From positions 1 through 42,984 of the IMG/VR virus record IMGVR_UViG_3300010938_000072: 42,984 bases of DNA, one strand, 5' to 3'. Origin of the DNA: a virus. Positions 1-42,984 of this stretch are shown here, piece by piece (position 1 is the stretch's first letter; every line of letters starts with the position of its first letter). A program made the position numbers and the translations under genes. The notes beneath the pieces were generated by a model. The model saw only the letters and a program-made list of their open reading frames with translations. It was not told where the DNA came from and made no database searches.

Positions 1-13
1 GGGGGGGGGGGGG
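1..13. other. Poly-G run at contig start
   Basis: The contig begins with 13 consecutive G residues and then changes abruptly to AT-rich sequence. A homopolymer at the very edge of an assembly is more likely a sequencing artefact than biology. It does mean that the true left end of the molecule is not established here. Confidence 0.6.
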
Positions 14-44
14 TGCTTTATAAAAAAAATATATATGTAAGTAT

Positions 45-78
45 GTCAGTATGTATGCAACCCAGTCAGTATGTATGC
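45..78. repeat. 14-bp direct repeat in the left leader
   Basis: GTCAGTATGTATGC occurs at 45-58 and exactly again at 65-78, a 20-bp period. It lies in the 154-bp leader before the first gene. The second copy also supplies one arm of the inverted repeat at 67-96. A pair of direct repeats with an overlapping palindrome upstream of an early operon suggests a protein-binding (operator-like) site. That role is inferred. Confidence 0.6.
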
Positions 79-96
79 TACTCCCAATACATACTG
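67..96. repeat. 10-bp inverted repeat in leader
   Basis: CAGTATGTAT (67-76) is the exact reverse complement of ATACATACTG (87-96), with a 10-nt spacer. No T-tract follows, so it is not a typical terminator. It may be an operator or an RNA hairpin at the start of the early transcript. Confidence 0.6.
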
Positions 97-117
97 AGCG
101 TACAGACGTGCCCAAGA

Positions 118-139
118 CAGTCTGTATATTTACAGACTG
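118..139. repeat. 9-bp hairpin just before the first gene
   Basis: CAGTCTGTA (118-126) pairs perfectly with TACAGACTG (131-139) around a 4-nt loop, ending 15 nt before the ATG at 155. The putative ribosome site (GAGGAAAG, about 139-146) directly follows the stem. If transcribed, the hairpin could affect initiation of the first gene. No U-tract follows. Confidence 0.6.
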
Positions 140-154
140 AGGAAAGCAATCACT

Positions 155-562
155 ATGGATAACAATAACAATAAGATGGACTGGCAACACCTGTTCGATA
201 ATGTAAAGGTTGAAGTTGTCACCCGAAGCGGACGACAACTAGACAGCCTGTCGGCTCGGAGCCTAGACAAGCTCCGAGACAAGAGCAAAGAAGCCGATGA
301 GTATTGGCTCAAGCACCAGAAGGTGCTTGAGCAAGAGCTAGCCCATGAGGGCTTCACCCCTTCGACAGGGATCGGTTACAAAAAGTACCATCCCCGAAAG
401 CGGGCAAGGGACATTAGCACTGTCCCCACCAAATCCCACAGCAAGGGATGGAATGTTGAAAGAGTCGCCGACAATCTCACGGTGTATCCTGACCAGAGAA
501 GGAATTGGGAATACATCAGTCGGGTGAACATCTACTTGCCCCCAATCGGGCAAGTAGAATAA
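155..562 (+). CDS. Hypothetical early protein (135 aa)
   Basis: This 135-residue, highly charged protein matches no family I recognise. The N-terminal half is Lys/Arg/Asp/Glu-rich and likely helical (residues about 25-65). A basic stretch HPRKRARD lies near residues 79-86. ATG at 155 follows GAGGAAAG at a good distance. It is the first gene of the left-end early block. The coding sequence carries perfect hairpins at 255-278, 307-332 and 531-558, the last ending at the stop codon. No signal peptide or membrane segment is visible. Confidence 0.7.
   Translation: MDNNNNKMDWQHLFDNVKVEVVTRSGRQLDSLSARSLDKLRDKSKEADEYWLKHQKVLEQELAHEGFTPSTGIGYKKYHPRKRARDISTVPTKSHSKGWNVERVADNLTVYPDQRRNWEYISRVNIYLPPIGQVE
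307..332. repeat. 11-bp perfect hairpin inside a gene
   Basis: GCTCAAGCACC (307-317) and GGTGCTTGAGC (322-332) are exact reverse complements around an AGAA loop, fully inside the 155-562 gene. It is one of a long series of intragenic hairpins in the left 5 kb. Confidence 0.85.
531..558. repeat. 11-bp perfect hairpin at gene end
   Basis: TCTACTTGCCC (531-541) pairs exactly with GGGCAAGTAGA (548-558) around a 6-nt loop. It lies immediately upstream of the TAA at 560-562. There is no T-tract, so a rho-independent terminator is unlikely. It could be a 3'-end stabiliser or a processing site. Confidence 0.85.
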
Positions 563-586
563 GCAAAGAGGAAAGGAAACAGAAAA

Positions 587-1009
587 ATGCAAAAAGCCGT
601 CTGGTTTAGTCGGCATCAGCCGACGCCACGCCAAATCGAGGATGCCGCCCGAATAGGGTACACCCTCGAAGTAACTCCCAAAGGCACTGCCCTTGGGACA
701 GTGGAAATGAAAGACAACAGCGATGTTAAGACTGTTGTCTTACATCTCTTATCGCATTGCGCCGACGTAGGTGCAATCGCCATATTCGGAGTGTTTCCTA
801 CCCCGATTCTAGGGCTGATAAACATGTCAGCCTATGATAGCTGGGTCAGGCAGGAAAACCTGCTAGTTGTCGGAAGCGAGGGAGATTTCCCTTGCTTCCA
901 GTCATGGAACGTAGCACGTTCCATCGAAGGTGGCAAACCCACCTTCGAGCACGCCCAATGGATTAACATTGGGCACCTGAATCGGTTGTCCTGCCGCTGG
1001 CTGAAGTAG
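587..1009 (+). CDS. Rossmann-like small protein, copy 1 of a duplicated pair
   Basis: This 140-aa protein is clearly paralogous to the product of 1775-2191; about half the residues match by eye, including WFSRHQP, GYTLEVTPKG, AIFGVF and SKPTF/GKPTF. The pattern is strand 1 (AVWFSRH, residues 4-10), then a PTPRQ turn and helix, then a second hydrophobic strand with AIFGVFPTPIL (65-75). This resembles small CARF-superfamily/Csx20-type proteins ([ST]RH or SH followed by TPEQ). The gene at 3249-3605 shows the same order. Function is unknown; a nucleotide-binding or ring-nuclease-like role is a hypothesis. AAGAGGAAAGGA before ATG 587 is the ribosome site. Confidence 0.75.
   Translation: MQKAVWFSRHQPTPRQIEDAARIGYTLEVTPKGTALGTVEMKDNSDVKTVVLHLLSHCADVGAIAIFGVFPTPILGLINMSAYDSWVRQENLLVVGSEGDFPCFQSWNVARSIEGGKPTFEHAQWINIGHLNRLSCRWLK
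904..974. repeat. Three back-to-back perfect hairpins
   Basis: Three perfect stems lie almost end to end inside one gene. They are 9 bp at 904-924 with a 3-nt loop, 10 bp at 924-948 with a 5-nt loop, and 8 bp at 953-974 with a 6-nt loop. Their arms are ordinary codons for a peptide stretch mostly shared with the paralogue at 1775-2191. The chance of this arrangement in random sequence is very small. Confidence 0.85.
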
Positions 1010-1023
1010 CCAGCCAGCAGTAA

Positions 1024-1047
1024 GAGTAGTAGTAGTAGTAGTAGGAG
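1024..1047. repeat. (AGT)n microsatellite after copy 1
   Basis: A run of AGT triplets follows the stop codon of the 587-1009 gene, in the 77-bp gap before the next gene. An equivalent run follows the paralogue at 2206-2230. Both runs are followed within a few tens of bases by TATGGACTGTA and then TAAACA. The whole gene-plus-tail cassette therefore appears duplicated. Confidence 0.8.
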
Positions 1048-1086
1048 TAGTTATGGACTGTAGTTAAACATGAGGAAGGAGAAAAT

Positions 1087-1782
1087 ATGGATAGCAGACT
1101 CCTAACAACCGGCTGGGGGGTTATAGTAAAGACCCCCACTTCAACGTGGTCGGGGCGTGGTAGCCACCCGACTGAACTTATTCCTGCCCGCAGGGGCGCT
1201 TGGCTTGTCCCCGCTGGGTGTACTGTCCGGTACACCTATGTAGGCAAGGGCTTCCGCCCTGCGTTCAACTCCTTTATTGTTCCCGAAGGGACATTCGTCA
1301 AGGTGTTCCTAAAAAGGGGCCGCACCGGAAGCGGCGACTTCCGGTATCGGTTAAGGCTGCAAATACCATCCGATGCCCCGGTACACCTACCGGGGCTAAG
1401 AAGCTCGGCGCACCCTTGCCCACGCCCAACAGGGATTGTCAAGGTGGCTGCTGCCACCAATGGGCCTGACTTCGTTGTCCTCCGGCAGTGTGCAGGGGGC
1501 CGCGAAATCCGGGGCGTCGCCACCCACCGAGGGAATGATGGCAACCTACGTGTCATTCCCGTCCTACCTCCACACGCAGGGGACAGCTTCATTGTAATCC
1601 CCGGTGACGTGGTGGAGCCAACAAGGGCCGCCAGCGAAGAGCTGGCTGCTGCGGCCCTAATGGTGGCAGACAATTACTACCTTAACCGCCTCGGCGACAA
1701 GGCAATCGCCGGGGTCAAGGCTTGGCTGGAAAGCCAAGCATCAGTGGGAGCCAACCATAAGAAAGGAGCCGTTAATGTTTAG
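1087..1782 (+). CDS. Hypothetical early protein (231 aa)
   Basis: A 231-aa protein with no family I recognise. It is rich in Gly, Val and Pro with short hydrophobic stretches, suggesting a compact beta-rich fold rather than a coiled coil. There is no signal peptide. The segment is GC-rich (62% in 1321-1380 by hand count). ATG 1087 follows GGAAGGAGAAAAT. It sits between the two copies of the duplicated Rossmann-like gene and overlaps the second by 8 bp, so it was probably enclosed by, or inserted between, the duplicates. Perfect hairpins lie at 1217-1236, 1324-1345, 1375-1396, 1531-1560, 1624-1658 and 1720-1739. Confidence 0.7.
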   Translation: MDSRLLTTGWGVIVKTPTSTWSGRGSHPTELIPARRGAWLVPAGCTVRYTYVGKGFRPAFNSFIVPEGTFVKVFLKRGRTGSGDFRYRLRLQIPSDAPVHLPGLRSSAHPCPRPTGIVKVAAATNGPDFVVLRQCAGGREIRGVATHRGNDGNLRVIPVLPPHAGDSFIVIPGDVVEPTRAASEELAAAALMVADNYYLNRLGDKAIAGVKAWLESQASVGANHKKGAVNV

Positions 1783-2191
1783 AGCAATATGGTTTTCCCG
1801 GCACCAACCAAGCCGGGAGCAGATAGAGGACGCGGACCGTTTGGGCTATACCCTTGAGGTAACTCCCAAGGGTATAGCTCTAGGGGCAATGGACTTGCAA
1901 AATGAGGGCGACGTGCAAACCGTTGTCTCTAAGCTATTGGCACACTGCACCGAAACTGGCACAGTTGCAATATTTGGGGTCTTTGCAGCCCCAATCCTAG
2001 CGCAAATCGCTAGGACAGGTTTGGACATTCTGCAACGTGGGTGCCTTGAGCCAGCTGGCGGCAAGGGTGACTACCCTTGCTTCGCTGCATGGAATATCAT
2101 GCGAAGTGTCGAAGGTAGCAAGCCCACCTTCGCGCACAAACAGTGGCTTTATATCGGCCACTTGAACCAGGACACCTGCCGTTGGTTGTAG
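1775..2191 (+). CDS. Rossmann-like small protein, copy 2 of a duplicated pair
   Basis: This 138-aa paralogue of the 587-1009 product shares WFSRHQP near the N-terminus, GYTLEVTPKG, VAIFGVF, YPCF/FPCF, KPTF and the C-terminal IGHLN..CRWL. The start at 1775 follows GAAAGGAG (1761-1768), and the gene overlaps the previous one by 8 bp. Cys, His and Trp in the C-terminal third are conserved between copies, which argues for function rather than decay. The role is unknown; see the finding on CARF-like proteins. The gene carries a 12-bp perfect hairpin at 1845-1878. Confidence 0.75.
   Translation: MFRAIWFSRHQPSREQIEDADRLGYTLEVTPKGIALGAMDLQNEGDVQTVVSKLLAHCTETGTVAIFGVFAAPILAQIARTGLDILQRGCLEPAGGKGDYPCFAAWNIMRSVEGSKPTFAHKQWLYIGHLNQDTCRWL
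1845..1878. repeat. 12-bp perfect hairpin inside a gene
   Basis: GCTATACCCTTG (1845-1856) is the exact reverse complement of CAAGGGTATAGC (1867-1878), with a 10-nt loop. The encoded peptide (GYTLEVTPKGIALG) is nearly identical in the paralogue at 587-1009, but the paralogue folds a different hairpin there. Confidence 0.85.
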
Positions 2192-2205
2192 TGAGCAACA
2201 AGGGC

Positions 2206-2230
2206 AGTAGTAGTAGTAGTAGTAGTAGTA
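2206..2230. repeat. (AGT)n microsatellite after copy 2
   Basis: About eight AGT triplets follow the stop codon of the 1775-2191 gene and mirror the run at 1024-1047. TATGGACTGTA follows at 2252-2262, as it does after the first run. The tract is intergenic and probably arose by slippage. It may act as a leader or spacer for the gene starting at 2300. Confidence 0.8.
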
Positions 2231-2299
2231 AGGTCCGAAGGGTTAACCCCCTGTATGGACTGTAAAACCGTGGCTAAACAACCAAACAAAGGAGCTAGG

Positions 2300-2791
2300 A
2301 TGGCAATCATCAATGCCATTACGGAATCTTTTCCCCTTGACGGGGAAAAGGTTCGGGTGAAAGGTCTGAGCTACTCCAGCATTGAGCTGGAGCAGCCAAC
2401 AACCTACAAGGGTTTGGAGCAATTGCTCCAAACCAATGAACAAGGCGTGGTGGAGGAGGCTTGGTCCTCCTTCGTCATCGCCGTTCAAAACTCTGGGCGA
2501 AATGCCCAGAAGGCGTTCATTCAGGCGGCCATTAGGGATGGTCGCCTTACAGTAGTTAACGGAGAAGTCGATGCTTCTCCCTTGGCCGATGAGGCCAAGA
2601 AAGCAGGCGATGAGGCCATGGCGGCCTACATTGCCGGTGAGCGGCGCCGTCGAGGAGCTGCAGCCTTTGGCCTTAAGGCTGCGAAGGCTAAGTTCTTTGA
2701 CCTGCCTGCTGAGAAGCAGGCGGAAGCCCTTGCTCTGTTGAAGGAGAAGGGCGACGAAGAGGCGTTCATCGCCTTCGTCAAAGCGGCCTAA
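2300..2791 (+). CDS. Hypothetical early protein (163 aa)
   Basis: I place the start at ATG 2300 because AAAGGAG (2288-2294) precedes it; an in-frame ATG at 2255 has no ribosome site. The 163-aa product is not recognised. Its C-terminal half is Ala/Lys/Glu-rich and helical (residues about 95-163), with repeated EA-rich helices and a basic RRRRG patch; the N-terminal half is mixed alpha/beta. Perfect hairpins lie at 2328-2350, 2374-2392, 2411-2434, 2492-2510, 2561-2580, 2581-2599, 2660-2682 and 2704-2721. The gene is part of the early block and is probably co-transcribed with 2853-3056. Confidence 0.7.
   Translation: MAIINAITESFPLDGEKVRVKGLSYSSIELEQPTTYKGLEQLLQTNEQGVVEEAWSSFVIAVQNSGRNAQKAFIQAAIRDGRLTVVNGEVDASPLADEAKKAGDEAMAAYIAGERRRRGAAAFGLKAAKAKFFDLPAEKQAEALALLKEKGDEEAFIAFVKAA
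2411..2434. repeat. 24-bp perfect palindrome inside a gene
   Basis: The 24 bases at 2411-2434 read identically on both strands (each arm GGTTTGGAGCAA). As RNA this gives a 10-bp stem with an AAUU loop. It is the longest uninterrupted palindrome I found in the left region. Dyad-binding proteins or RNA folding could use it; no regulator is identified. Confidence 0.85.
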
Positions 2792-2801
2792 CCTCCGCCA
2801 C

Positions 2802-2827
2802 GGGTCAAGGCAGAAATGCCTTGACCC
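2802..2827. repeat. Intergenic 11-bp hairpin with GAAA tetraloop
   Basis: GGGTCAAGGCA (2802-2812) pairs perfectly with TGCCTTGACCC (2817-2827) around a GAAA (GNRA) loop. A second outer stem, CTCCG (2793-2797) with CGGAG (2831-2835), extends it. It fills the 61-bp gap between two genes. There is no T-tract, so a stable RNA element or processing site is likelier than a terminator. Confidence 0.8.
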
Positions 2828-2852
2828 TCACGGAGTTTAGGAGGCTCCAAAA

Positions 2853-3056
2853 ATGAGTGTAAAGGCAGAGTTGTCGGTGCTCCTTAAGAAGGAGCAACCG
2901 CACAAAGGGCGAAAGCCCTCGAAGCAGTTCAACTTACAGGAGGCTTGCTTCTTCCTCGCGAAGAAGTATGCTATCCTTAATGGCGTCCCGCGGAAAGAGC
3001 GGGCACAATGGAAGGCTCTTTTTGTGAAGAGCCTTCTCAAGGAGCAAGGGCAATGA
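2853..3056 (+). CDS. Hypothetical small basic protein (67 aa)
   Basis: A 67-aa Lys-rich protein with no recognised family and no membrane segment. TTAGGAGG upstream gives a strong ribosome site for ATG 2853. The stop overlaps the ATG of the next gene (ATGA at 3053-3056), indicating translational coupling. Hairpins at 2878-2896 (8 bp) and 3011-3036 (10 bp) lie inside it. The predicted helix LQEACFFLAKKYAILNG (about residues 28-44) may be an interaction surface. Function is unknown. Confidence 0.65.
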   Translation: MSVKAELSVLLKKEQPHKGRKPSKQFNLQEACFFLAKKYAILNGVPRKERAQWKALFVKSLLKEQGQ

Positions 3057-3262
3057 ACTCGCTACCAGAGCTACTAACTCGGTTGGCTGGTGGTTATCCT
3101 CCACCAGACTTCCCCCGTGATTGGGAGGAATTTTGCAGTGCTGTCCGCAAAGGACAGCACCTCAAGTGGAACGGGATTGGCCAAAAAAGTGGCCACCTAC
3201 TGAAGTTAATCGTGCGGCGTATTGACGCCATGCGGAAGGAAAAAGAAAATGGGAATTCTTAA
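3053..3262 (+). CDS. Hypothetical small protein (69 aa)
   Basis: A 69-aa protein starting at ATG 3053, overlapping the previous stop as ATGA with AAGGAG upstream at 3040-3045. It overlaps the next gene's start at 3249. It contains an aromatic, Pro-rich N-terminus (GGYPPPDFPRDW) and a basic C-terminal helix ending in RKEKENGNS. No family is recognised. Its place directly before the Csx20-like gene suggests a shared operon. Perfect hairpins lie at about 3087-3107 and 3138-3160. Confidence 0.6.
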   Translation: MNSLPELLTRLAGGYPPPDFPRDWEEFCSAVRKGQHLKWNGIGQKSGHLLKLIVRRIDAMRKEKENGNS

Positions 3263-3605
3263 CTTGACAGGAGTCAAAGCCACCCCTGAGCAAATTGCTC
3301 AAGGGGTGGTTGACCCTCCCAAGATGGTGGGCTGCAAGGTGAAGGAGCTCCTCACCTTTAAAGACAAGCCTGACTGGCCCATGATGGAGAAACGGGCCAA
3401 AGGACTTGCGGAAATAGCTAAGCAACTTAGCTATTCCACAGTGATGATAGGGGGTGCGCCCTACTTTATGTCCTGCCTAGAAGAGCAACTGAAGCAGGCA
3501 GGACTTTGCTATTGCTACTCCTTTAAGAAACGCCTTCTTATAGAGAAGGCAGAAAATGGTGCCGTAAAGAGATACTACGAACTTAAACATATAGGATTTG
3601 TATGA
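3249..3605 (+). CDS. Csx20/CARF-like small protein (118 aa)
   Basis: I start this gene at ATG 3249 (GGAAGGAAAAAGA upstream) rather than the in-frame ATG at 3222. The 118-aa product shows strand 1 GILNLT, the ATPEQ turn (residues 11-15), VMIGGAPYFMSCLEEQLKQAG (65-85), then YSFKKR (90-95) and a C-terminal ELKHIGFV. This order resembles CRISPR-associated Csx20 and related small CARF-superfamily proteins as I remember them: SH-LTPEQ, a central GD-loop strand, YATTKR-like, and a terminal F-H-x-x-F. That superfamily senses or cleaves cyclic oligonucleotides. A counter-defence or signalling role is inference. It overlaps the next gene as ATGA. Confidence 0.6.
   Translation: MGILNLTGVKATPEQIAQGVVDPPKMVGCKVKELLTFKDKPDWPMMEKRAKGLAEIAKQLSYSTVMIGGAPYFMSCLEEQLKQAGLCYCYSFKKRLLIEKAENGAVKRYYELKHIGFV
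3280..3309. repeat. 30-nt near-perfect palindrome (14 bp paired)
   Basis: CCACCCC (3280-3286) pairs with GGGGTGG (3303-3309), and TGAGCAA (3287-3293) pairs with TTGCTCA (3295-3301). Only a central A and one bulged A (3302) are unpaired. It lies inside the Csx20-like gene. Another 11-bp stem with a single bulge follows at 3336-3358, and a 10-bp perfect stem at 3413-3435. Confidence 0.85.
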
Positions 3606-4267
3606 AAACAAAACTGCAAGCCGCCTTTATACTACACGGTAACAAGGTTCTTTGGTCACCCTACGTGGAGCACCACGAAGGCATAATCGAGCGGTACTGT
3701 TTAGATGAGGCACGTGTAGTCAAGGTGTATATGGCTCCTCCAGACGGGAAACCAAACGCACCACTTCATGAGTGGCAATATATAGAGCCTACAGTTGCTC
3801 CACCTTGGTATAACCCCACTAAGGCCAAGACCAAGGTCCGAAAAGCCTTGCGTGAATGGGCCGCTGAGAAGCTTATTAAGGGCGGTAAAAGAACCATTTA
3901 CGGGCCCCGCCAAGTTTATGTACTAGGTGGCGAGGTTATAGGATTTGATTCGGCAAAAATTTACCTTTTTAAGGGAAAGGCTTGGGGGTACGGACGCACG
4001 TCCATCGAAGCCTGTGGGGGTAAGGTTTTTGCCCATGGGAAAACAACAGTCTTTGCCCACGGGCGAGCAGAAGTTGAGGCGTATGAACTCGCCCGCACCG
4101 ATGTCTTTGACTCCTGCAAACTGGTTTGTGGAGACTTCACCTACAACAATATCAGAGGGAATGTAAAGGTGAAGGCAGAAGGGTATGCTTTTGTTCTTGC
4201 CCCACCGACAGCTAAGGTCGAGCTGTCGGGTCGAGCAACCTGCCGACTACTAACGGAGGACAAATGA
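3602..4267 (+). CDS. Beta-solenoid-like protein, copy 1
   Basis: A 221-aa protein paralogous to the next gene. Shared features are KVLWS near the N-terminus, MAPP, EW, PPW/PPKW, KALREWA/EALKEWA and a repetitive C-terminal part. Residues about 105-200 contain short strands with Gly turns (GYGRTSIEACGG, VFAHGKTTVFAHGRAEVEAY). This pattern fits a parallel beta-helix or solenoid, and similar short-repeat proteins occur in other phages. No enzyme motif is seen. The ATG overlaps the previous stop (ATGA), and the stop overlaps the next start. A 9-bp perfect hairpin lies at 4205-4229. Function is unknown. Confidence 0.7.
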   Translation: MKTKLQAAFILHGNKVLWSPYVEHHEGIIERYCLDEARVVKVYMAPPDGKPNAPLHEWQYIEPTVAPPWYNPTKAKTKVRKALREWAAEKLIKGGKRTIYGPRQVYVLGGEVIGFDSAKIYLFKGKAWGYGRTSIEACGGKVFAHGKTTVFAHGRAEVEAYELARTDVFDSCKLVCGDFTYNNIRGNVKVKAEGYAFVLAPPTAKVELSGRATCRLLTEDK

Positions 4268-4947
4268 AACTAATCAGAGCTTACTATTATAGTGGGTTAC
4301 CCGTATTAAAAGTTGGCCTGAAAAATCAAGCCAACTTCGTCGTGACCAAAGACAAGGTTCTTTGGTCATCATCCACAGAGGCCTTTTGGGAAATCCTTGC
4401 GGAGAAGGGCAAAAAGTACCTGCCAGAGGATGTTGTAAGGCTTTCGATGGCCCCCCCTCTAGGTGACATGACTCGAAACCTAGAAGAGTGGCAGCCCGTG
4501 CTCTTTCCAGGGCAAACCCCTCCCAAATGGTTTGACTCCACCTTACCCCGTGTCAAGGAGGCCCTCAAGGAATGGGCTAAAAGAAAGATAATTAAGAAGA
4601 AGCGGTGGTTAAAAGACCGCCAGCAAGCTTTCGTGGTAAGCGGCAACGTCTACGCGAGGGACTCAGTCCACCTGAAAGTCATCGATGGGATAGTAAGAAC
4701 CACAGGTCTGGCGACTGTCGAGGCTGAAGGTGGGGAAATCTTCGCCTATGGCCGAACTCTGGTCTTTGCCTATGGTCACGCCAGAGTAAGGGCATTTGAC
4801 TTTGCAAGGGTTTGGGCGTGGGGCCCGGTGGAGGTTGTCTGTAGTCAATACGCCTTTGCGGTTGTTAACGACGACACAAGGGCATGGGCCAAGGATGATG
4901 CTGTCATCCTTAAAAGGCAGACCATAAATGGGAAGGAGGATGAATGA
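4264..4947 (+). CDS. Beta-solenoid-like protein, copy 2
   Basis: A 227-aa tandem paralogue of the 3602-4267 product with the same layout: an N-terminal KVLWS domain, then MAPP, a KEWAKRKI helix, then repeated short strands (YARDSVHLKV, ATVEAEGGEIFAYG, LVFAYGHARVRAFD, ARVWAWGPVEV). The repeats imply a right-handed beta-helix. The gene is coupled by ATGA overlaps on both sides (4264-4267 and 4944-4947), so it is made together with the ligase. Hairpins lie at 4310-4337, 4343-4368 and 4891-4911. Retention of two divergent copies suggests they have distinct or hetero-oligomeric roles, which is inference. Confidence 0.7.
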   Translation: MKLIRAYYYSGLPVLKVGLKNQANFVVTKDKVLWSSSTEAFWEILAEKGKKYLPEDVVRLSMAPPLGDMTRNLEEWQPVLFPGQTPPKWFDSTLPRVKEALKEWAKRKIIKKKRWLKDRQQAFVVSGNVYARDSVHLKVIDGIVRTTGLATVEAEGGEIFAYGRTLVFAYGHARVRAFDFARVWAWGPVEVVCSQYAFAVVNDDTRAWAKDDAVILKRQTINGKEDE

Positions 4948-5834
4948 GGCCTATCCTAGCATTCAATCTTGAGGACTGGTCGAGCCCTATCAGGCTGCCA
5001 GTTCTAGCATCCCCTAAACTCGATGGGTTTAGGGTCCTAATAACGGGTCAAGGAGCGATGACTAGGTTCCTTAACCCACTGCCGAACCTCTTCGTTCGGC
5101 GACAGCTAGAGGGGTTGCCACCCGGACTAGATGGTGAGCTTATGGGCAGCGGCTCTTTTTATGAGGCCGCTTCGGCTTTCAAAAAGCTAAAGGGTGAACC
5201 AAGCTTCACCTTCTTCGTCTTTGATTATGTTAAAGGGTGGGAGGATTTACAAAAGCCTTACAGGCTCCGCCTGCAGGACTTGAATGAGTTAGAGCTACCT
5301 AGCTTTTGCAAAATCCTCCCACAAAGGTTCTGTCACACAATAAAAGACCTTCAAGAAGCAATGGAAACCTTTGTAGCTCAAGGACATGAGGGGGTCTGCT
5401 TCCGATTCGTGGACTCCCCTTACAAATTCGGTCGGAGCACCTTGAAGGAAGGATACCTTATCAAATATAAGCCTTTCGTAGAGGCAAAAGCAGAAGTCTT
5501 GGACGCATTCCCTTTGATGCATAACCTAAACCCGAAAGAGGTAAATGCTTTAGGACTGACTGAACGCTCTTCCAGTCGGTGTAACCTAGTGCAGGACGAA
5601 ACCCTCCTTGGTTCCCTCCTAGTCCGCACAGCTGGGTTCAGTCAGCCCTTCTTTATTGGTTCTGGATTCTCTATGTCCATGAGGGCTAGGTTGATGAAAG
5701 AACACAAGGCGGGACGGCTGATAGGTTCCACAGTCCCGTTCAAGTACATGGAGTACGGATGCAAAGATGCTCCTCGGCATCCAGTATTCCTAGAGCAAGA
5801 ATATGAGGAGCAAAAAGGAGAGCGCATACTATGA
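4944..5834 (+). CDS. ATP-dependent DNA ligase
   Basis: A 296-aa protein with the motifs of small phage ATP-dependent ligases. They are motif I SPKLDGFR with the adenylated Lys at residue 25, DGEL at 63-66, FDYV at 93-96, HEGVCFR at 148-154, and motif V LIKYKPF at 172-178. An OB-fold follows (about 205-270, GSLLVRTAGF...FFIGSGFS). It would seal nicks using ATP during replication or repair. Its length is typical of minimal viral ligases lacking an N-terminal DNA-binding domain. It is coupled to neighbours by ATGA at both ends. The coding sequence contains an unusually long imperfect stem at 5237-5322. Confidence 0.92.
   Translation: MRPILAFNLEDWSSPIRLPVLASPKLDGFRVLITGQGAMTRFLNPLPNLFVRRQLEGLPPGLDGELMGSGSFYEAASAFKKLKGEPSFTFFVFDYVKGWEDLQKPYRLRLQDLNELELPSFCKILPQRFCHTIKDLQEAMETFVAQGHEGVCFRFVDSPYKFGRSTLKEGYLIKYKPFVEAKAEVLDAFPLMHNLNPKEVNALGLTERSSSRCNLVQDETLLGSLLVRTAGFSQPFFIGSGFSMSMRARLMKEHKAGRLIGSTVPFKYMEYGCKDAPRHPVFLEQEYEEQKGERIL
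5237..5322. repeat. 19-bp interrupted stem in the ligase gene
   Basis: GTGGGAGGATTT (5237-5248) pairs exactly with AAATCCTCCCAC (5311-5322). Just inside, CAAAAGC (5250-5256) pairs with GCTTTTG (5302-5308). Only a small internal loop (A against CA) separates them. The enclosed 45 nt contains a further 5-bp hairpin. A 19-bp stem across coding sequence is unusual. Confidence 0.8.
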
Positions 5835-5998
5835 TAGTGGAGTTCGATGTGGATGTATTCTGCAGCTCATGTGGTGCTGAGCTGGTAGTGGCCTTCACCA
5901 AAGGTCGTCCATCTGCAATAGAGGTGGACATTTGTCCTAACTGTCTGAATGAAGCAAAAAAAGAGGCAAAGGAAGAAGCAAAGGAAGAAATCGAGTAG
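5831..5998 (+). CDS. Small zinc-ribbon-like protein (55 aa)
   Basis: A short gene that overlaps the ligase stop (ATGA, 5831-5834). The 55-aa product has two Cys pairs, CSSC at residues 11-14 and CPNC at 35-38, the spacing of a zinc ribbon. A Lys/Glu-rich helical tail (41-55) follows. Such small zinc proteins often bind nucleic acid or another protein. The gene is followed directly by the ribosome site of 6012-7055. The function is inferred from the Cys pattern only. Confidence 0.65.
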   Translation: MIVEFDVDVFCSSCGAELVVAFTKGRPSAIEVDICPNCLNEAKKEAKEEAKEEIE

Positions 5999-6011
5999 AA
6001 AGGAGCTAAAG

Positions 6012-7055
6012 ATGAACCTTACAATAGCTGCAAGGCAGTGGGCCACAAGGCCCGCAGATGAAAGGTTCTCTAACCTGTCTGGACTCAAGGCTGCGGTGGA
6101 GTTTAGGCGGTTAGGGTCCCAGTCGGTTAGTACTAGCCTACGCAAGGTTAGTGCCAGAGTCTATGAAGGGGGCATGCTTATAAATTCGGGGTTACCTGCT
6201 AGTTTCCCCTCAAACTGGGCCTTCGGCCAACTGTGTGCTCGGTTGGGGGTGCCTGCAGGCTACTTACGAACCCTTCCTACAGAGATGGTAGTAGACCTAC
6301 TTAACTATCACCTCAAGGAAAGTCAAGAGTCTGCTGCCTTTTTAGTCTATAAAGAGGCAGGCGTCAGCCAACTGCGAGCCGTGACGTCCACATCCTATGG
6401 AAGGATTTGGGACTCACAAGTTGTAGGTGCAGCAGAGAGGTTAGTTGACCTCTCAAATGGAAAGTTCCACAACCCTAAAGAGTGGAGTGGTCGTCCATCG
6501 GGGCTTTATGCTTCGGATAGGGATGTCTTTATCTTCCTTATTGATGGTGGCTCCATTGTGGATGGCGGCACCGACCGAGACCAGATGTATCGAGGAGTCA
6601 TTATGTGGAACTCAGAGGTAGGTTCAGCTACCTTTGGCCTCATGACCTTCCTGTTTCGCTGGGTGTGTGGAAATCATATAATCTGGGGGGCCTCAAATGT
6701 AAATAGCCTCCTGATTCGTCACACTGGAGGGGCACCTGAAAGATTCTCCTCTAATGTGTGGCCTACCCTCCAAAACTACCTTCAGCAAAGTACAAGCGAA
6801 GAAGAAAGCAAGATAAAGAAGCTCCAAAACCGTTTGCTCCCAATGAAGGAGAAATATATCATCGAGGCCTATCAGCCTCGTTTCACTAAGAGCGAGCTGG
6901 AGTCCGCTATTGGGTATGCTAAGAGGGAGGAAGGAGATTGCCGCACGGTTTGGCAGCTAATAAACGGCCTGACCGCAACAGCTAGGGACCTACCTTATAC
7001 TGACCAAAGGGTGAACCTTGAGCGTAGAGTAGGTCAGTTGATTGAGGTGTCCTAA
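6012..7055 (+). CDS. DUF932 family protein (347 aa)
   Basis: I use ATG 6012, which follows AAAGGAGCTAAAG; an in-frame ATG at 5949 would overlap the zinc-ribbon gene. The 347-aa protein has typical DUF932 signatures: YGRIWDSQVV (about 130-139), DVFIFLIDGG, RGVIMWNSEVGSATFGLMTF, VCGNHIIWGA and IRHTGGAPERF. DUF932 proteins are common in phages and plasmids near recombination and replication genes, but their biochemical activity is not established. Here it precedes the Sak4-like ATPase. Length is normal for the family. Confidence 0.85.
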   Translation: MNLTIAARQWATRPADERFSNLSGLKAAVEFRRLGSQSVSTSLRKVSARVYEGGMLINSGLPASFPSNWAFGQLCARLGVPAGYLRTLPTEMVVDLLNYHLKESQESAAFLVYKEAGVSQLRAVTSTSYGRIWDSQVVGAAERLVDLSNGKFHNPKEWSGRPSGLYASDRDVFIFLIDGGSIVDGGTDRDQMYRGVIMWNSEVGSATFGLMTFLFRWVCGNHIIWGASNVNSLLIRHTGGAPERFSSNVWPTLQNYLQQSTSEEESKIKKLQNRLLPMKEKYIIEAYQPRFTKSELESAIGYAKREEGDCRTVWQLINGLTATARDLPYTDQRVNLERRVGQLIEVS

Positions 7056-7073
7056 ATCTAAAGGAGACTCCCA

Positions 7074-7334
7074 ATGAACCCTGATATGGCCGATGGGTGC
7101 AAAGGCATCAAACAGTTGGAGCGGATATTAGCTCGCCCAACCGATTTATTGACCAATAATCTTCACGAGGCGTGGACGAACCTCGTCCGCGCCTACAACT
7201 GCGCAAAGAATAATCGCCAAACCGATATTGCTAACAAGATTGCCTATGCAATAGCCGATGCGTTGGTGTGTCTGGAGCATGCACGGGCGATGAGTTCGGT
7301 CAAAACGTATGGAGGCTCAGGTGAAAGCTCTTGA
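7074..7334 (+). CDS. Hypothetical helical protein (86 aa)
   Basis: An 86-aa protein with AAGGAGACTCCC upstream of ATG 7074. It appears all-helical (IKQLERILARP, HEAWTNLVRAYNCAK, IANKIAYAIADALVCLEHARAM) and might be a small helical-bundle or TPR-like protein. It has no recognised family. It overlaps the next gene by 26 bp. Confidence 0.6.
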   Translation: MNPDMADGCKGIKQLERILARPTDLLTNNLHEAWTNLVRAYNCAKNNRQTDIANKIAYAIADALVCLEHARAMSSVKTYGGSGESS

Positions 7335-7533
7335 ACGCCTCAGACTCCGCGACAACCTTGCCTGTATGCTCAAACCATACTTTCAAGATTTCTACCGTTC
7401 CAATGACTCCAAGTATATTTCCGAAGCGGCTGACGCCATAGTTAGGTGCTTCGAGAAAAGCTTGGTCTGTACACCAAAAACCAAAAGCAAAACAAAGGAG
7501 ACCTATGATACACAGAGTCCTACTAATGGGTGA
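7309..7533 (+). CDS. Hypothetical small protein (74 aa)
   Basis: A 74-aa protein overlapping the genes on both sides (26 bp and 29 bp). ATG 7309 lies inside the previous gene with only a weak ribosome site, so expression probably depends on coupling. The sequence is helical with a basic C-terminal tail (PKTKSKTKE). No family is recognised. Confidence 0.5.
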   Translation: MEAQVKALERLRLRDNLACMLKPYFQDFYRSNDSKYISEAADAIVRCFEKSLVCTPKTKSKTKETYDTQSPTNG

Positions 7534-8275
7534 ACCGGGGTCGGGGAAAACTACCTCGGTTGGCGAAACCTATCCTGAGCCAGTCCTCTTCCTCAATTTT
7601 GATAGAGGTGGCCTCGAAGCTATCACCAAGAGACAAGTAACTCATATCACCCCGTCCGAGCTGGTGGAAATTTGTGAAGGAAAAAGGGAAGCCAAGGGTG
7701 TTATGGTTAGAGACTACCTAACCTCACGTAACTCTGTTTCCCTCACCCTTTACCGCGAACCCGACGGGTCGGTGTGCTCGCAGTTTTTGGTGGACGTGAA
7801 CACCGTGCTGAAAAACAATCCATTCGCCACGATTTGTATAGATTCTTATACAAGGATGGATGAAGCAATAATGGACTTCGTGCTTTCCGCTCAAGGGAAA
7901 AAGTTCCCTGAAATCCAACATTACAAGTTCGAGCAGGACAAGAAGCACGAGCTCCTTACTACGTTGCTTGCCAATGTAGAGCGAATGAAGGGGTTGAAAG
8001 CCTTTGTCGTAATTGCTCACGTTGAAGCTACTAAGATAGAAGGTCTTGGTGAATTGCGCATTGTTCCCGCAGGGACAGGACGCGCTTACCAAGAGCATGT
8101 GGCGGGCTTGTTTAGCCATGTCCTTTATGCTACAACCGAACCCGGAGTAAATGGGCAGCGGTTTGTAGTGTGGACACAGCCACGCAACTACGTTAAAGGC
8201 CTAAAGATGAGAGGCTACAAAAAGCCTCCCGTTGTGGAGAATACCTACGAATCCATCTTTGGTGGAGCCTCCTAA
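7505..8275 (+). CDS. Sak4-like P-loop ATPase (recombination)
   Basis: A 256-aa P-loop protein. Walker A is GEPGSGKTT at residues 9-17, a Walker B-like strand is ATICIDS near 106, and FVVIAHVE follows at about 166-173. This matches phage Sak4/RAD51-core ATPases (AAA_24 type), which act as recombinases with an SSB partner in single-strand annealing or strand exchange. The SSB-like gene at 9972-10409 and the Cas4-like nuclease at 8999-9928 fit that pathway. AAAGGAG precedes ATG 7505. The stop overlaps the next ATG (TAATG). Confidence 0.82.
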   Translation: MIHRVLLMGEPGSGKTTSVGETYPEPVLFLNFDRGGLEAITKRQVTHITPSELVEICEGKREAKGVMVRDYLTSRNSVSLTLYREPDGSVCSQFLVDVNTVLKNNPFATICIDSYTRMDEAIMDFVLSAQGKKFPEIQHYKFEQDKKHELLTTLLANVERMKGLKAFVVIAHVEATKIEGLGELRIVPAGTGRAYQEHVAGLFSHVLYATTEPGVNGQRFVVWTQPRNYVKGLKMRGYKKPPVVENTYESIFGGAS

Positions 8276-8724
8276 TGCCCCGACCAGCTCCAAACTATGT
8301 TCAAGAGCAACCTAACGGCTGTTGGGTCTGGGCAGGCCCAAAGGACCCTTACGGCAAACCTATAACTTCAGTTAGGGGGAAGGTTCATCGCGTTCAATAC
8401 CTTTACTTCGAACGCTTTTATGGTAGGCCAGCTAAGAAAATTGCCTGCTCCTGCAACACACCTAACTGCGTGAATCCTGAACACCTTGTAGATGCTTGGA
8501 AGGAAAAAGAAAACAAGGCGAAGATGTTAACCTTGCAGGAGATTGAAGAAAAGCTTCAGCAATTGGAGCTGATTATTGACAACCTAGAAGGGTCACCCGA
8601 CCAACTTCTGTTTGTCAAACAGAAGGAAGTGTTGTTAAAAGAAAAGGAGAGGTATGGACAAACCAATACAGGTTCGACTGCCGATGGGGATGCTGGAAGC
8701 GTTCAAAGCAATCCCCAAGTATAG
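8275..8724 (+). CDS. HNH-like endonuclease with altered first His
   Basis: A 149-aa protein whose first 75 residues match the HNH_3 layout: NGCWVWAGP (14-22), VHRVQYLYFERFYG (37-50), then CSCNTPNCVNPEHL (58-71). In the family I know, the segment before CxxxxCVNPxHL is HxC, where the His is the catalytic base. Here that His is Cys58, so cutting may be lost or changed. The C-terminal half is Lys/Glu-rich coiled coil. It could be a free-standing homing-type nuclease or a DNA-binding derivative. Its end overlaps the next gene by 71 bp. Confidence 0.7.
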   Translation: MPRPAPNYVQEQPNGCWVWAGPKDPYGKPITSVRGKVHRVQYLYFERFYGRPAKKIACSCNTPNCVNPEHLVDAWKEKENKAKMLTLQEIEEKLQQLELIIDNLEGSPDQLLFVKQKEVLLKEKERYGQTNTGSTADGDAGSVQSNPQV

Positions 8725-8977
8725 CTACCACGGTGCGGTGAGTGACTTCATCCGAAGCGCACTGCGCCAAGAGATAGAACAATACAAAAAGGAGAGTGCA
8801 CATGCACAAGAGGTTGGAAGAACTAATGCGCCAATGGTCAATGAAAGGACCGTTGGAAATGAACCAAGCCGAGTTGCTAGAGCTCAGGCAACTACTAGAG
8901 CAAAACCGTCGCATAGACGGAGGCTCAAAGACAAAGGCCGCAAAAAAGAAAAAGGCGAAGATAGACAAACTTCTTGA
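8654..8977 (+). CDS. Ribbon-helix-helix-like regulator
   Basis: The N-terminal 50 residues (PIQVRLPMGMLEAFKAI, then AVSDFIRSALRQEIEQY) have the strand-helix-helix pattern of RHH DNA-binding proteins. AAAGGAG precedes ATG 8654. The remaining 57 residues are basic and low-complexity and lie in a different frame over the next gene (8802-9002). The tail may be little more than read-through to the first stop. A small RHH protein in the replication block would act as a transcriptional regulator; its target is unknown. Confidence 0.6.
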   Translation: MDKPIQVRLPMGMLEAFKAIPKYSYHGAVSDFIRSALRQEIEQYKKESAHAQEVGRTNAPMVNERTVGNEPSRVARAQATTRAKPSHRRRLKDKGRKKEKGEDRQTS

Positions 8978-9002
8978 GGAGTTGTCTAAAGGAATGAAAT
9001 GA
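8802..9002 (+). CDS. Small Lys-rich coiled-coil protein (66 aa)
   Basis: I start at ATG 8802, with AAAAGGAG at 8787-8794; a GTG lies 6 nt upstream. The 66-aa product is helical and Leu/Lys/Glu-rich (LEELMRQ, QAELLELRQLLEQN, KAKIDKLLEELSKG). It overlaps the RHH gene in another frame over 176 bp. Its stop overlaps the next gene as ATGA (8999-9002), which supports it as a real coupled gene. Function is unknown. Confidence 0.55.
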   Translation: MHKRLEELMRQWSMKGPLEMNQAELLELRQLLEQNRRIDGGSKTKAAKKKKAKIDKLLEELSKGMK

Positions 9003-9928
9003 AGCCTTTAGTATTAGACAATTCCAAGCTGTCTGTCGCAAGGCAATGCCTGCGCAAGTATCACTTTAGGCATGTAAGGAACCTTACAACAGCCTTAAAG
9101 GAAGGCCCCCTTAATGCAGGGCAAGCCATTCATGCTGCCATTGCAGCCTATTCAAAAGGTGCCAGCATAGAACATTGTTTGGACGTGGCCTTGAGTTCTT
9201 ACAAACCTCAAGAGTGGAACGAGAAGGAATGGAGAACACCAGACCGATTGGTGGAGCTTCTTCATCAGTACCTTCCGTTAATCAAGCGAGAGGAAATTGC
9301 TGAAGACAGCAAGGGGGAAAAGTTGGTGGAGGTTAGCTTTGCCTTTCCTTTGAAAATCTCGGAGGAAGCAAAAGAGAACCTCACCAAGTGTGGCTTCTCA
9401 GAGGTCATCTATGCAGGGAAGATTGACGCCATTAAGAGGGTTAATGGCCTCCTCCATATTGTTGACTATAAGACGGTTTCGCGTCTTGCTGGAGACAAGC
9501 GGAAAGGGGAAGCCAAATACATCCCCAGTTGGTACTATGACCAATACAGGCTCCACTTGGCAACCATGGGTTACCTTTATGGAGCTTCTCTTTGGTTAGA
9601 AGAACCCGTCTACGGGGTTTGTATTGAAGGTATTGGGTGGGATGCTTATGGCTCCTTTGCCTTCAGTAATTCCACGTTTGTCTATCCGGAAAGTCTCTTA
9701 GACGAATGGCTAACCTCCACAACCAACTTCATCGAGAACCTCATAAAATTGACCGCAGAAAACAAGGTTCAAGCTATCTTTAACTCGGATGCTTGCTTTT
9801 CTTTTGGTCGGCGTTGCCCATTCTATGAGCTTTGCCGTTCTGGTGAAGGAGCGTGGGAAGAAATATCCAAGATGTTTGTGGTAGAGGAATGGTCTCCTCT
9901 ACTGGAGGAAGAAGCAACAGAAACCTGA
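8999..9928 (+). CDS. Cas4/RecB-like PD-(D/E)XK nuclease
   Basis: A 309-aa protein of the PD-(D/E)XK exonuclease superfamily. It has an N-terminal Cys17 in ARQCLRKYHF, GQAIHAAI (His of motif I), GKIDAI (about 141-146), VDYKT (motif with catalytic Asp and Lys, about 156-160), a QYRLHL helix and a C-terminal Cys cluster CFSFGRRCPFYELC. One N-terminal and three C-terminal cysteines are the Cas4/AddB-type iron-sulphur arrangement. It would process DNA ends, probably with the Sak4-like ATPase and SSB. No Cas1/Cas2 is present, so a CRISPR adaptation role is not suggested. Confidence 0.82.
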   Translation: MKPLVLDNSKLSVARQCLRKYHFRHVRNLTTALKEGPLNAGQAIHAAIAAYSKGASIEHCLDVALSSYKPQEWNEKEWRTPDRLVELLHQYLPLIKREEIAEDSKGEKLVEVSFAFPLKISEEAKENLTKCGFSEVIYAGKIDAIKRVNGLLHIVDYKTVSRLAGDKRKGEAKYIPSWYYDQYRLHLATMGYLYGASLWLEEPVYGVCIEGIGWDAYGSFAFSNSTFVYPESLLDEWLTSTTNFIENLIKLTAENKVQAIFNSDACFSFGRRCPFYELCRSGEGAWEEISKMFVVEEWSPLLEEEATET

Positions 9929-9971
9929 GCACAAAGTGCTCGCAACCGCCCACAAGGGCAAGGAGAAACAA

Positions 9972-10409
9972 ATGGCAGAAATCAACCTAGAGGTTGGTAA
10001 GGATGCATGGGAAAGTCAGTTCGTCCCATTAACAGGGAGGTTCCAAGGTAGGTATGTTTCCTACGAACAAGGAATCTCGCAATCGGGGAAACCCAAAATA
10101 ACCTTCCTTATTGACATCATTGCACCCGAAACGGTGCAGTTTGAAGGTAAGGAGGTTCGAGTAGCCGGACGGCAGAAGATTCGTGATATCCTCAGCTTGT
10201 CTGAGGCGGCATCATTTAACCTTCGCCAACGGCTTCAAGTAGTTGGGGTTCCTCATCGTGTTGAGCCGTTAGGTGGTGACCGCTTCAAGGTTAGCTTTGA
10301 CCCAGACCATTTCATTGGGCGGGAGGCTATCTTTGAGCTTTCACAGGAGGAAGATAAACTAACTGGAAAGACCTTTTCTCGCGTAGAAAAGGTTTTGCCA
10401 GTAACCTAA
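9972..10409 (+). CDS. Putative single-stranded DNA-binding (OB-fold) protein
   Basis: ATG 9972 follows AAGGAGAAACAA; the in-frame ATG at 9936 has no ribosome site. The 145-aa product is strand-rich (FVPLTGRFQGRYVSYEQG, KITFLIDIIAPE, RLQVVGVPHRVEPLGGDRFKVSFDP, EAIFELSQEED) with the look of phage OB-fold proteins encoded beside Sak4-like ATPases. It lacks the acidic DDDIPF-type tail of bacterial SSB. The assignment rests on context and strand pattern, not on a clear motif. Confidence 0.55.
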   Translation: MAEINLEVGKDAWESQFVPLTGRFQGRYVSYEQGISQSGKPKITFLIDIIAPETVQFEGKEVRVAGRQKIRDILSLSEAASFNLRQRLQVVGVPHRVEPLGGDRFKVSFDPDHFIGREAIFELSQEEDKLTGKTFSRVEKVLPVT

Positions 10410-10414
10410 AAAGT

Positions 10415-10497
10415 TGAGCTTAAGGGGAGTCCTGTTAAAGCCACGTGACTGCAGGGTAAAACAGTATCCCACCACCAGAGGGTGCCCCTTAAGCTCA
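10415..10497. ncRNA. Candidate structured RNA closed by a 13-bp stem
   Basis: TGAGCTTAAGGGG (10415-10427) is the exact reverse complement of CCCCTTAAGCTCA (10485-10497). The enclosed 57 nt can form further helices: CTGTT (10432-10436) with AACAG (10460-10464), and CACC (10470-10473) with GGTG (10481-10484). The element fills the only sizeable gap between genes in this block (10410-10518). It has no tRNA features and no T-tract. It may be a small RNA, a cis-regulator of 10519-10716 or a mobile palindromic element. Confidence 0.5.
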
Positions 10498-10518
10498 TTC
10501 CTTAACCACGGAGGTTTG

Positions 10519-10716
10519 ATGAAAGATTCCTACGAGAAACTTTTAGTTAAGCTTGACAGGGGCACAAGCGTTTCGCCTCTTATCTTGCGCCTTATAGAGG
10601 CAGCAGAACGAAAAGATGTAATTAGAGTTATCCAAGGCTGCACCAACATACAAGGCGAGCTTATCATGACCCTAACACTGGAGTTTTTCCATGAAGATAC
10701 CACTAAATCAAGTTAA
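10519..10716 (+). CDS. Hypothetical small protein (65 aa)
   Basis: ATG 10519 follows CGGAGGTTTG, a strong ribosome site placed after the inverted-repeat element at 10415-10497; an in-frame ATG at 10414 would run through that element. The 65-aa product contains helices LILRLIEAAERKDVIRVIQG and a C-terminal strand region. No family is recognised. It overlaps the next gene by 26 bp. Confidence 0.6.
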   Translation: MKDSYEKLLVKLDRGTSVSPLILRLIEAAERKDVIRVIQGCTNIQGELIMTLTLEFFHEDTTKSS

Positions 10717-12004
10717 AATTACCAATCGTTTTAGGAGAGATTTAGGCGAAATTCAAGAGTTAGCCCAAAGCTTGAAAAAGTACGGGCAGATTCAACCAAT
10801 TATCCTTGATTCAGACCAAAACTTAATTGCAGGAGAACGTCGCTTTCGTGCGGCTCAAATGTTAGGTTGGGAAGAAATCAGTTTCCAATACCGTGATGAC
10901 CTAGATGAACTTTCTAAGAGGGAGCTTGAACTAGAAGAAAATGTCTGCCGAAAAGACTTCACCGATAAAGAAAAAGTCGAAGCGGTCTTGGAAATTCATC
11001 GGCTTAAAACAAAGAAGTATGGTGAGTCTAGTACCTCTGGTGGTGGTTGGACATTAGCGGACACAGCTAAAAGCCTCAACATCAGTGCAGGATATGTAAG
11101 TCAAATCCTGACCGTAGCCGAAGGTTTAGAAAGACATCCTGGGCCTGTGAAAGAGGCACTTGAGAAGTCAGGTATTTATGCGGCCTATAAAGAAACGCGT
11201 AGGCAACAAATTGCATCCGTTGACTCTGTGTTGGTGAAGTTAAAGGAAACCAGGCCCACCTTAGATGAAGCTAAATTGGTGGAGTATGTTAACCAACATT
11301 TCTTGTTAGGGGATTGTTTGACCTTAATTAAATCCTTCCCCGAAGGAATGTTTCACTTCATCCACACTGACTCCCCTTACGGTATTGAATTGCGAAAGCA
11401 GAGGGATAATAAAGAGGCAGGTAACTTTGCGTCTGAAACTTATAAGGATGATGACCCTGAAGAGTTCCGTTCTATATGGACTGCGCTGGGTCCAGAATTG
11501 TATCGGGTGGCGACTAAAGACTCTTACGCCTTGCTTTGGTGTGCATATCCTATGATACAATTCCTAATTGACGTTATGTCCAAGGCAGGATGGAAATATA
11601 GGAATCCTCCCTTTACTTGGGTCAAAATAAATAGTCCTTGGTCTTGCATGCAACCCGGCAGACAGTTTGCTTCTGCAACTGATTGCGCCTTACTGTTTGC
11701 TAAAGGTGACCCTTACATGTTTAAGCAAGGACAGCCAAATTACTTCCTCCATCCCTCAATGAAAAGGGAGGAGGTTACTCACACCCTTGAACGCCCCAGA
11801 GCAATCTATGATTACCTTCACCCTATCTTCACTGTACCAGGGATGAACATCCTTGACCCGTTTGCCGGGTCGGCCTCCTGTCTCCGAGCTGCCTATAGGC
11901 AGGGACTGAACCCTTACGGCTTTGAAAAGGATGAAATATACTACAACCGAGCTAAACTGAAGTGGATTGAGGAGATGAAAAATGAACCGACTAGTACCAA
12001 ATAA
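10691..12004 (+). CDS. ParB-like/DNA methyltransferase fusion
   Basis: This 437-aa fusion has an N-terminal ParB/Srx nuclease-like domain (1-90: ELAQSLKKYGQIQPIILD, LIAGERRFRAAQMLGW). A helix-turn-helix follows (TLADTAKSLNISAGYVSQIL, about 120-139), then a methyltransferase. Motif IV is DSPYG at 227-231, where DPPY is usual, and motif I is DPFAGS at 389-394. The order catalytic motif then SAM motif is the beta class (N4-cytosine or N6-adenine). ParB-methyltransferase fusions occur in phages. It may mark phage DNA against restriction or in a sequence-guided way. It overlaps both neighbours by about 25 bp. Confidence 0.85.
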   Translation: MKIPLNQVKITNRFRRDLGEIQELAQSLKKYGQIQPIILDSDQNLIAGERRFRAAQMLGWEEISFQYRDDLDELSKRELELEENVCRKDFTDKEKVEAVLEIHRLKTKKYGESSTSGGGWTLADTAKSLNISAGYVSQILTVAEGLERHPGPVKEALEKSGIYAAYKETRRQQIASVDSVLVKLKETRPTLDEAKLVEYVNQHFLLGDCLTLIKSFPEGMFHFIHTDSPYGIELRKQRDNKEAGNFASETYKDDDPEEFRSIWTALGPELYRVATKDSYALLWCAYPMIQFLIDVMSKAGWKYRNPPFTWVKINSPWSCMQPGRQFASATDCALLFAKGDPYMFKQGQPNYFLHPSMKREEVTHTLERPRAIYDYLHPIFTVPGMNILDPFAGSASCLRAAYRQGLNPYGFEKDEIYYNRAKLKWIEEMKNEPTSTK

Positions 12005-14348
12005 GATGCCGTTGGTCACAACCTCAGGGCGAAAGATTGCCATTGTAGGAGAGGCTCCAGGGGCTGAGGAAGAACAACTGGGAGTGCCCTTTGTTGGGGC
12101 TTCAGGCAACCTACTCGACCGCCAACTGCAGAAAGTGGGGGTATTAAGGAGTGCCTGCTACATAGGAAACGTCTTTCAGTACCGCCCGCCGGGGAATAAA
12201 ATTGAATTGGTTGATAGAAATGACCCTAAATGGGTGGAGGGGGTGGAGACTTTGAGGAGGGAGCTTACCGAGTTTCAACCAACAGTTATCTTTGCTTTGG
12301 GCGGAACTGCCCTCGAAGTTTTGACCGGGAAAACCTCCATCACCAAGTGGAGGGGCTCTTGCCTACCTTGCACTTTGGTTCCGGGTTTGAAAGTACTACC
12401 TTCGCTTCATCCAGCCTATGTATTGAGAAATTACGGGGAGCTTCCTATACTTAACTTTGATTGTCAAAGGTTGCTAGAAGAAAGTTACTCAAAAGAGATT
12501 CCCAAAATAGAGCGAAACCTAATAATACGGCCTTCTTTAAAGACCGTTTTGGAATATCTTGAAAGTTGCAAGGATGCAAACCGACTGGCTATTGACTTTG
12601 AGACTACTAAAGGTAATGCCGCACCTATTTGTCTAGGCTTCGCAAAGTCAGAATTTGAGGCTTTGTGTATTCCGTTCGGCCCTAAGTATTGGGCTGCACA
12701 CGAAGAGGACTTGATATGGCAAGCCATTGATAAATTGGTAAGGTCCCCTGTCCGCAAAGTCTTCCACAACGCCCTGTTTGATTGTGGAGTGTTTATTTAT
12801 TGGTGCCATATCTTGCCAGCAAATGTCTGGATGGACACTATGATAGCTCACCATGCTTGCTATCCTGAGTTGCCAAAAAGCCTCGCCTTTTTAACAAGCA
12901 TCTACACCAAGCAGCCTTACTACAAAGGGATGCATAAAGAATCAGGCAATGAGGATGAAAAGAGTTGGTCAGACAAGGTCTCCGAGGAGCTCCTTTGGCA
13001 ATATAACTGTTTAGATTGCTGTGTAACCTACGAAATCTCCAAAGCACTTGAGCTTAACCTTGCCTCTTGTAAGGCAGGAGGAGGATACAAGCTTGATATG
13101 GAAGGGCTAAGTGTTGCCCTATATATGATGCTGAAGGGGATTAAGGTAGATGAAGCAAAAAGAATCGAAGCCTATAACAAACTTGCAGAGGAGGTTGAGA
13201 TTTCCAACCACCTTCTGAAAGACATATATGGCTACGAAATCAATGTTAAATCCCCAGCTCAGTTAAAGGAGCTACTTTATGAGGAGCTAAAACTTCCTCC
13301 TGTTTATAATAAAGAAGGCAAACTGACCGCCAACGCGGACGCTTTGCTGGAGCTGGCCTTGAAAACAGGAGACCCCAACCTGCGAGTCATCCTTAAAACA
13401 GTGCAGCTTCGAACCAAGCTGTCGTTTTTCGATTCCTCATCTCTAAACTTAAAGGATGGCCGCATCCACGCCAGCTTCAATGTAGCAGGAACAGAGACAG
13501 GAAGGTGGTCGTCCTCTTCATCTTTCCTTGGCGGTCGAGGTATAATGAATGTACCTGAAGACTGTAGGAAGATTTATGTTGCCGACCCTGGAAAAATTCT
13601 GGTTGGGTGGGACAAAGCACAGGCTGAAGCAAGGGTTGTAGCCTACAAGTCGGCCCTTACCACAGGAGACACATCTTACCAACAACTAGTAGAAAGCGGT
13701 GAGAAAGTACATGTATGGTTCGGTCGTCAGCTTTGCCATGATGGAGTCTTTAAATGTGCTCCGGAGGAAGTTAAGCCCGGCACTCCGGAATACTTTATAG
13801 CTAAGGTCGGCGTTCATGCCTTTTCCTACGGCATGGGGCCGATGAGATTTTGCAAGGTTGTCAGTAAAGAAACCGATGGGCAGGTAAATATCTCGCTGGC
13901 TCAAGCAAGGGCAATCAAAGATTCGTTGTATTCGTCTTTGAAGGCTCTACCTAAATGGCAAGCTGCCATACGTGAACATCTGGCCAACTCAAGGGTTATG
14001 TTCAATGCTTTTGGTCGGAGCAGGGTGTTCTTTGCAAGGTGGGGAGATGAACTCTTTGGGGAGGCTTATGCTTTTGAACCACAAAGTACCGTGGCTGACG
14101 ATGTTGCTCAAAGTATCCTTCGTTGTTTCAATATGATTGATGGATTGGAGGTGCTGCAACAAAACTATGACTCCCTTTTAGCACAATGTAATGAGGGAGA
14201 AGAAAAAGAGATAATAGAAAAAATGAGGCCATTAGTGACCGAACCGATTAAGTTGTATGACTTCACCTATGAACGGTCATTGGAGTTCCGAATCCCCGTT
14301 GTTTTCAAGGTTGGTTACAATTGGGGCGAAATGGAAGAGCTAGCTTAA
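11982..14348 (+). CDS. polA: Uracil-glycosylase-like domain fused to family A DNA polymerase
   Basis: A 788-aa fusion. Residues 1-165 resemble family 4/5 UDG: GEAPG at 23-27, GVPFVGASGNLLD and HPAYVLR at 143-149. The Fe-S cysteines of that family are not evident at the N-terminus, and the usual KC-R-PP reads QYRPP. A 3'-5' exonuclease follows with intact motifs (D205/E207 in AIDFETT, FHNALFD, YNCLD). The polymerase has motif A DKAQAEAR (D544), motif B K608-x3-H612-x3-Y616-G and motif C YDS (D730) instead of HDE. The position equivalent to E. coli Phe762 is His612. It is the replicative polymerase. UDG-PolA fusions are reported in some SPO1-like phages. Confidence 0.9.
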   Translation: MNRLVPNKMPLVTTSGRKIAIVGEAPGAEEEQLGVPFVGASGNLLDRQLQKVGVLRSACYIGNVFQYRPPGNKIELVDRNDPKWVEGVETLRRELTEFQPTVIFALGGTALEVLTGKTSITKWRGSCLPCTLVPGLKVLPSLHPAYVLRNYGELPILNFDCQRLLEESYSKEIPKIERNLIIRPSLKTVLEYLESCKDANRLAIDFETTKGNAAPICLGFAKSEFEALCIPFGPKYWAAHEEDLIWQAIDKLVRSPVRKVFHNALFDCGVFIYWCHILPANVWMDTMIAHHACYPELPKSLAFLTSIYTKQPYYKGMHKESGNEDEKSWSDKVSEELLWQYNCLDCCVTYEISKALELNLASCKAGGGYKLDMEGLSVALYMMLKGIKVDEAKRIEAYNKLAEEVEISNHLLKDIYGYEINVKSPAQLKELLYEELKLPPVYNKEGKLTANADALLELALKTGDPNLRVILKTVQLRTKLSFFDSSSLNLKDGRIHASFNVAGTETGRWSSSSSFLGGRGIMNVPEDCRKIYVADPGKILVGWDKAQAEARVVAYKSALTTGDTSYQQLVESGEKVHVWFGRQLCHDGVFKCAPEEVKPGTPEYFIAKVGVHAFSYGMGPMRFCKVVSKETDGQVNISLAQARAIKDSLYSSLKALPKWQAAIREHLANSRVMFNAFGRSRVFFARWGDELFGEAYAFEPQSTVADDVAQSILRCFNMIDGLEVLQQNYDSLLAQCNEGEEKEIIEKMRPLVTEPIKLYDFTYERSLEFRIPVVFKVGYNWGEMEELA

Positions 14349-14375
14349 CCGTTTTAGAATCTAAAGAGGTGGACT

Positions 14376-15557
14376 ATGCCAAACTTCCTTGAAGATTACA
14401 AAACCTACACAGAGCCACTTGAGTCACCTGAAATCTTTCAGGTTTGGTGTGCACTTGTAGCTCTCTCCGCAGCAGCCCAAAGAAAGGTCTGGTTAGATTA
14501 CGACGGGCTTTTCCAAGTCTCCCCTAACATCTATGTTTGTTTAGTCTCTCCTCCGGGGATGTGCTCAAAGGATACGGCAATGAACAAGGTTAGAGACCTC
14601 CTCGACCCTATATCGACCATCAAAACCAAGAGTGACTCCATTACAAAGGAGAAAATTTTTGCCTACATGAGTGAGATAACCACTCAGTTTCCACTGGAAA
14701 ACCACAAGTTAAGGGCCATTGTACATAGTTCGCTTACCATATTTGCATCCGAAATGTCCATGCTGCTAAAACATGGAGATAGGGATTTTGTAAGCGCATT
14801 GAACAACCTATACAACACTCAACCAACCTTCCGTCACAGTACCAAGCACAACTCGGAGTCAATAGTGATAAAGCCTTATCTGACAATCTTGGCAGGCACC
14901 ACGCCTGATTGGATGAGGGTAAATATTCAAGAGGACTTTCTTGAAGGAGGATTGAGTTCCCGCCTTGTGCCTGTTTTCAGTGACACACCGAAACCACCCA
15001 ATCCAAGGCCACAAGTTTCACCTGAAGGGAGGGCCGCTCTGGGCAGGCTAGTATCACGGCTTGAAACTATTACTCAAATAGGTGGGGAGTTTCGCATAAC
15101 CGAAGACACTTGGCCTTACTACTCCGCTTGGTACAAAGACCACCACTCAAAGACACCAAAGAACCCCATTCTGGGTCCTTACTGGTGGAGAAAGCGGACC
15201 CATCTGCTCAAGCTGAGTATGTTAGTTAGTTTGGCTTCAAGGGATGACTTGTTGATAAAGAGAGAGGATATTGACCAAGCGTTGGCCATTTTGGAGCTGA
15301 CCGAGCCTGTCATTGAAAGAGCTTATCAAGGAGTGGGCCGCAACCTTCTGAGCTCAATGGCGCAGAATGTACTTGACCAGATAATTCGTGCAGGGAAGAT
15401 TAAACTGTCCGAACTTTATGAGCTAAACTACCATCAAATCAATGACAAGGAGCTAAAAGAAATACTTCAGGTCCTGACAAATATGGGCAAGGTAAGGTTG
15501 GAGATTGCCGGAAGCGAGCCACTTGTAGTCTCTAAGGTGCTTCGTCTGAAAGGTTAA
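14376..15557 (+). CDS. DUF3987-like primase/helicase protein
   Basis: A 393-aa protein with the DUF3987 pattern: an N-terminal FLEDYKTYTEPLESPEIFQVW, then PNIYVCLVSPPGMCSKDTA in the P-loop position, FASEMSMLL (Walker B region) and a SSRLVPVF arginine-finger-like segment. The P-loop (PPGMCSKDT) lacks the Gly before Lys, so ATP binding may be altered. DUF3987 proteins are usually the helicase-like part of phage or plasmid primases and take over the role of a replicative helicase. No other helicase is visible in the window. AAAGAGGTGG precedes ATG 14376. Its 3' end overlaps the convergent giant gene by 26 bp. Confidence 0.7.
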   Translation: MPNFLEDYKTYTEPLESPEIFQVWCALVALSAAAQRKVWLDYDGLFQVSPNIYVCLVSPPGMCSKDTAMNKVRDLLDPISTIKTKSDSITKEKIFAYMSEITTQFPLENHKLRAIVHSSLTIFASEMSMLLKHGDRDFVSALNNLYNTQPTFRHSTKHNSESIVIKPYLTILAGTTPDWMRVNIQEDFLEGGLSSRLVPVFSDTPKPPNPRPQVSPEGRAALGRLVSRLETITQIGGEFRITEDTWPYYSAWYKDHHSKTPKNPILGPYWWRKRTHLLKLSMLVSLASRDDLLIKREDIDQALAILELTEPVIERAYQGVGRNLLSSMAQNVLDQIIRAGKIKLSELYELNYHQINDKELKEILQVLTNMGKVRLEIAGSEPLVVSKVLRLKG

Positions 15558-18500
15558 GGTCCAAATACTTCATCCTATTGGCCTTTTGCACACCCATTAG
15601 GAGACGTAAGGATTCAGGCGTGCGGCGTTTTTCAAACCCTGAAATAATTTCTGCAGGAGCAATTCGGTACTCTATTAATCTGTCTTTAAGCTCCATCATA
15701 CGCCCTATGTTTTTGTCTTCAAGCGCATCAAGGTAAAGGTCCATTATCTTTTGCTTGTTTTTCCTGAAAATAAGCTCCTCCTCCCGTAAGTATCGCTTCT
15801 TTGCCTCTGCAGTTGTCAAAGTAACCGGTTGAGCACCTATGGCAAGGAGTAGTTTCTCAAACCGGTTTGGGGTGTAGGTCATTTGGTTGCGTTTGTTTGT
15901 AATGTGTCCTTTTGTAATGGACTCAACCAACTTTGCCCAAGCATTGGTCAGGGGAGAGAGACTTGAAAGCCAATTGATGAATTCGGACCTCTTTATTTCT
16001 TGTCCGTTAATTTTGGGAGCCAAGATGTCCGTATATAGCTTTGCTACATCACCCAGAAAAGGACCCAAAAGCTCTTGGGTTGATTTTGGCAACTGAGGCG
16101 CCAAAGCTGCAGAGACATCCAAACCAAACGCCCCCAAGACGCCACGGCTTAAAGGCTCCTTTGCCATTTCTTTTTCGGCTTCACGGAAAAATCCAAGAGA
16201 GCCCAAAACAGGTACGCTCTTCAAAAAGACCGTAAGGGCAGCAGGCCCGCCTAGCATCAAGAATTGAGCCAACCAAGCCATCCTCTGTTTGTTATTGAAG
16301 GATGCCAAAAGCTCCATCTGTCCAATTAGCGCACTCTTGAACTGTAGGGTCAGCCTTGCTGCTGGGGAATAGAACGAATGCGGTAAGGCTGCTACATCAT
16401 AAACAAATTGGGTTGCTCTGGTTGCTTTTCGTGCCCACCTCAAAGCGTCATCCCCTGCCAACCCCGACCTTACAGCCATCAAGTAATGTCCTGCAAAGCT
16501 CTCTTTTCGGTTGGGGATTTCTATCCTTGTAAAAAGGCCAAGAGGACTCCAAAAACTTGCACTTAATGGGCCCTCAGTTGCAAAGGTATGGTGCACCCCT
16601 AGCATGTCTTTGTTTTCGTGCCAAATTTTTTCAAACTCAGGAGTTTTGGAAAACTTGAGCACCTCTCTGTAAAGTTGGAGTCCTTTCCCTATCCCTTCTT
16701 TGGAGAAACTGGAAAGGTTGTTCATCACCCCAAACGCCCTGTTGACTAGCACGGTCACCGGACGATAGCCCAGCTTAATTAAGCTCATCCCATTGCGGAT
16801 TCCACTTAAGGTGCGGGAATAAAGCATAGGCTCGGTATCGAATCCCGCCCGCGCAAGGAGAGAATCTACCAAAATATCCCCTGTTCCCTTTTTGCCAGAA
16901 GCTATGTTCAGGAATCTTTCATAAGCGGGCCGCTCACTGTCGGGCAAATCCTGCATTGCCTTCCACGCTTTTTTCAAAGGAGCATCTAAGTATAGGTATT
17001 TATTAACCTGCCTCGAATAAAACGGAAGGAGTTCTCTAAGGTTATCTTCACCCTTCAATATGCCTTTTCGGTGTTTGAGGAAACCGGGACTCATCCCTTT
17101 TGCTTTATATTGAACCTTAACACCAGCCCTTTTAATTCCAGCATAAATTTCTTTGAGGTCAGCGTCACTTTTCTCGGCTATCTTTTGAGCCATCCAAGCG
17201 GTTGCAGTTGTCGTCTTGGGGTCAAACTCATTGGTTATTGTGATGTTTTCAGGAGGAATGTTGGGATGCTCCCTCAAGAACTTGTCGGCTTTTGCTACCG
17301 CTTCCCTGACGTTTCTTCCTATCCCAACCCGCACTACGAAGGGGCCAAACTCTTGAAGGTCCAAAACTTCAAGGCGATATGTACCTATCTCTTGTTGAAT
17401 CATGTAGTCATCGAGCCCCCAAGAGATTGCATCATTTATGTCCAACTCAGCTTCTTGCAAAGCCTGTAGCTGTTCTTGAGACCAATCTTTTCGGTTTTTT
17501 ATTTCCTCTAAGCTCACCCCCTCATAAAGGTCTTTGACCGCTTTCTTCATGTCCGGGTTACTGAAACGCTCGAAGATATCGTTTATCTTTTTGTTGGAGA
17601 CGTCGTACCGAACCTTTTCAAGATAGGTCTTTATAGCCAGCGACGGTTTGTAAAGGGGTGAGTCTGGACTTATTGTTGTTTTCTCTTTCAAGCTCTTGGA
17701 CAACTGAATCACTTGTTCATCACTTAAACCCTCCAAGATATCTTCAAACATTAATTTATCGGTTTCTGACCTCGCAATAGCCTTAAACCTTCCCTCCAAA
17801 ACATCCACCACAGGTCGTTCAACTGCTGTGCCCTTCCAAGCTGTTTCAGCAAAGTTGAACCAAACACGGAAGGGAAGGGTAGTCCCTTTGTCCCTTACAA
17901 TTTTGACCCTAGCTAGTCTTTCTTTTAGGTCTGCTTCAGAGGGCATTGAGTAAAGTTTGTTGCCAAACAGAATCCCATTTGCGGGTGTATTAAAATCCTT
18001 TTGGGACATCCTCAATGTATTTTCAAATGTGGGCAGGTTTTGCTCAAAACTCCTAACAAAGGATTCAAAAAGGGTGTCGCTTATATCTTCGCGGAAGCCT
18101 AAAACCTCCTTCACCGCTTGTATAAAATGACGAAAAAGACTTGCAGGCTTGGAGTCTGTAAGCCTTCCCGAATCCTTGACCCCTAAAGCAAAGGCCTGGG
18201 CTTCTTTGTCTGTCATCATTCCTGAAATGTATTCCTCCGGTGACAAAAGCCAGTAAGGTAAGTTTCCCTTGTTTTCCTTTCTCCAAGCGTCTTTTGCCAC
18301 CTCGTGCTGCCTATCTATTTCGGAAGCGAATCTGGCCTCTTTGGTATCTATTGATGCCAAACTGTCTGAGTAACCTTTCGTATAGGCTCTTGATGAAATA
18401 TAGTGTACAACCTCGTGGAGTATTGTTTCTGGTATTTTTGAGTGGATATTATCTAGGTAGGCCACAGCTTTGTGGGATGAGATGTCATAAGAGCCAAGGC

Positions 18501-21500
18501 TAAGTCTGAGAAAACCGAGGCCCTCGAAGCCTTTGCCCTTCATGCTTGCAAAAGGCTCCAATTTTACACTCACGTTTCCATGTCCTGCATTAATCAGGGC
18601 GCGCAGGAGTGTTCGGTAAGGTTGGTCCACCACTGCGTTGGCTTCGTTAAGGTCAAGCAAGGTCAACTCGGTTTTGCCACGAAAACGAGGGAAATAGTGG
18701 TCAAAACTTGCCCTTAATTCTTTGGTATAAGCGTCTAGGATGGGTTTCATCCTTTCGCGTACTTCCTGAAGGATGGGTTCAATCTCTTTTGCCTTGTCTT
18801 TTAGTGCAGGTTCGGACTCAGCCTCCGAGACAATCCGAGCCATCCGCCCCAAAGAATCTTTAAAGGATTCCCTCGGTAACCCCAACGACACAGCGGAATC
18901 TTCCACAAATTTCTTGAAGTCATCGGTAAGCCTGTCCGCGACAAAGAATGAATCAGAGGCATGAGGGAGGTCTTCAGGAATGACCTTGTCTTTTGAGGTT
19001 AGGAGGTCTTTTCCTTTAGGAAAGTTGTGGAAGGGATTCACTGCCTTCAAAAATTCAACCAAATCACCTTCAGCACTGGTTTGATGGAATTCTGTTCCTC
19101 TCATTCTAACCTTGAGCACCCCGGTCATATCATGCATCAAGGGGACATGAGTTTTATTTTTGGCGTATTCAGGAAAGAGGCTGCTGTATTTTCTAGAGAC
19201 CAGCCTCCAAATGTCCTCCCACCTGTCGTCTTTGCTTTTATCGCTGCCTAGTCGCTTGCCTTCTTTCCCTTTCGGACCGAAGAGGATTGTTTTGGCTTCT
19301 TCCAGAAATTGATTAGCTAGGGGTTTGTCAGGAGCATTTCTAACGGAGTCCTTGACCACCTTTAACATTGTTTCTAGATTAGCCTGCTCCAAATCACTTA
19401 AGGCCCTTATGTTGGAACGTTGGGTCTTTTTTAATGCTTCGGCCAGACGTTTTTCTTCCTCGGTAAGGGGAATCTTTCCTGTTTCGGTTGCGGACTTTTC
19501 CTCAAGTATCTCAGTCAGCCTCAAAATCTTTTTCTCGTCAGCCAGGTTGGGGTCATTCAAAATGGCAAAAGCTTCATCTCTCTTGGATGAAAAGGCTTCA
19601 AGCTTCTTTGACCATTTTTTGGCTAGGGCTGTATCTCCAACCTTTTCGCTTTCCTCAACAATTTCTCTAATTGTGCCCAACTTTTTCTCAATCTGGTTGA
19701 ATAAATCCTGAGCCTGCTTTGAGATAACAGGCTTTTTAGTTTCTAAATCGCCTTTCTCAAGTTTTTTTTTCGTCCCTTTGGCCAAGAGCTTCTCCAAGCG
19801 TTTGACTTTATCCTCTACACCCAACTCCTCGTTTTCGACGATAGCTTGGGCTTCTTTTTGTTTCTTTAAGGCAGCTTTGTACTGACTCACCAGACCTTTC
19901 AAGGTTTCTGCATCTGGTTTGGGTTTCTTTCTTTCTGCCTCAATCAAACTCAAAGTGGAATCTGCTTCGGCTCTGAATTGCCCCAGCAAGTTTTGCAGAT
20001 TGGAATCTTCATCAAAGGAAATCTCTATCTCTTTTACCTCAGCTTTGCTTTCTTCTTTTTTCTTTTGTCTGGAGTTTCTCTCCTTAAGCTTTTTAATCCT
20101 ATCTAGCTCCTTTAGTCTCTTGTTCTCTTCCCTTAAAGCTTCCAGCTCTTTTCGCTGTCTTTCCCTGTGCAAGGCCAATTGAAGGTAAGCTTCTTTTGCT
20201 TCAGGAGATAGTTTGTCAAAAGGAACTTTTTTAGACCAAGGGGTCTGGTTGTAGGCATGTAAAGCCTTGGCTTGCTCCTCGGAGGTCCAACCAGCCACCT
20301 GCCGTCTTTTGGCTGGAACCTTCCCTTCTTCAGGGTTTTTTTCAGGCAGCGGCCTCTTAATGGTTATTCCTTTAGTCTGAGGTTTCTTCTCCTTTTTAAA
20401 GTACCAAGTGTCGGTGTCTTTATCCCAAACATATCCCAAGCTTTCCGCTTTGGCCCCAATAACATCTATAATGTCATCATCGTTGGGCATCCCAGACTCC
20501 ACCAACTCTTTCACACTAAGCGGTTTTTTCTCATTAATCAGCTTTATTGCTTTTTCGTACCAATTGAGTTTGGGTTCGGGAGTTGCTGGGGATGGAGGTT
20601 TCGAAGGTGGGGATGGAGGTTCTGAGGGTGGAGAAGGAGGCTCCGAAGGTGGGGATGGAGGTTCTGGGGGAGGTGGTGGAGGTTTCGGGGATGGTTTGGG
20701 TTTTAGATGGTCAACAAAAGGAAATTCCTCTTGGCCAGCCAGCCCAAAGGGGAACTCTGCTTGATGTGGAATCCTTTGGCTTCGACGAATCTTTTTCGCT
20801 GGCTGGAAGAGGTTTGGTTCATTAACCTCAAGAGTAGGGGGCGGAGGTGGAGAGGATGGAGGAATATTGAAAGGCAACAATCCTTGAAGCAATGGCTTAC
20901 CACCTATGTAGGTAACGGTTTCAAAGGTAGGTTCGGGCCGAGGAAACAGGTTAAATTCCAATTGAGCAGGTGAGTCCCCAGCGGAGGCTTCGGCCTGCAG
21001 AGCAACAGGACGAGTTTCCCCCACAGGAGCTTTAGTAGGTTGCCTCCGCTGGGGTACAATGGCTCCTCCCAGATTCATCGCCGCTTGGGCAAATTGTCTT
21101 GGATTTCCAAATATTTGATTTAGTGCAGCCTCTTTCAGCATGTCTAGGGGGTCTATAGGTTGACCAGAAACCAAACTATGGCCTAAACTTGAACCCGCAC
21201 CCAAAGAGGCCAGCGCGGCTTGATTTTTTACAATGTTGGCAGCCTCTTCAGGGATTGCCGTCCCCCTAACTAAGGCGCCTCCAACCTGTTTAACTGCTGA
21301 AGGCAACTTCAAGACATTTCTCAGGTCTAGCCTGAAGAAAGGCAAGCTGGAGGCTATTTGTCCAGCGGTTGTAGCAACAGGGTGGGAGGCAGCATCTTGA
21401 GCTAACCTTTGCGTAATTGCCTCGGAGTTAGGTAGTAGGCTCAAAATTTTCTGTTGCGCGGCTTGGCCTGCCGTCTGACCTCCCAAAGCACCTGCTATTG

Positions 21501-21795
21501 TTCCTAAAAGGCCGCCAATGAAAGGTGCGGCTGGTGCAACAGGGCCTAAAGCAGGTGCTGCCAAGGTTCCAAGCTTGGTTCCCAAAGCCGCGCCTGCACC
21601 CATGGTAGGCAAGGAGACCGCCGTTGGGAATAGGTTGGAGGCGAACCCACGACCAAACGCTCCCAAAGCCGAGCTATCCGAATGGGTCTGACCCAAAGCT
21701 GCTCTTGCCTCCTGTTCGGCTTGCTCAGGGGTGAGGTCGGTAGGGGAATCTACTCTAATTTTGTGGTTATCTAGCTCTACAAGGTAGGAAGGCAT
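15532..21795 (-). CDS. Giant virion/ejection protein with HExxH metalloprotease motif
   Basis: This 2087-aa protein is the longest here. The order is a short N-terminal domain (SYLVELDNHKIRVDSPTDL), Gly/Ala-rich hydrophobic helices (about 40-110), a Pro-rich linker with PSPPSEP repeats (about 365-408), a long Lys/Glu coiled coil (about 530-800), then HEVVH at 1127-1131 in a metallopeptidase-like context. An alpha-helical C-terminal half resembles phage large polyvalent proteins. It follows three ejection-type genes, matching the late position of T7 gp16 or P22 gp16/20-like injection proteins. It is probably carried in the capsid and injected, with the protease acting on the envelope or host proteins. 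ATG 21795 is used. Confidence 0.75.
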   Translation of the reverse strand: MPSYLVELDNHKIRVDSPTDLTPEQAEQEARAALGQTHSDSSALGAFGRGFASNLFPTAVSLPTMGAGAALGTKLGTLAAPALGPVAPAAPFIGGLLGTIAGALGGQTAGQAAQQKILSLLPNSEAITQRLAQDAASHPVATTAGQIASSLPFFRLDLRNVLKLPSAVKQVGGALVRGTAIPEEAANIVKNQAALASLGAGSSLGHSLVSGQPIDPLDMLKEAALNQIFGNPRQFAQAAMNLGGAIVPQRRQPTKAPVGETRPVALQAEASAGDSPAQLEFNLFPRPEPTFETVTYIGGKPLLQGLLPFNIPPSSPPPPPTLEVNEPNLFQPAKKIRRSQRIPHQAEFPFGLAGQEEFPFVDHLKPKPSPKPPPPPPEPPSPPSEPPSPPSEPPSPPSKPPSPATPEPKLNWYEKAIKLINEKKPLSVKELVESGMPNDDDIIDVIGAKAESLGYVWDKDTDTWYFKKEKKPQTKGITIKRPLPEKNPEEGKVPAKRRQVAGWTSEEQAKALHAYNQTPWSKKVPFDKLSPEAKEAYLQLALHRERQRKELEALREENKRLKELDRIKKLKERNSRQKKKEESKAEVKEIEISFDEDSNLQNLLGQFRAEADSTLSLIEAERKKPKPDAETLKGLVSQYKAALKKQKEAQAIVENEELGVEDKVKRLEKLLAKGTKKKLEKGDLETKKPVISKQAQDLFNQIEKKLGTIREIVEESEKVGDTALAKKWSKKLEAFSSKRDEAFAILNDPNLADEKKILRLTEILEEKSATETGKIPLTEEEKRLAEALKKTQRSNIRALSDLEQANLETMLKVVKDSVRNAPDKPLANQFLEEAKTILFGPKGKEGKRLGSDKSKDDRWEDIWRLVSRKYSSLFPEYAKNKTHVPLMHDMTGVLKVRMRGTEFHQTSAEGDLVEFLKAVNPFHNFPKGKDLLTSKDKVIPEDLPHASDSFFVADRLTDDFKKFVEDSAVSLGLPRESFKDSLGRMARIVSEAESEPALKDKAKEIEPILQEVRERMKPILDAYTKELRASFDHYFPRFRGKTELTLLDLNEANAVVDQPYRTLLRALINAGHGNVSVKLEPFASMKGKGFEGLGFLRLSLGSYDISSHKAVAYLDNIHSKIPETILHEVVHYISSRAYTKGYSDSLASIDTKEARFASEIDRQHEVAKDAWRKENKGNLPYWLLSPEEYISGMMTDKEAQAFALGVKDSGRLTDSKPASLFRHFIQAVKEVLGFREDISDTLFESFVRSFEQNLPTFENTLRMSQKDFNTPANGILFGNKLYSMPSEADLKERLARVKIVRDKGTTLPFRVWFNFAETAWKGTAVERPVVDVLEGRFKAIARSETDKLMFEDILEGLSDEQVIQLSKSLKEKTTISPDSPLYKPSLAIKTYLEKVRYDVSNKKINDIFERFSNPDMKKAVKDLYEGVSLEEIKNRKDWSQEQLQALQEAELDINDAISWGLDDYMIQQEIGTYRLEVLDLQEFGPFVVRVGIGRNVREAVAKADKFLREHPNIPPENITITNEFDPKTTTATAWMAQKIAEKSDADLKEIYAGIKRAGVKVQYKAKGMSPGFLKHRKGILKGEDNLRELLPFYSRQVNKYLYLDAPLKKAWKAMQDLPDSERPAYERFLNIASGKKGTGDILVDSLLARAGFDTEPMLYSRTLSGIRNGMSLIKLGYRPVTVLVNRAFGVMNNLSSFSKEGIGKGLQLYREVLKFSKTPEFEKIWHENKDMLGVHHTFATEGPLSASFWSPLGLFTRIEIPNRKESFAGHYLMAVRSGLAGDDALRWARKATRATQFVYDVAALPHSFYSPAARLTLQFKSALIGQMELLASFNNKQRMAWLAQFLMLGGPAALTVFLKSVPVLGSLGFFREAEKEMAKEPLSRGVLGAFGLDVSAALAPQLPKSTQELLGPFLGDVAKLYTDILAPKINGQEIKRSEFINWLSSLSPLTNAWAKLVESITKGHITNKRNQMTYTPNRFEKLLLAIGAQPVTLTTAEAKKRYLREEELIFRKNKQKIMDLYLDALEDKNIGRMMELKDRLIEYRIAPAEIISGFEKRRTPESLRLLMGVQKANRMKYLDLNLSDEAP

Positions 21796-21801
21796 ATGAC
21801 C

Positions 21802-22803
21802 TCATTCAATTACAGTTACCTTAGCACCACGCGGTGTAACGACCGTGGCTCCTGGTTGAGGAGCGTTTGGCATCATGGCTCTGGTCATGTCTGTATTGGC
21901 CGCAAATTGGCGAGCCCTTTGAATGTTCACTAAGGCTTCAGACAAAAACCTGATGCTGTCTAAGTCTCCTGCCCTTTGAGCCTTGGCCAACTCGGCCAGC
22001 AATTGCGCTTGTTGGGCTTCTAGTTGTCGGTTGAACTTTTGCATCTCCAACATTAGTTGCAGCAGTTGGGCTTGTTGGTTAAACCTTCCTTGTGCTACTT
22101 GTTGAGCTTGGTTTTGTCCACTTAAAATTAACCCAAGGGCTTGAGGAGTTGTTAACCTACTTTCCCTGTTAGCTTGTGCACTTTCTAGGCGAGCAGCATT
22201 TTCAGCCTGTTGTTGCTGCAAGGCATATTGTTGTGGTGCGGTTGCGGCCCGCGATAACCTTTGCAGTCGGTTCACAATGGGGCTGTCGAGGAAGTTATTT
22301 ACGTTATTCCATCCTTCCCCTGGCTTGATGCCAAAAAGTGCACCAAAAAAGTCGGTCGGAGGAGGCTTGGGTTTGTTTGCCTCCATTACTTCTTTTACAA
22401 GCCTCTCAAAAGGGGACTCTACAGGCTCATTAATTCTCTTGTATAAATCAAGTATGGCCTGCGTGGCTGCATCCCCTTGATTTCCTACCGAAGGATTAGG
22501 CAAGTCCCCTGCAGTTGCTATGTTACCGATAGGGGGAAGGGTCAATGGAATTTGTGACGTTTTGGCTTCCGTCACGGTGGGTGCAAGTGGAGGAGGAGGA
22601 GCTAAAGGCTGAGGAGGCTGTAATGGGACAACCTCAAAAGGGAAGCCTATTGTTTTTGACAACCCCTGACCAAAACGCTCTTGGGATTGATTTAGTGCTT
22701 GAATCCAATTTTGAAGCCGTGAGCCGGGTGCGGCGTTAGCGGCTAGGTATTCTCCCAAGCTGGTTAGCCAATAAATAGGATTTAAGTCTTGTGGGGAGGG
22801 CAT
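21802..22803 (-). CDS. Putative internal/ejection protein (333 aa)
   Basis: A 333-aa protein with a Pro-rich middle (PLQPPQPLAPPPPLAP, about 59-74) and a long Gln/Ala-rich helical region (about 190-290: QQYALQQQQAENAARLE, AQLLQLMLEMQKFNRQ). Gln/Ala coiled coils of this kind are typical of podovirus ejection proteins. It lies directly upstream of the giant protein, 6 bp apart, with GGAGATAG as ribosome site. There is no enzymatic motif. The role is inferred from position and composition. Confidence 0.6.
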   Translation of the reverse strand: MPSPQDLNPIYWLTSLGEYLAANAAPGSRLQNWIQALNQSQERFGQGLSKTIGFPFEVVPLQPPQPLAPPPPLAPTVTEAKTSQIPLTLPPIGNIATAGDLPNPSVGNQGDAATQAILDLYKRINEPVESPFERLVKEVMEANKPKPPPTDFFGALFGIKPGEGWNNVNNFLDSPIVNRLQRLSRAATAPQQYALQQQQAENAARLESAQANRESRLTTPQALGLILSGQNQAQQVAQGRFNQQAQLLQLMLEMQKFNRQLEAQQAQLLAELAKAQRAGDLDSIRFLSEALVNIQRARQFAANTDMTRAMMPNAPQPGATVVTPRGAKVTVIE

Positions 22804-22806
22804 TTT

Positions 22807-22986
22807 CTATCTCCTTAAAAATTGTTCAAACAAGGATGGGTCAAACAATAACCTTCTTGGGGTAGGGGGTAAAGGTGCACCTGCAGGTTTCTGCCCTCCC
22901 CCTTTGCCTCCCGCTCCGGGTAAGGCACCCAAGACAGGCTGTAGTATTTGCTGAATCATTCCTAGTGGATTACCTTTAGGTAGCAT
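22807..22986 (-). CDS. Small Gly/Pro-rich protein (59 aa)
   Basis: A 59-aa gene in the gap between 22803 and 22988, with GAGGAG before ATG 22986. It is rich in Gly and Pro (GALPGAGGKGGGQKPAGAPL). It ends in LLFDPSLFEQFLRR, closely matching the C-terminus of the next gene upstream, LLIDPRLFESFLRR. The shared tail suggests a duplicated sorting or docking peptide on two small ejection-module proteins. The codons for the last residues (AGGAGA) also provide the ribosome site of the following gene. Confidence 0.65.
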   Translation of the reverse strand: MLPKGNPLGMIQQILQPVLGALPGAGGKGGGQKPAGAPLPPTPRRLLFDPSLFEQFLRR

Positions 22987-22987
22987 A

Positions 22988-23617
22988 TTATCTCCTCAGG
23001 AAAGACTCAAAAAGCCGAGGGTCAATCAGTAGTGGCCTTTGTGGTATGGGAAGCACAGGAGGAGGCCCACCTTGCTGTCCGCCCCCAAGAAGGCTACTGG
23101 CTGCCATCTGACCAAAGGGTCCTTTGACAAAGTTTCCCATCATTTTACCCAGACCAGACAGCAAATTTGTACTTCCTGCTGTCGCCGCTGGCCCGGATGA
23201 AGCAAACATACCTGAGCTTAACGAACCGGGGCCAGCCAAAGTAGACAAAGGTGCATTAGATAAGCCAACCGTAGCGGGGTTGAAGGAAGCAAGTGAACTT
23301 GCTGGTTGAGCTAGAGACAAGAGTGAGGGAGCCGCTGCTGCCGACCCTCCCAAACCAGACAAGGCACCTGCTGCCGAACCCAAACCTGAGCCAACCGCAC
23401 CCAAACCTGAACCAACCGTACCCAAGGCCGAGCCCAAACCGGTAAGACCTGAACCTAAAGCTCCCCCTATTGAGGCCAAGGGTCCCAAACTAGCTGTGGC
23501 TCCAGCAAGACCTGAACCCAAAGCTCCCAAACCTGCACCCAAGCCTGTTCCTACTGCGCCAGCCGCACCCGCACCTAACGCACCTAAAGCTGGAATAACT
23601 GCAGCAAACCAAGGCAT
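22988..23617 (-). CDS. Gly/Ala-rich putative ejection protein (209 aa)
   Basis: A 209-aa, extremely Gly/Ala/Ser/Leu-rich protein with about twelve LGxGL-type repeats (residues 10-95) that could span membranes. It resembles small hydrophobic injection proteins of short-tailed phages (P22 gp7/T7 gp14 position). The C-terminus LLIDPRLFESFLRR is shared with the 59-aa product of 22807-22986. AAGGAGAAGAT precedes ATG 23617. A holin is a less likely alternative because of its place among virion genes. Confidence 0.6.
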   Translation of the reverse strand: MPWFAAVIPALGALGAGAAGAVGTGLGAGLGALGSGLAGATASLGPLASIGGALGSGLTGLGSALGTVGSGLGAVGSGLGSAAGALSGLGGSAAAAPSLLSLAQPASSLASFNPATVGLSNAPLSTLAGPGSLSSGMFASSGPAATAGSTNLLSGLGKMMGNFVKGPFGQMAASSLLGGGQQGGPPPVLPIPQRPLLIDPRLFESFLRR

Positions 23618-23631
23618 TTTATCTTCTCCTT

Positions 23632-24225
23632 TTATTTATTCATTATGGCATTTATCCAACCTACCCCACCTGTGTTTCGGGTGTTGGATGTTTGTCCTCG
23701 AACTGTTTGGAGGATATCTTGAAAGACGTTAAACGGTAACATCTCCATTTGCTGCGTTCCTCCCACAGCAGCAAGTTGCCTGCCTCTTTCGGTATCATAC
23801 AAGTTCAACAATGTTGGTGCTAGAGTTGCATTTAGGTTTTCTTGTGACCTCCTTATTTGGTCGGCCATCATACCTTGCAAAATAGAGCTTCTCCCTACGG
23901 AAGTGAGGCCCGCCGACCGAGCCGCTTCACTTTGTAGGCCAGCAAGATTCTCCTTTAGATTTGTGTTGCTTAGGTTTGTCAATGCCGACGTGTAGTTTTG
24001 CACTGCAGGGTCGCTTAGTACATTAAGCCTCCCTCCATACGCGGTTTCGGACATAACCCCTTTTAGCCGCTCAACACTGGAAGGGTCAAGGAACATCTTA
24101 GCAAATTGCTTTTGCCGCGCGGCTGGGTCAATCATCCCAAGACCAATATCTTCTATTGGCTGACGAAAAGGTACTGGTAAACTAGGCACAGTTCTGGTAC
24201 TACTTCCGCCTTTGCCTCCTCCCAT
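23632..24225 (-). CDS. Putative internal virion protein (197 aa)
   Basis: A 197-aa protein starting MGGGKGGSS, a Gly-rich N-terminus often seen in phage internal virion proteins. The body is helical (LTNLSNTNLKENLAGLQSEAARSAG, MMADQIRRSQENLNATLAPTLLNLYDTERGRQLAAVGG). This composition and its place between the tail propeller/GNAT genes and the Gly/Ala-rich gene suggest the first ejection protein. It overlaps the GNAT stop by 1 bp. Confidence 0.6.
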   Translation of the reverse strand: MGGGKGGSSTRTVPSLPVPFRQPIEDIGLGMIDPAARQKQFAKMFLDPSSVERLKGVMSETAYGGRLNVLSDPAVQNYTSALTNLSNTNLKENLAGLQSEAARSAGLTSVGRSSILQGMMADQIRRSQENLNATLAPTLLNLYDTERGRQLAAVGGTQQMEMLPFNVFQDILQTVRGQTSNTRNTGGVGWINAIMNK

Positions 24226-24659
24226 TATAGTACCCTCCTATAGCTTTCCACAAAGAAAGAGAAGCCATGCCTTTGCAACCATCTCCTTTTAGCTTTTGTG
24301 AAAGTCATATTGGTTGCATAAACTTTCTTGATTCCTCTAGAATCACACCATTCAATCATAACTTCCTCCAGTTCTTTTGTTGGTGCTCCTGCGTCCATCC
24401 ACATTAACCAGACTAAACATTCCTTTTCCTCATAAAGATTCTCTGTTTGTACAAGGACTAGGAAGCCTTTAGGTTTTCCTTCTTCCTTCGACACAAAGAA
24501 GATTCCAAACTCCCTTATGCCAATGTACTTCCTAATGGCCTTCAATACTTTCTCCGGGTGAACTTCCTCTCCTAACAAATCACCCAGCTTTTTTACCCTA
24601 TCCGCAAGGAAGTCTGCATAAACTTCCAATTCAAGTATGTCTTTTGGCTCAACTACCAT
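24225..24659 (-). CDS. GNAT-like acetyltransferase (144 aa)
   Basis: I choose ATG 24659, with GGAGG 8 nt upstream; a TTG at 24677 is the other option. The 144-aa product has the strand-helix order of GNAT domains: FGIFFVSKEEGKPKGFLVLV (strands 2-4), CLVWLMWMDAG, then a helix and IKKVYATNMTFTKAKRRWLQRHGFSF, typical of the family's last helix and strand. Such genes recur in the tail modules of short-tailed phages; the substrate is unknown. It overlaps the upstream tail gene by 11 bp. Confidence 0.65.
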   Translation of the reverse strand: MVVEPKDILELEVYADFLADRVKKLGDLLGEEVHPEKVLKAIRKYIGIREFGIFFVSKEEGKPKGFLVLVQTENLYEEKECLVWLMWMDAGAPTKELEEVMIEWCDSRGIKKVYATNMTFTKAKRRWLQRHGFSFFVESYRRVL

Positions 24660-25869
24660 GAGCAAAGCCTCCAACAACAGTAAGGTTACCTGCGCTCTCC
24701 TTTTCTCTAAAGGTTCCCTTTGCCTCCTGAATTGTATTTGTAGCTTCAGCTATTGTTCTTGAAGAGGAGTCCATATAGATAGAGAGGAAAGTAAACTTAA
24801 AAGCGGTTGTGTTGCCTCTGGTACTCCAAGTGTCTGTTTGCCAATTGTAGATGAGTGCTTTGGAGAAGTCGAGGTCAGGCTCGTTACGAGATTTATACAC
24901 CCACCAAACTTCATTGAAATAAGGGTGTACAAAACTATAAACCGCATTGCTGTTCCTTTTATCAAACTCTCCCCAGAAGGTGCCAATGACACGGTCGAAA
25001 CCTAAGGCTTTCAAACTACCTGAAAACATATAAAAATCTCTAGAACCTAAAAAGAAGTGGGTGTCGTTAACAGATGCAAGGCTGTAAGGAGCAAAAAGAC
25101 CTTCATCAGGGACTCTCCTTTCAAAGGAGAAAACGTAAGGAAGGCCAATATAAGACATTTGGTAGATTTGCTTTGTACCATAAACAATAGCAGCATTAGG
25201 GCCAAGATTTCTCACACCTGTAATAACACCTAAATCTTGGGGGAAATCAAAATATCCTGCTTCATTGTTGTCACCCGCAGACGGCTCCCAAACAAGGGGG
25301 TTGTCTATTTTGGACCACCTAACTCTTTGCCTATACACAGTGTTTGACTCAGTTGTGTAGGCTAAAGTTAAGTGACTAACCAAGTTCTCTACATATCTAG
25401 CTGCCTCAGGGATGTGGGAATCGGCCACAGAAGAGAGGTTCTTTAACTCCACACCATCAAAAACTTGAATAGGGTCCACACCATTTACAAGGAACAATTG
25501 ATTACTTAACTCTGCCGCTTGCCACCTATCCCATTTGGTAGCACTAAAGGGGGTCGTGTTTAGCTGGGTAAACTCGCCTGAACGGGGATAGGAATAAATA
25601 TGCTTGTTACTTCCTACTAGAAATACCCTAGTTCCATTTTGTAACTCAAAATCGTAGCCAAAGTTAAGGAAATCTTGAGAGGAAAGCATTGAACCCCCTG
25701 CGCTGTTTTTCCATTCCTCCCACCCCAAATATTTCATCACCCGGTTTTCGTGGATATGAAACTCATCCAGAACACGAAAAGCGTTGGGAGGAATGTCTCG
25801 ACCAAGTTGGTCGAGCAAAACCCCTCTCCAAGGGCCTGAAACCTTAAATGGAGTGAACTTAGTAGCCAT
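24649..25869 (-). CDS. Tail propeller protein (P22 gp10/T7 gp12-like)
   Basis: A 406-aa, strand-rich protein with repeats of the type seen in podovirus tail accessory factors. Examples are RVRWSKIDNPLVWEPSAGDNN, AGYFDFPQDLGVITGVR, AIVYGTKQIYQMSYIG, EGLFAPYSLASV and FFLGSRDFYMFSG. These recur in P22 gp10-like and T7 gp12-like proteins, which form a beta-propeller closing the portal-tail channel. It follows the adaptor and fibre-like genes and precedes the ejection genes, the usual order. No signal peptide is seen. Confidence 0.75.
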   Translation of the reverse strand: MATKFTPFKVSGPWRGVLLDQLGRDIPPNAFRVLDEFHIHENRVMKYLGWEEWKNSAGGSMLSSQDFLNFGYDFELQNGTRVFLVGSNKHIYSYPRSGEFTQLNTTPFSATKWDRWQAAELSNQLFLVNGVDPIQVFDGVELKNLSSVADSHIPEAARYVENLVSHLTLAYTTESNTVYRQRVRWSKIDNPLVWEPSAGDNNEAGYFDFPQDLGVITGVRNLGPNAAIVYGTKQIYQMSYIGLPYVFSFERRVPDEGLFAPYSLASVNDTHFFLGSRDFYMFSGSLKALGFDRVIGTFWGEFDKRNSNAVYSFVHPYFNEVWWVYKSRNEPDLDFSKALIYNWQTDTWSTRGNTTAFKFTFLSIYMDSSSRTIAEATNTIQEAKGTFREKESAGNLTVVGGFAHGS

Positions 25870-26710
25870 AGAGGTTAAGTGAGTCCAATCTCATTGTTTT
25901 TTGCGGAGTCGGGGATGACCTAATCCTTCCTTGAACAAAGATAGTCATGGATGAGCTTTGTCCCCCATTTAGGTTAATTGACAACGGAATAGATACGGAT
26001 GTTTTGAAACCTGAGTTGTTTTGGTAAGAGAAGCCTTCTATTAAATAGATTTGAGAGGAATCTTGGAGAACCCTAGCATCGTGCCAAGTTGCACCACCCC
26101 CACCTACTTTATCTCCTTCAGCAACAACAACAGCCTCAACACCAATGTAAGTGTAGTTGTTGGCGGGGACAGAAATACTTCCCAGTTCAACAAAAGAGGT
26201 GTTGTTGGAAAAAGTTTTGTTGGGTTGTCTTGAAAGGTAATTTATTAAAACACCATTCCCTACTCCTGTAACCACGGTACTGGTTGGAGGATTAACAAGC
26301 AGAAAGTTGTTGCCGTTGTAGACAACCAAGGCAGGATAATTTTCAAGCAACATACCGGGGGTGAGGTTGGCTCCTCTTACCTTAATAGCCACAGGCCCTA
26401 GTGTGGTAGATGAGGTGACCACAGTTATAGTAGAGGCCCCTGTATTGCTGGCAGAAGGAAGGAACATGAAATAAAAGCCTGTGTCGAAAGAAAGCAAGTT
26501 AAAAGGTAGTGTTACTGTATAGTCGTTGCCTATATTAGTAGAAGTACTAAAGGGCCGAATGTGTTTGCCTGTCAAATAATGCTCGGACTGAACCCAATCC
26601 TTTAACCCCGCTTTTAGGTCACGAATAACTTGACCTAGAGTGCTTTCAGGGTCGTTGTCGCGGGGGATTAGAGGATTTAAGGAAGCTAAAGCGTCACCGT
26701 TGTAGGCCAT
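25859..26710 (-). CDS. Tail/fibre-like protein (283 aa)
   Basis: A 283-aa Ser/Thr/Asn-rich, beta-strand-rich protein with no catalytic motif. The N-terminal 55 residues are helical (LGQVIRDLKAGLKDWVQSEHYLTG), like the virion-attachment part of fibre or tail-spike proteins. The rest (SASNTGASTITVVTSSTTLG, GVGNGVLINYLSRQP) looks like trimeric fibre or head-fibre sequence. It overlaps the propeller gene by 11 bp. AAAGGAGAAACTT precedes ATG 26710. Confidence 0.6.
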   Translation of the reverse strand: MAYNGDALASLNPLIPRDNDPESTLGQVIRDLKAGLKDWVQSEHYLTGKHIRPFSTSTNIGNDYTVTLPFNLLSFDTGFYFMFLPSASNTGASTITVVTSSTTLGPVAIKVRGANLTPGMLLENYPALVVYNGNNFLLVNPPTSTVVTGVGNGVLINYLSRQPNKTFSNNTSFVELGSISVPANNYTYIGVEAVVVAEGDKVGGGGATWHDARVLQDSSQIYLIEGFSYQNNSGFKTSVSIPLSINLNGGQSSSMTIFVQGRIRSSPTPQKTMRLDSLNLYGY

Positions 26711-26721
26711 AAGTTTCTCCT

Positions 26722-27375
26722 TTAGTCAACATCAATTGGTGCATTGGACATCTTTAACTGGTTGTCGAGTTCTGTAAAGTTAAACAGGGCAATGTTGAAA
26801 GCTTCTTGGTTGAAGGGAATTCTCTCCTCTTCGAAGAGGTAGGTATTTGCGACCTTGATGGTCTCCCACAAGAGGAGGTCGTATCCTCGAAGAAGCAAGA
26901 AGTCCTCTTCGTCACCACTTGCGTAATCAGGGAGCCAGTGATAGTAGGTGATTTTTATCTCCTTTCCCAACTGTTCGGGATAGGTCCAGAAGGTGGGGGA
27001 GGAGGCTCCGGGTGTTATGTAGTATCGGGTTCGGCCAGCTTGGGTCGCCGGCTGATTGCTGGAGGTAGAGAACGTAGTGGCCATAAGCCGCCTACGTTCT
27101 CTACCCTCAGTTGTTGCCTCCAACGGAAGATTTATGCCGTTAACCACCACGAAGGCAGCATTATCTCCGTAGAAGGCTTTAAAGTCGGTAGGGAGAACAA
27201 AACCAACCCCACTTGTAGAGGGGTAGGTAAATGTCATCTCCTTCCGAGTAAAGGCGAAATCGTGCCCTCGCTGGAGGTTTATCCTTGCCAACTTGATAAA
27301 CCACGGAATTCGGTCTGTCAGGTTCTTTTTACCTACAAACTTATCCACCATTTCAACAAATTCGCCGTATTTCAT
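26722..27375 (-). CDS. Head-tail adaptor (P22 gp4/T7 gp11-like)
   Basis: A 217-aa protein with an N-terminal helix pair (VEMVDKFVGKKNLTDRIPWFIKLARINLQRG) and middle strands (FTYPSTSGVGFVLPTDFKAFY, YYITPGASSPTFWTYPEQL, IKITYYHWLPDY). A helical tail follows with ETIKVANTYLFEEERI. This arrangement is that of the tail tubular A/adaptor proteins that join the portal to the tail. It sits two genes after the capsid protein, the expected place. Its start ATG 27375 is preceded by GGAAGTAA. Confidence 0.7.
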   Translation of the reverse strand: MKYGEFVEMVDKFVGKKNLTDRIPWFIKLARINLQRGHDFAFTRKEMTFTYPSTSGVGFVLPTDFKAFYGDNAAFVVVNGINLPLEATTEGRERRRLMATTFSTSSNQPATQAGRTRYYITPGASSPTFWTYPEQLGKEIKITYYHWLPDYASGDEEDFLLLRGYDLLLWETIKVANTYLFEEERIPFNQEAFNIALFNFTELDNQLKMSNAPIDVD

Positions 27376-27376
27376 T

Positions 27377-27559
27377 TTACTTCCTTACACTAACGGGGCC
27401 AGTCTCATTGGTGCCCCTACCAATGTCATCCTTGATGCCCTCGTTGGTGTGCCAAGTTTGGGCTTCCACTTCACGGATGCCAACTTCACTGAACCCCTGA
27501 GCACGTTTATCTTCGGGGTTGGTCTTAGGTACTGTTCCACCTTCGTACTCTTTTGGCAT
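27377..27559 (-). CDS. Small protein next to the capsid gene (60 aa)
   Basis: A 60-aa hydrophilic protein between the capsid and adaptor genes. AAAAAGGAGAACTAA before ATG 27559 is a strong ribosome site and argues that it is real. It has no predicted strand-rich core and may be largely disordered (KEYEGGTVPKTNPEDKRAQG). A capsid-decoration or connector role is possible by position only. Confidence 0.6.
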   Translation of the reverse strand: MPKEYEGGTVPKTNPEDKRAQGFSEVGIREVEAQTWHTNEGIKDDIGRGTNETGPVSVRK

Positions 27560-27590
27560 TTTAGTTCTCCTTTTTAGAGTCTAAACTGGT

Positions 27591-28781
27591 TTAGTCAGCC
27601 GCCGCGGTTGTGACGTTCTTCAACAACATATGAGCGTCACCGTGGTTAACTTCCAGTGTAGCCTCGGTTAGGTACATATCCCTCCGAACATCTTCATCGT
27701 TGTTTTGAATGTTCTTCAACCGCATCGTATCACGTCCTCGTTTCGGACGGAAACGCAAGCCGGGAAGGTCAATAATCAAAGCATGGTAACGCCATGCAGG
27801 GATTTGACTAAACAACGGATGGGTTTTGAAGTACAAGGTCCCATGAGGGCTCTCATAGGCCCGCAGCTTCATCCCATAGGTTTCCTCACCCGGAACCACA
27901 TTAAACTGGAATCCAGGGACTTTTTGCATCACACCGACAAACACTTGAGCGAAGCCAGAGCCACAAAGAACCAGCTTCTCTTGGCGGTTGTTCAAACACT
28001 TACGGAACACTCGTTCACAGTAGGTGTTAACAAGTGAAGGCGTCAATGTGTTTGATGGAGGTGTGATGATATTGTCGGGATGAATGAAGCTAGTAGCTCC
28101 ACCCATAGTACGCTCAACACGGCCAGTGGTAGAGTTGGTGTATTGCGCCCGAACTCCCCAAATAAGAGCCTTCTCAAGCTCAATAGAATGGAGGTTTAGA
28201 GCTTCCCGCATCCGTTCAGGCCACGGACCCTCAGGGTCATACTTCAACGGCGTGCCAATGGCAGTGCCGGTGAGGTCAAAGGTGGTCTTGAAGATTTGGG
28301 TGTAGTTGTAGTAACTGTTTGGAGTGTACGAGACACTCTTGGGGGCACCAGAGCCTTCTGAGTTAGCATTACCGATGATAACCAAAGTATCATCTGCGCC
28401 AGCCGAGGCTGCTGGTGTACCATAATTACCACGCTCCACCGTCAAGGTAAGACCATCCGAAGAAACGGCGGTTACCTTCATAACCTCCCCAGCGGACTGG
28501 GTCAGGTTTTTAATCAAATGACCGGGCCGAAAAACTGCCGCTGCAACCGTTATGGTTGTAGCTACGTTAGTGTAGGCTGCGGTCAAGGTAGTTGATTGGG
28601 TCGGCATATCCTTTTCAAACCAGTTGTGAACCGGGTCATTGATAGGTTCCGACTTCATCAAACTAAGCAAAGCCGTCAAAGGTGCGGAGCCATTTGGAAA
28701 CGCCAACAAAATAGCACGCCGCCAACTTTGAAAACGGTTTGAGCTAAGGGTTTCAGTATCGTGAATACCTAGGATAGCCAT
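27591..28781 (-). CDS. Major capsid protein (HK97 fold)
   Basis: A 396-aa protein in the classical place after the scaffold. It has the feel of the DUF5309/SU10-type capsid family: an insertion with TTLTAAYTNVATTITVAAA and GEVMKVTAVSSDGLTLTVERG (residues about 62-120), a spine-helix region ERMREALNLHSIELEKALIWG (about 190-210), and the C-terminal LYFKTHPLFSQ...ALIIDLPGLRFRPKRG. It self-assembles into the icosahedral shell. No N-terminal prohead cleavage peptide is obvious. Confidence 0.85.
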   Translation of the reverse strand: MAILGIHDTETLSSNRFQSWRRAILLAFPNGSAPLTALLSLMKSEPINDPVHNWFEKDMPTQSTTLTAAYTNVATTITVAAAVFRPGHLIKNLTQSAGEVMKVTAVSSDGLTLTVERGNYGTPAASAGADDTLVIIGNANSEGSGAPKSVSYTPNSYYNYTQIFKTTFDLTGTAIGTPLKYDPEGPWPERMREALNLHSIELEKALIWGVRAQYTNSTTGRVERTMGGATSFIHPDNIITPPSNTLTPSLVNTYCERVFRKCLNNRQEKLVLCGSGFAQVFVGVMQKVPGFQFNVVPGEETYGMKLRAYESPHGTLYFKTHPLFSQIPAWRYHALIIDLPGLRFRPKRGRDTMRLKNIQNNDEDVRRDMYLTEATLEVNHGDAHMLLKNVTTAAAD

Positions 28782-28823
28782 TTCACTTCTCCTTCAATTC
28801 CAAGAGGACAAAGAAAGTATTTT

Positions 28824-29519
28824 TCATTGCGCTCCAAGAACTGACTTTATTACATCCATTTCATTTTCATCAGCCGTCCTAGCCCTTCCCGGCAAGCCTG
28901 CTTTAGAGCCTGCGGTAGGGGCATCAGATGGGCCTTTGCCTAACCTTTCATGCCACCGTTTAACAACGCCACGGGTTTGCTCCGCAACGTCATCAAAGAA
29001 CTCCCCTAGGTCTTTGTATTGCCGTTGGGGGTTCGTAAGGATAGCATTTGCAACTTGCCTCGCTTCGTCCAGATAAGGCTCCATGTCCTTATGTCGTTGC
29101 AAGAACTGGTTGGTCAAGGCCTCAACCTGAGCTTGTGCGTATTGAGTTTGCAAAGGGCGCAGACGCTCCTCAATATAGGGCACCACCAATTGCGCCATTT
29201 CCTGCAAAGCTGTTTGATACAAGCTGTCCAGAATGGAAGCCGCTTTGTCAGGTGCAGTCAGAAAAGCCTCCACCATTTCAGGGGAAGCCTTAAACTTGTA
29301 TTGATACTGCTGGGGTGCCGGTTGCTCTTGCCTTGGTTCAGGTCGCGCGGTCTTCAAAGACTCCAACTCTTTCCTTACCTTCTCCAGCTCGGCTTTAAGC
29401 TCAGCTGAAGGGTCTGGTTTTGGTTTGTCCTCGACTTCCCTTGAACCTCCTAGTTCTTGCAGTTCATCCTCATTCTGAAGAGCCTCCTTTTGCTCTTGTT
29501 CTGCTCCTTGACCGTTCAT
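28824..29519 (-). CDS. Scaffolding protein
   Basis: A 231-aa, highly charged, helical protein: an acidic/Gln-rich N-terminus, then the coiled coil SAELKAELEKVRKELESLK (about 39-57), a Pro/Gln linker and helices around YIEERLRPLQTQYAQAQVEALTNQFLQRHKD. Length, composition and position between portal and capsid match phage scaffolding proteins that guide procapsid assembly. AAAAGGAGAAACA precedes ATG 29519. Confidence 0.8.
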   Translation of the reverse strand: MNGQGAEQEQKEALQNEDELQELGGSREVEDKPKPDPSAELKAELEKVRKELESLKTARPEPRQEQPAPQQYQYKFKASPEMVEAFLTAPDKAASILDSLYQTALQEMAQLVVPYIEERLRPLQTQYAQAQVEALTNQFLQRHKDMEPYLDEARQVANAILTNPQRQYKDLGEFFDDVAEQTRGVVKRWHERLGKGPSDAPTAGSKAGLPGRARTADENEMDVIKSVLGAQ

Positions 29520-29746
29520 TGTTTCTCCTTTTTAGCTTTGAGTTCCTCCAACAATTTTTCAAACGGGTCGAACTCTAAACCCTGAATGAAGCCTTGCAGA
29601 AATACGAGGTCCTCATATTTCTGTCCGGGCACTTTTAATTTATCCAAAGCAAAGTCTACTTCTTCCTGCTTTCTCGCTTGCAAGGCTCGAAAGTAGTCGC
29701 CTTGAATAAAATCTTCCAAAAACTCAAGGAATTGGTGTTCTTGCAC
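29516..29746 (-). CDS. Small protein between portal and scaffold (76 aa)
   Basis: A 76-aa, charged, helical protein that starts with GTG at 29746 inside the portal gene's 3' end and overlaps the scaffold start (ATGA). The sequence (FLEFLEDFIQGDYFRALQARKQEEVDFALDKL) has a repeated FxxGF/FIQG pattern. Its position suggests an assembly accessory factor. No family is recognised. Confidence 0.55.
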   Translation of the reverse strand: MQEHQFLEFLEDFIQGDYFRALQARKQEEVDFALDKLKVPGQKYEDLVFLQGFIQGLEFDPFEKLLEELKAKKEKQ

Positions 29747-31643
29747 TGGTTGGTCCTGGGTTACCGTTGTTTGGGATTATGTCTCCTTTTGCCAACATAT
29801 TAGCTACTTTTTCTTCGGGTAAAACCTCTGCCTTGATAGGTCGGCCTGCAGCCATCGCAGACAGAATGGTAGAATCGATTGGAGGGGTTTCTGGAGTCAT
29901 CAGGTCAGAAATTCCCTGCACTCCTTGTAGCATCAAAATCCTCTGAAGCACCGCCTTTGGATTGATGCCCATAACAGGCACAAACTCTGGCCTTTGTGAA
30001 GAGGCTATCAGGAGTTCCTTTAAAGCTGACGCTATGGCCATTTTATCATGAATAGTTGAAGGGTCAATCATCTTGAAGGAGAAGAAGCCTTGCAAGTCTG
30101 ACCTTCGAACTCTTAACAAACCATCTTCAAGGGCAGCAGGATTTATGCCTAGTTGCATTGCAAGGTCTCCAGTAACTTTGAGGAACCTTTCGCCTTCCAT
30201 AAATTGCTGGACATTTTGTATCATTTGCTCGCCTAAAGGCCTCAAAGCTTGCTCAAAGATTAGTTGGGCCAAAGTACGCATCCGAACGTTGCCTTGTCGT
30301 TGGATGGTGGCCACCTCGGTCGCCGTCCGCATGGTGGGCATCTGTACACCCATGGTGTTGTCACTAACACTGGTGGTTCGTTGAATAAACTCCATCATTG
30401 TTTGTGCATCCCGTACATGCGCTTGCGTAACATCGGCAAAGGAGATTTGCCTCCAAGCTCTCTCTAGCAAGCCTCCCTTGCCTCTTTTAACCCGAATGTA
30501 GTTTCGGCGTTTCTCCAAGTCCTCAATCTCAATAATGTCAGGGTCAACAATTGCCATGTTGTTGATTGTTTTCCTAACACTTTGCATATGAGAGTTAAGG
30601 AGCCAATTTAGGTGGTCTTGTAATCCATTTATTGTTTGAGCAAGGCCATCATTTGTAACTCGGAACAAATCGGGCGAATACTCCATAATGACGGACGGAA
30701 ACTTCCCATGGTAATGTCGAAGAGGCTCAAGGAGAATTATCCTACTTTCATTTGCAATACAGAACTTCCAAATCTCGACTGAATCAGAGGGAGAAAGCTC
30801 ATACTCTTTCGGAACAAGCTTTACATAGCAGGTGTCGAGAATGACTATATCTCCTCCTTTTACAGTTTTCTGAGGGAAGGTAGGTCTTCCCAACACACTT
30901 TCAATACCTGTTTCTTGAAGTACAGGGATTTCCTCAAGGTTAAAATACAACCCACTACTACGAAGCTCATTGTAGGTGACTCGTTGCCGAGAGAAAACAA
31001 AGGAGCCTCTTTGGAAGTCACCTACGGAAAAGTTAGGGTCAAAGATAACTTCTTTTGGATTCTCGTTGAGTATTTCAGCGCCTTCGTAAACAATGGTCTC
31101 GGATGGAAGGACCATTTGTAGAATGGTGTCTAAAAGGCCAACGGGCGGCACCTTAGAGCGGTGCTTTACATAGCCTATGTTTAGCTTAGCAAAGCCATAA
31201 CGCATAGTGTCTAAAAAGGCTTGATAAAGCTTGAGGATATACCTGTCTTGCTCCAACTCATACTGAAGCTCCAACTCCATTAACTTGGAGTTTTTGTACA
31301 GCCGAGGGCCTCTGGAATCCAATTCAAAGAAGGGGTTTTTAACAAAGATTGAAAGGAGTTGGGCTACACCAGTTTGGCACTGAGCATAGGTGATGGGGTA
31401 GATTATCTTTATGGGTTCTTTTCTTTCGCTGGCTTTTATGTCTTCCTCATCGGCCGGCCGATAAGCTTGGTACATTTGGTCCGCCTTTTCCATATCGGCC
31501 AAACGGTCTTTAATGGCCTCCTCCCCAGCCCGACGAAGGCGTTTCAGGAAGCCTAGAAGTTTTTGGTGTTGTGGGGGCAGGTTGCCCTCGGAGAAGGCAA
31601 ACCTGCTACGAGCATCATCAACCACTGAATCGAAATCGTACAT
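29724..31643 (-). CDS. Portal protein (P22-like)
   Basis: A 639-aa protein with portal features. Residues 80-115 are a helix with YAQCQTGVAQLLSIFVKNPFFEL. The crown-side part contains NGLAQTINGLQDHLNWLLNSHMQSVRK. Residues about 420-470 (TSVSDNTMGVQMPTMRTATEVATIQRQGNVRMRTLAQLIFEQ) form the long helix typical of this portal family. It forms the dodecameric DNA entry vertex and binds terminase. The length fits the P22 portal class. The start ATG 31643 shares one base with the stop of the spanin-like gene. Confidence 0.88.
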   Translation of the reverse strand: MYDFDSVVDDARSRFAFSEGNLPPQHQKLLGFLKRLRRAGEEAIKDRLADMEKADQMYQAYRPADEEDIKASERKEPIKIIYPITYAQCQTGVAQLLSIFVKNPFFELDSRGPRLYKNSKLMELELQYELEQDRYILKLYQAFLDTMRYGFAKLNIGYVKHRSKVPPVGLLDTILQMVLPSETIVYEGAEILNENPKEVIFDPNFSVGDFQRGSFVFSRQRVTYNELRSSGLYFNLEEIPVLQETGIESVLGRPTFPQKTVKGGDIVILDTCYVKLVPKEYELSPSDSVEIWKFCIANESRIILLEPLRHYHGKFPSVIMEYSPDLFRVTNDGLAQTINGLQDHLNWLLNSHMQSVRKTINNMAIVDPDIIEIEDLEKRRNYIRVKRGKGGLLERAWRQISFADVTQAHVRDAQTMMEFIQRTTSVSDNTMGVQMPTMRTATEVATIQRQGNVRMRTLAQLIFEQALRPLGEQMIQNVQQFMEGERFLKVTGDLAMQLGINPAALEDGLLRVRRSDLQGFFSFKMIDPSTIHDKMAIASALKELLIASSQRPEFVPVMGINPKAVLQRILMLQGVQGISDLMTPETPPIDSTILSAMAAGRPIKAEVLPEEKVANMLAKGDIIPNNGNPGPTSARTPIP

Positions 31644-31903
31644 TACTTTTTGGACTCCTTTAACAAAGCCTTGACATCAGCAGCGATTAAATCTAGTTGG
31701 TGTTCAATCCTAGCCAAGTCTCGGACTTTGGCTTCTTCCCTCCTTTTAACATCCTCTTTCATTTCTTGCCAATAATATTGGAACTCTTGTCGTTGAAGGT
31801 ACCTTTCATCAGCCCGTAAGGTCAGCCAAGCAATCAAGCCTGCCAGAACTGCGGGAGCCAACAAAGCAATTAAAGAACCCCATTTATGCCACCAATTGCT
31901 CAT
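31643..31903 (-). CDS. Membrane-anchored coiled-coil protein, i-spanin- or holin-like
   Basis: An 86-aa protein with one N-terminal membrane segment (residues 9-28, GSLIALLAPAVLAGLIAWLT) and then a charged coiled coil (about 40-86). This type II membrane layout is that of inner-membrane spanins. Some phage holins also have one such segment. It overlaps the lipoprotein-like gene (ATGA, 31900-31903), which strengthens an i-spanin/o-spanin pair. AAAAGGAG precedes ATG 31903. Confidence 0.55.
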   Translation of the reverse strand: MSNWWHKWGSLIALLAPAVLAGLIAWLTLRADERYLQRQEFQYYWQEMKEDVKRREEAKVRDLARIEHQLDLIAADVKALLKESKK

Positions 31904-32163
31904 GGAACTCCTTTTAAGCCTTTAACCACTCCCTGACCTATGGCTTCAATTGTTTCAGGAGATGATGTAACGGTTACAACAGCCCCCGAAGGAGTAACGC
32001 TTATTTGTCTGTTGCCTAATGCCCACACAACAACGGAGGTACCTTCGTTTTGATAGCTTACACAACCAGAAGCCAACAAGAGTGCTGTAACAAGGGCCAG
32101 CAGCAGTAAAGCAAAGGCTAGTTGAAAAATATCCTTATCGTCACTTTTCATCTTTCCATCCAT
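31900..32163 (-). CDS. Small lipoprotein-like membrane protein (o-spanin candidate)
   Basis: An 87-aa protein with a hydrophobic segment (about 15-32) ending in ASGC, a lipobox-like signal-peptidase II site with Cys34. A Ser/Thr/Val-rich part follows (GTSVVVWALGNRQISVTPSGAVVTVTSS). It lies between the papain-like peptidase and the membrane coiled-coil gene, so an outer-membrane spanin role is plausible. The N-terminus before the hydrophobic segment is longer than usual for lipoproteins, so the assignment is tentative. Confidence 0.5.
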   Translation of the reverse strand: MDGKMKSDDKDIFQLAFALLLLALVTALLLASGCVSYQNEGTSVVVWALGNRQISVTPSGAVVTVTSSPETIEAIGQGVVKGLKGVP

Positions 32164-32737
32164 AAGGCTCCCTAATATGCCAATCGGTTGTTTTCAATCC
32201 ACTGGTGGCAGCGTATAGGTGAGGCGGCACCAAAGAGCTATCGGTGTCGGCGATGACAACTCTATTCGCTACCCAGTCACCAGCAGCTTGGTGTTCACTG
32301 CAAAACCATCTTTTTTGGTTTGGGTCAACTTGGGTTTTTCTTAAAACAAAACCAAACAAAACTTGAGGCCAATCGTAAGGTTTGCCTACCTGCTCCAGCT
32401 CCCAATTTCTAAGTGTACTTGCCGCGTGGTAGTCTAAAGGCTCAGCATAGGTGCGAACCCTCCAAGCTAATTTTGCATAAACCGCAGAGTCCCGTACACA
32501 AACACCCTGACCAATAGCTTCAACTATTGGTACACCTTTATAATCGGCTGGGTTGCCTATAATAAACCTCGACTTATGCGGGTAAATGGCTACCAGCTCA
32601 CTAGGGAAAAGTTTATCAACAAACCTAGCTACATGACTCCAATCCGAGAGCGTCCTCCGCTTGATTGCAAGAGACATAGGAGAGAGTCCCCCGTCAACCA
32701 AAAGAATGTCGCCAAAGTGACCTTTAGGTATTTTCAT
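32141..32737 (-). CDS. Permuted NlpC/P60-like (YiiX-type) peptidase
   Basis: A 198-aa protein resembling YiiX/permuted papain-fold peptidases: GDILLVDGG (9-17), SDWSHVARF (31-39) with the conserved His, VEAIGQGV, then PYDWPQVLFGF and RWFCSEHQA, where the Cys is in the typical C-S/T-E context. In this fold His comes before Cys. It probably cleaves peptide or amide bonds, perhaps in peptidoglycan during lysis, as membrane genes follow. ATG 32737 follows AAGGAGGC. Confidence 0.7.
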   Translation of the reverse strand: MKIPKGHFGDILLVDGGLSPMSLAIKRRTLSDWSHVARFVDKLFPSELVAIYPHKSRFIIGNPADYKGVPIVEAIGQGVCVRDSAVYAKLAWRVRTYAEPLDYHAASTLRNWELEQVGKPYDWPQVLFGFVLRKTQVDPNQKRWFCSEHQAAGDWVANRVVIADTDSSLVPPHLYAATSGLKTTDWHIREPYGWKDEK

Positions 32738-32954
32738 GTGTTTGCCTCCTTATTTCTTGTTCATGCTCCAGGAGCCATATTTTAGCACAACCATAATTGG
32801 CAAAGTAATTGCCTGCGTAGCCACAAAACTTCAAGGTGCCGCCCGAAGCTTCGGGGTCGTGCTTTGTGGCAAGGATTAAAACCGAATCGAAGTGTTCATT
32901 TAGGCTAAGAGCTGTTTGCCGAAGTAACATTGCTGCTTTTTCGTTTTCATTCAT
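32724..32954 (-). CDS. Hypothetical small protein (76 aa)
   Basis: A 76-aa protein, start overlapping the stop of the glycosidase-like gene (ATGA, 32951-32954). An N-terminal helix (NENEKAAMLLRQTALSLNEHFD) is followed by VLILATKHDPEASGGTLKFCGYAGN and a second helix. No family is recognised. It marks the return to low GC after the GC-rich tail patch. Confidence 0.55.
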   Translation of the reverse strand: MNENEKAAMLLRQTALSLNEHFDSVLILATKHDPEASGGTLKFCGYAGNYFANYGCAKIWLLEHEQEIRRQTHENT

Positions 32955-35050
32955 GGTATCACCTGTAAATTTTGCGGTGATGGCACCACCAACACCGACA
33001 ACGTCGCTGGCTGGCTGATGCTCACCGCGTCAGGATTGGTCGCCATACAATCATACACGGCAGCGTCCGATACCTGCACGCTATCAATGGTGTAGGTCAG
33101 GCCCGTCGCACCAGCGATGTTCACGCCATTCTTTCGCCACTGCAGCGTGATTGGCGATTGACCGGTCAATGTAACTGCGAAGGTTACAGACTCGCCTGCG
33201 TACCTGACCGCGCTCTGCGGCTGCAATGTAAAAGCAGGCGGCCATCTGGTCTTGCCTATAGCAGCATTTGACCACGCAGACGTTTTACCACCAACAACGC
33301 CAGCCACCCGAAACGTGTACCAGCTGTTGGTTGCCAGTGAGCCTGCGCGGAAGCTGTTGGTCAACGGCAGGCTGGCGATTTGTACAAACGCGGTTCCGTT
33401 GCTGCCGTCGGCCTGTTGCACAACAACTGAGTTGTAGTTGGTTGGATTGGACCACACGAGAAGCAGGCTGATTATGATGTTTGTCATCGCAGTAGTACCT
33501 TGAAAGGGAGGAACCGGTTGGCCGGTACCCCTCCACACTGGTTCATCCACCAAATTGCCGCTATACGGCTGGCCGAACACGTCATACCACACACCAGACA
33601 ACGAGTTGGTGGTGTTTTCTTTGCTCCAGACCCATTCCGTTTCGGCGGTTGCATTTGTCCAGACAACCCGTCGCACCGTGCTGGTCATATCAACCACAGA
33701 CGCCGACCCATCACGAAGCCACCATGCTGTGGCAAGGCGATACGAGGTGACAGGTTTCACGCCGCGACTGTCTCGGTTGGCGCCTTCCTCATACTCGTAA
33801 CCGTAGATGCTGTAGTTGTCGTTGGTCAGGTTGGTGCCGTAGTAGTGCTGTCTGGCCACGTGCGCGTTGACCAGTTCCACGCCGCCAGCGCGCCAACCGA
33901 TGATTGCCTTGGCCGCACGATACGCGCCGCGCGTCCACGTGTTGGACGTGTTGAACAAATCTCCGCCGCCGGTACCCACCATCGGCGGCTCCAAAATGCC
34001 AAGACTGCTGCGAGCCGGGAAATACGTCTCGCCAACCATCAGCCGATTTGTGATGCCCCAGCCACGCAGCAGCACGGTTTCTTTGTAAGCACCGTAGTTT
34101 GTGCTGGTGCCACTTGGTGTGTCCTCATCTGGCGGGTCATAGTAGAGCCAGTCAGGTTGCCAGGACATGTAGTCAGCCGAAGCAAATACACCGTTGGTGC
34201 GAAACAGTTGGAAAGCGGACAAATAACCACGGAAATTGTCCGAGTTGAACGCGGCTATTTTCGCCTGCGGATAGATGGCTTTGATGACCGCCACGGACTG
34301 CGTGAAAATCTCCGTGTACACCGTCTGCCACGGAGTCGGTGACATGAACGAATACCGAAACGCAGTGGGTTCGGACTCTATCTCCAACAGAACATTGGCC
34401 GACGGATGGTTGGTTTGCAGCCATCCAGCTACGGCACCCGCGTAGGCAACCCAGTTGGACACGTAGGAGGAAGGCGTGTTGGTCGCCCACGCGGGATGCA
34501 AACCAAGCGTGATGTGCACGTTGTAGTTGGTGGCAAACCGAGCCATTTGGTCGGCGCCATTGGCCCACAAAAACGCGCCGCCTGCGTTGGTCTGTATCAG
34601 GCGCCACTGGAAGGCATCGTGGATGCGCACCCAGCCGGGCGCAACCGAGTGTACGCGCTGGCGAGGTTTTTCGCCCTCGCTACTTTTGCTGGCGTCTTCG
34701 CTGGCCCACGCTACTCCAACACCCGGCAAGACAACAAACCCGCATCGGTCGCCATCCGTCTCAACAAAGTAGTGGTTGGCAGGTAACGCCATCGAGAACG
34801 CCGCGCCAGTGTGTTGGGTGACCACGTTGCAGCGCACGTCCATCACCCGTGTCAGGCTGGCTGCCGAGTTGCTGATGGTTATGACTTGGCCAGCCACAAA
34901 CACGCTTTGGTTAGTGACGGGATGCACCGACAGTAACTTTGCTGGTGGTGCGTTGGTCACAAATGGCAAAGTAAAGCAATAGGTCTGGCCAAACACCGCC
35001 CAAGCGGTGAGCAGCCAGCTACTGAACAGTATGGTTACGAATTTCGCCAT
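32951..35050 (-). CDS. Secreted glycosidase-like protein with FN3 and Ig-like domains
   Basis: A 699-aa protein with a signal peptide (residues 1-22, FVTILFSSWLLTAWAVFGQ). The TIM-barrel-like part (about 125-460) has NVHITLGLHPAWA, LLEIESEPT (candidate acid/base Glu) and LMVGETYFPA (candidate nucleophile), resembling clan A glycoside hydrolases. A fibronectin III-like segment (about 520-605) and an Ig-like domain (about 610-695: QPQSAVRYAGESVTF, LQWRKNGVNIAGAT) follow. Thr-Asn richness and this Ig type are common in Verrucomicrobiota. The gene is very GC-rich (62-68% in hand counts) against 33-43% nearby, suggesting recent transfer from a host. It may degrade a host surface polysaccharide. 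Confidence 0.65.
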   Translation of the reverse strand: MAKFVTILFSSWLLTAWAVFGQTYCFTLPFVTNAPPAKLLSVHPVTNQSVFVAGQVITISNSAASLTRVMDVRCNVVTQHTGAAFSMALPANHYFVETDGDRCGFVVLPGVGVAWASEDASKSSEGEKPRQRVHSVAPGWVRIHDAFQWRLIQTNAGGAFLWANGADQMARFATNYNVHITLGLHPAWATNTPSSYVSNWVAYAGAVAGWLQTNHPSANVLLEIESEPTAFRYSFMSPTPWQTVYTEIFTQSVAVIKAIYPQAKIAAFNSDNFRGYLSAFQLFRTNGVFASADYMSWQPDWLYYDPPDEDTPSGTSTNYGAYKETVLLRGWGITNRLMVGETYFPARSSLGILEPPMVGTGGGDLFNTSNTWTRGAYRAAKAIIGWRAGGVELVNAHVARQHYYGTNLTNDNYSIYGYEYEEGANRDSRGVKPVTSYRLATAWWLRDGSASVVDMTSTVRRVVWTNATAETEWVWSKENTTNSLSGVWYDVFGQPYSGNLVDEPVWRGTGQPVPPFQGTTAMTNIIISLLLVWSNPTNYNSVVVQQADGSNGTAFVQIASLPLTNSFRAGSLATNSWYTFRVAGVVGGKTSAWSNAAIGKTRWPPAFTLQPQSAVRYAGESVTFAVTLTGQSPITLQWRKNGVNIAGATGLTYTIDSVQVSDAAVYDCMATNPDAVSISQPATLSVLVVPSPQNLQVIP

Positions 35051-36307
35051 TTACGGCCTTGTGTAGGTGGTTATCCAATTGCCGTTCGTGCTCAAATAGG
35101 CGTACCACAAACCATTCGTTTCGTCTCGGCCAGCAAAACCAACGACGTTGCTGGTTGCGGTGCCAAAGGTACCAAAGAATACCTCACCAAACCGATTGGT
35201 TGGAAAGATGGCATCATCGTTTGCCAAGCCGTGTGACCGACCAAAGGCTACGCCGGTCAGGTTACTGCCAACGATTGTGTAGTGTTGGCGTGCCGGAAAG
35301 ATAGGGCCAACTCGTGTGTACCATTGCAGTTCGTGTTGTGGTGATGATGACGGAGAGTTTATGCCATGTGGGTTTATGTTTGTCCAAATCGTCACGACAT
35401 GGAAACCGAGGTCGACCTTGCCGGGTTGACGTGGACTAACTATGGCAACGCCATTTATGACCGTCGGCGAGAGCAACAACATGGACGGATTGCCCCAGCA
35501 CGAAATCACGGCATAGTCGTTGGTAGCGGGTGGAGAGTTCATGTAGCCAAAAGTAAAAACGTTGGCTGCAGGACTGCCCACCCTGTATTCCCAACCTCCC
35601 AACCGAGGCAGTGATGTTGACTGAATCAATTGCTGCCAGAACGGACCGGACAGGTTGATTTTTACAACCGCCTTTGACCAGTTGGTCGGGCCGAATTGAA
35701 ATGCGTCGCAACCCGTGTCGAAACCAAATGTGTCCACGTTCGGTGTAAAGGTGCGGAAATGAAAGCCAGCCAGCGAGTTTGCGTTGTTTGCAAACAGCCT
35801 CATCTCAGCTCTATTGCCAGAAACCGAGTTGGTGGCAAACAGCATGGTTGGCACAACCGAGATTGCATTGTTTGTGACCAGCACCATTGAGTTTGACGTG
35901 GTGAGGAAGTTGATGTTTGTGGTGGCCGGGATGGCGACCAGATTGTTGGTCAGGATGTTGACACTACCACCACCTCCGCCACCTGCTGTGCCAATACCAA
36001 AGGTTGTGCCCGGCGACCCGCCAACAACCGTACCAGCGGGCTGTGAGGCGTCATTCGTGATTGTGATGCCGGTGATGTAGCCTGCCGGATTGGATGCCAG
36101 ATAGAACTGGTTGCTGTTGGCGACAAACACAGGGTCAACTTCGGTCGCGCTGTCCACAATGCCAGTGGCGTTGGTGACAGCCACGCCGCCGCTATCGAAG
36201 GTAATGGTGCCACCCGGAGCAATTCGGGTTCGCTCCAGCAACGTTACCGCCGATTGTGCGAACACAACGGACGGCACCAGCAACACGCTAATCAGTTTTG
36301 ACAACAT
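35051..36307 (-). CDS. Signal-peptide tail-fibre-like protein (418 aa)
   Basis: A 418-aa protein starting LISVLLVPSVVFAQSA, a clear signal peptide. Then come Thr/Asn/Gly-rich strands (GITITNDASQPAGTVVGGSPG) and a poly-Gly linker (GIGTAGGGGGGSVN, about 105-118). The C-terminal two thirds contain a W/Y/F-rich beta domain (FHFRTFTPNVDTFGF, GPFWQQLIQS). The layout is that of fibre repeat plus receptor-binding head. The signal peptide is unusual for a fibre. GC-rich. The stop is directly adjacent to the next gene's ATG. Confidence 0.6.
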   Translation of the reverse strand: MLSKLISVLLVPSVVFAQSAVTLLERTRIAPGGTITFDSGGVAVTNATGIVDSATEVDPVFVANSNQFYLASNPAGYITGITITNDASQPAGTVVGGSPGTTFGIGTAGGGGGGSVNILTNNLVAIPATTNINFLTTSNSMVLVTNNAISVVPTMLFATNSVSGNRAEMRLFANNANSLAGFHFRTFTPNVDTFGFDTGCDAFQFGPTNWSKAVVKINLSGPFWQQLIQSTSLPRLGGWEYRVGSPAANVFTFGYMNSPPATNDYAVISCWGNPSMLLLSPTVINGVAIVSPRQPGKVDLGFHVVTIWTNINPHGINSPSSSPQHELQWYTRVGPIFPARQHYTIVGSNLTGVAFGRSHGLANDDAIFPTNRFGEVFFGTFGTATSNVVGFAGRDETNGLWYAYLSTNGNWITTYTRP

Positions 36308-36950
36308 GGTAGTTTATCCTCCACGGTTCTGTCACGGACGGCACCGCTCCTGCGCGCACCGTGAACTGGTTGGTTTCTGTGACAACCGTCAGGGTTGTCG
36401 TCAGGTTTGTGTTGGCGACCGACACAAGCACAACGCCATCGACAGTCATGCCGGGCCACGACACTGTTCGAGCTGCCGACGGATTGGTGATGGTTGTTGT
36501 GCCGCCGGTAGCCCTGACAAAGTTGGCAACCCAGTTGGTCGAAGGCGCGGTCTCGCTCCACGCAACCAGGCTGTTGGTGAAATGGTCGAACCGCAGCACG
36601 ACGCCATAGCTGTTGTTGGTCGCCGTGACGCGCATGACGCCGCCGGTCTCGATGAGATTATCCACGACGACCGTGTGAAAGAATCGGTTGGTGAAGCCGA
36701 CCGGATTGAACACGTTGTTGGATGCTGAGTGGATGTCGCCTGATATAGTTAGCATGTTGGTTAATTGTTGATAACTAACCGCAGCGTCGGGCAAAGCAGT
36801 TTGAGCGTTAACACGAAGGTTGGAGTTGGTGAAAAACTTAACACCTGAAACAGTTTGGGTGCCTTGGGTCATAACCGAATAATTAACGGTTTGACCATGA
36901 GAGGCAACTACAAAAAGGCTAATCGAAATAGCCAAAAACCTCAAGTGCAA
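36288..36950 (-). CDS. Signal-peptide tail-fibre-like protein (220 aa)
   Basis: A 220-aa protein beginning at TTG 36950, with AAGGAG 9 nt upstream; it overlaps the previous gene by 32 bp. FLAISISLFVVASHGQ is a signal peptide. The body is Thr/Asn/Val-rich (VKFFTNSNLRVN, MRVTATNNSYG, TTTITNPSAARTVS), typical of a beta-fibre. GC content changes inside the gene: the first 60 codons are about 43-48% GC, but from about 36.75 kb leftwards it is over 60%. That suggests an N-terminal phage part joined to a newer C-terminal part. Confidence 0.6.
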   Translation of the reverse strand: MHLRFLAISISLFVVASHGQTVNYSVMTQGTQTVSGVKFFTNSNLRVNAQTALPDAAVSYQQLTNMLTISGDIHSASNNVFNPVGFTNRFFHTVVVDNLIETGGVMRVTATNNSYGVVLRFDHFTNSLVAWSETAPSTNWVANFVRATGGTTTITNPSAARTVSWPGMTVDGVVLVSVANTNLTTTLTVVTETNQFTVRAGAVPSVTEPWRINYHVVKTD

Positions 36951-37572
36951 GGATGGGTTCTCCTTCTGAGTCGTTAATGTAGGGTAGGCAGGTTTCCTTC
37001 AATTCTCTGTCTCGAAGAAGGAAACCTGTTCCTGATTGAAACCAAAAGTCAGCGGCAAAGCTAACTGAGGAAGTTTCAGACAAACCTAAAATAGGGGCGT
37101 TGATGTCGGAGTCAGAAACAACAAGACGGAACAGACGGTCCGAGAAACGACCCCGAAGGACTACATAGCCTCCAACAGGGAGTTCATAATCGCCTGCAAC
37201 CCATGTACCTTTTGGTTCGAGACCAAAGGTTCGGTCGGAAACAAAAAGGCGAAATTGACCGCCGTTTGGGGAGGCCCTTAAGATAGGGCCGGAAAGTGGA
37301 TTGGCAAAAAGCCAGAATGAGTTTGACCTTGAAATAGAGATAAGTTGGTGTGCGTGGTAACCGTCTAGCGTGTCGGCGTTGGAGGAGAAAGGAGGGGTCG
37401 AGGAGGACGAGACAGAGTTTGGAGCGACCCCACCACCATTTTGAATGATTCGCTCCAAGTTATAAAGAAAGGCATCCATCTCTTTGGAGAATTGGGACGA
37501 CCAAGCAGGGAATTGCTCTGGCTTTGAGGCTGCCTTTGGGAAACTTGCGGTTATGATTTTTGGTCTAGGCAT
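36919..37572 (-). CDS. Tail-fibre-like protein (217 aa)
   Basis: A 217-aa protein with a helical N-terminus (QFPAWSSQFSKEMDAFLYNLERIIQ) and the motif NADTLDGYHAHQL at about 65-77, which is very common in phage tail fibres and short head or tail fibres. A beta-rich C-terminal part follows with GGQFRLFVSDR, GGYVVLRGRFSD and FRLVVSDSD. It has no signal peptide, unlike the next two genes. Normal low GC. Confidence 0.7.
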   Translation of the reverse strand: MPRPKIITASFPKAASKPEQFPAWSSQFSKEMDAFLYNLERIIQNGGGVAPNSVSSSSTPPFSSNADTLDGYHAHQLISISRSNSFWLFANPLSGPILRASPNGGQFRLFVSDRTFGLEPKGTWVAGDYELPVGGYVVLRGRFSDRLFRLVVSDSDINAPILGLSETSSVSFAADFWFQSGTGFLLRDRELKETCLPYINDSEGEPILALEVFGYFD

Positions 37573-37580
37573 TTTAGAAT

Positions 37581-38018
37581 CTAAACAGGCTTGATTTGTT
37601 GAAGTGCGGCCTTGAGGAGACCAAAAATATCTTTGGATTCAACCTCAATGCCTTGTTCTTTTGCTTTCTCGGTTAACCAAGCAACAATTTCTTCTCGGTG
37701 TTGCCAACATCCAACCCAACCCCATTCATTCATTTGGCGTTGCATCGAAGCACAACCGCAGCCAGCAGTTTGATGAAAACCTAACTGTTTTATCAAAGTA
37801 TGCAACACATCACCCGGCATCGGTAGAAGTGGTCTGGCTGGCGCAGCCGGTGGTACGGGGTCAACCATGGGCTGCCATGTCATCCGCCATGCGCTGGGTG
37901 GCTCGATGCACGCACTGGCGCAGACACCGTAACTTGGCCGACCGCCGAACAAGCCAAGCGCACAACAACCACCATGACGAAGGCCGCAGTCAGACCAGTG
38001 AGGACAAGGGATTGTCAT
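37581..38018 (-). CDS. Cys-rich protein of unknown function (145 aa)
   Basis: I place the start at ATG 38018, overlapping the previous stop (ATGA). The N-terminus has CPHWSDCGLRHGGCCALG then FGGRPSYGVC and C residues at a regular spacing. After a Pro-rich linker comes GCGCASMQRQMNEWGWVGC and a helix ENEEIVAWL-like segment (REEIVAWLTEKAKEQ). Twelve or so cysteines suggest metal binding or disulphides. GC jumps from 37% (C-terminal part) to 65% (N-terminal part) inside the gene. Function is unknown. Confidence 0.55.
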   Translation of the reverse strand: MTIPCPHWSDCGLRHGGCCALGLFGGRPSYGVCASACIEPPSAWRMTWQPMVDPVPPAAPARPLLPMPGDVLHTLIKQLGFHQTAGCGCASMQRQMNEWGWVGCWQHREEIVAWLTEKAKEQGIEVESKDIFGLLKAALQQIKPV

Positions 38019-39931
38019 GATAGCACCATCGTTGCAGGAAGTGTATCGGGGCACCATGCTTTGTAGGTGCCAAGCGGCGACTGGTCAGAGGGCGTCCAGA
38101 TTTTGTAGTAAGATGGGAAATGTACGTGGCTACCAAAGCAAAGCCTTGCGTCTATCGACTCCGGGCAACTGAAAAAAGCCACTCGGAAGGTCAGCACCCA
38201 GATTCGTCGAGTGCGAAACAGACCAAGTTCCGCACCCGTGACGGCGTAACCACCCCAGTCGCATGGAAAGCCAGAAGTGCAGGCAGAGTCGTTGGGAGTG
38301 CTGTAGTAACACCCGCCTTGCGAGTACAAAATCCTTCCCCACGGATGTACTTCCCTGCCATTACAGTTCGACTGCCATTGAGCAACGGTCATTGCTTGGA
38401 ACGGGTTGTCGGCTGAGCACCCGTACAATGACGCTGACGTACCTTCGCATTTCGTGCGGCTGATGAGTTCGTACCCATAAGTGCCGTAGTAATTCCCAGC
38501 CCGAAACTGTGTAACAGGTGTGTTGGCCACCAATATCGTGCTTGGTAGGATACCAGTGTCACAGGTGGCTTCACAGGGGTCAATCTGAACCAAACCACCG
38601 CCGAAGCCGGTGCTGACCCAAAACCAACAATGCGCGCTACCTGTATAAATATCCACCGAGAATGATGACGTACCGGTGGCAGTAAGCCGCCAGTGGGTAC
38701 AGTCCGGTCGTGTAAGGTCAAACTGGTAGCCACGACACAATCCGCGCCAGAGACAGTCGCCGATTCGGCTCAACATGCACAGTCCGTTGGCTGGAGCATG
38801 TTCGCCTGTCAGCCCTGTGATGGTCAGCAACCAGCAGGGCGCAGATGGTGAGTTGAAGCTACAATTCCCTCCCAATGACGCATTGTGGCAGTTGTTGCAG
38901 AAGTACGAATATTCGTCATCGGTTGGGAAACAAGAGGTACAGGTATCTGCCGAGCCGATAAAGACACTATATTCCCTGCTGCCAGTGCAACCTTGGCTGT
39001 CAGTTGCTGTAACGGTGAAGTTGAAGGTATCTGCTGAGGTTGGGCTACCCGTCAGGGTACCAGAAGGACTTAAAGTAAGTCCTGTAGGGAGGTTGCCAGC
39101 GGAGACCTCAAAAGTGTAAGGTGGCGTGCCCCCAGAAGCCAAAATTGCGCCAGAGTAGGAGGCACCTACAACACTGTCTGGTAGGGTGTCATCTAGCGCC
39201 AAAGAGAGAGTAACATGGAACGGCTGACACCGCGACCAATCAGAGTCTTGGTGGGGAGCTAAATCGCCTATTGCTTTAACTCGGTAAGAATAAAGTCCAC
39301 AAGGGAGGAGAGGCAAAGTAAAGGCAGGTCGGTCCGAAGTGGCAACATGAATAGGGTCACCAAGACAGCTATCCCCTGAATAGATTTCAAGATTGTATAG
39401 GGAGGCTCCTTCAGAAGCTCCCCAAACAAGCTCCTCTCCGGGGGCAAGTTCTTGGTCAGGAATTGTTTCAGGGACAGAGGCTGTTGAGTTAGAGCCAGTA
39501 CTTGGGTTGCCAGAGCCAATGCGAAGGTAAGGTTTGCCAAGAAATATTCGGTCGCCGGAGGGTTGAACATAAAGGAGCCAACCATTAAAGCTCAAGGTGC
39601 CAGCAGTAGCCAGCCGCCAACTGAAAATAACATCATCTTGACGGACACCTAAAACACCAGCGGAATCAAGTTCGCCCGAATCAACTTCGTCTATTTCGTG
39701 GAAAGGAGTCGGTCGGCTCCCCACCCAAGCGTAGATAACTTCTGAGGAAGGGATTTCTTCTGCACCAAGAGCTACAAATTCTCGGATACCCAAAATGCGA
39801 AATTCCTTTACTCTGGAAGGAAAAGCATCTTCACGGGGAGAAATATCACCCGATGCAATCTGACCAACCAACGGGATTCCATTAGCGGAGTCTGTATTGG
39901 TGAATCGGTGAAGTTTGTAGGTCGTTGGCAT
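38015..39931 (-). CDS. Tail protein with putative Ig domain and Cys-rich C-terminus
   Basis: A 638-aa protein. An N-terminal virion part (residues 1-150) leads to an FN3-like part (about 160-245: ELVWGASEGASLYNLEIYSG). Next is a putative Ig domain of the He_PIG type (about 250-330: LPDSVVGASYSGAILASGG, GLTLSPSGTLTGSPTSA). A Cys/Trp-rich C-terminal domain follows (about 335-638, over 25 Cys), probably the receptor-facing part. The C-terminal half is GC-rich and the N-terminal half is not, so the two halves have different histories. It starts with ATG overlapping the terminase stop by one base. Confidence 0.65.
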   Translation of the reverse strand: MPTTYKLHRFTNTDSANGIPLVGQIASGDISPREDAFPSRVKEFRILGIREFVALGAEEIPSSEVIYAWVGSRPTPFHEIDEVDSGELDSAGVLGVRQDDVIFSWRLATAGTLSFNGWLLYVQPSGDRIFLGKPYLRIGSGNPSTGSNSTASVPETIPDQELAPGEELVWGASEGASLYNLEIYSGDSCLGDPIHVATSDRPAFTLPLLPCGLYSYRVKAIGDLAPHQDSDWSRCQPFHVTLSLALDDTLPDSVVGASYSGAILASGGTPPYTFEVSAGNLPTGLTLSPSGTLTGSPTSADTFNFTVTATDSQGCTGSREYSVFIGSADTCTSCFPTDDEYSYFCNNCHNASLGGNCSFNSPSAPCWLLTITGLTGEHAPANGLCMLSRIGDCLWRGLCRGYQFDLTRPDCTHWRLTATGTSSFSVDIYTGSAHCWFWVSTGFGGGLVQIDPCEATCDTGILPSTILVANTPVTQFRAGNYYGTYGYELISRTKCEGTSASLYGCSADNPFQAMTVAQWQSNCNGREVHPWGRILYSQGGCYYSTPNDSACTSGFPCDWGGYAVTGAELGLFRTRRIWVLTFRVAFFSCPESIDARLCFGSHVHFPSYYKIWTPSDQSPLGTYKAWCPDTLPATMVLS

Positions 39932-41475
39932 TAAACGTACTCAAAGGCACGGATAGGTTTGTCTCTTTTATCTTGGGGTACGTAGGTTGGGTCAAGAAGC
40001 ACAATACGGTAAAGACATTCTAGGGTGTGGTCATCTTTGTCAACCGGAACTTCTTTCTCAGCCCTGCTGTCTTTGGATTTCCACTCAGCATAAACATAAT
40101 GCTGGACTTCGTAGAGGGTACGGACACAGTTGGAACAGATAAAGAGTTTGTTTTCTTTGAAAGCGGACCTAACCTTCAAAATTCCAGCAGACTTTCTTTT
40201 AGGAGCTTCTTCTACTGGAATTCCATTGTTGAAGAATTCATCTGCCCAAGTCAGGCCGTCAATAGGGTCAGGGTTGAAAGCTATGGGGTCGCAAAGCCAC
40301 CTCATTACGGGAAGCTCCTTGAGGATTTTCTTTCCTTTCTCCTCTTCCTCGTAAGTGAGGTGGCTTTTAATTTTGGCGCAGAAATCTTCGATGAGGTCTT
40401 TAGAGTAGACTTCTCGCCAAACAATCATCCGACCCTTCACATCGGCAATAAGAAGGATTGCGGTCATCGGCTGCCGAGAGTGAGGGTCAATGGAAACATA
40501 AACTGTGCCGTTGTCTCTTACCCACTCGATGGGGATAGGGTCACAAATATTGCCACCATCGGCTGCGAGCCGAGCCTTGAATTCGGGATAGACGAGGCCT
40601 TTGAGGAATACCCATTTGCCTTTTCCGCGAGCCTCTTTTTCATCCTCATTGAGGGTCTCAAGATAGTTTTGCCACCCTTCTTTTGAGATATAGGGATTTT
40701 CTTCTGTTTGTAGGTGGAAGGTTTCAACCTTTTCGGGGCCAAGAGTTGAGGCCTTGTCGAAGATTTCAGTTTTAATCCACGGCTCGGTTAGGGGGGTCAT
40801 GGTGAAGATTTCGTATCCGTGGCGGTCAACAAGGCCTCGGTGGACAGCTACTCGAAGGTCACGTTTGGGAGGCTCGTCATAATGAGCTACATCGAGGCGT
40901 CGGCCCTCGAAACTTTGAGGGTCATTGATAAAGGATTTTTGTGTATCTAAGTCTAGGATGGAGCCATTAATACAGCGGAAACGGCAAATATTGCCCATGT
41001 TGTTTCTTTCAGGTGCACATTCAAGGGCACCTTTAGGGATGTAAAGTTTGAGCTTGCCGGCGGATTCAGCCGTACCGGTTGTCCAAATGTCGTCAGCCAC
41101 ATCCCAATCGGCAACCACTACAAGAACCTTCACGGGAGTTTTGATTGGTGTTTTGCAATGGTCCGGGATAGAGGAAAAGTTTTTGAGGAGTTCTTGAATT
41201 GGGAGGGATTTGAGCTCTTCAGGAAGGAGCCACGGACGAAAGCCTAGCCAAAATGAGATGTCCTCAACAGCTCCACAGGTTGTTTTGCCTGAGCGGTTCG
41301 AACCTACAACAAGGCGAGTGTGGGCTTTTGAGGTATGAAATCTAGCTTGCTCGGAAGAGTAAGGGGCGTAAAAGTAGATTCGGTGGGAGTCAACCCATTC
41401 AAGCTTACGGCGCTTGAGCAAGGCGAGTTGTTCAAGTCTCTTTTGGGTTAAAAGTAATTCTGGGCTGGGTGACAT
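39931..41475 (-). CDS. terL: Terminase large subunit
   Basis: A 514-aa terminase. The Walker A-like motif GSNRSGKT lies at 58-65, Walker B in VAHYDEPP with catalytic Glu, coupling motif TMTP, and the RNase H-like nuclease begins at SIDPHS (about 330-335), with further acidic residues in WLCDP and KDDHT. It packages DNA into procapsids using ATP and cuts the concatemer. AAAAGGA precedes ATG 41475. Its start overlaps the small-subunit gene. Confidence 0.95.
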   Translation of the reverse strand: MSPSPELLLTQKRLEQLALLKRRKLEWVDSHRIYFYAPYSSEQARFHTSKAHTRLVVGSNRSGKTTCGAVEDISFWLGFRPWLLPEELKSLPIQELLKNFSSIPDHCKTPIKTPVKVLVVVADWDVADDIWTTGTAESAGKLKLYIPKGALECAPERNNMGNICRFRCINGSILDLDTQKSFINDPQSFEGRRLDVAHYDEPPKRDLRVAVHRGLVDRHGYEIFTMTPLTEPWIKTEIFDKASTLGPEKVETFHLQTEENPYISKEGWQNYLETLNEDEKEARGKGKWVFLKGLVYPEFKARLAADGGNICDPIPIEWVRDNGTVYVSIDPHSRQPMTAILLIADVKGRMIVWREVYSKDLIEDFCAKIKSHLTYEEEEKGKKILKELPVMRWLCDPIAFNPDPIDGLTWADEFFNNGIPVEEAPKRKSAGILKVRSAFKENKLFICSNCVRTLYEVQHYVYAEWKSKDSRAEKEVPVDKDDHTLECLYRIVLLDPTYVPQDKRDKPIRAFEYV

Positions 41476-41905
41476 CAGAGATGTCCTTTTCGAGCTCTTG
41501 GATTTGGGCGTTTAGTTCTTCGAGGGAAAGGTTTCGGTGGTCCTCAACCACAACTTTGGTTCCTCGATGAGCTTTGATGAACTCAAAGGCGGCTTGTGCC
41601 CTAATTCGTTCATCTTGGGAGTTCATCATTAAATCGTGGGCTACATTAAGCGCGTCGGCGGCAAAGACCTTCAAACACCTTTCTATTTCTTGCTCTCCTT
41701 TTTCATGAAGCAACTCTACAAGTTGTTTCATGAACCACTCTTGGCGGGTGGTGTAGGAAACTTTGAGCTCCGAAATCCCTAGCTGTTCGGCGATTCTTCG
41801 ATTGGTGAGACCTTGAGCCTTCAGCAGAAGAATAAGGCGGTCTTGGCCATCCTCTTTGAGGAGGACTTGTTTTGCTGGTCGAAATCCGTGAAGGTCAGCC
41901 GGCAT
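41432..41905 (-). CDS. Putative terminase small subunit
   Basis: I prefer ATG 41905 (GGGAAGAAAG upstream) to the GTG at 41929. The 157-aa product has an N-terminal helix-turn-helix (LTNRRIAEQLGISELKVSYTTRQ, about 34-56) and a long helical body for oligomerisation (QEIERCLKVFAADALNVAHDLMM). It ends in coiled coil NLSLEELNAQIQELEKDI. Its position just upstream of terL and the HTH fit a small terminase that recognises the packaging site. Confidence 0.75.
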   Translation of the reverse strand: MPADLHGFRPAKQVLLKEDGQDRLILLLKAQGLTNRRIAEQLGISELKVSYTTRQEWFMKQLVELLHEKGEQEIERCLKVFAADALNVAHDLMMNSQDERIRAQAAFEFIKAHRGTKVVVEDHRNLSLEELNAQIQELEKDISDVTQPRITFNPKET

Positions 41906-42017
41906 TGGCAGCTTTCTTCCCGAAGCCACAATTCAAGACAATCTCTTTCCCTTTAGGGGAAAGGTCTTTCAGTAACGAAAGCATGATTTTCCGAATCAAT
42001 ACGGGCTTCTTTTTCAT
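41895..42017 (-). CDS. Possible very small basic protein (40 aa)
   Basis: A short reading frame from ATG 42017 to TGA 41895 that overlaps the small-terminase start. The product (KKKPVLIRKIMLSLLKDL, then SPKGKEIVLNCGFGKKAANAG) has coherent amphipathic sequence. No clear ribosome site precedes it. It may be a real leader peptide or a chance frame. Confidence 0.25.
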   Translation of the reverse strand: MKKKPVLIRKIMLSLLKDLSPKGKEIVLNCGFGKKAANAG

Positions 42018-42047
42018 GCTTGAATGTAGCGCGGGGGCGGGCTTGAT

Positions 42048-42080
42048 GCAAGCGAAAAGTGAGCGTGATTTTTCGCTTGC
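42048..42080. repeat. 11-bp inverted repeat in the control region
   Basis: GCAAGCGAAAA (42048-42058) is the exact reverse complement of TTTTCGCTTGC (42070-42080), with an 11-nt spacer. It lies upstream of the leftward terminase genes and is not followed by a T-tract in either direction. It could be an operator or a DNA cruciform near the start of the late unit. Confidence 0.7.
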
Positions 42081-42182
42081 GCTTGCTTTGAGTTGCTGCT
42101 AGTGTCTGAACGCAATGAACGATTGTACTGAAAAGGAAATAGCTTCTCCCCTTCCTCTTTATACTCTAAAATGCCTCAGGGT

Positions 42183-42305
42183 TTGCTCTGGTAAATCATC
42201 TTTCGGTAAATCATTCTTTCCCGAATCATCTTTTGGTAAAGCTATTTTCGGTAAAGCTATTTTCGGTAATTCTTTCTTCACCGATTCATTTTCGGTAATT
42301 ATTTT
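42183..42305. repeat. 15-bp iteron array
   Basis: About eight tandem units of 15 bp with consensus near TTTCGGTAAATCATT. Clear GGTAA cores start at 42190, 42205, 42235, 42250, 42265 and 42294. Degenerate units fill the gaps near 42220 and 42280. The regular period in AT-rich sequence between divergent units resembles replication-origin iterons or a multi-site operator. The 15-bp period also keeps reading frames open across it, which explains spurious frames. Confidence 0.75.
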
Positions 42306-42488
42306 TACTGGAAGGGAGAGGGAGGAAGGGATTCCTTTGGCAATAGCCAGCGGCAAACTCGACGGTGCCCCCCTCGGCCACGCCGTGTCAAAACCGCGGA
42401 GCGTTGCGCCGCAACGACTTGAGTCGGTTGGCACACAACAAGCTCAAACAGCACGCGCCGCACAACAGCGGCAGAAAGGAAAGCACAA

Positions 42489-42779
42489 ATGGAAGTGAAA
42501 GGAGTAAAAGTCGAGGCCGGCAAGGTAGTCATCACCCTTGCCGCCGATTGGTCGCCCCGGCTGATGCCGGGTGGTGTTAGCAAGGATGGGAAGCCGTACC
42601 CCATCAAACTCAAATGCTTGGAAGGGTTCTACGGGGCTACGTGCCCCGTAGCAAAAGTCACGGCTGACGGCGAACAGTTCCAGCTGTTTGCCTCACTTGA
42701 TATCTTCGGGCTTCGGCCCGAAGACGTCAAGCAGAAGGGAACCGCCAATAAGGCGGTCCCGGTGCAGTTCAAACTCTAG
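42489..42779 (+). CDS. Hypothetical protein, first gene of the rightward unit (96 aa)
   Basis: A 96-aa protein with AGAAAGGAAAG before ATG 42489. Short strands (VKGVKVEAGKVVITLAADW, VAKVTADGEQFQLFASLDIFG) suggest a small beta-barrel. No family is recognised. It is followed by a strong terminator at 42786-42820, so it can be expressed as its own unit. Like the left-end genes, its coding sequence is full of hairpins (42629-42651 and 42696-42731). Confidence 0.65.
   Translation: MEVKGVKVEAGKVVITLAADWSPRLMPGGVSKDGKPYPIKLKCLEGFYGATCPVAKVTADGEQFQLFASLDIFGLRPEDVKQKGTANKAVPVQFKL
42696..42731. repeat. Intragenic hairpin with UUCG tetraloop
   Basis: TCTTCGGGC (42703-42711) pairs exactly with GCCCGAAGA (42716-42724) around TTCG. 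CTTGA (42696-42700) with TCAAG (42727-42731) extends the stem after a 2-by-2 internal loop. It lies inside the 42489-42779 gene. Confidence 0.8.
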
Positions 42780-42785
42780 CGGGTC

Positions 42786-42820
42786 AGAGCCGAGCACGTT
42801 CGCGTGCTCGGCTCTTTTCT
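42786..42820 (+). terminator. Rho-independent terminator
   Basis: A perfect 13-bp stem, AGAGCCGAGCACG (42786-42798) with CGTGCTCGGCTCT (42803-42815), closes a UUCG tetraloop and is followed by TTTTCT. It lies 7 bp after the stop of the 42489-42779 gene. It is a textbook intrinsic terminator and the only one I can support in the window. Confidence 0.92.
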
Positions 42821-42838
42821 ATCGCAAGGAGAAAAACC

Positions 42839-42984
42839 TTGACAAAACCTCGCCATTTAGAACGTCGCCGGTTGCGAACGGTAGGGAGCCCAACGTGGTG
42901 CGAACCGCGGCGGCTGGCCGCTTGGCGAGCACCAGGGAGCACACCTACTCACCAGGGAGCACACCTACTCACCAGGGAGCACAC
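42839..42984 (+). CDS. Possible truncated reading frame at the contig end
   Basis: TTG 42839 is preceded by AAGGAG (42826-42831), and the frame stays open for 48 codons to the end of the contig. The translation is Arg-rich and runs into a 20-bp tandem repeat whose period is not a multiple of three, which argues against stable coding. It may be the start of a gene cut by the contig end. Confidence 0.22.
   Translation, partial: MTKPRHLERRRLRTVGSPTWCEPRRLAAWRAPGSTPTHQGAHLLTREH
42930..42984. repeat. 20-bp tandem repeat at the contig end
   Basis: The unit CACCAGGGAGCACACCTACT repeats with a 20-bp period about 2.7 times and continues to the last base. The array is truncated by the end of the contig, so its true length is unknown. 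It may explain why assembly stopped here, or be part of a terminal structure or packaging site. Confidence 0.8.

What the first reader, a model, noticed from the sequence alone, without database searches (positions are those of the whole stretch)
250..5000. Early coding sequence is saturated with perfect hairpins
Seen directly: between 250 and 5000 I find about 27 stems of 8 bp or more with short loops, nearly all inside genes. Positions: 255-278, 307-332, 531-558, 711-741, 904-924, 924-948, 953-974, 1324-1345, 1375-1396, 1531-1560, 1720-1739, 1845-1878, 1995-2015, 2328-2350, 2411-2434, 2660-2682, 2802-2827, 2878-2896, 3011-3036, 3138-3160, 3280-3309, 3336-3358, 3413-3435, 4205-4229, 4310-4337, 4343-4368 and 4891-4911. 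Many 7-bp stems lie between them. A simple estimate (4750 positions, 12 loop sizes, 4 to the power -8) expects about one. I do not see comparable density from about 7 kb onward. The early mRNA would be a chain of hairpins. This could protect against RNases or RNA-targeting defence, pace translation, or work as folded single-stranded DNA on entry. A template-switching mutational process is the neutral alternative.
Basis: partly seen in the sequence, partly recalled or inferred. Interest (0 to 1): 0.88.

Follow-up and report, generated by a model that had tools for sequence, protein, structure and literature searches.

The report
Hairpin-packed early genes of a phage
The first five kilobases of this uncultured phage carry about fifteen times more perfect DNA hairpins inside genes than chance allows; the pattern looks like a DNA-copying process that turns neighbouring stretches into mirror partners, rather than folding of the messenger RNA, and a weaker version sits at the same place in one distant relative.

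Summary
26 of the 27 listed stems are exact at 8 bp or more; the other has 7 bp. In 155-4947 there are 28 perfect stems of at least 8 bp, against 1.8 in shuffles keeping each protein and its codons (max 7 of 100) and 0.75 in a second-order Markov null. Direct and mirror repeats show little or no such excess, and it vanishes beyond about 30-base spacers. From 7 kb to 41.9 kb counts are near expectation. The dense domain includes the right end (42.5-43 kb) and fades after 3.6-5 kb.
The phage is a distant relative of 43-45 kb podoviruses (Kuura, Mel-JY34, PaP2, LS06). Most relatives, T7 and N4 have none; Desulfofustis phage LS06 has a weaker cluster in its own first early genes (11 versus about 1).
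RNA-structure selection is not supported: G-T and A-C mismatches are equal, and sense and antisense strands fold equally well. Arms share no motif. Hairpins turn over between paralogues, often with one arm changed. My best reading is coding palindromes made and kept perfect by short-range template switching, filtered by protein and translation constraints. Why only the early region is unexplained. The closest precedent is nematomorph mitochondrial coding palindromes.

The parts
66..97 (.). perfect inverted repeat, 11 bp arms, loop 10 (upstream of first early gene)
118..139 (.). perfect inverted repeat, 9 bp, loop 4 (upstream of first early gene)
155..562 (+). early gene 1 (135 aa, no PHROG family; only a sub-threshold DUF6074 match); 3 stems of at least 8 bp vs 0.12 expected
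255..278 (.). coding hairpin 8 bp, loop 8
307..332 (.). coding hairpin 11 bp, loop 4
531..558 (.). coding hairpin 11 bp, loop 6
587..1009 (+). early gene 2 (140 aa), paralogue of gene 4; 4 stems of at least 8 bp vs 0.10
711..741 (.). coding hairpin 10 bp, loop 11; absent from paralogue
872..899 (.). coding hairpin 11 bp with one G-T, loop 4; counterpart of 2061-2080 in the paralogue
904..924 (.). coding hairpin 9 bp, loop 3; right arm changed relative to paralogue (6/9 vs 2/9)
924..948 (.). coding hairpin 10 bp, loop 5; partly conserved in paralogue (2110-2132)
953..974 (.). coding hairpin 8 bp, loop 6
996..1018 (.). hairpin 8 bp, loop 7, across the stop of gene 2
1087..1782 (+). early gene 3 (231 aa); 4 stems of at least 8 bp vs 0.30
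1324..1345 (.). coding hairpin 8 bp, loop 6
1375..1396 (.). coding hairpin 9 bp, loop 4
1531..1560 (.). coding hairpin 8 bp, loop 14
1720..1739 (.). coding hairpin 8 bp, loop 4
1775..2191 (+). early gene 4 (138 aa), paralogue of gene 2 (57% aa identity); 3 stems of at least 8 bp vs 0.12
1845..1878 (.). coding hairpin 12 bp, loop 10; 5 of 12 pairs kept in paralogue, protein nearly unchanged
1995..2015 (.). coding hairpin 8 bp, loop 5; right arm changed relative to paralogue (6/8 vs 2/8)
2061..2080 (.). coding hairpin 8 bp, loop 4; counterpart of 872-899 with one A-T to T-A pair change
2255..2791 (+). early gene 5 (178 aa; start may be 2300); 3 stems of at least 8 bp vs 0.30, 9 of at least 7 bp vs 1.0
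2328..2350 (.). coding hairpin 9 bp, loop 5
2411..2434 (.). coding hairpin 10 bp, loop 4
2660..2682 (.). coding hairpin 8 bp, loop 7
2802..2827 (.). intergenic hairpin 11 bp, loop 4
2853..3056 (+). early gene 6 (67 aa)
2878..2896 (.). coding hairpin 8 bp, loop 3
3008..3262 (+). early gene 7 (84 aa)
3011..3036 (.). coding hairpin 10 bp, loop 6
3138..3160 (.). coding hairpin 9 bp, loop 5
3222..3605 (+). early gene 8 (listed start TTG 3222; ATG at 3249 more likely from its ribosome-binding site)
3280..3309 (.). coding hairpin 8 bp, loop 14 (inner 6 bp stem past one A-C mismatch)
3336..3358 (.). coding hairpin 7 bp, loop 9 (reader counted 8)
3413..3435 (.). coding hairpin 10 bp, loop 3
3602..4267 (+). 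early gene 9 (221 aa), paralogue of gene 10
4205..4229 (.). coding hairpin 9 bp, loop 7
4264..4947 (+). early gene 10 (227 aa); 3 stems of at least 8 bp vs 0.37
4310..4337 (.). coding hairpin 8 bp, loop 12 (left arm in a stretch the paralogue lacks)
4343..4368 (.). coding hairpin 10 bp, loop 6; left arm 7/10 changed, right arm 0/10 changed relative to paralogue
4891..4911 (.). coding hairpin 8 bp, loop 5
5012..5034 (.). hairpin 8 bp, loop 7, start of the DNA ligase gene; far edge of the dense domain
42048..42080 (.). inverted repeat 11 bp, loop 11, at the right-hand edge of the domain
42489..42779 (+). small gene (96 aa) with 3 stems of at least 8 bp (42518-42543, 42629-42651, 42703-42724) vs 0.69 expected
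42786..42815 (+). 13 bp hairpin followed by TTTT: an ordinary intrinsic terminator, not counted as part of the anomaly

Best explanation
The first-early region is a domain of 'coding palindromes': short perfect inverted repeats (6-12 bp arms, mostly 3-20 base loops) that arise and are kept perfect at the DNA level. A DNA polymerase switches briefly to the nearby complementary or nascent strand at an imperfect hairpin and copies one arm onto the other (quasipalindrome correction). The products survive where the encoded protein and the ribosome-binding sites tolerate them, and they erode by point mutation. Shown here: the excess, its inverted-repeat specificity, its locality, the lack of strand or wobble bias, turnover between paralogues, avoidance of start codons, and a weaker counterpart in one distant relative. 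Inferred: the template-switch mechanism, and that something about replication, transcription or single-stranded DNA exposure of this region (or relaxed constraint on its accessory genes) concentrates the process there.
For: Inverted repeats alone are strongly in excess. Interrupted stems hold G-T and A-C equally (4 and 5 at 8 or more pairs, each about 0.95 expected), and the bases just inside and outside the stems are transition-type mismatches of both kinds (63/136, null about 31%): erosion without RNA wobble tolerance. Sense and antisense folding are equally improved. Hairpins present in only one of two paralogues show unequal divergence of the arms (sum of differences 26 vs 16, P = 0.02); the clearest is 4343-4368 with the left arm 7/10 changed and the right arm 0/10. 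No motif is shared by arms. For arms of 9 bp or more, the register pairing third with third codon positions is absent (0/14; null about 30%), and residues in arms are at least as conserved as others (38/62 vs 40/76): the same signs of protein-level filtering as in nematomorph palindromes (PMC6649704). Template switching creating and repairing perfect stems is documented (PMC8794818, PMC8604942).
Against: It does not explain why the process would be confined to about 6 kb of a 43 kb genome, or why most relatives lack it. No stem in the domain is longer than 12 bp (apart from the terminator), whereas template switching can make far longer ones. The arm-asymmetry test rests on nine hairpins and was weak with shared hairpins included (27 vs 21). 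The register and erosion signs did not recur in LS06. Spacing of hairpins is slightly more even than random in 60-3650 (P 0.01 to 0.2), which a purely mutational process would not predict.
Confidence: 0.5

Rival explanations
1. Selection for structured early mRNA: hairpins shield the first transcripts from host RNases or RNA-targeting defence, or pace translation.
For: The domain coincides with the genes presumably transcribed first. Predicted RNA hairpins are stable (median -12.9 kcal/mol). Arms avoid translation starts (8 arm bases vs 43 expected, P = 0.014). Loops beginning G and ending A outnumber the reverse complement 12 to 2, though not clearly above the null.
Against: G-U is not preferred over A-C in the early region; antisense folding is improved as much as sense (mean z -4.86 vs -4.88). 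Selected RNA stems normally hold many G-U pairs. Most hairpins are not at the same place in the paralogues.
Confidence: 0.2
2. Selection for structure in DNA itself: both strands of the early region need to fold when single-stranded (entry, replication start, recombination at an end), for example to resist nucleases or to seed priming.
For: Strand symmetry and lack of wobble bias. Location next to the probable genome end or early/late divergence in both this phage and LS06. Predicted DNA hairpins are stable (median -8.2 kcal/mol). Slightly even spacing.
Against: No single-stranded stage of this kind is known to me for such phages. Arms share no sequence or fixed geometry. Relatives with the same gene plan do without it.
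Confidence: 0.18
3. The early genes were acquired from, or evolve under the mutational habits of, a host whose coding sequences are themselves rich in close inverted repeats.
For: Some bacterial genera have extremely over-represented palindromes in coding regions (PMC4060949). The dense genes have no relatives in the collections searched and a somewhat higher GC content than most later genes.
Against: The host is unknown; reported bacterial excesses are genome-wide statistics, and I know of none at one stem of at least 8 bp every 170 bases. Not tested.
Confidence: 0.07
4. Artefact of assembly or amplification, or a chance effect of amino-acid and codon composition.
For: The contig begins with 13 G and ends inside a 20 bp tandem repeat, so its ends are imperfect.
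Against: Reading frames are intact across the stems; codon shuffles do not reproduce the excess; a complete GenBank record of another phage has a similar cluster.
Confidence: 0.02

Closest known systems
Coding palindromes of nematomorph mitochondrial genes (Mikhailov et al. 2019, PMC6649704)
   Same: Many perfect inverted repeats inside functional genes, close arms, both arms coding for conserved residues, few imperfect forms, turnover between homologues, avoidance of the register pairing third with third codon positions at longer arms.
   Different: Phage, not mitochondrion. Arms 6-12 bp, not 15-142 bp; confined to one end of the genome; imperfect forms with single transition mismatches exist here in modest excess.
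Quasipalindrome-associated template-switch mutation in bacteria, yeast and rRNA genes (PMC8794818, PMC8604942, PMC7202029)
   Same: Predicts perfect stems, unequal change of the two arms, multi-base changes within codons, no RNA-strand bias.
   Different: Known as sporadic events; a domain with about one stem of at least 6 bp every 65 bases was not found described.
Small inverted-repeat excess and mRNA structure in bacterial coding regions (Ladoukakis and Eyre-Walker 2008; Katz and Burge 2003, as cited in PMC4060949)
   Same: Excess of 6-9 bp inverted repeats in coding sequence relative to nulls.
   Different: There the excess is described as small but significant and genome-wide; here it is about fifteen-fold and regional.
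Phage N4 hairpin promoters and virion RNA polymerase
   Same: Short DNA hairpins in an early region of a podovirus.
   Different: From general knowledge, N4 has three conserved hairpin promoters between genes. Here dozens with no shared sequence lie inside genes. The 2087 aa protein has no polymerase family match in PHROGs or Pfam; the single-subunit RNA polymerase search of the genome was uninformative because its controls also gave nothing.

Membership tests
Coding palindromes (nematomorph type) | numerous perfect inverted repeats inside protein-coding genes, beyond codon-preserving expectation | tested here: met
   28 vs 1.8; per gene
Coding palindromes (nematomorph type) | both arms encode conserved residues; protein kept | tested here: met
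   arm columns 38/62 identical vs 40/76 elsewhere in the gene 2/4 pair; intact frames. Only one paralogue pair
Coding palindromes (nematomorph type) | no excess of imperfect repeats | tested here: inconclusive
   15 one-mismatch stems with at least 8 pairs vs 4.6 expected, less than the perfect excess
Coding palindromes (nematomorph type) | bias against the third-third codon register at longer arms | tested here: met
   0/14 at 9 bp or more, null 30%; not seen in LS06
Coding palindromes (nematomorph type) | arms long (15-142 bp) | tested here: not met
   maximum 12 bp in the early domain
Template-switch (quasipalindrome) products | one arm copied from the other: unequal arm divergence from a homologue without the hairpin | tested here: inconclusive
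   P = 0.02 on nine hairpins unique to one paralogue; 27 vs 21 when shared ones are included
Selected RNA structure | G-U tolerated as a pair, sense-strand specificity | tested here: not met
Selected RNA structure | covariation in homologous stems | tested here: inconclusive
   one double change (A-T to T-A) in the single hairpin pair 872-899 / 2061-2080; no closer relatives
N4-type hairpin promoters | conserved stem-loop consensus | tested here: not met
   no k-mer shared among arms beyond chance
Mobile palindromic elements (Rickettsia type) | copies related in sequence | tested here: not met
   hairpins share only five isolated 8-mers between pairs, no family

The most novel reading that the evidence does not exclude
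Some podoviruses of this group keep the first-entering or first-expressed stretch of their genome hairpin-saturated by selection, at the DNA level, through synonymous choice in accessory early genes: a structural feature of the genome end (for replication start, protection, or templated diversification of anti-host genes) not described in phages.
Probability: 0.22. Interest if true: 0.85.

Novelty: new variant of a known kind. Interest (0 to 1): 0.62.

Why it matters
If the process is template switching, this phage has a regional hotspot strong enough to write itself over several genes, which would make a largely hidden mutation type measurable in the laboratory and offers a source of rapid, templated change in accessory early genes. 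If it is selected, it would be a DNA-structure function at a phage genome end that I do not find described. Either way the same sequence tests (wobble symmetry, codon register, arm asymmetry in homologues) can be applied to other genomes.

Tried and rejected
Close relatives: none at DNA level in the phage collection (bases 1-24000); protein searches gave only distant kin, about 30-37% identity, and none for the early genes, so orthologue covariation could not be tested. Relatives of the LS06 cluster: none. Rfam: no match; tRNAs: none. Single-subunit RNA polymerase: no match, but the control also gave none, so uninformative. Shared arm motif: none. Terminators: 14 terminator-like sites in 1-8000 vs 9.8 expected, not the explanation. 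L042 'cluster' is one AT dinucleotide repeat; L039 cluster lies mostly in poorly coding DNA. Stem length does not trade off with GC or loop size. Literature searches found no phage case.
Full report
What was claimed and what is there. A mechanical scan for perfect Watson-Crick arms with loops of 3-14 bases finds 26 of them exactly as given; 3336-3358 has 7 pairs, not 8. Five more of at least 8 pairs were not listed. In 155-4947 there are 28 stems of at least 8 bp. Shuffling synonymous codons within each gene, which keeps every protein and its codon use, gives 1.8 on average and at most 7 in 100 trials; second-order Markov sequences give 0.75. Gene by gene, nine of the ten early genes have two to four such stems and the tenth has one, where 0.04 to 0.4 are expected; the other genes are near expectation, except the small gene 42489-42779 (3 vs 0.69) and a few middle and late genes with one or two stems.

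Anatomy. The excess grows with arm length (6 bp: 21 vs 11; 7: 17 vs 3.3; 8: 13 vs 1.4; 9: 5 vs 0.28; 10: 6 vs 0.12; 11: 3 vs 0.01; 12: 1 vs 0) and is strong at loops of 3-20 bases; it fades at 21-30 and is gone from 31. Mirror repeats show none and direct repeats only a slight excess (4 vs 1.0 at 8 or more). Counting non-overlapping stems of at least 6 bp, 60-3650 holds 54 hairpins that span 34% of the sequence, with no gap above 137 bases. Density then drops, with scattered stems in 4.2-5.0 kb, and by 7 kb counts are ordinary; 42.5-43 kb is dense as well. If the two contig ends are neighbours in the genome, as in circular records of relatives, this is one domain that straddles the divergence between the leftward late genes and the rightward early genes. 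The window starts with 13 G and ends in a 20-bp tandem repeat, so what lies between is unknown.

What genome this is. The window is a virus record of 42,984 bases. It encodes an ATP-dependent ligase, a Sak4-like protein, a PD-(D/E)XK nuclease, a ParB-methyltransferase protein, a family A DNA polymerase fused to a uracil-DNA glycosylase domain, a primase, and portal, capsid and terminase proteins. Its nearest kin by polymerase and capsid are 43-45 kb podoviruses such as Caulobacter phage Kuura, Microcystis phage Mel-JY34, Desulfofustis phage LS06-2018-MD01 and Pseudomonas phage PaP2 (Fredfastierviridae), at roughly 27-30% identity, and IMG/VR contigs at 29-37%. The hairpin-dense genes have essentially no family or database match.

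Is it shared? In per-gene codon-shuffle tests most relatives, T7 and the first 30 kb of N4 show observed/expected ratios from 0 to 1.8 with no outlying gene; one IMG/VR contig reaches 2.6 without an outlying gene, another (G010) 3.5, and the window 5.3. Two records have local clusters. In LS06 the five early genes between its terminase operon and the rest of the early operon hold 11 stems of at least 8 bp against about 1.0 expected, while its ligase, polymerase, primase and structural genes are at expectation. In IMG/VR contig G010 a cluster lies at the corresponding place but mostly in doubtful coding sequence. So the pattern is rare, recurs at least once in a different sequence context, and then at the same place in the gene plan. 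I chose LS06 for the detailed test because its raw counts stood out; this is a post hoc replicate.

DNA or RNA? If stems were kept because the mRNA folds, G-U pairs should be tolerated and A-C should not. In one-mismatch stems with at least 8 pairs there are 4 G-T and 5 A-C, each expected about 0.95 by chance. The first mismatch inside and outside the stems is G-T or A-C in 63 of 136 cases against about 31% in shuffled sequence, with A-C as frequent as G-T (34 and 29). The integrated version agrees: over ten genes the folding energy of 90-base windows is better than codon shuffles by a mean z of -4.88 on the sense and -4.86 on the antisense strand. Two weak hints point the other way: loops that begin with G and end with A outnumber the reverse complement 12 to 2 (not clearly above the null), and arms avoid the -20 to +5 zones of start codons (8 bases vs 43, P = 0.014). 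The second is also expected if hairpins arise for other reasons and harm translation initiation.

History from paralogues. Genes 2 and 4 (57% amino-acid identity) and genes 9 and 10 (37%) are duplicate pairs. Only two hairpin positions are shared between genes 2 and 4; the others are present in one copy alone. For nine hairpins found in one paralogue only, the arms differ unequally from the homologue (sum 26 vs 16, P = 0.02); including shared hairpins the signal is weak (27 vs 21). The clearest case is 4343-4368: right arm identical in the paralogue, left arm different at 7 of 10 positions and equal to the reverse complement of the right. In the shared hairpin 872-899/2061-2080 one pair changed from A-T to T-A. 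Residues under arms are conserved as well as others, and arms of at least 9 bp never use the register that pairs third with third codon positions, which nematomorph palindromes also avoid at length because it constrains the proteins most (PMC6649704).

Best reading. These facts are what one expects of perfect inverted repeats generated and repaired at the DNA level by short-range template switching, filtered by protein function and translation starts, and eroding by transitions. Published work shows that template switching makes perfect stems and multi-base changes in one step (PMC8794818, PMC8604942). I give this 0.5. What it does not explain is location. Candidate reasons, all inferred, are single-stranded DNA near a genome end or origin, heavy early transcription (RNA-DNA hybrids start such mutations in yeast, PMC3820800, abstract only), and relaxed constraint on accessory genes; the last alone fails because most relatives have accessory early genes without hairpins. 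Selection for DNA structure (0.18) and for RNA structure (0.2) remain open.

Novelty. The kind of thing (coding palindromes; template-switch stems) is known from hairworm mitochondria and as a weak genome-wide excess in bacteria (PMC6649704, PMC4060949). I found no description in a phage, nor of a regional domain of this density (the library is partial).

Noticed in passing
window 1-13 and 42930-42984: Contig begins with 13 G and ends in 2.8 copies of a 20 bp tandem repeat CACCAGGGAGCACACCTACT; the true genome end or join is missing.
   Followed up: partly
window 11982-14348: DNA polymerase A with 3'-5' exonuclease carries an N-terminal uracil-DNA glycosylase domain.
   Followed up: no
window 10691-12004: ParB N-terminal domain fused to an N6/N4 DNA methyltransferase.
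   Followed up: no
window 1025-1051 and 2206-2230: AGT triplet runs directly after paralogous genes 2 and 4, so the duplicated unit (about 1185 bases apart) includes gene plus triplet repeat.
   Followed up: partly
window 3602-4947: Second tandem duplicate pair (genes 9 and 10, 37% aa identity) sharing an exact 17-mer ACAAGGTTCTTTGGTCA.
   Followed up: partly
window 15532-21795 (-): 2087 aa protein at the end of the late operon with no significant Pfam or PHROG match; contains an HEVVH motif that may mark a metallopeptidase within an ejected virion protein. Relatives have 1350-1900 aa proteins at the same place.
   Followed up: partly
window 42190-42269: Degenerate 15 bp repeats (GGTAAATCATCTTTC-like) within the small ORF 42115-42498.
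   Followed up: no
window 27064-27105: Isolated 14 bp perfect hairpin (loop 14) inside a late gene (26722-27375, minus strand).
   Followed up: no
L049 (T7) and L009 (Tiera): Fewer coding hairpins than codon shuffles predict (0 vs 4.7 and 1 vs 6.8): some phages seem to avoid them.
   Followed up: no
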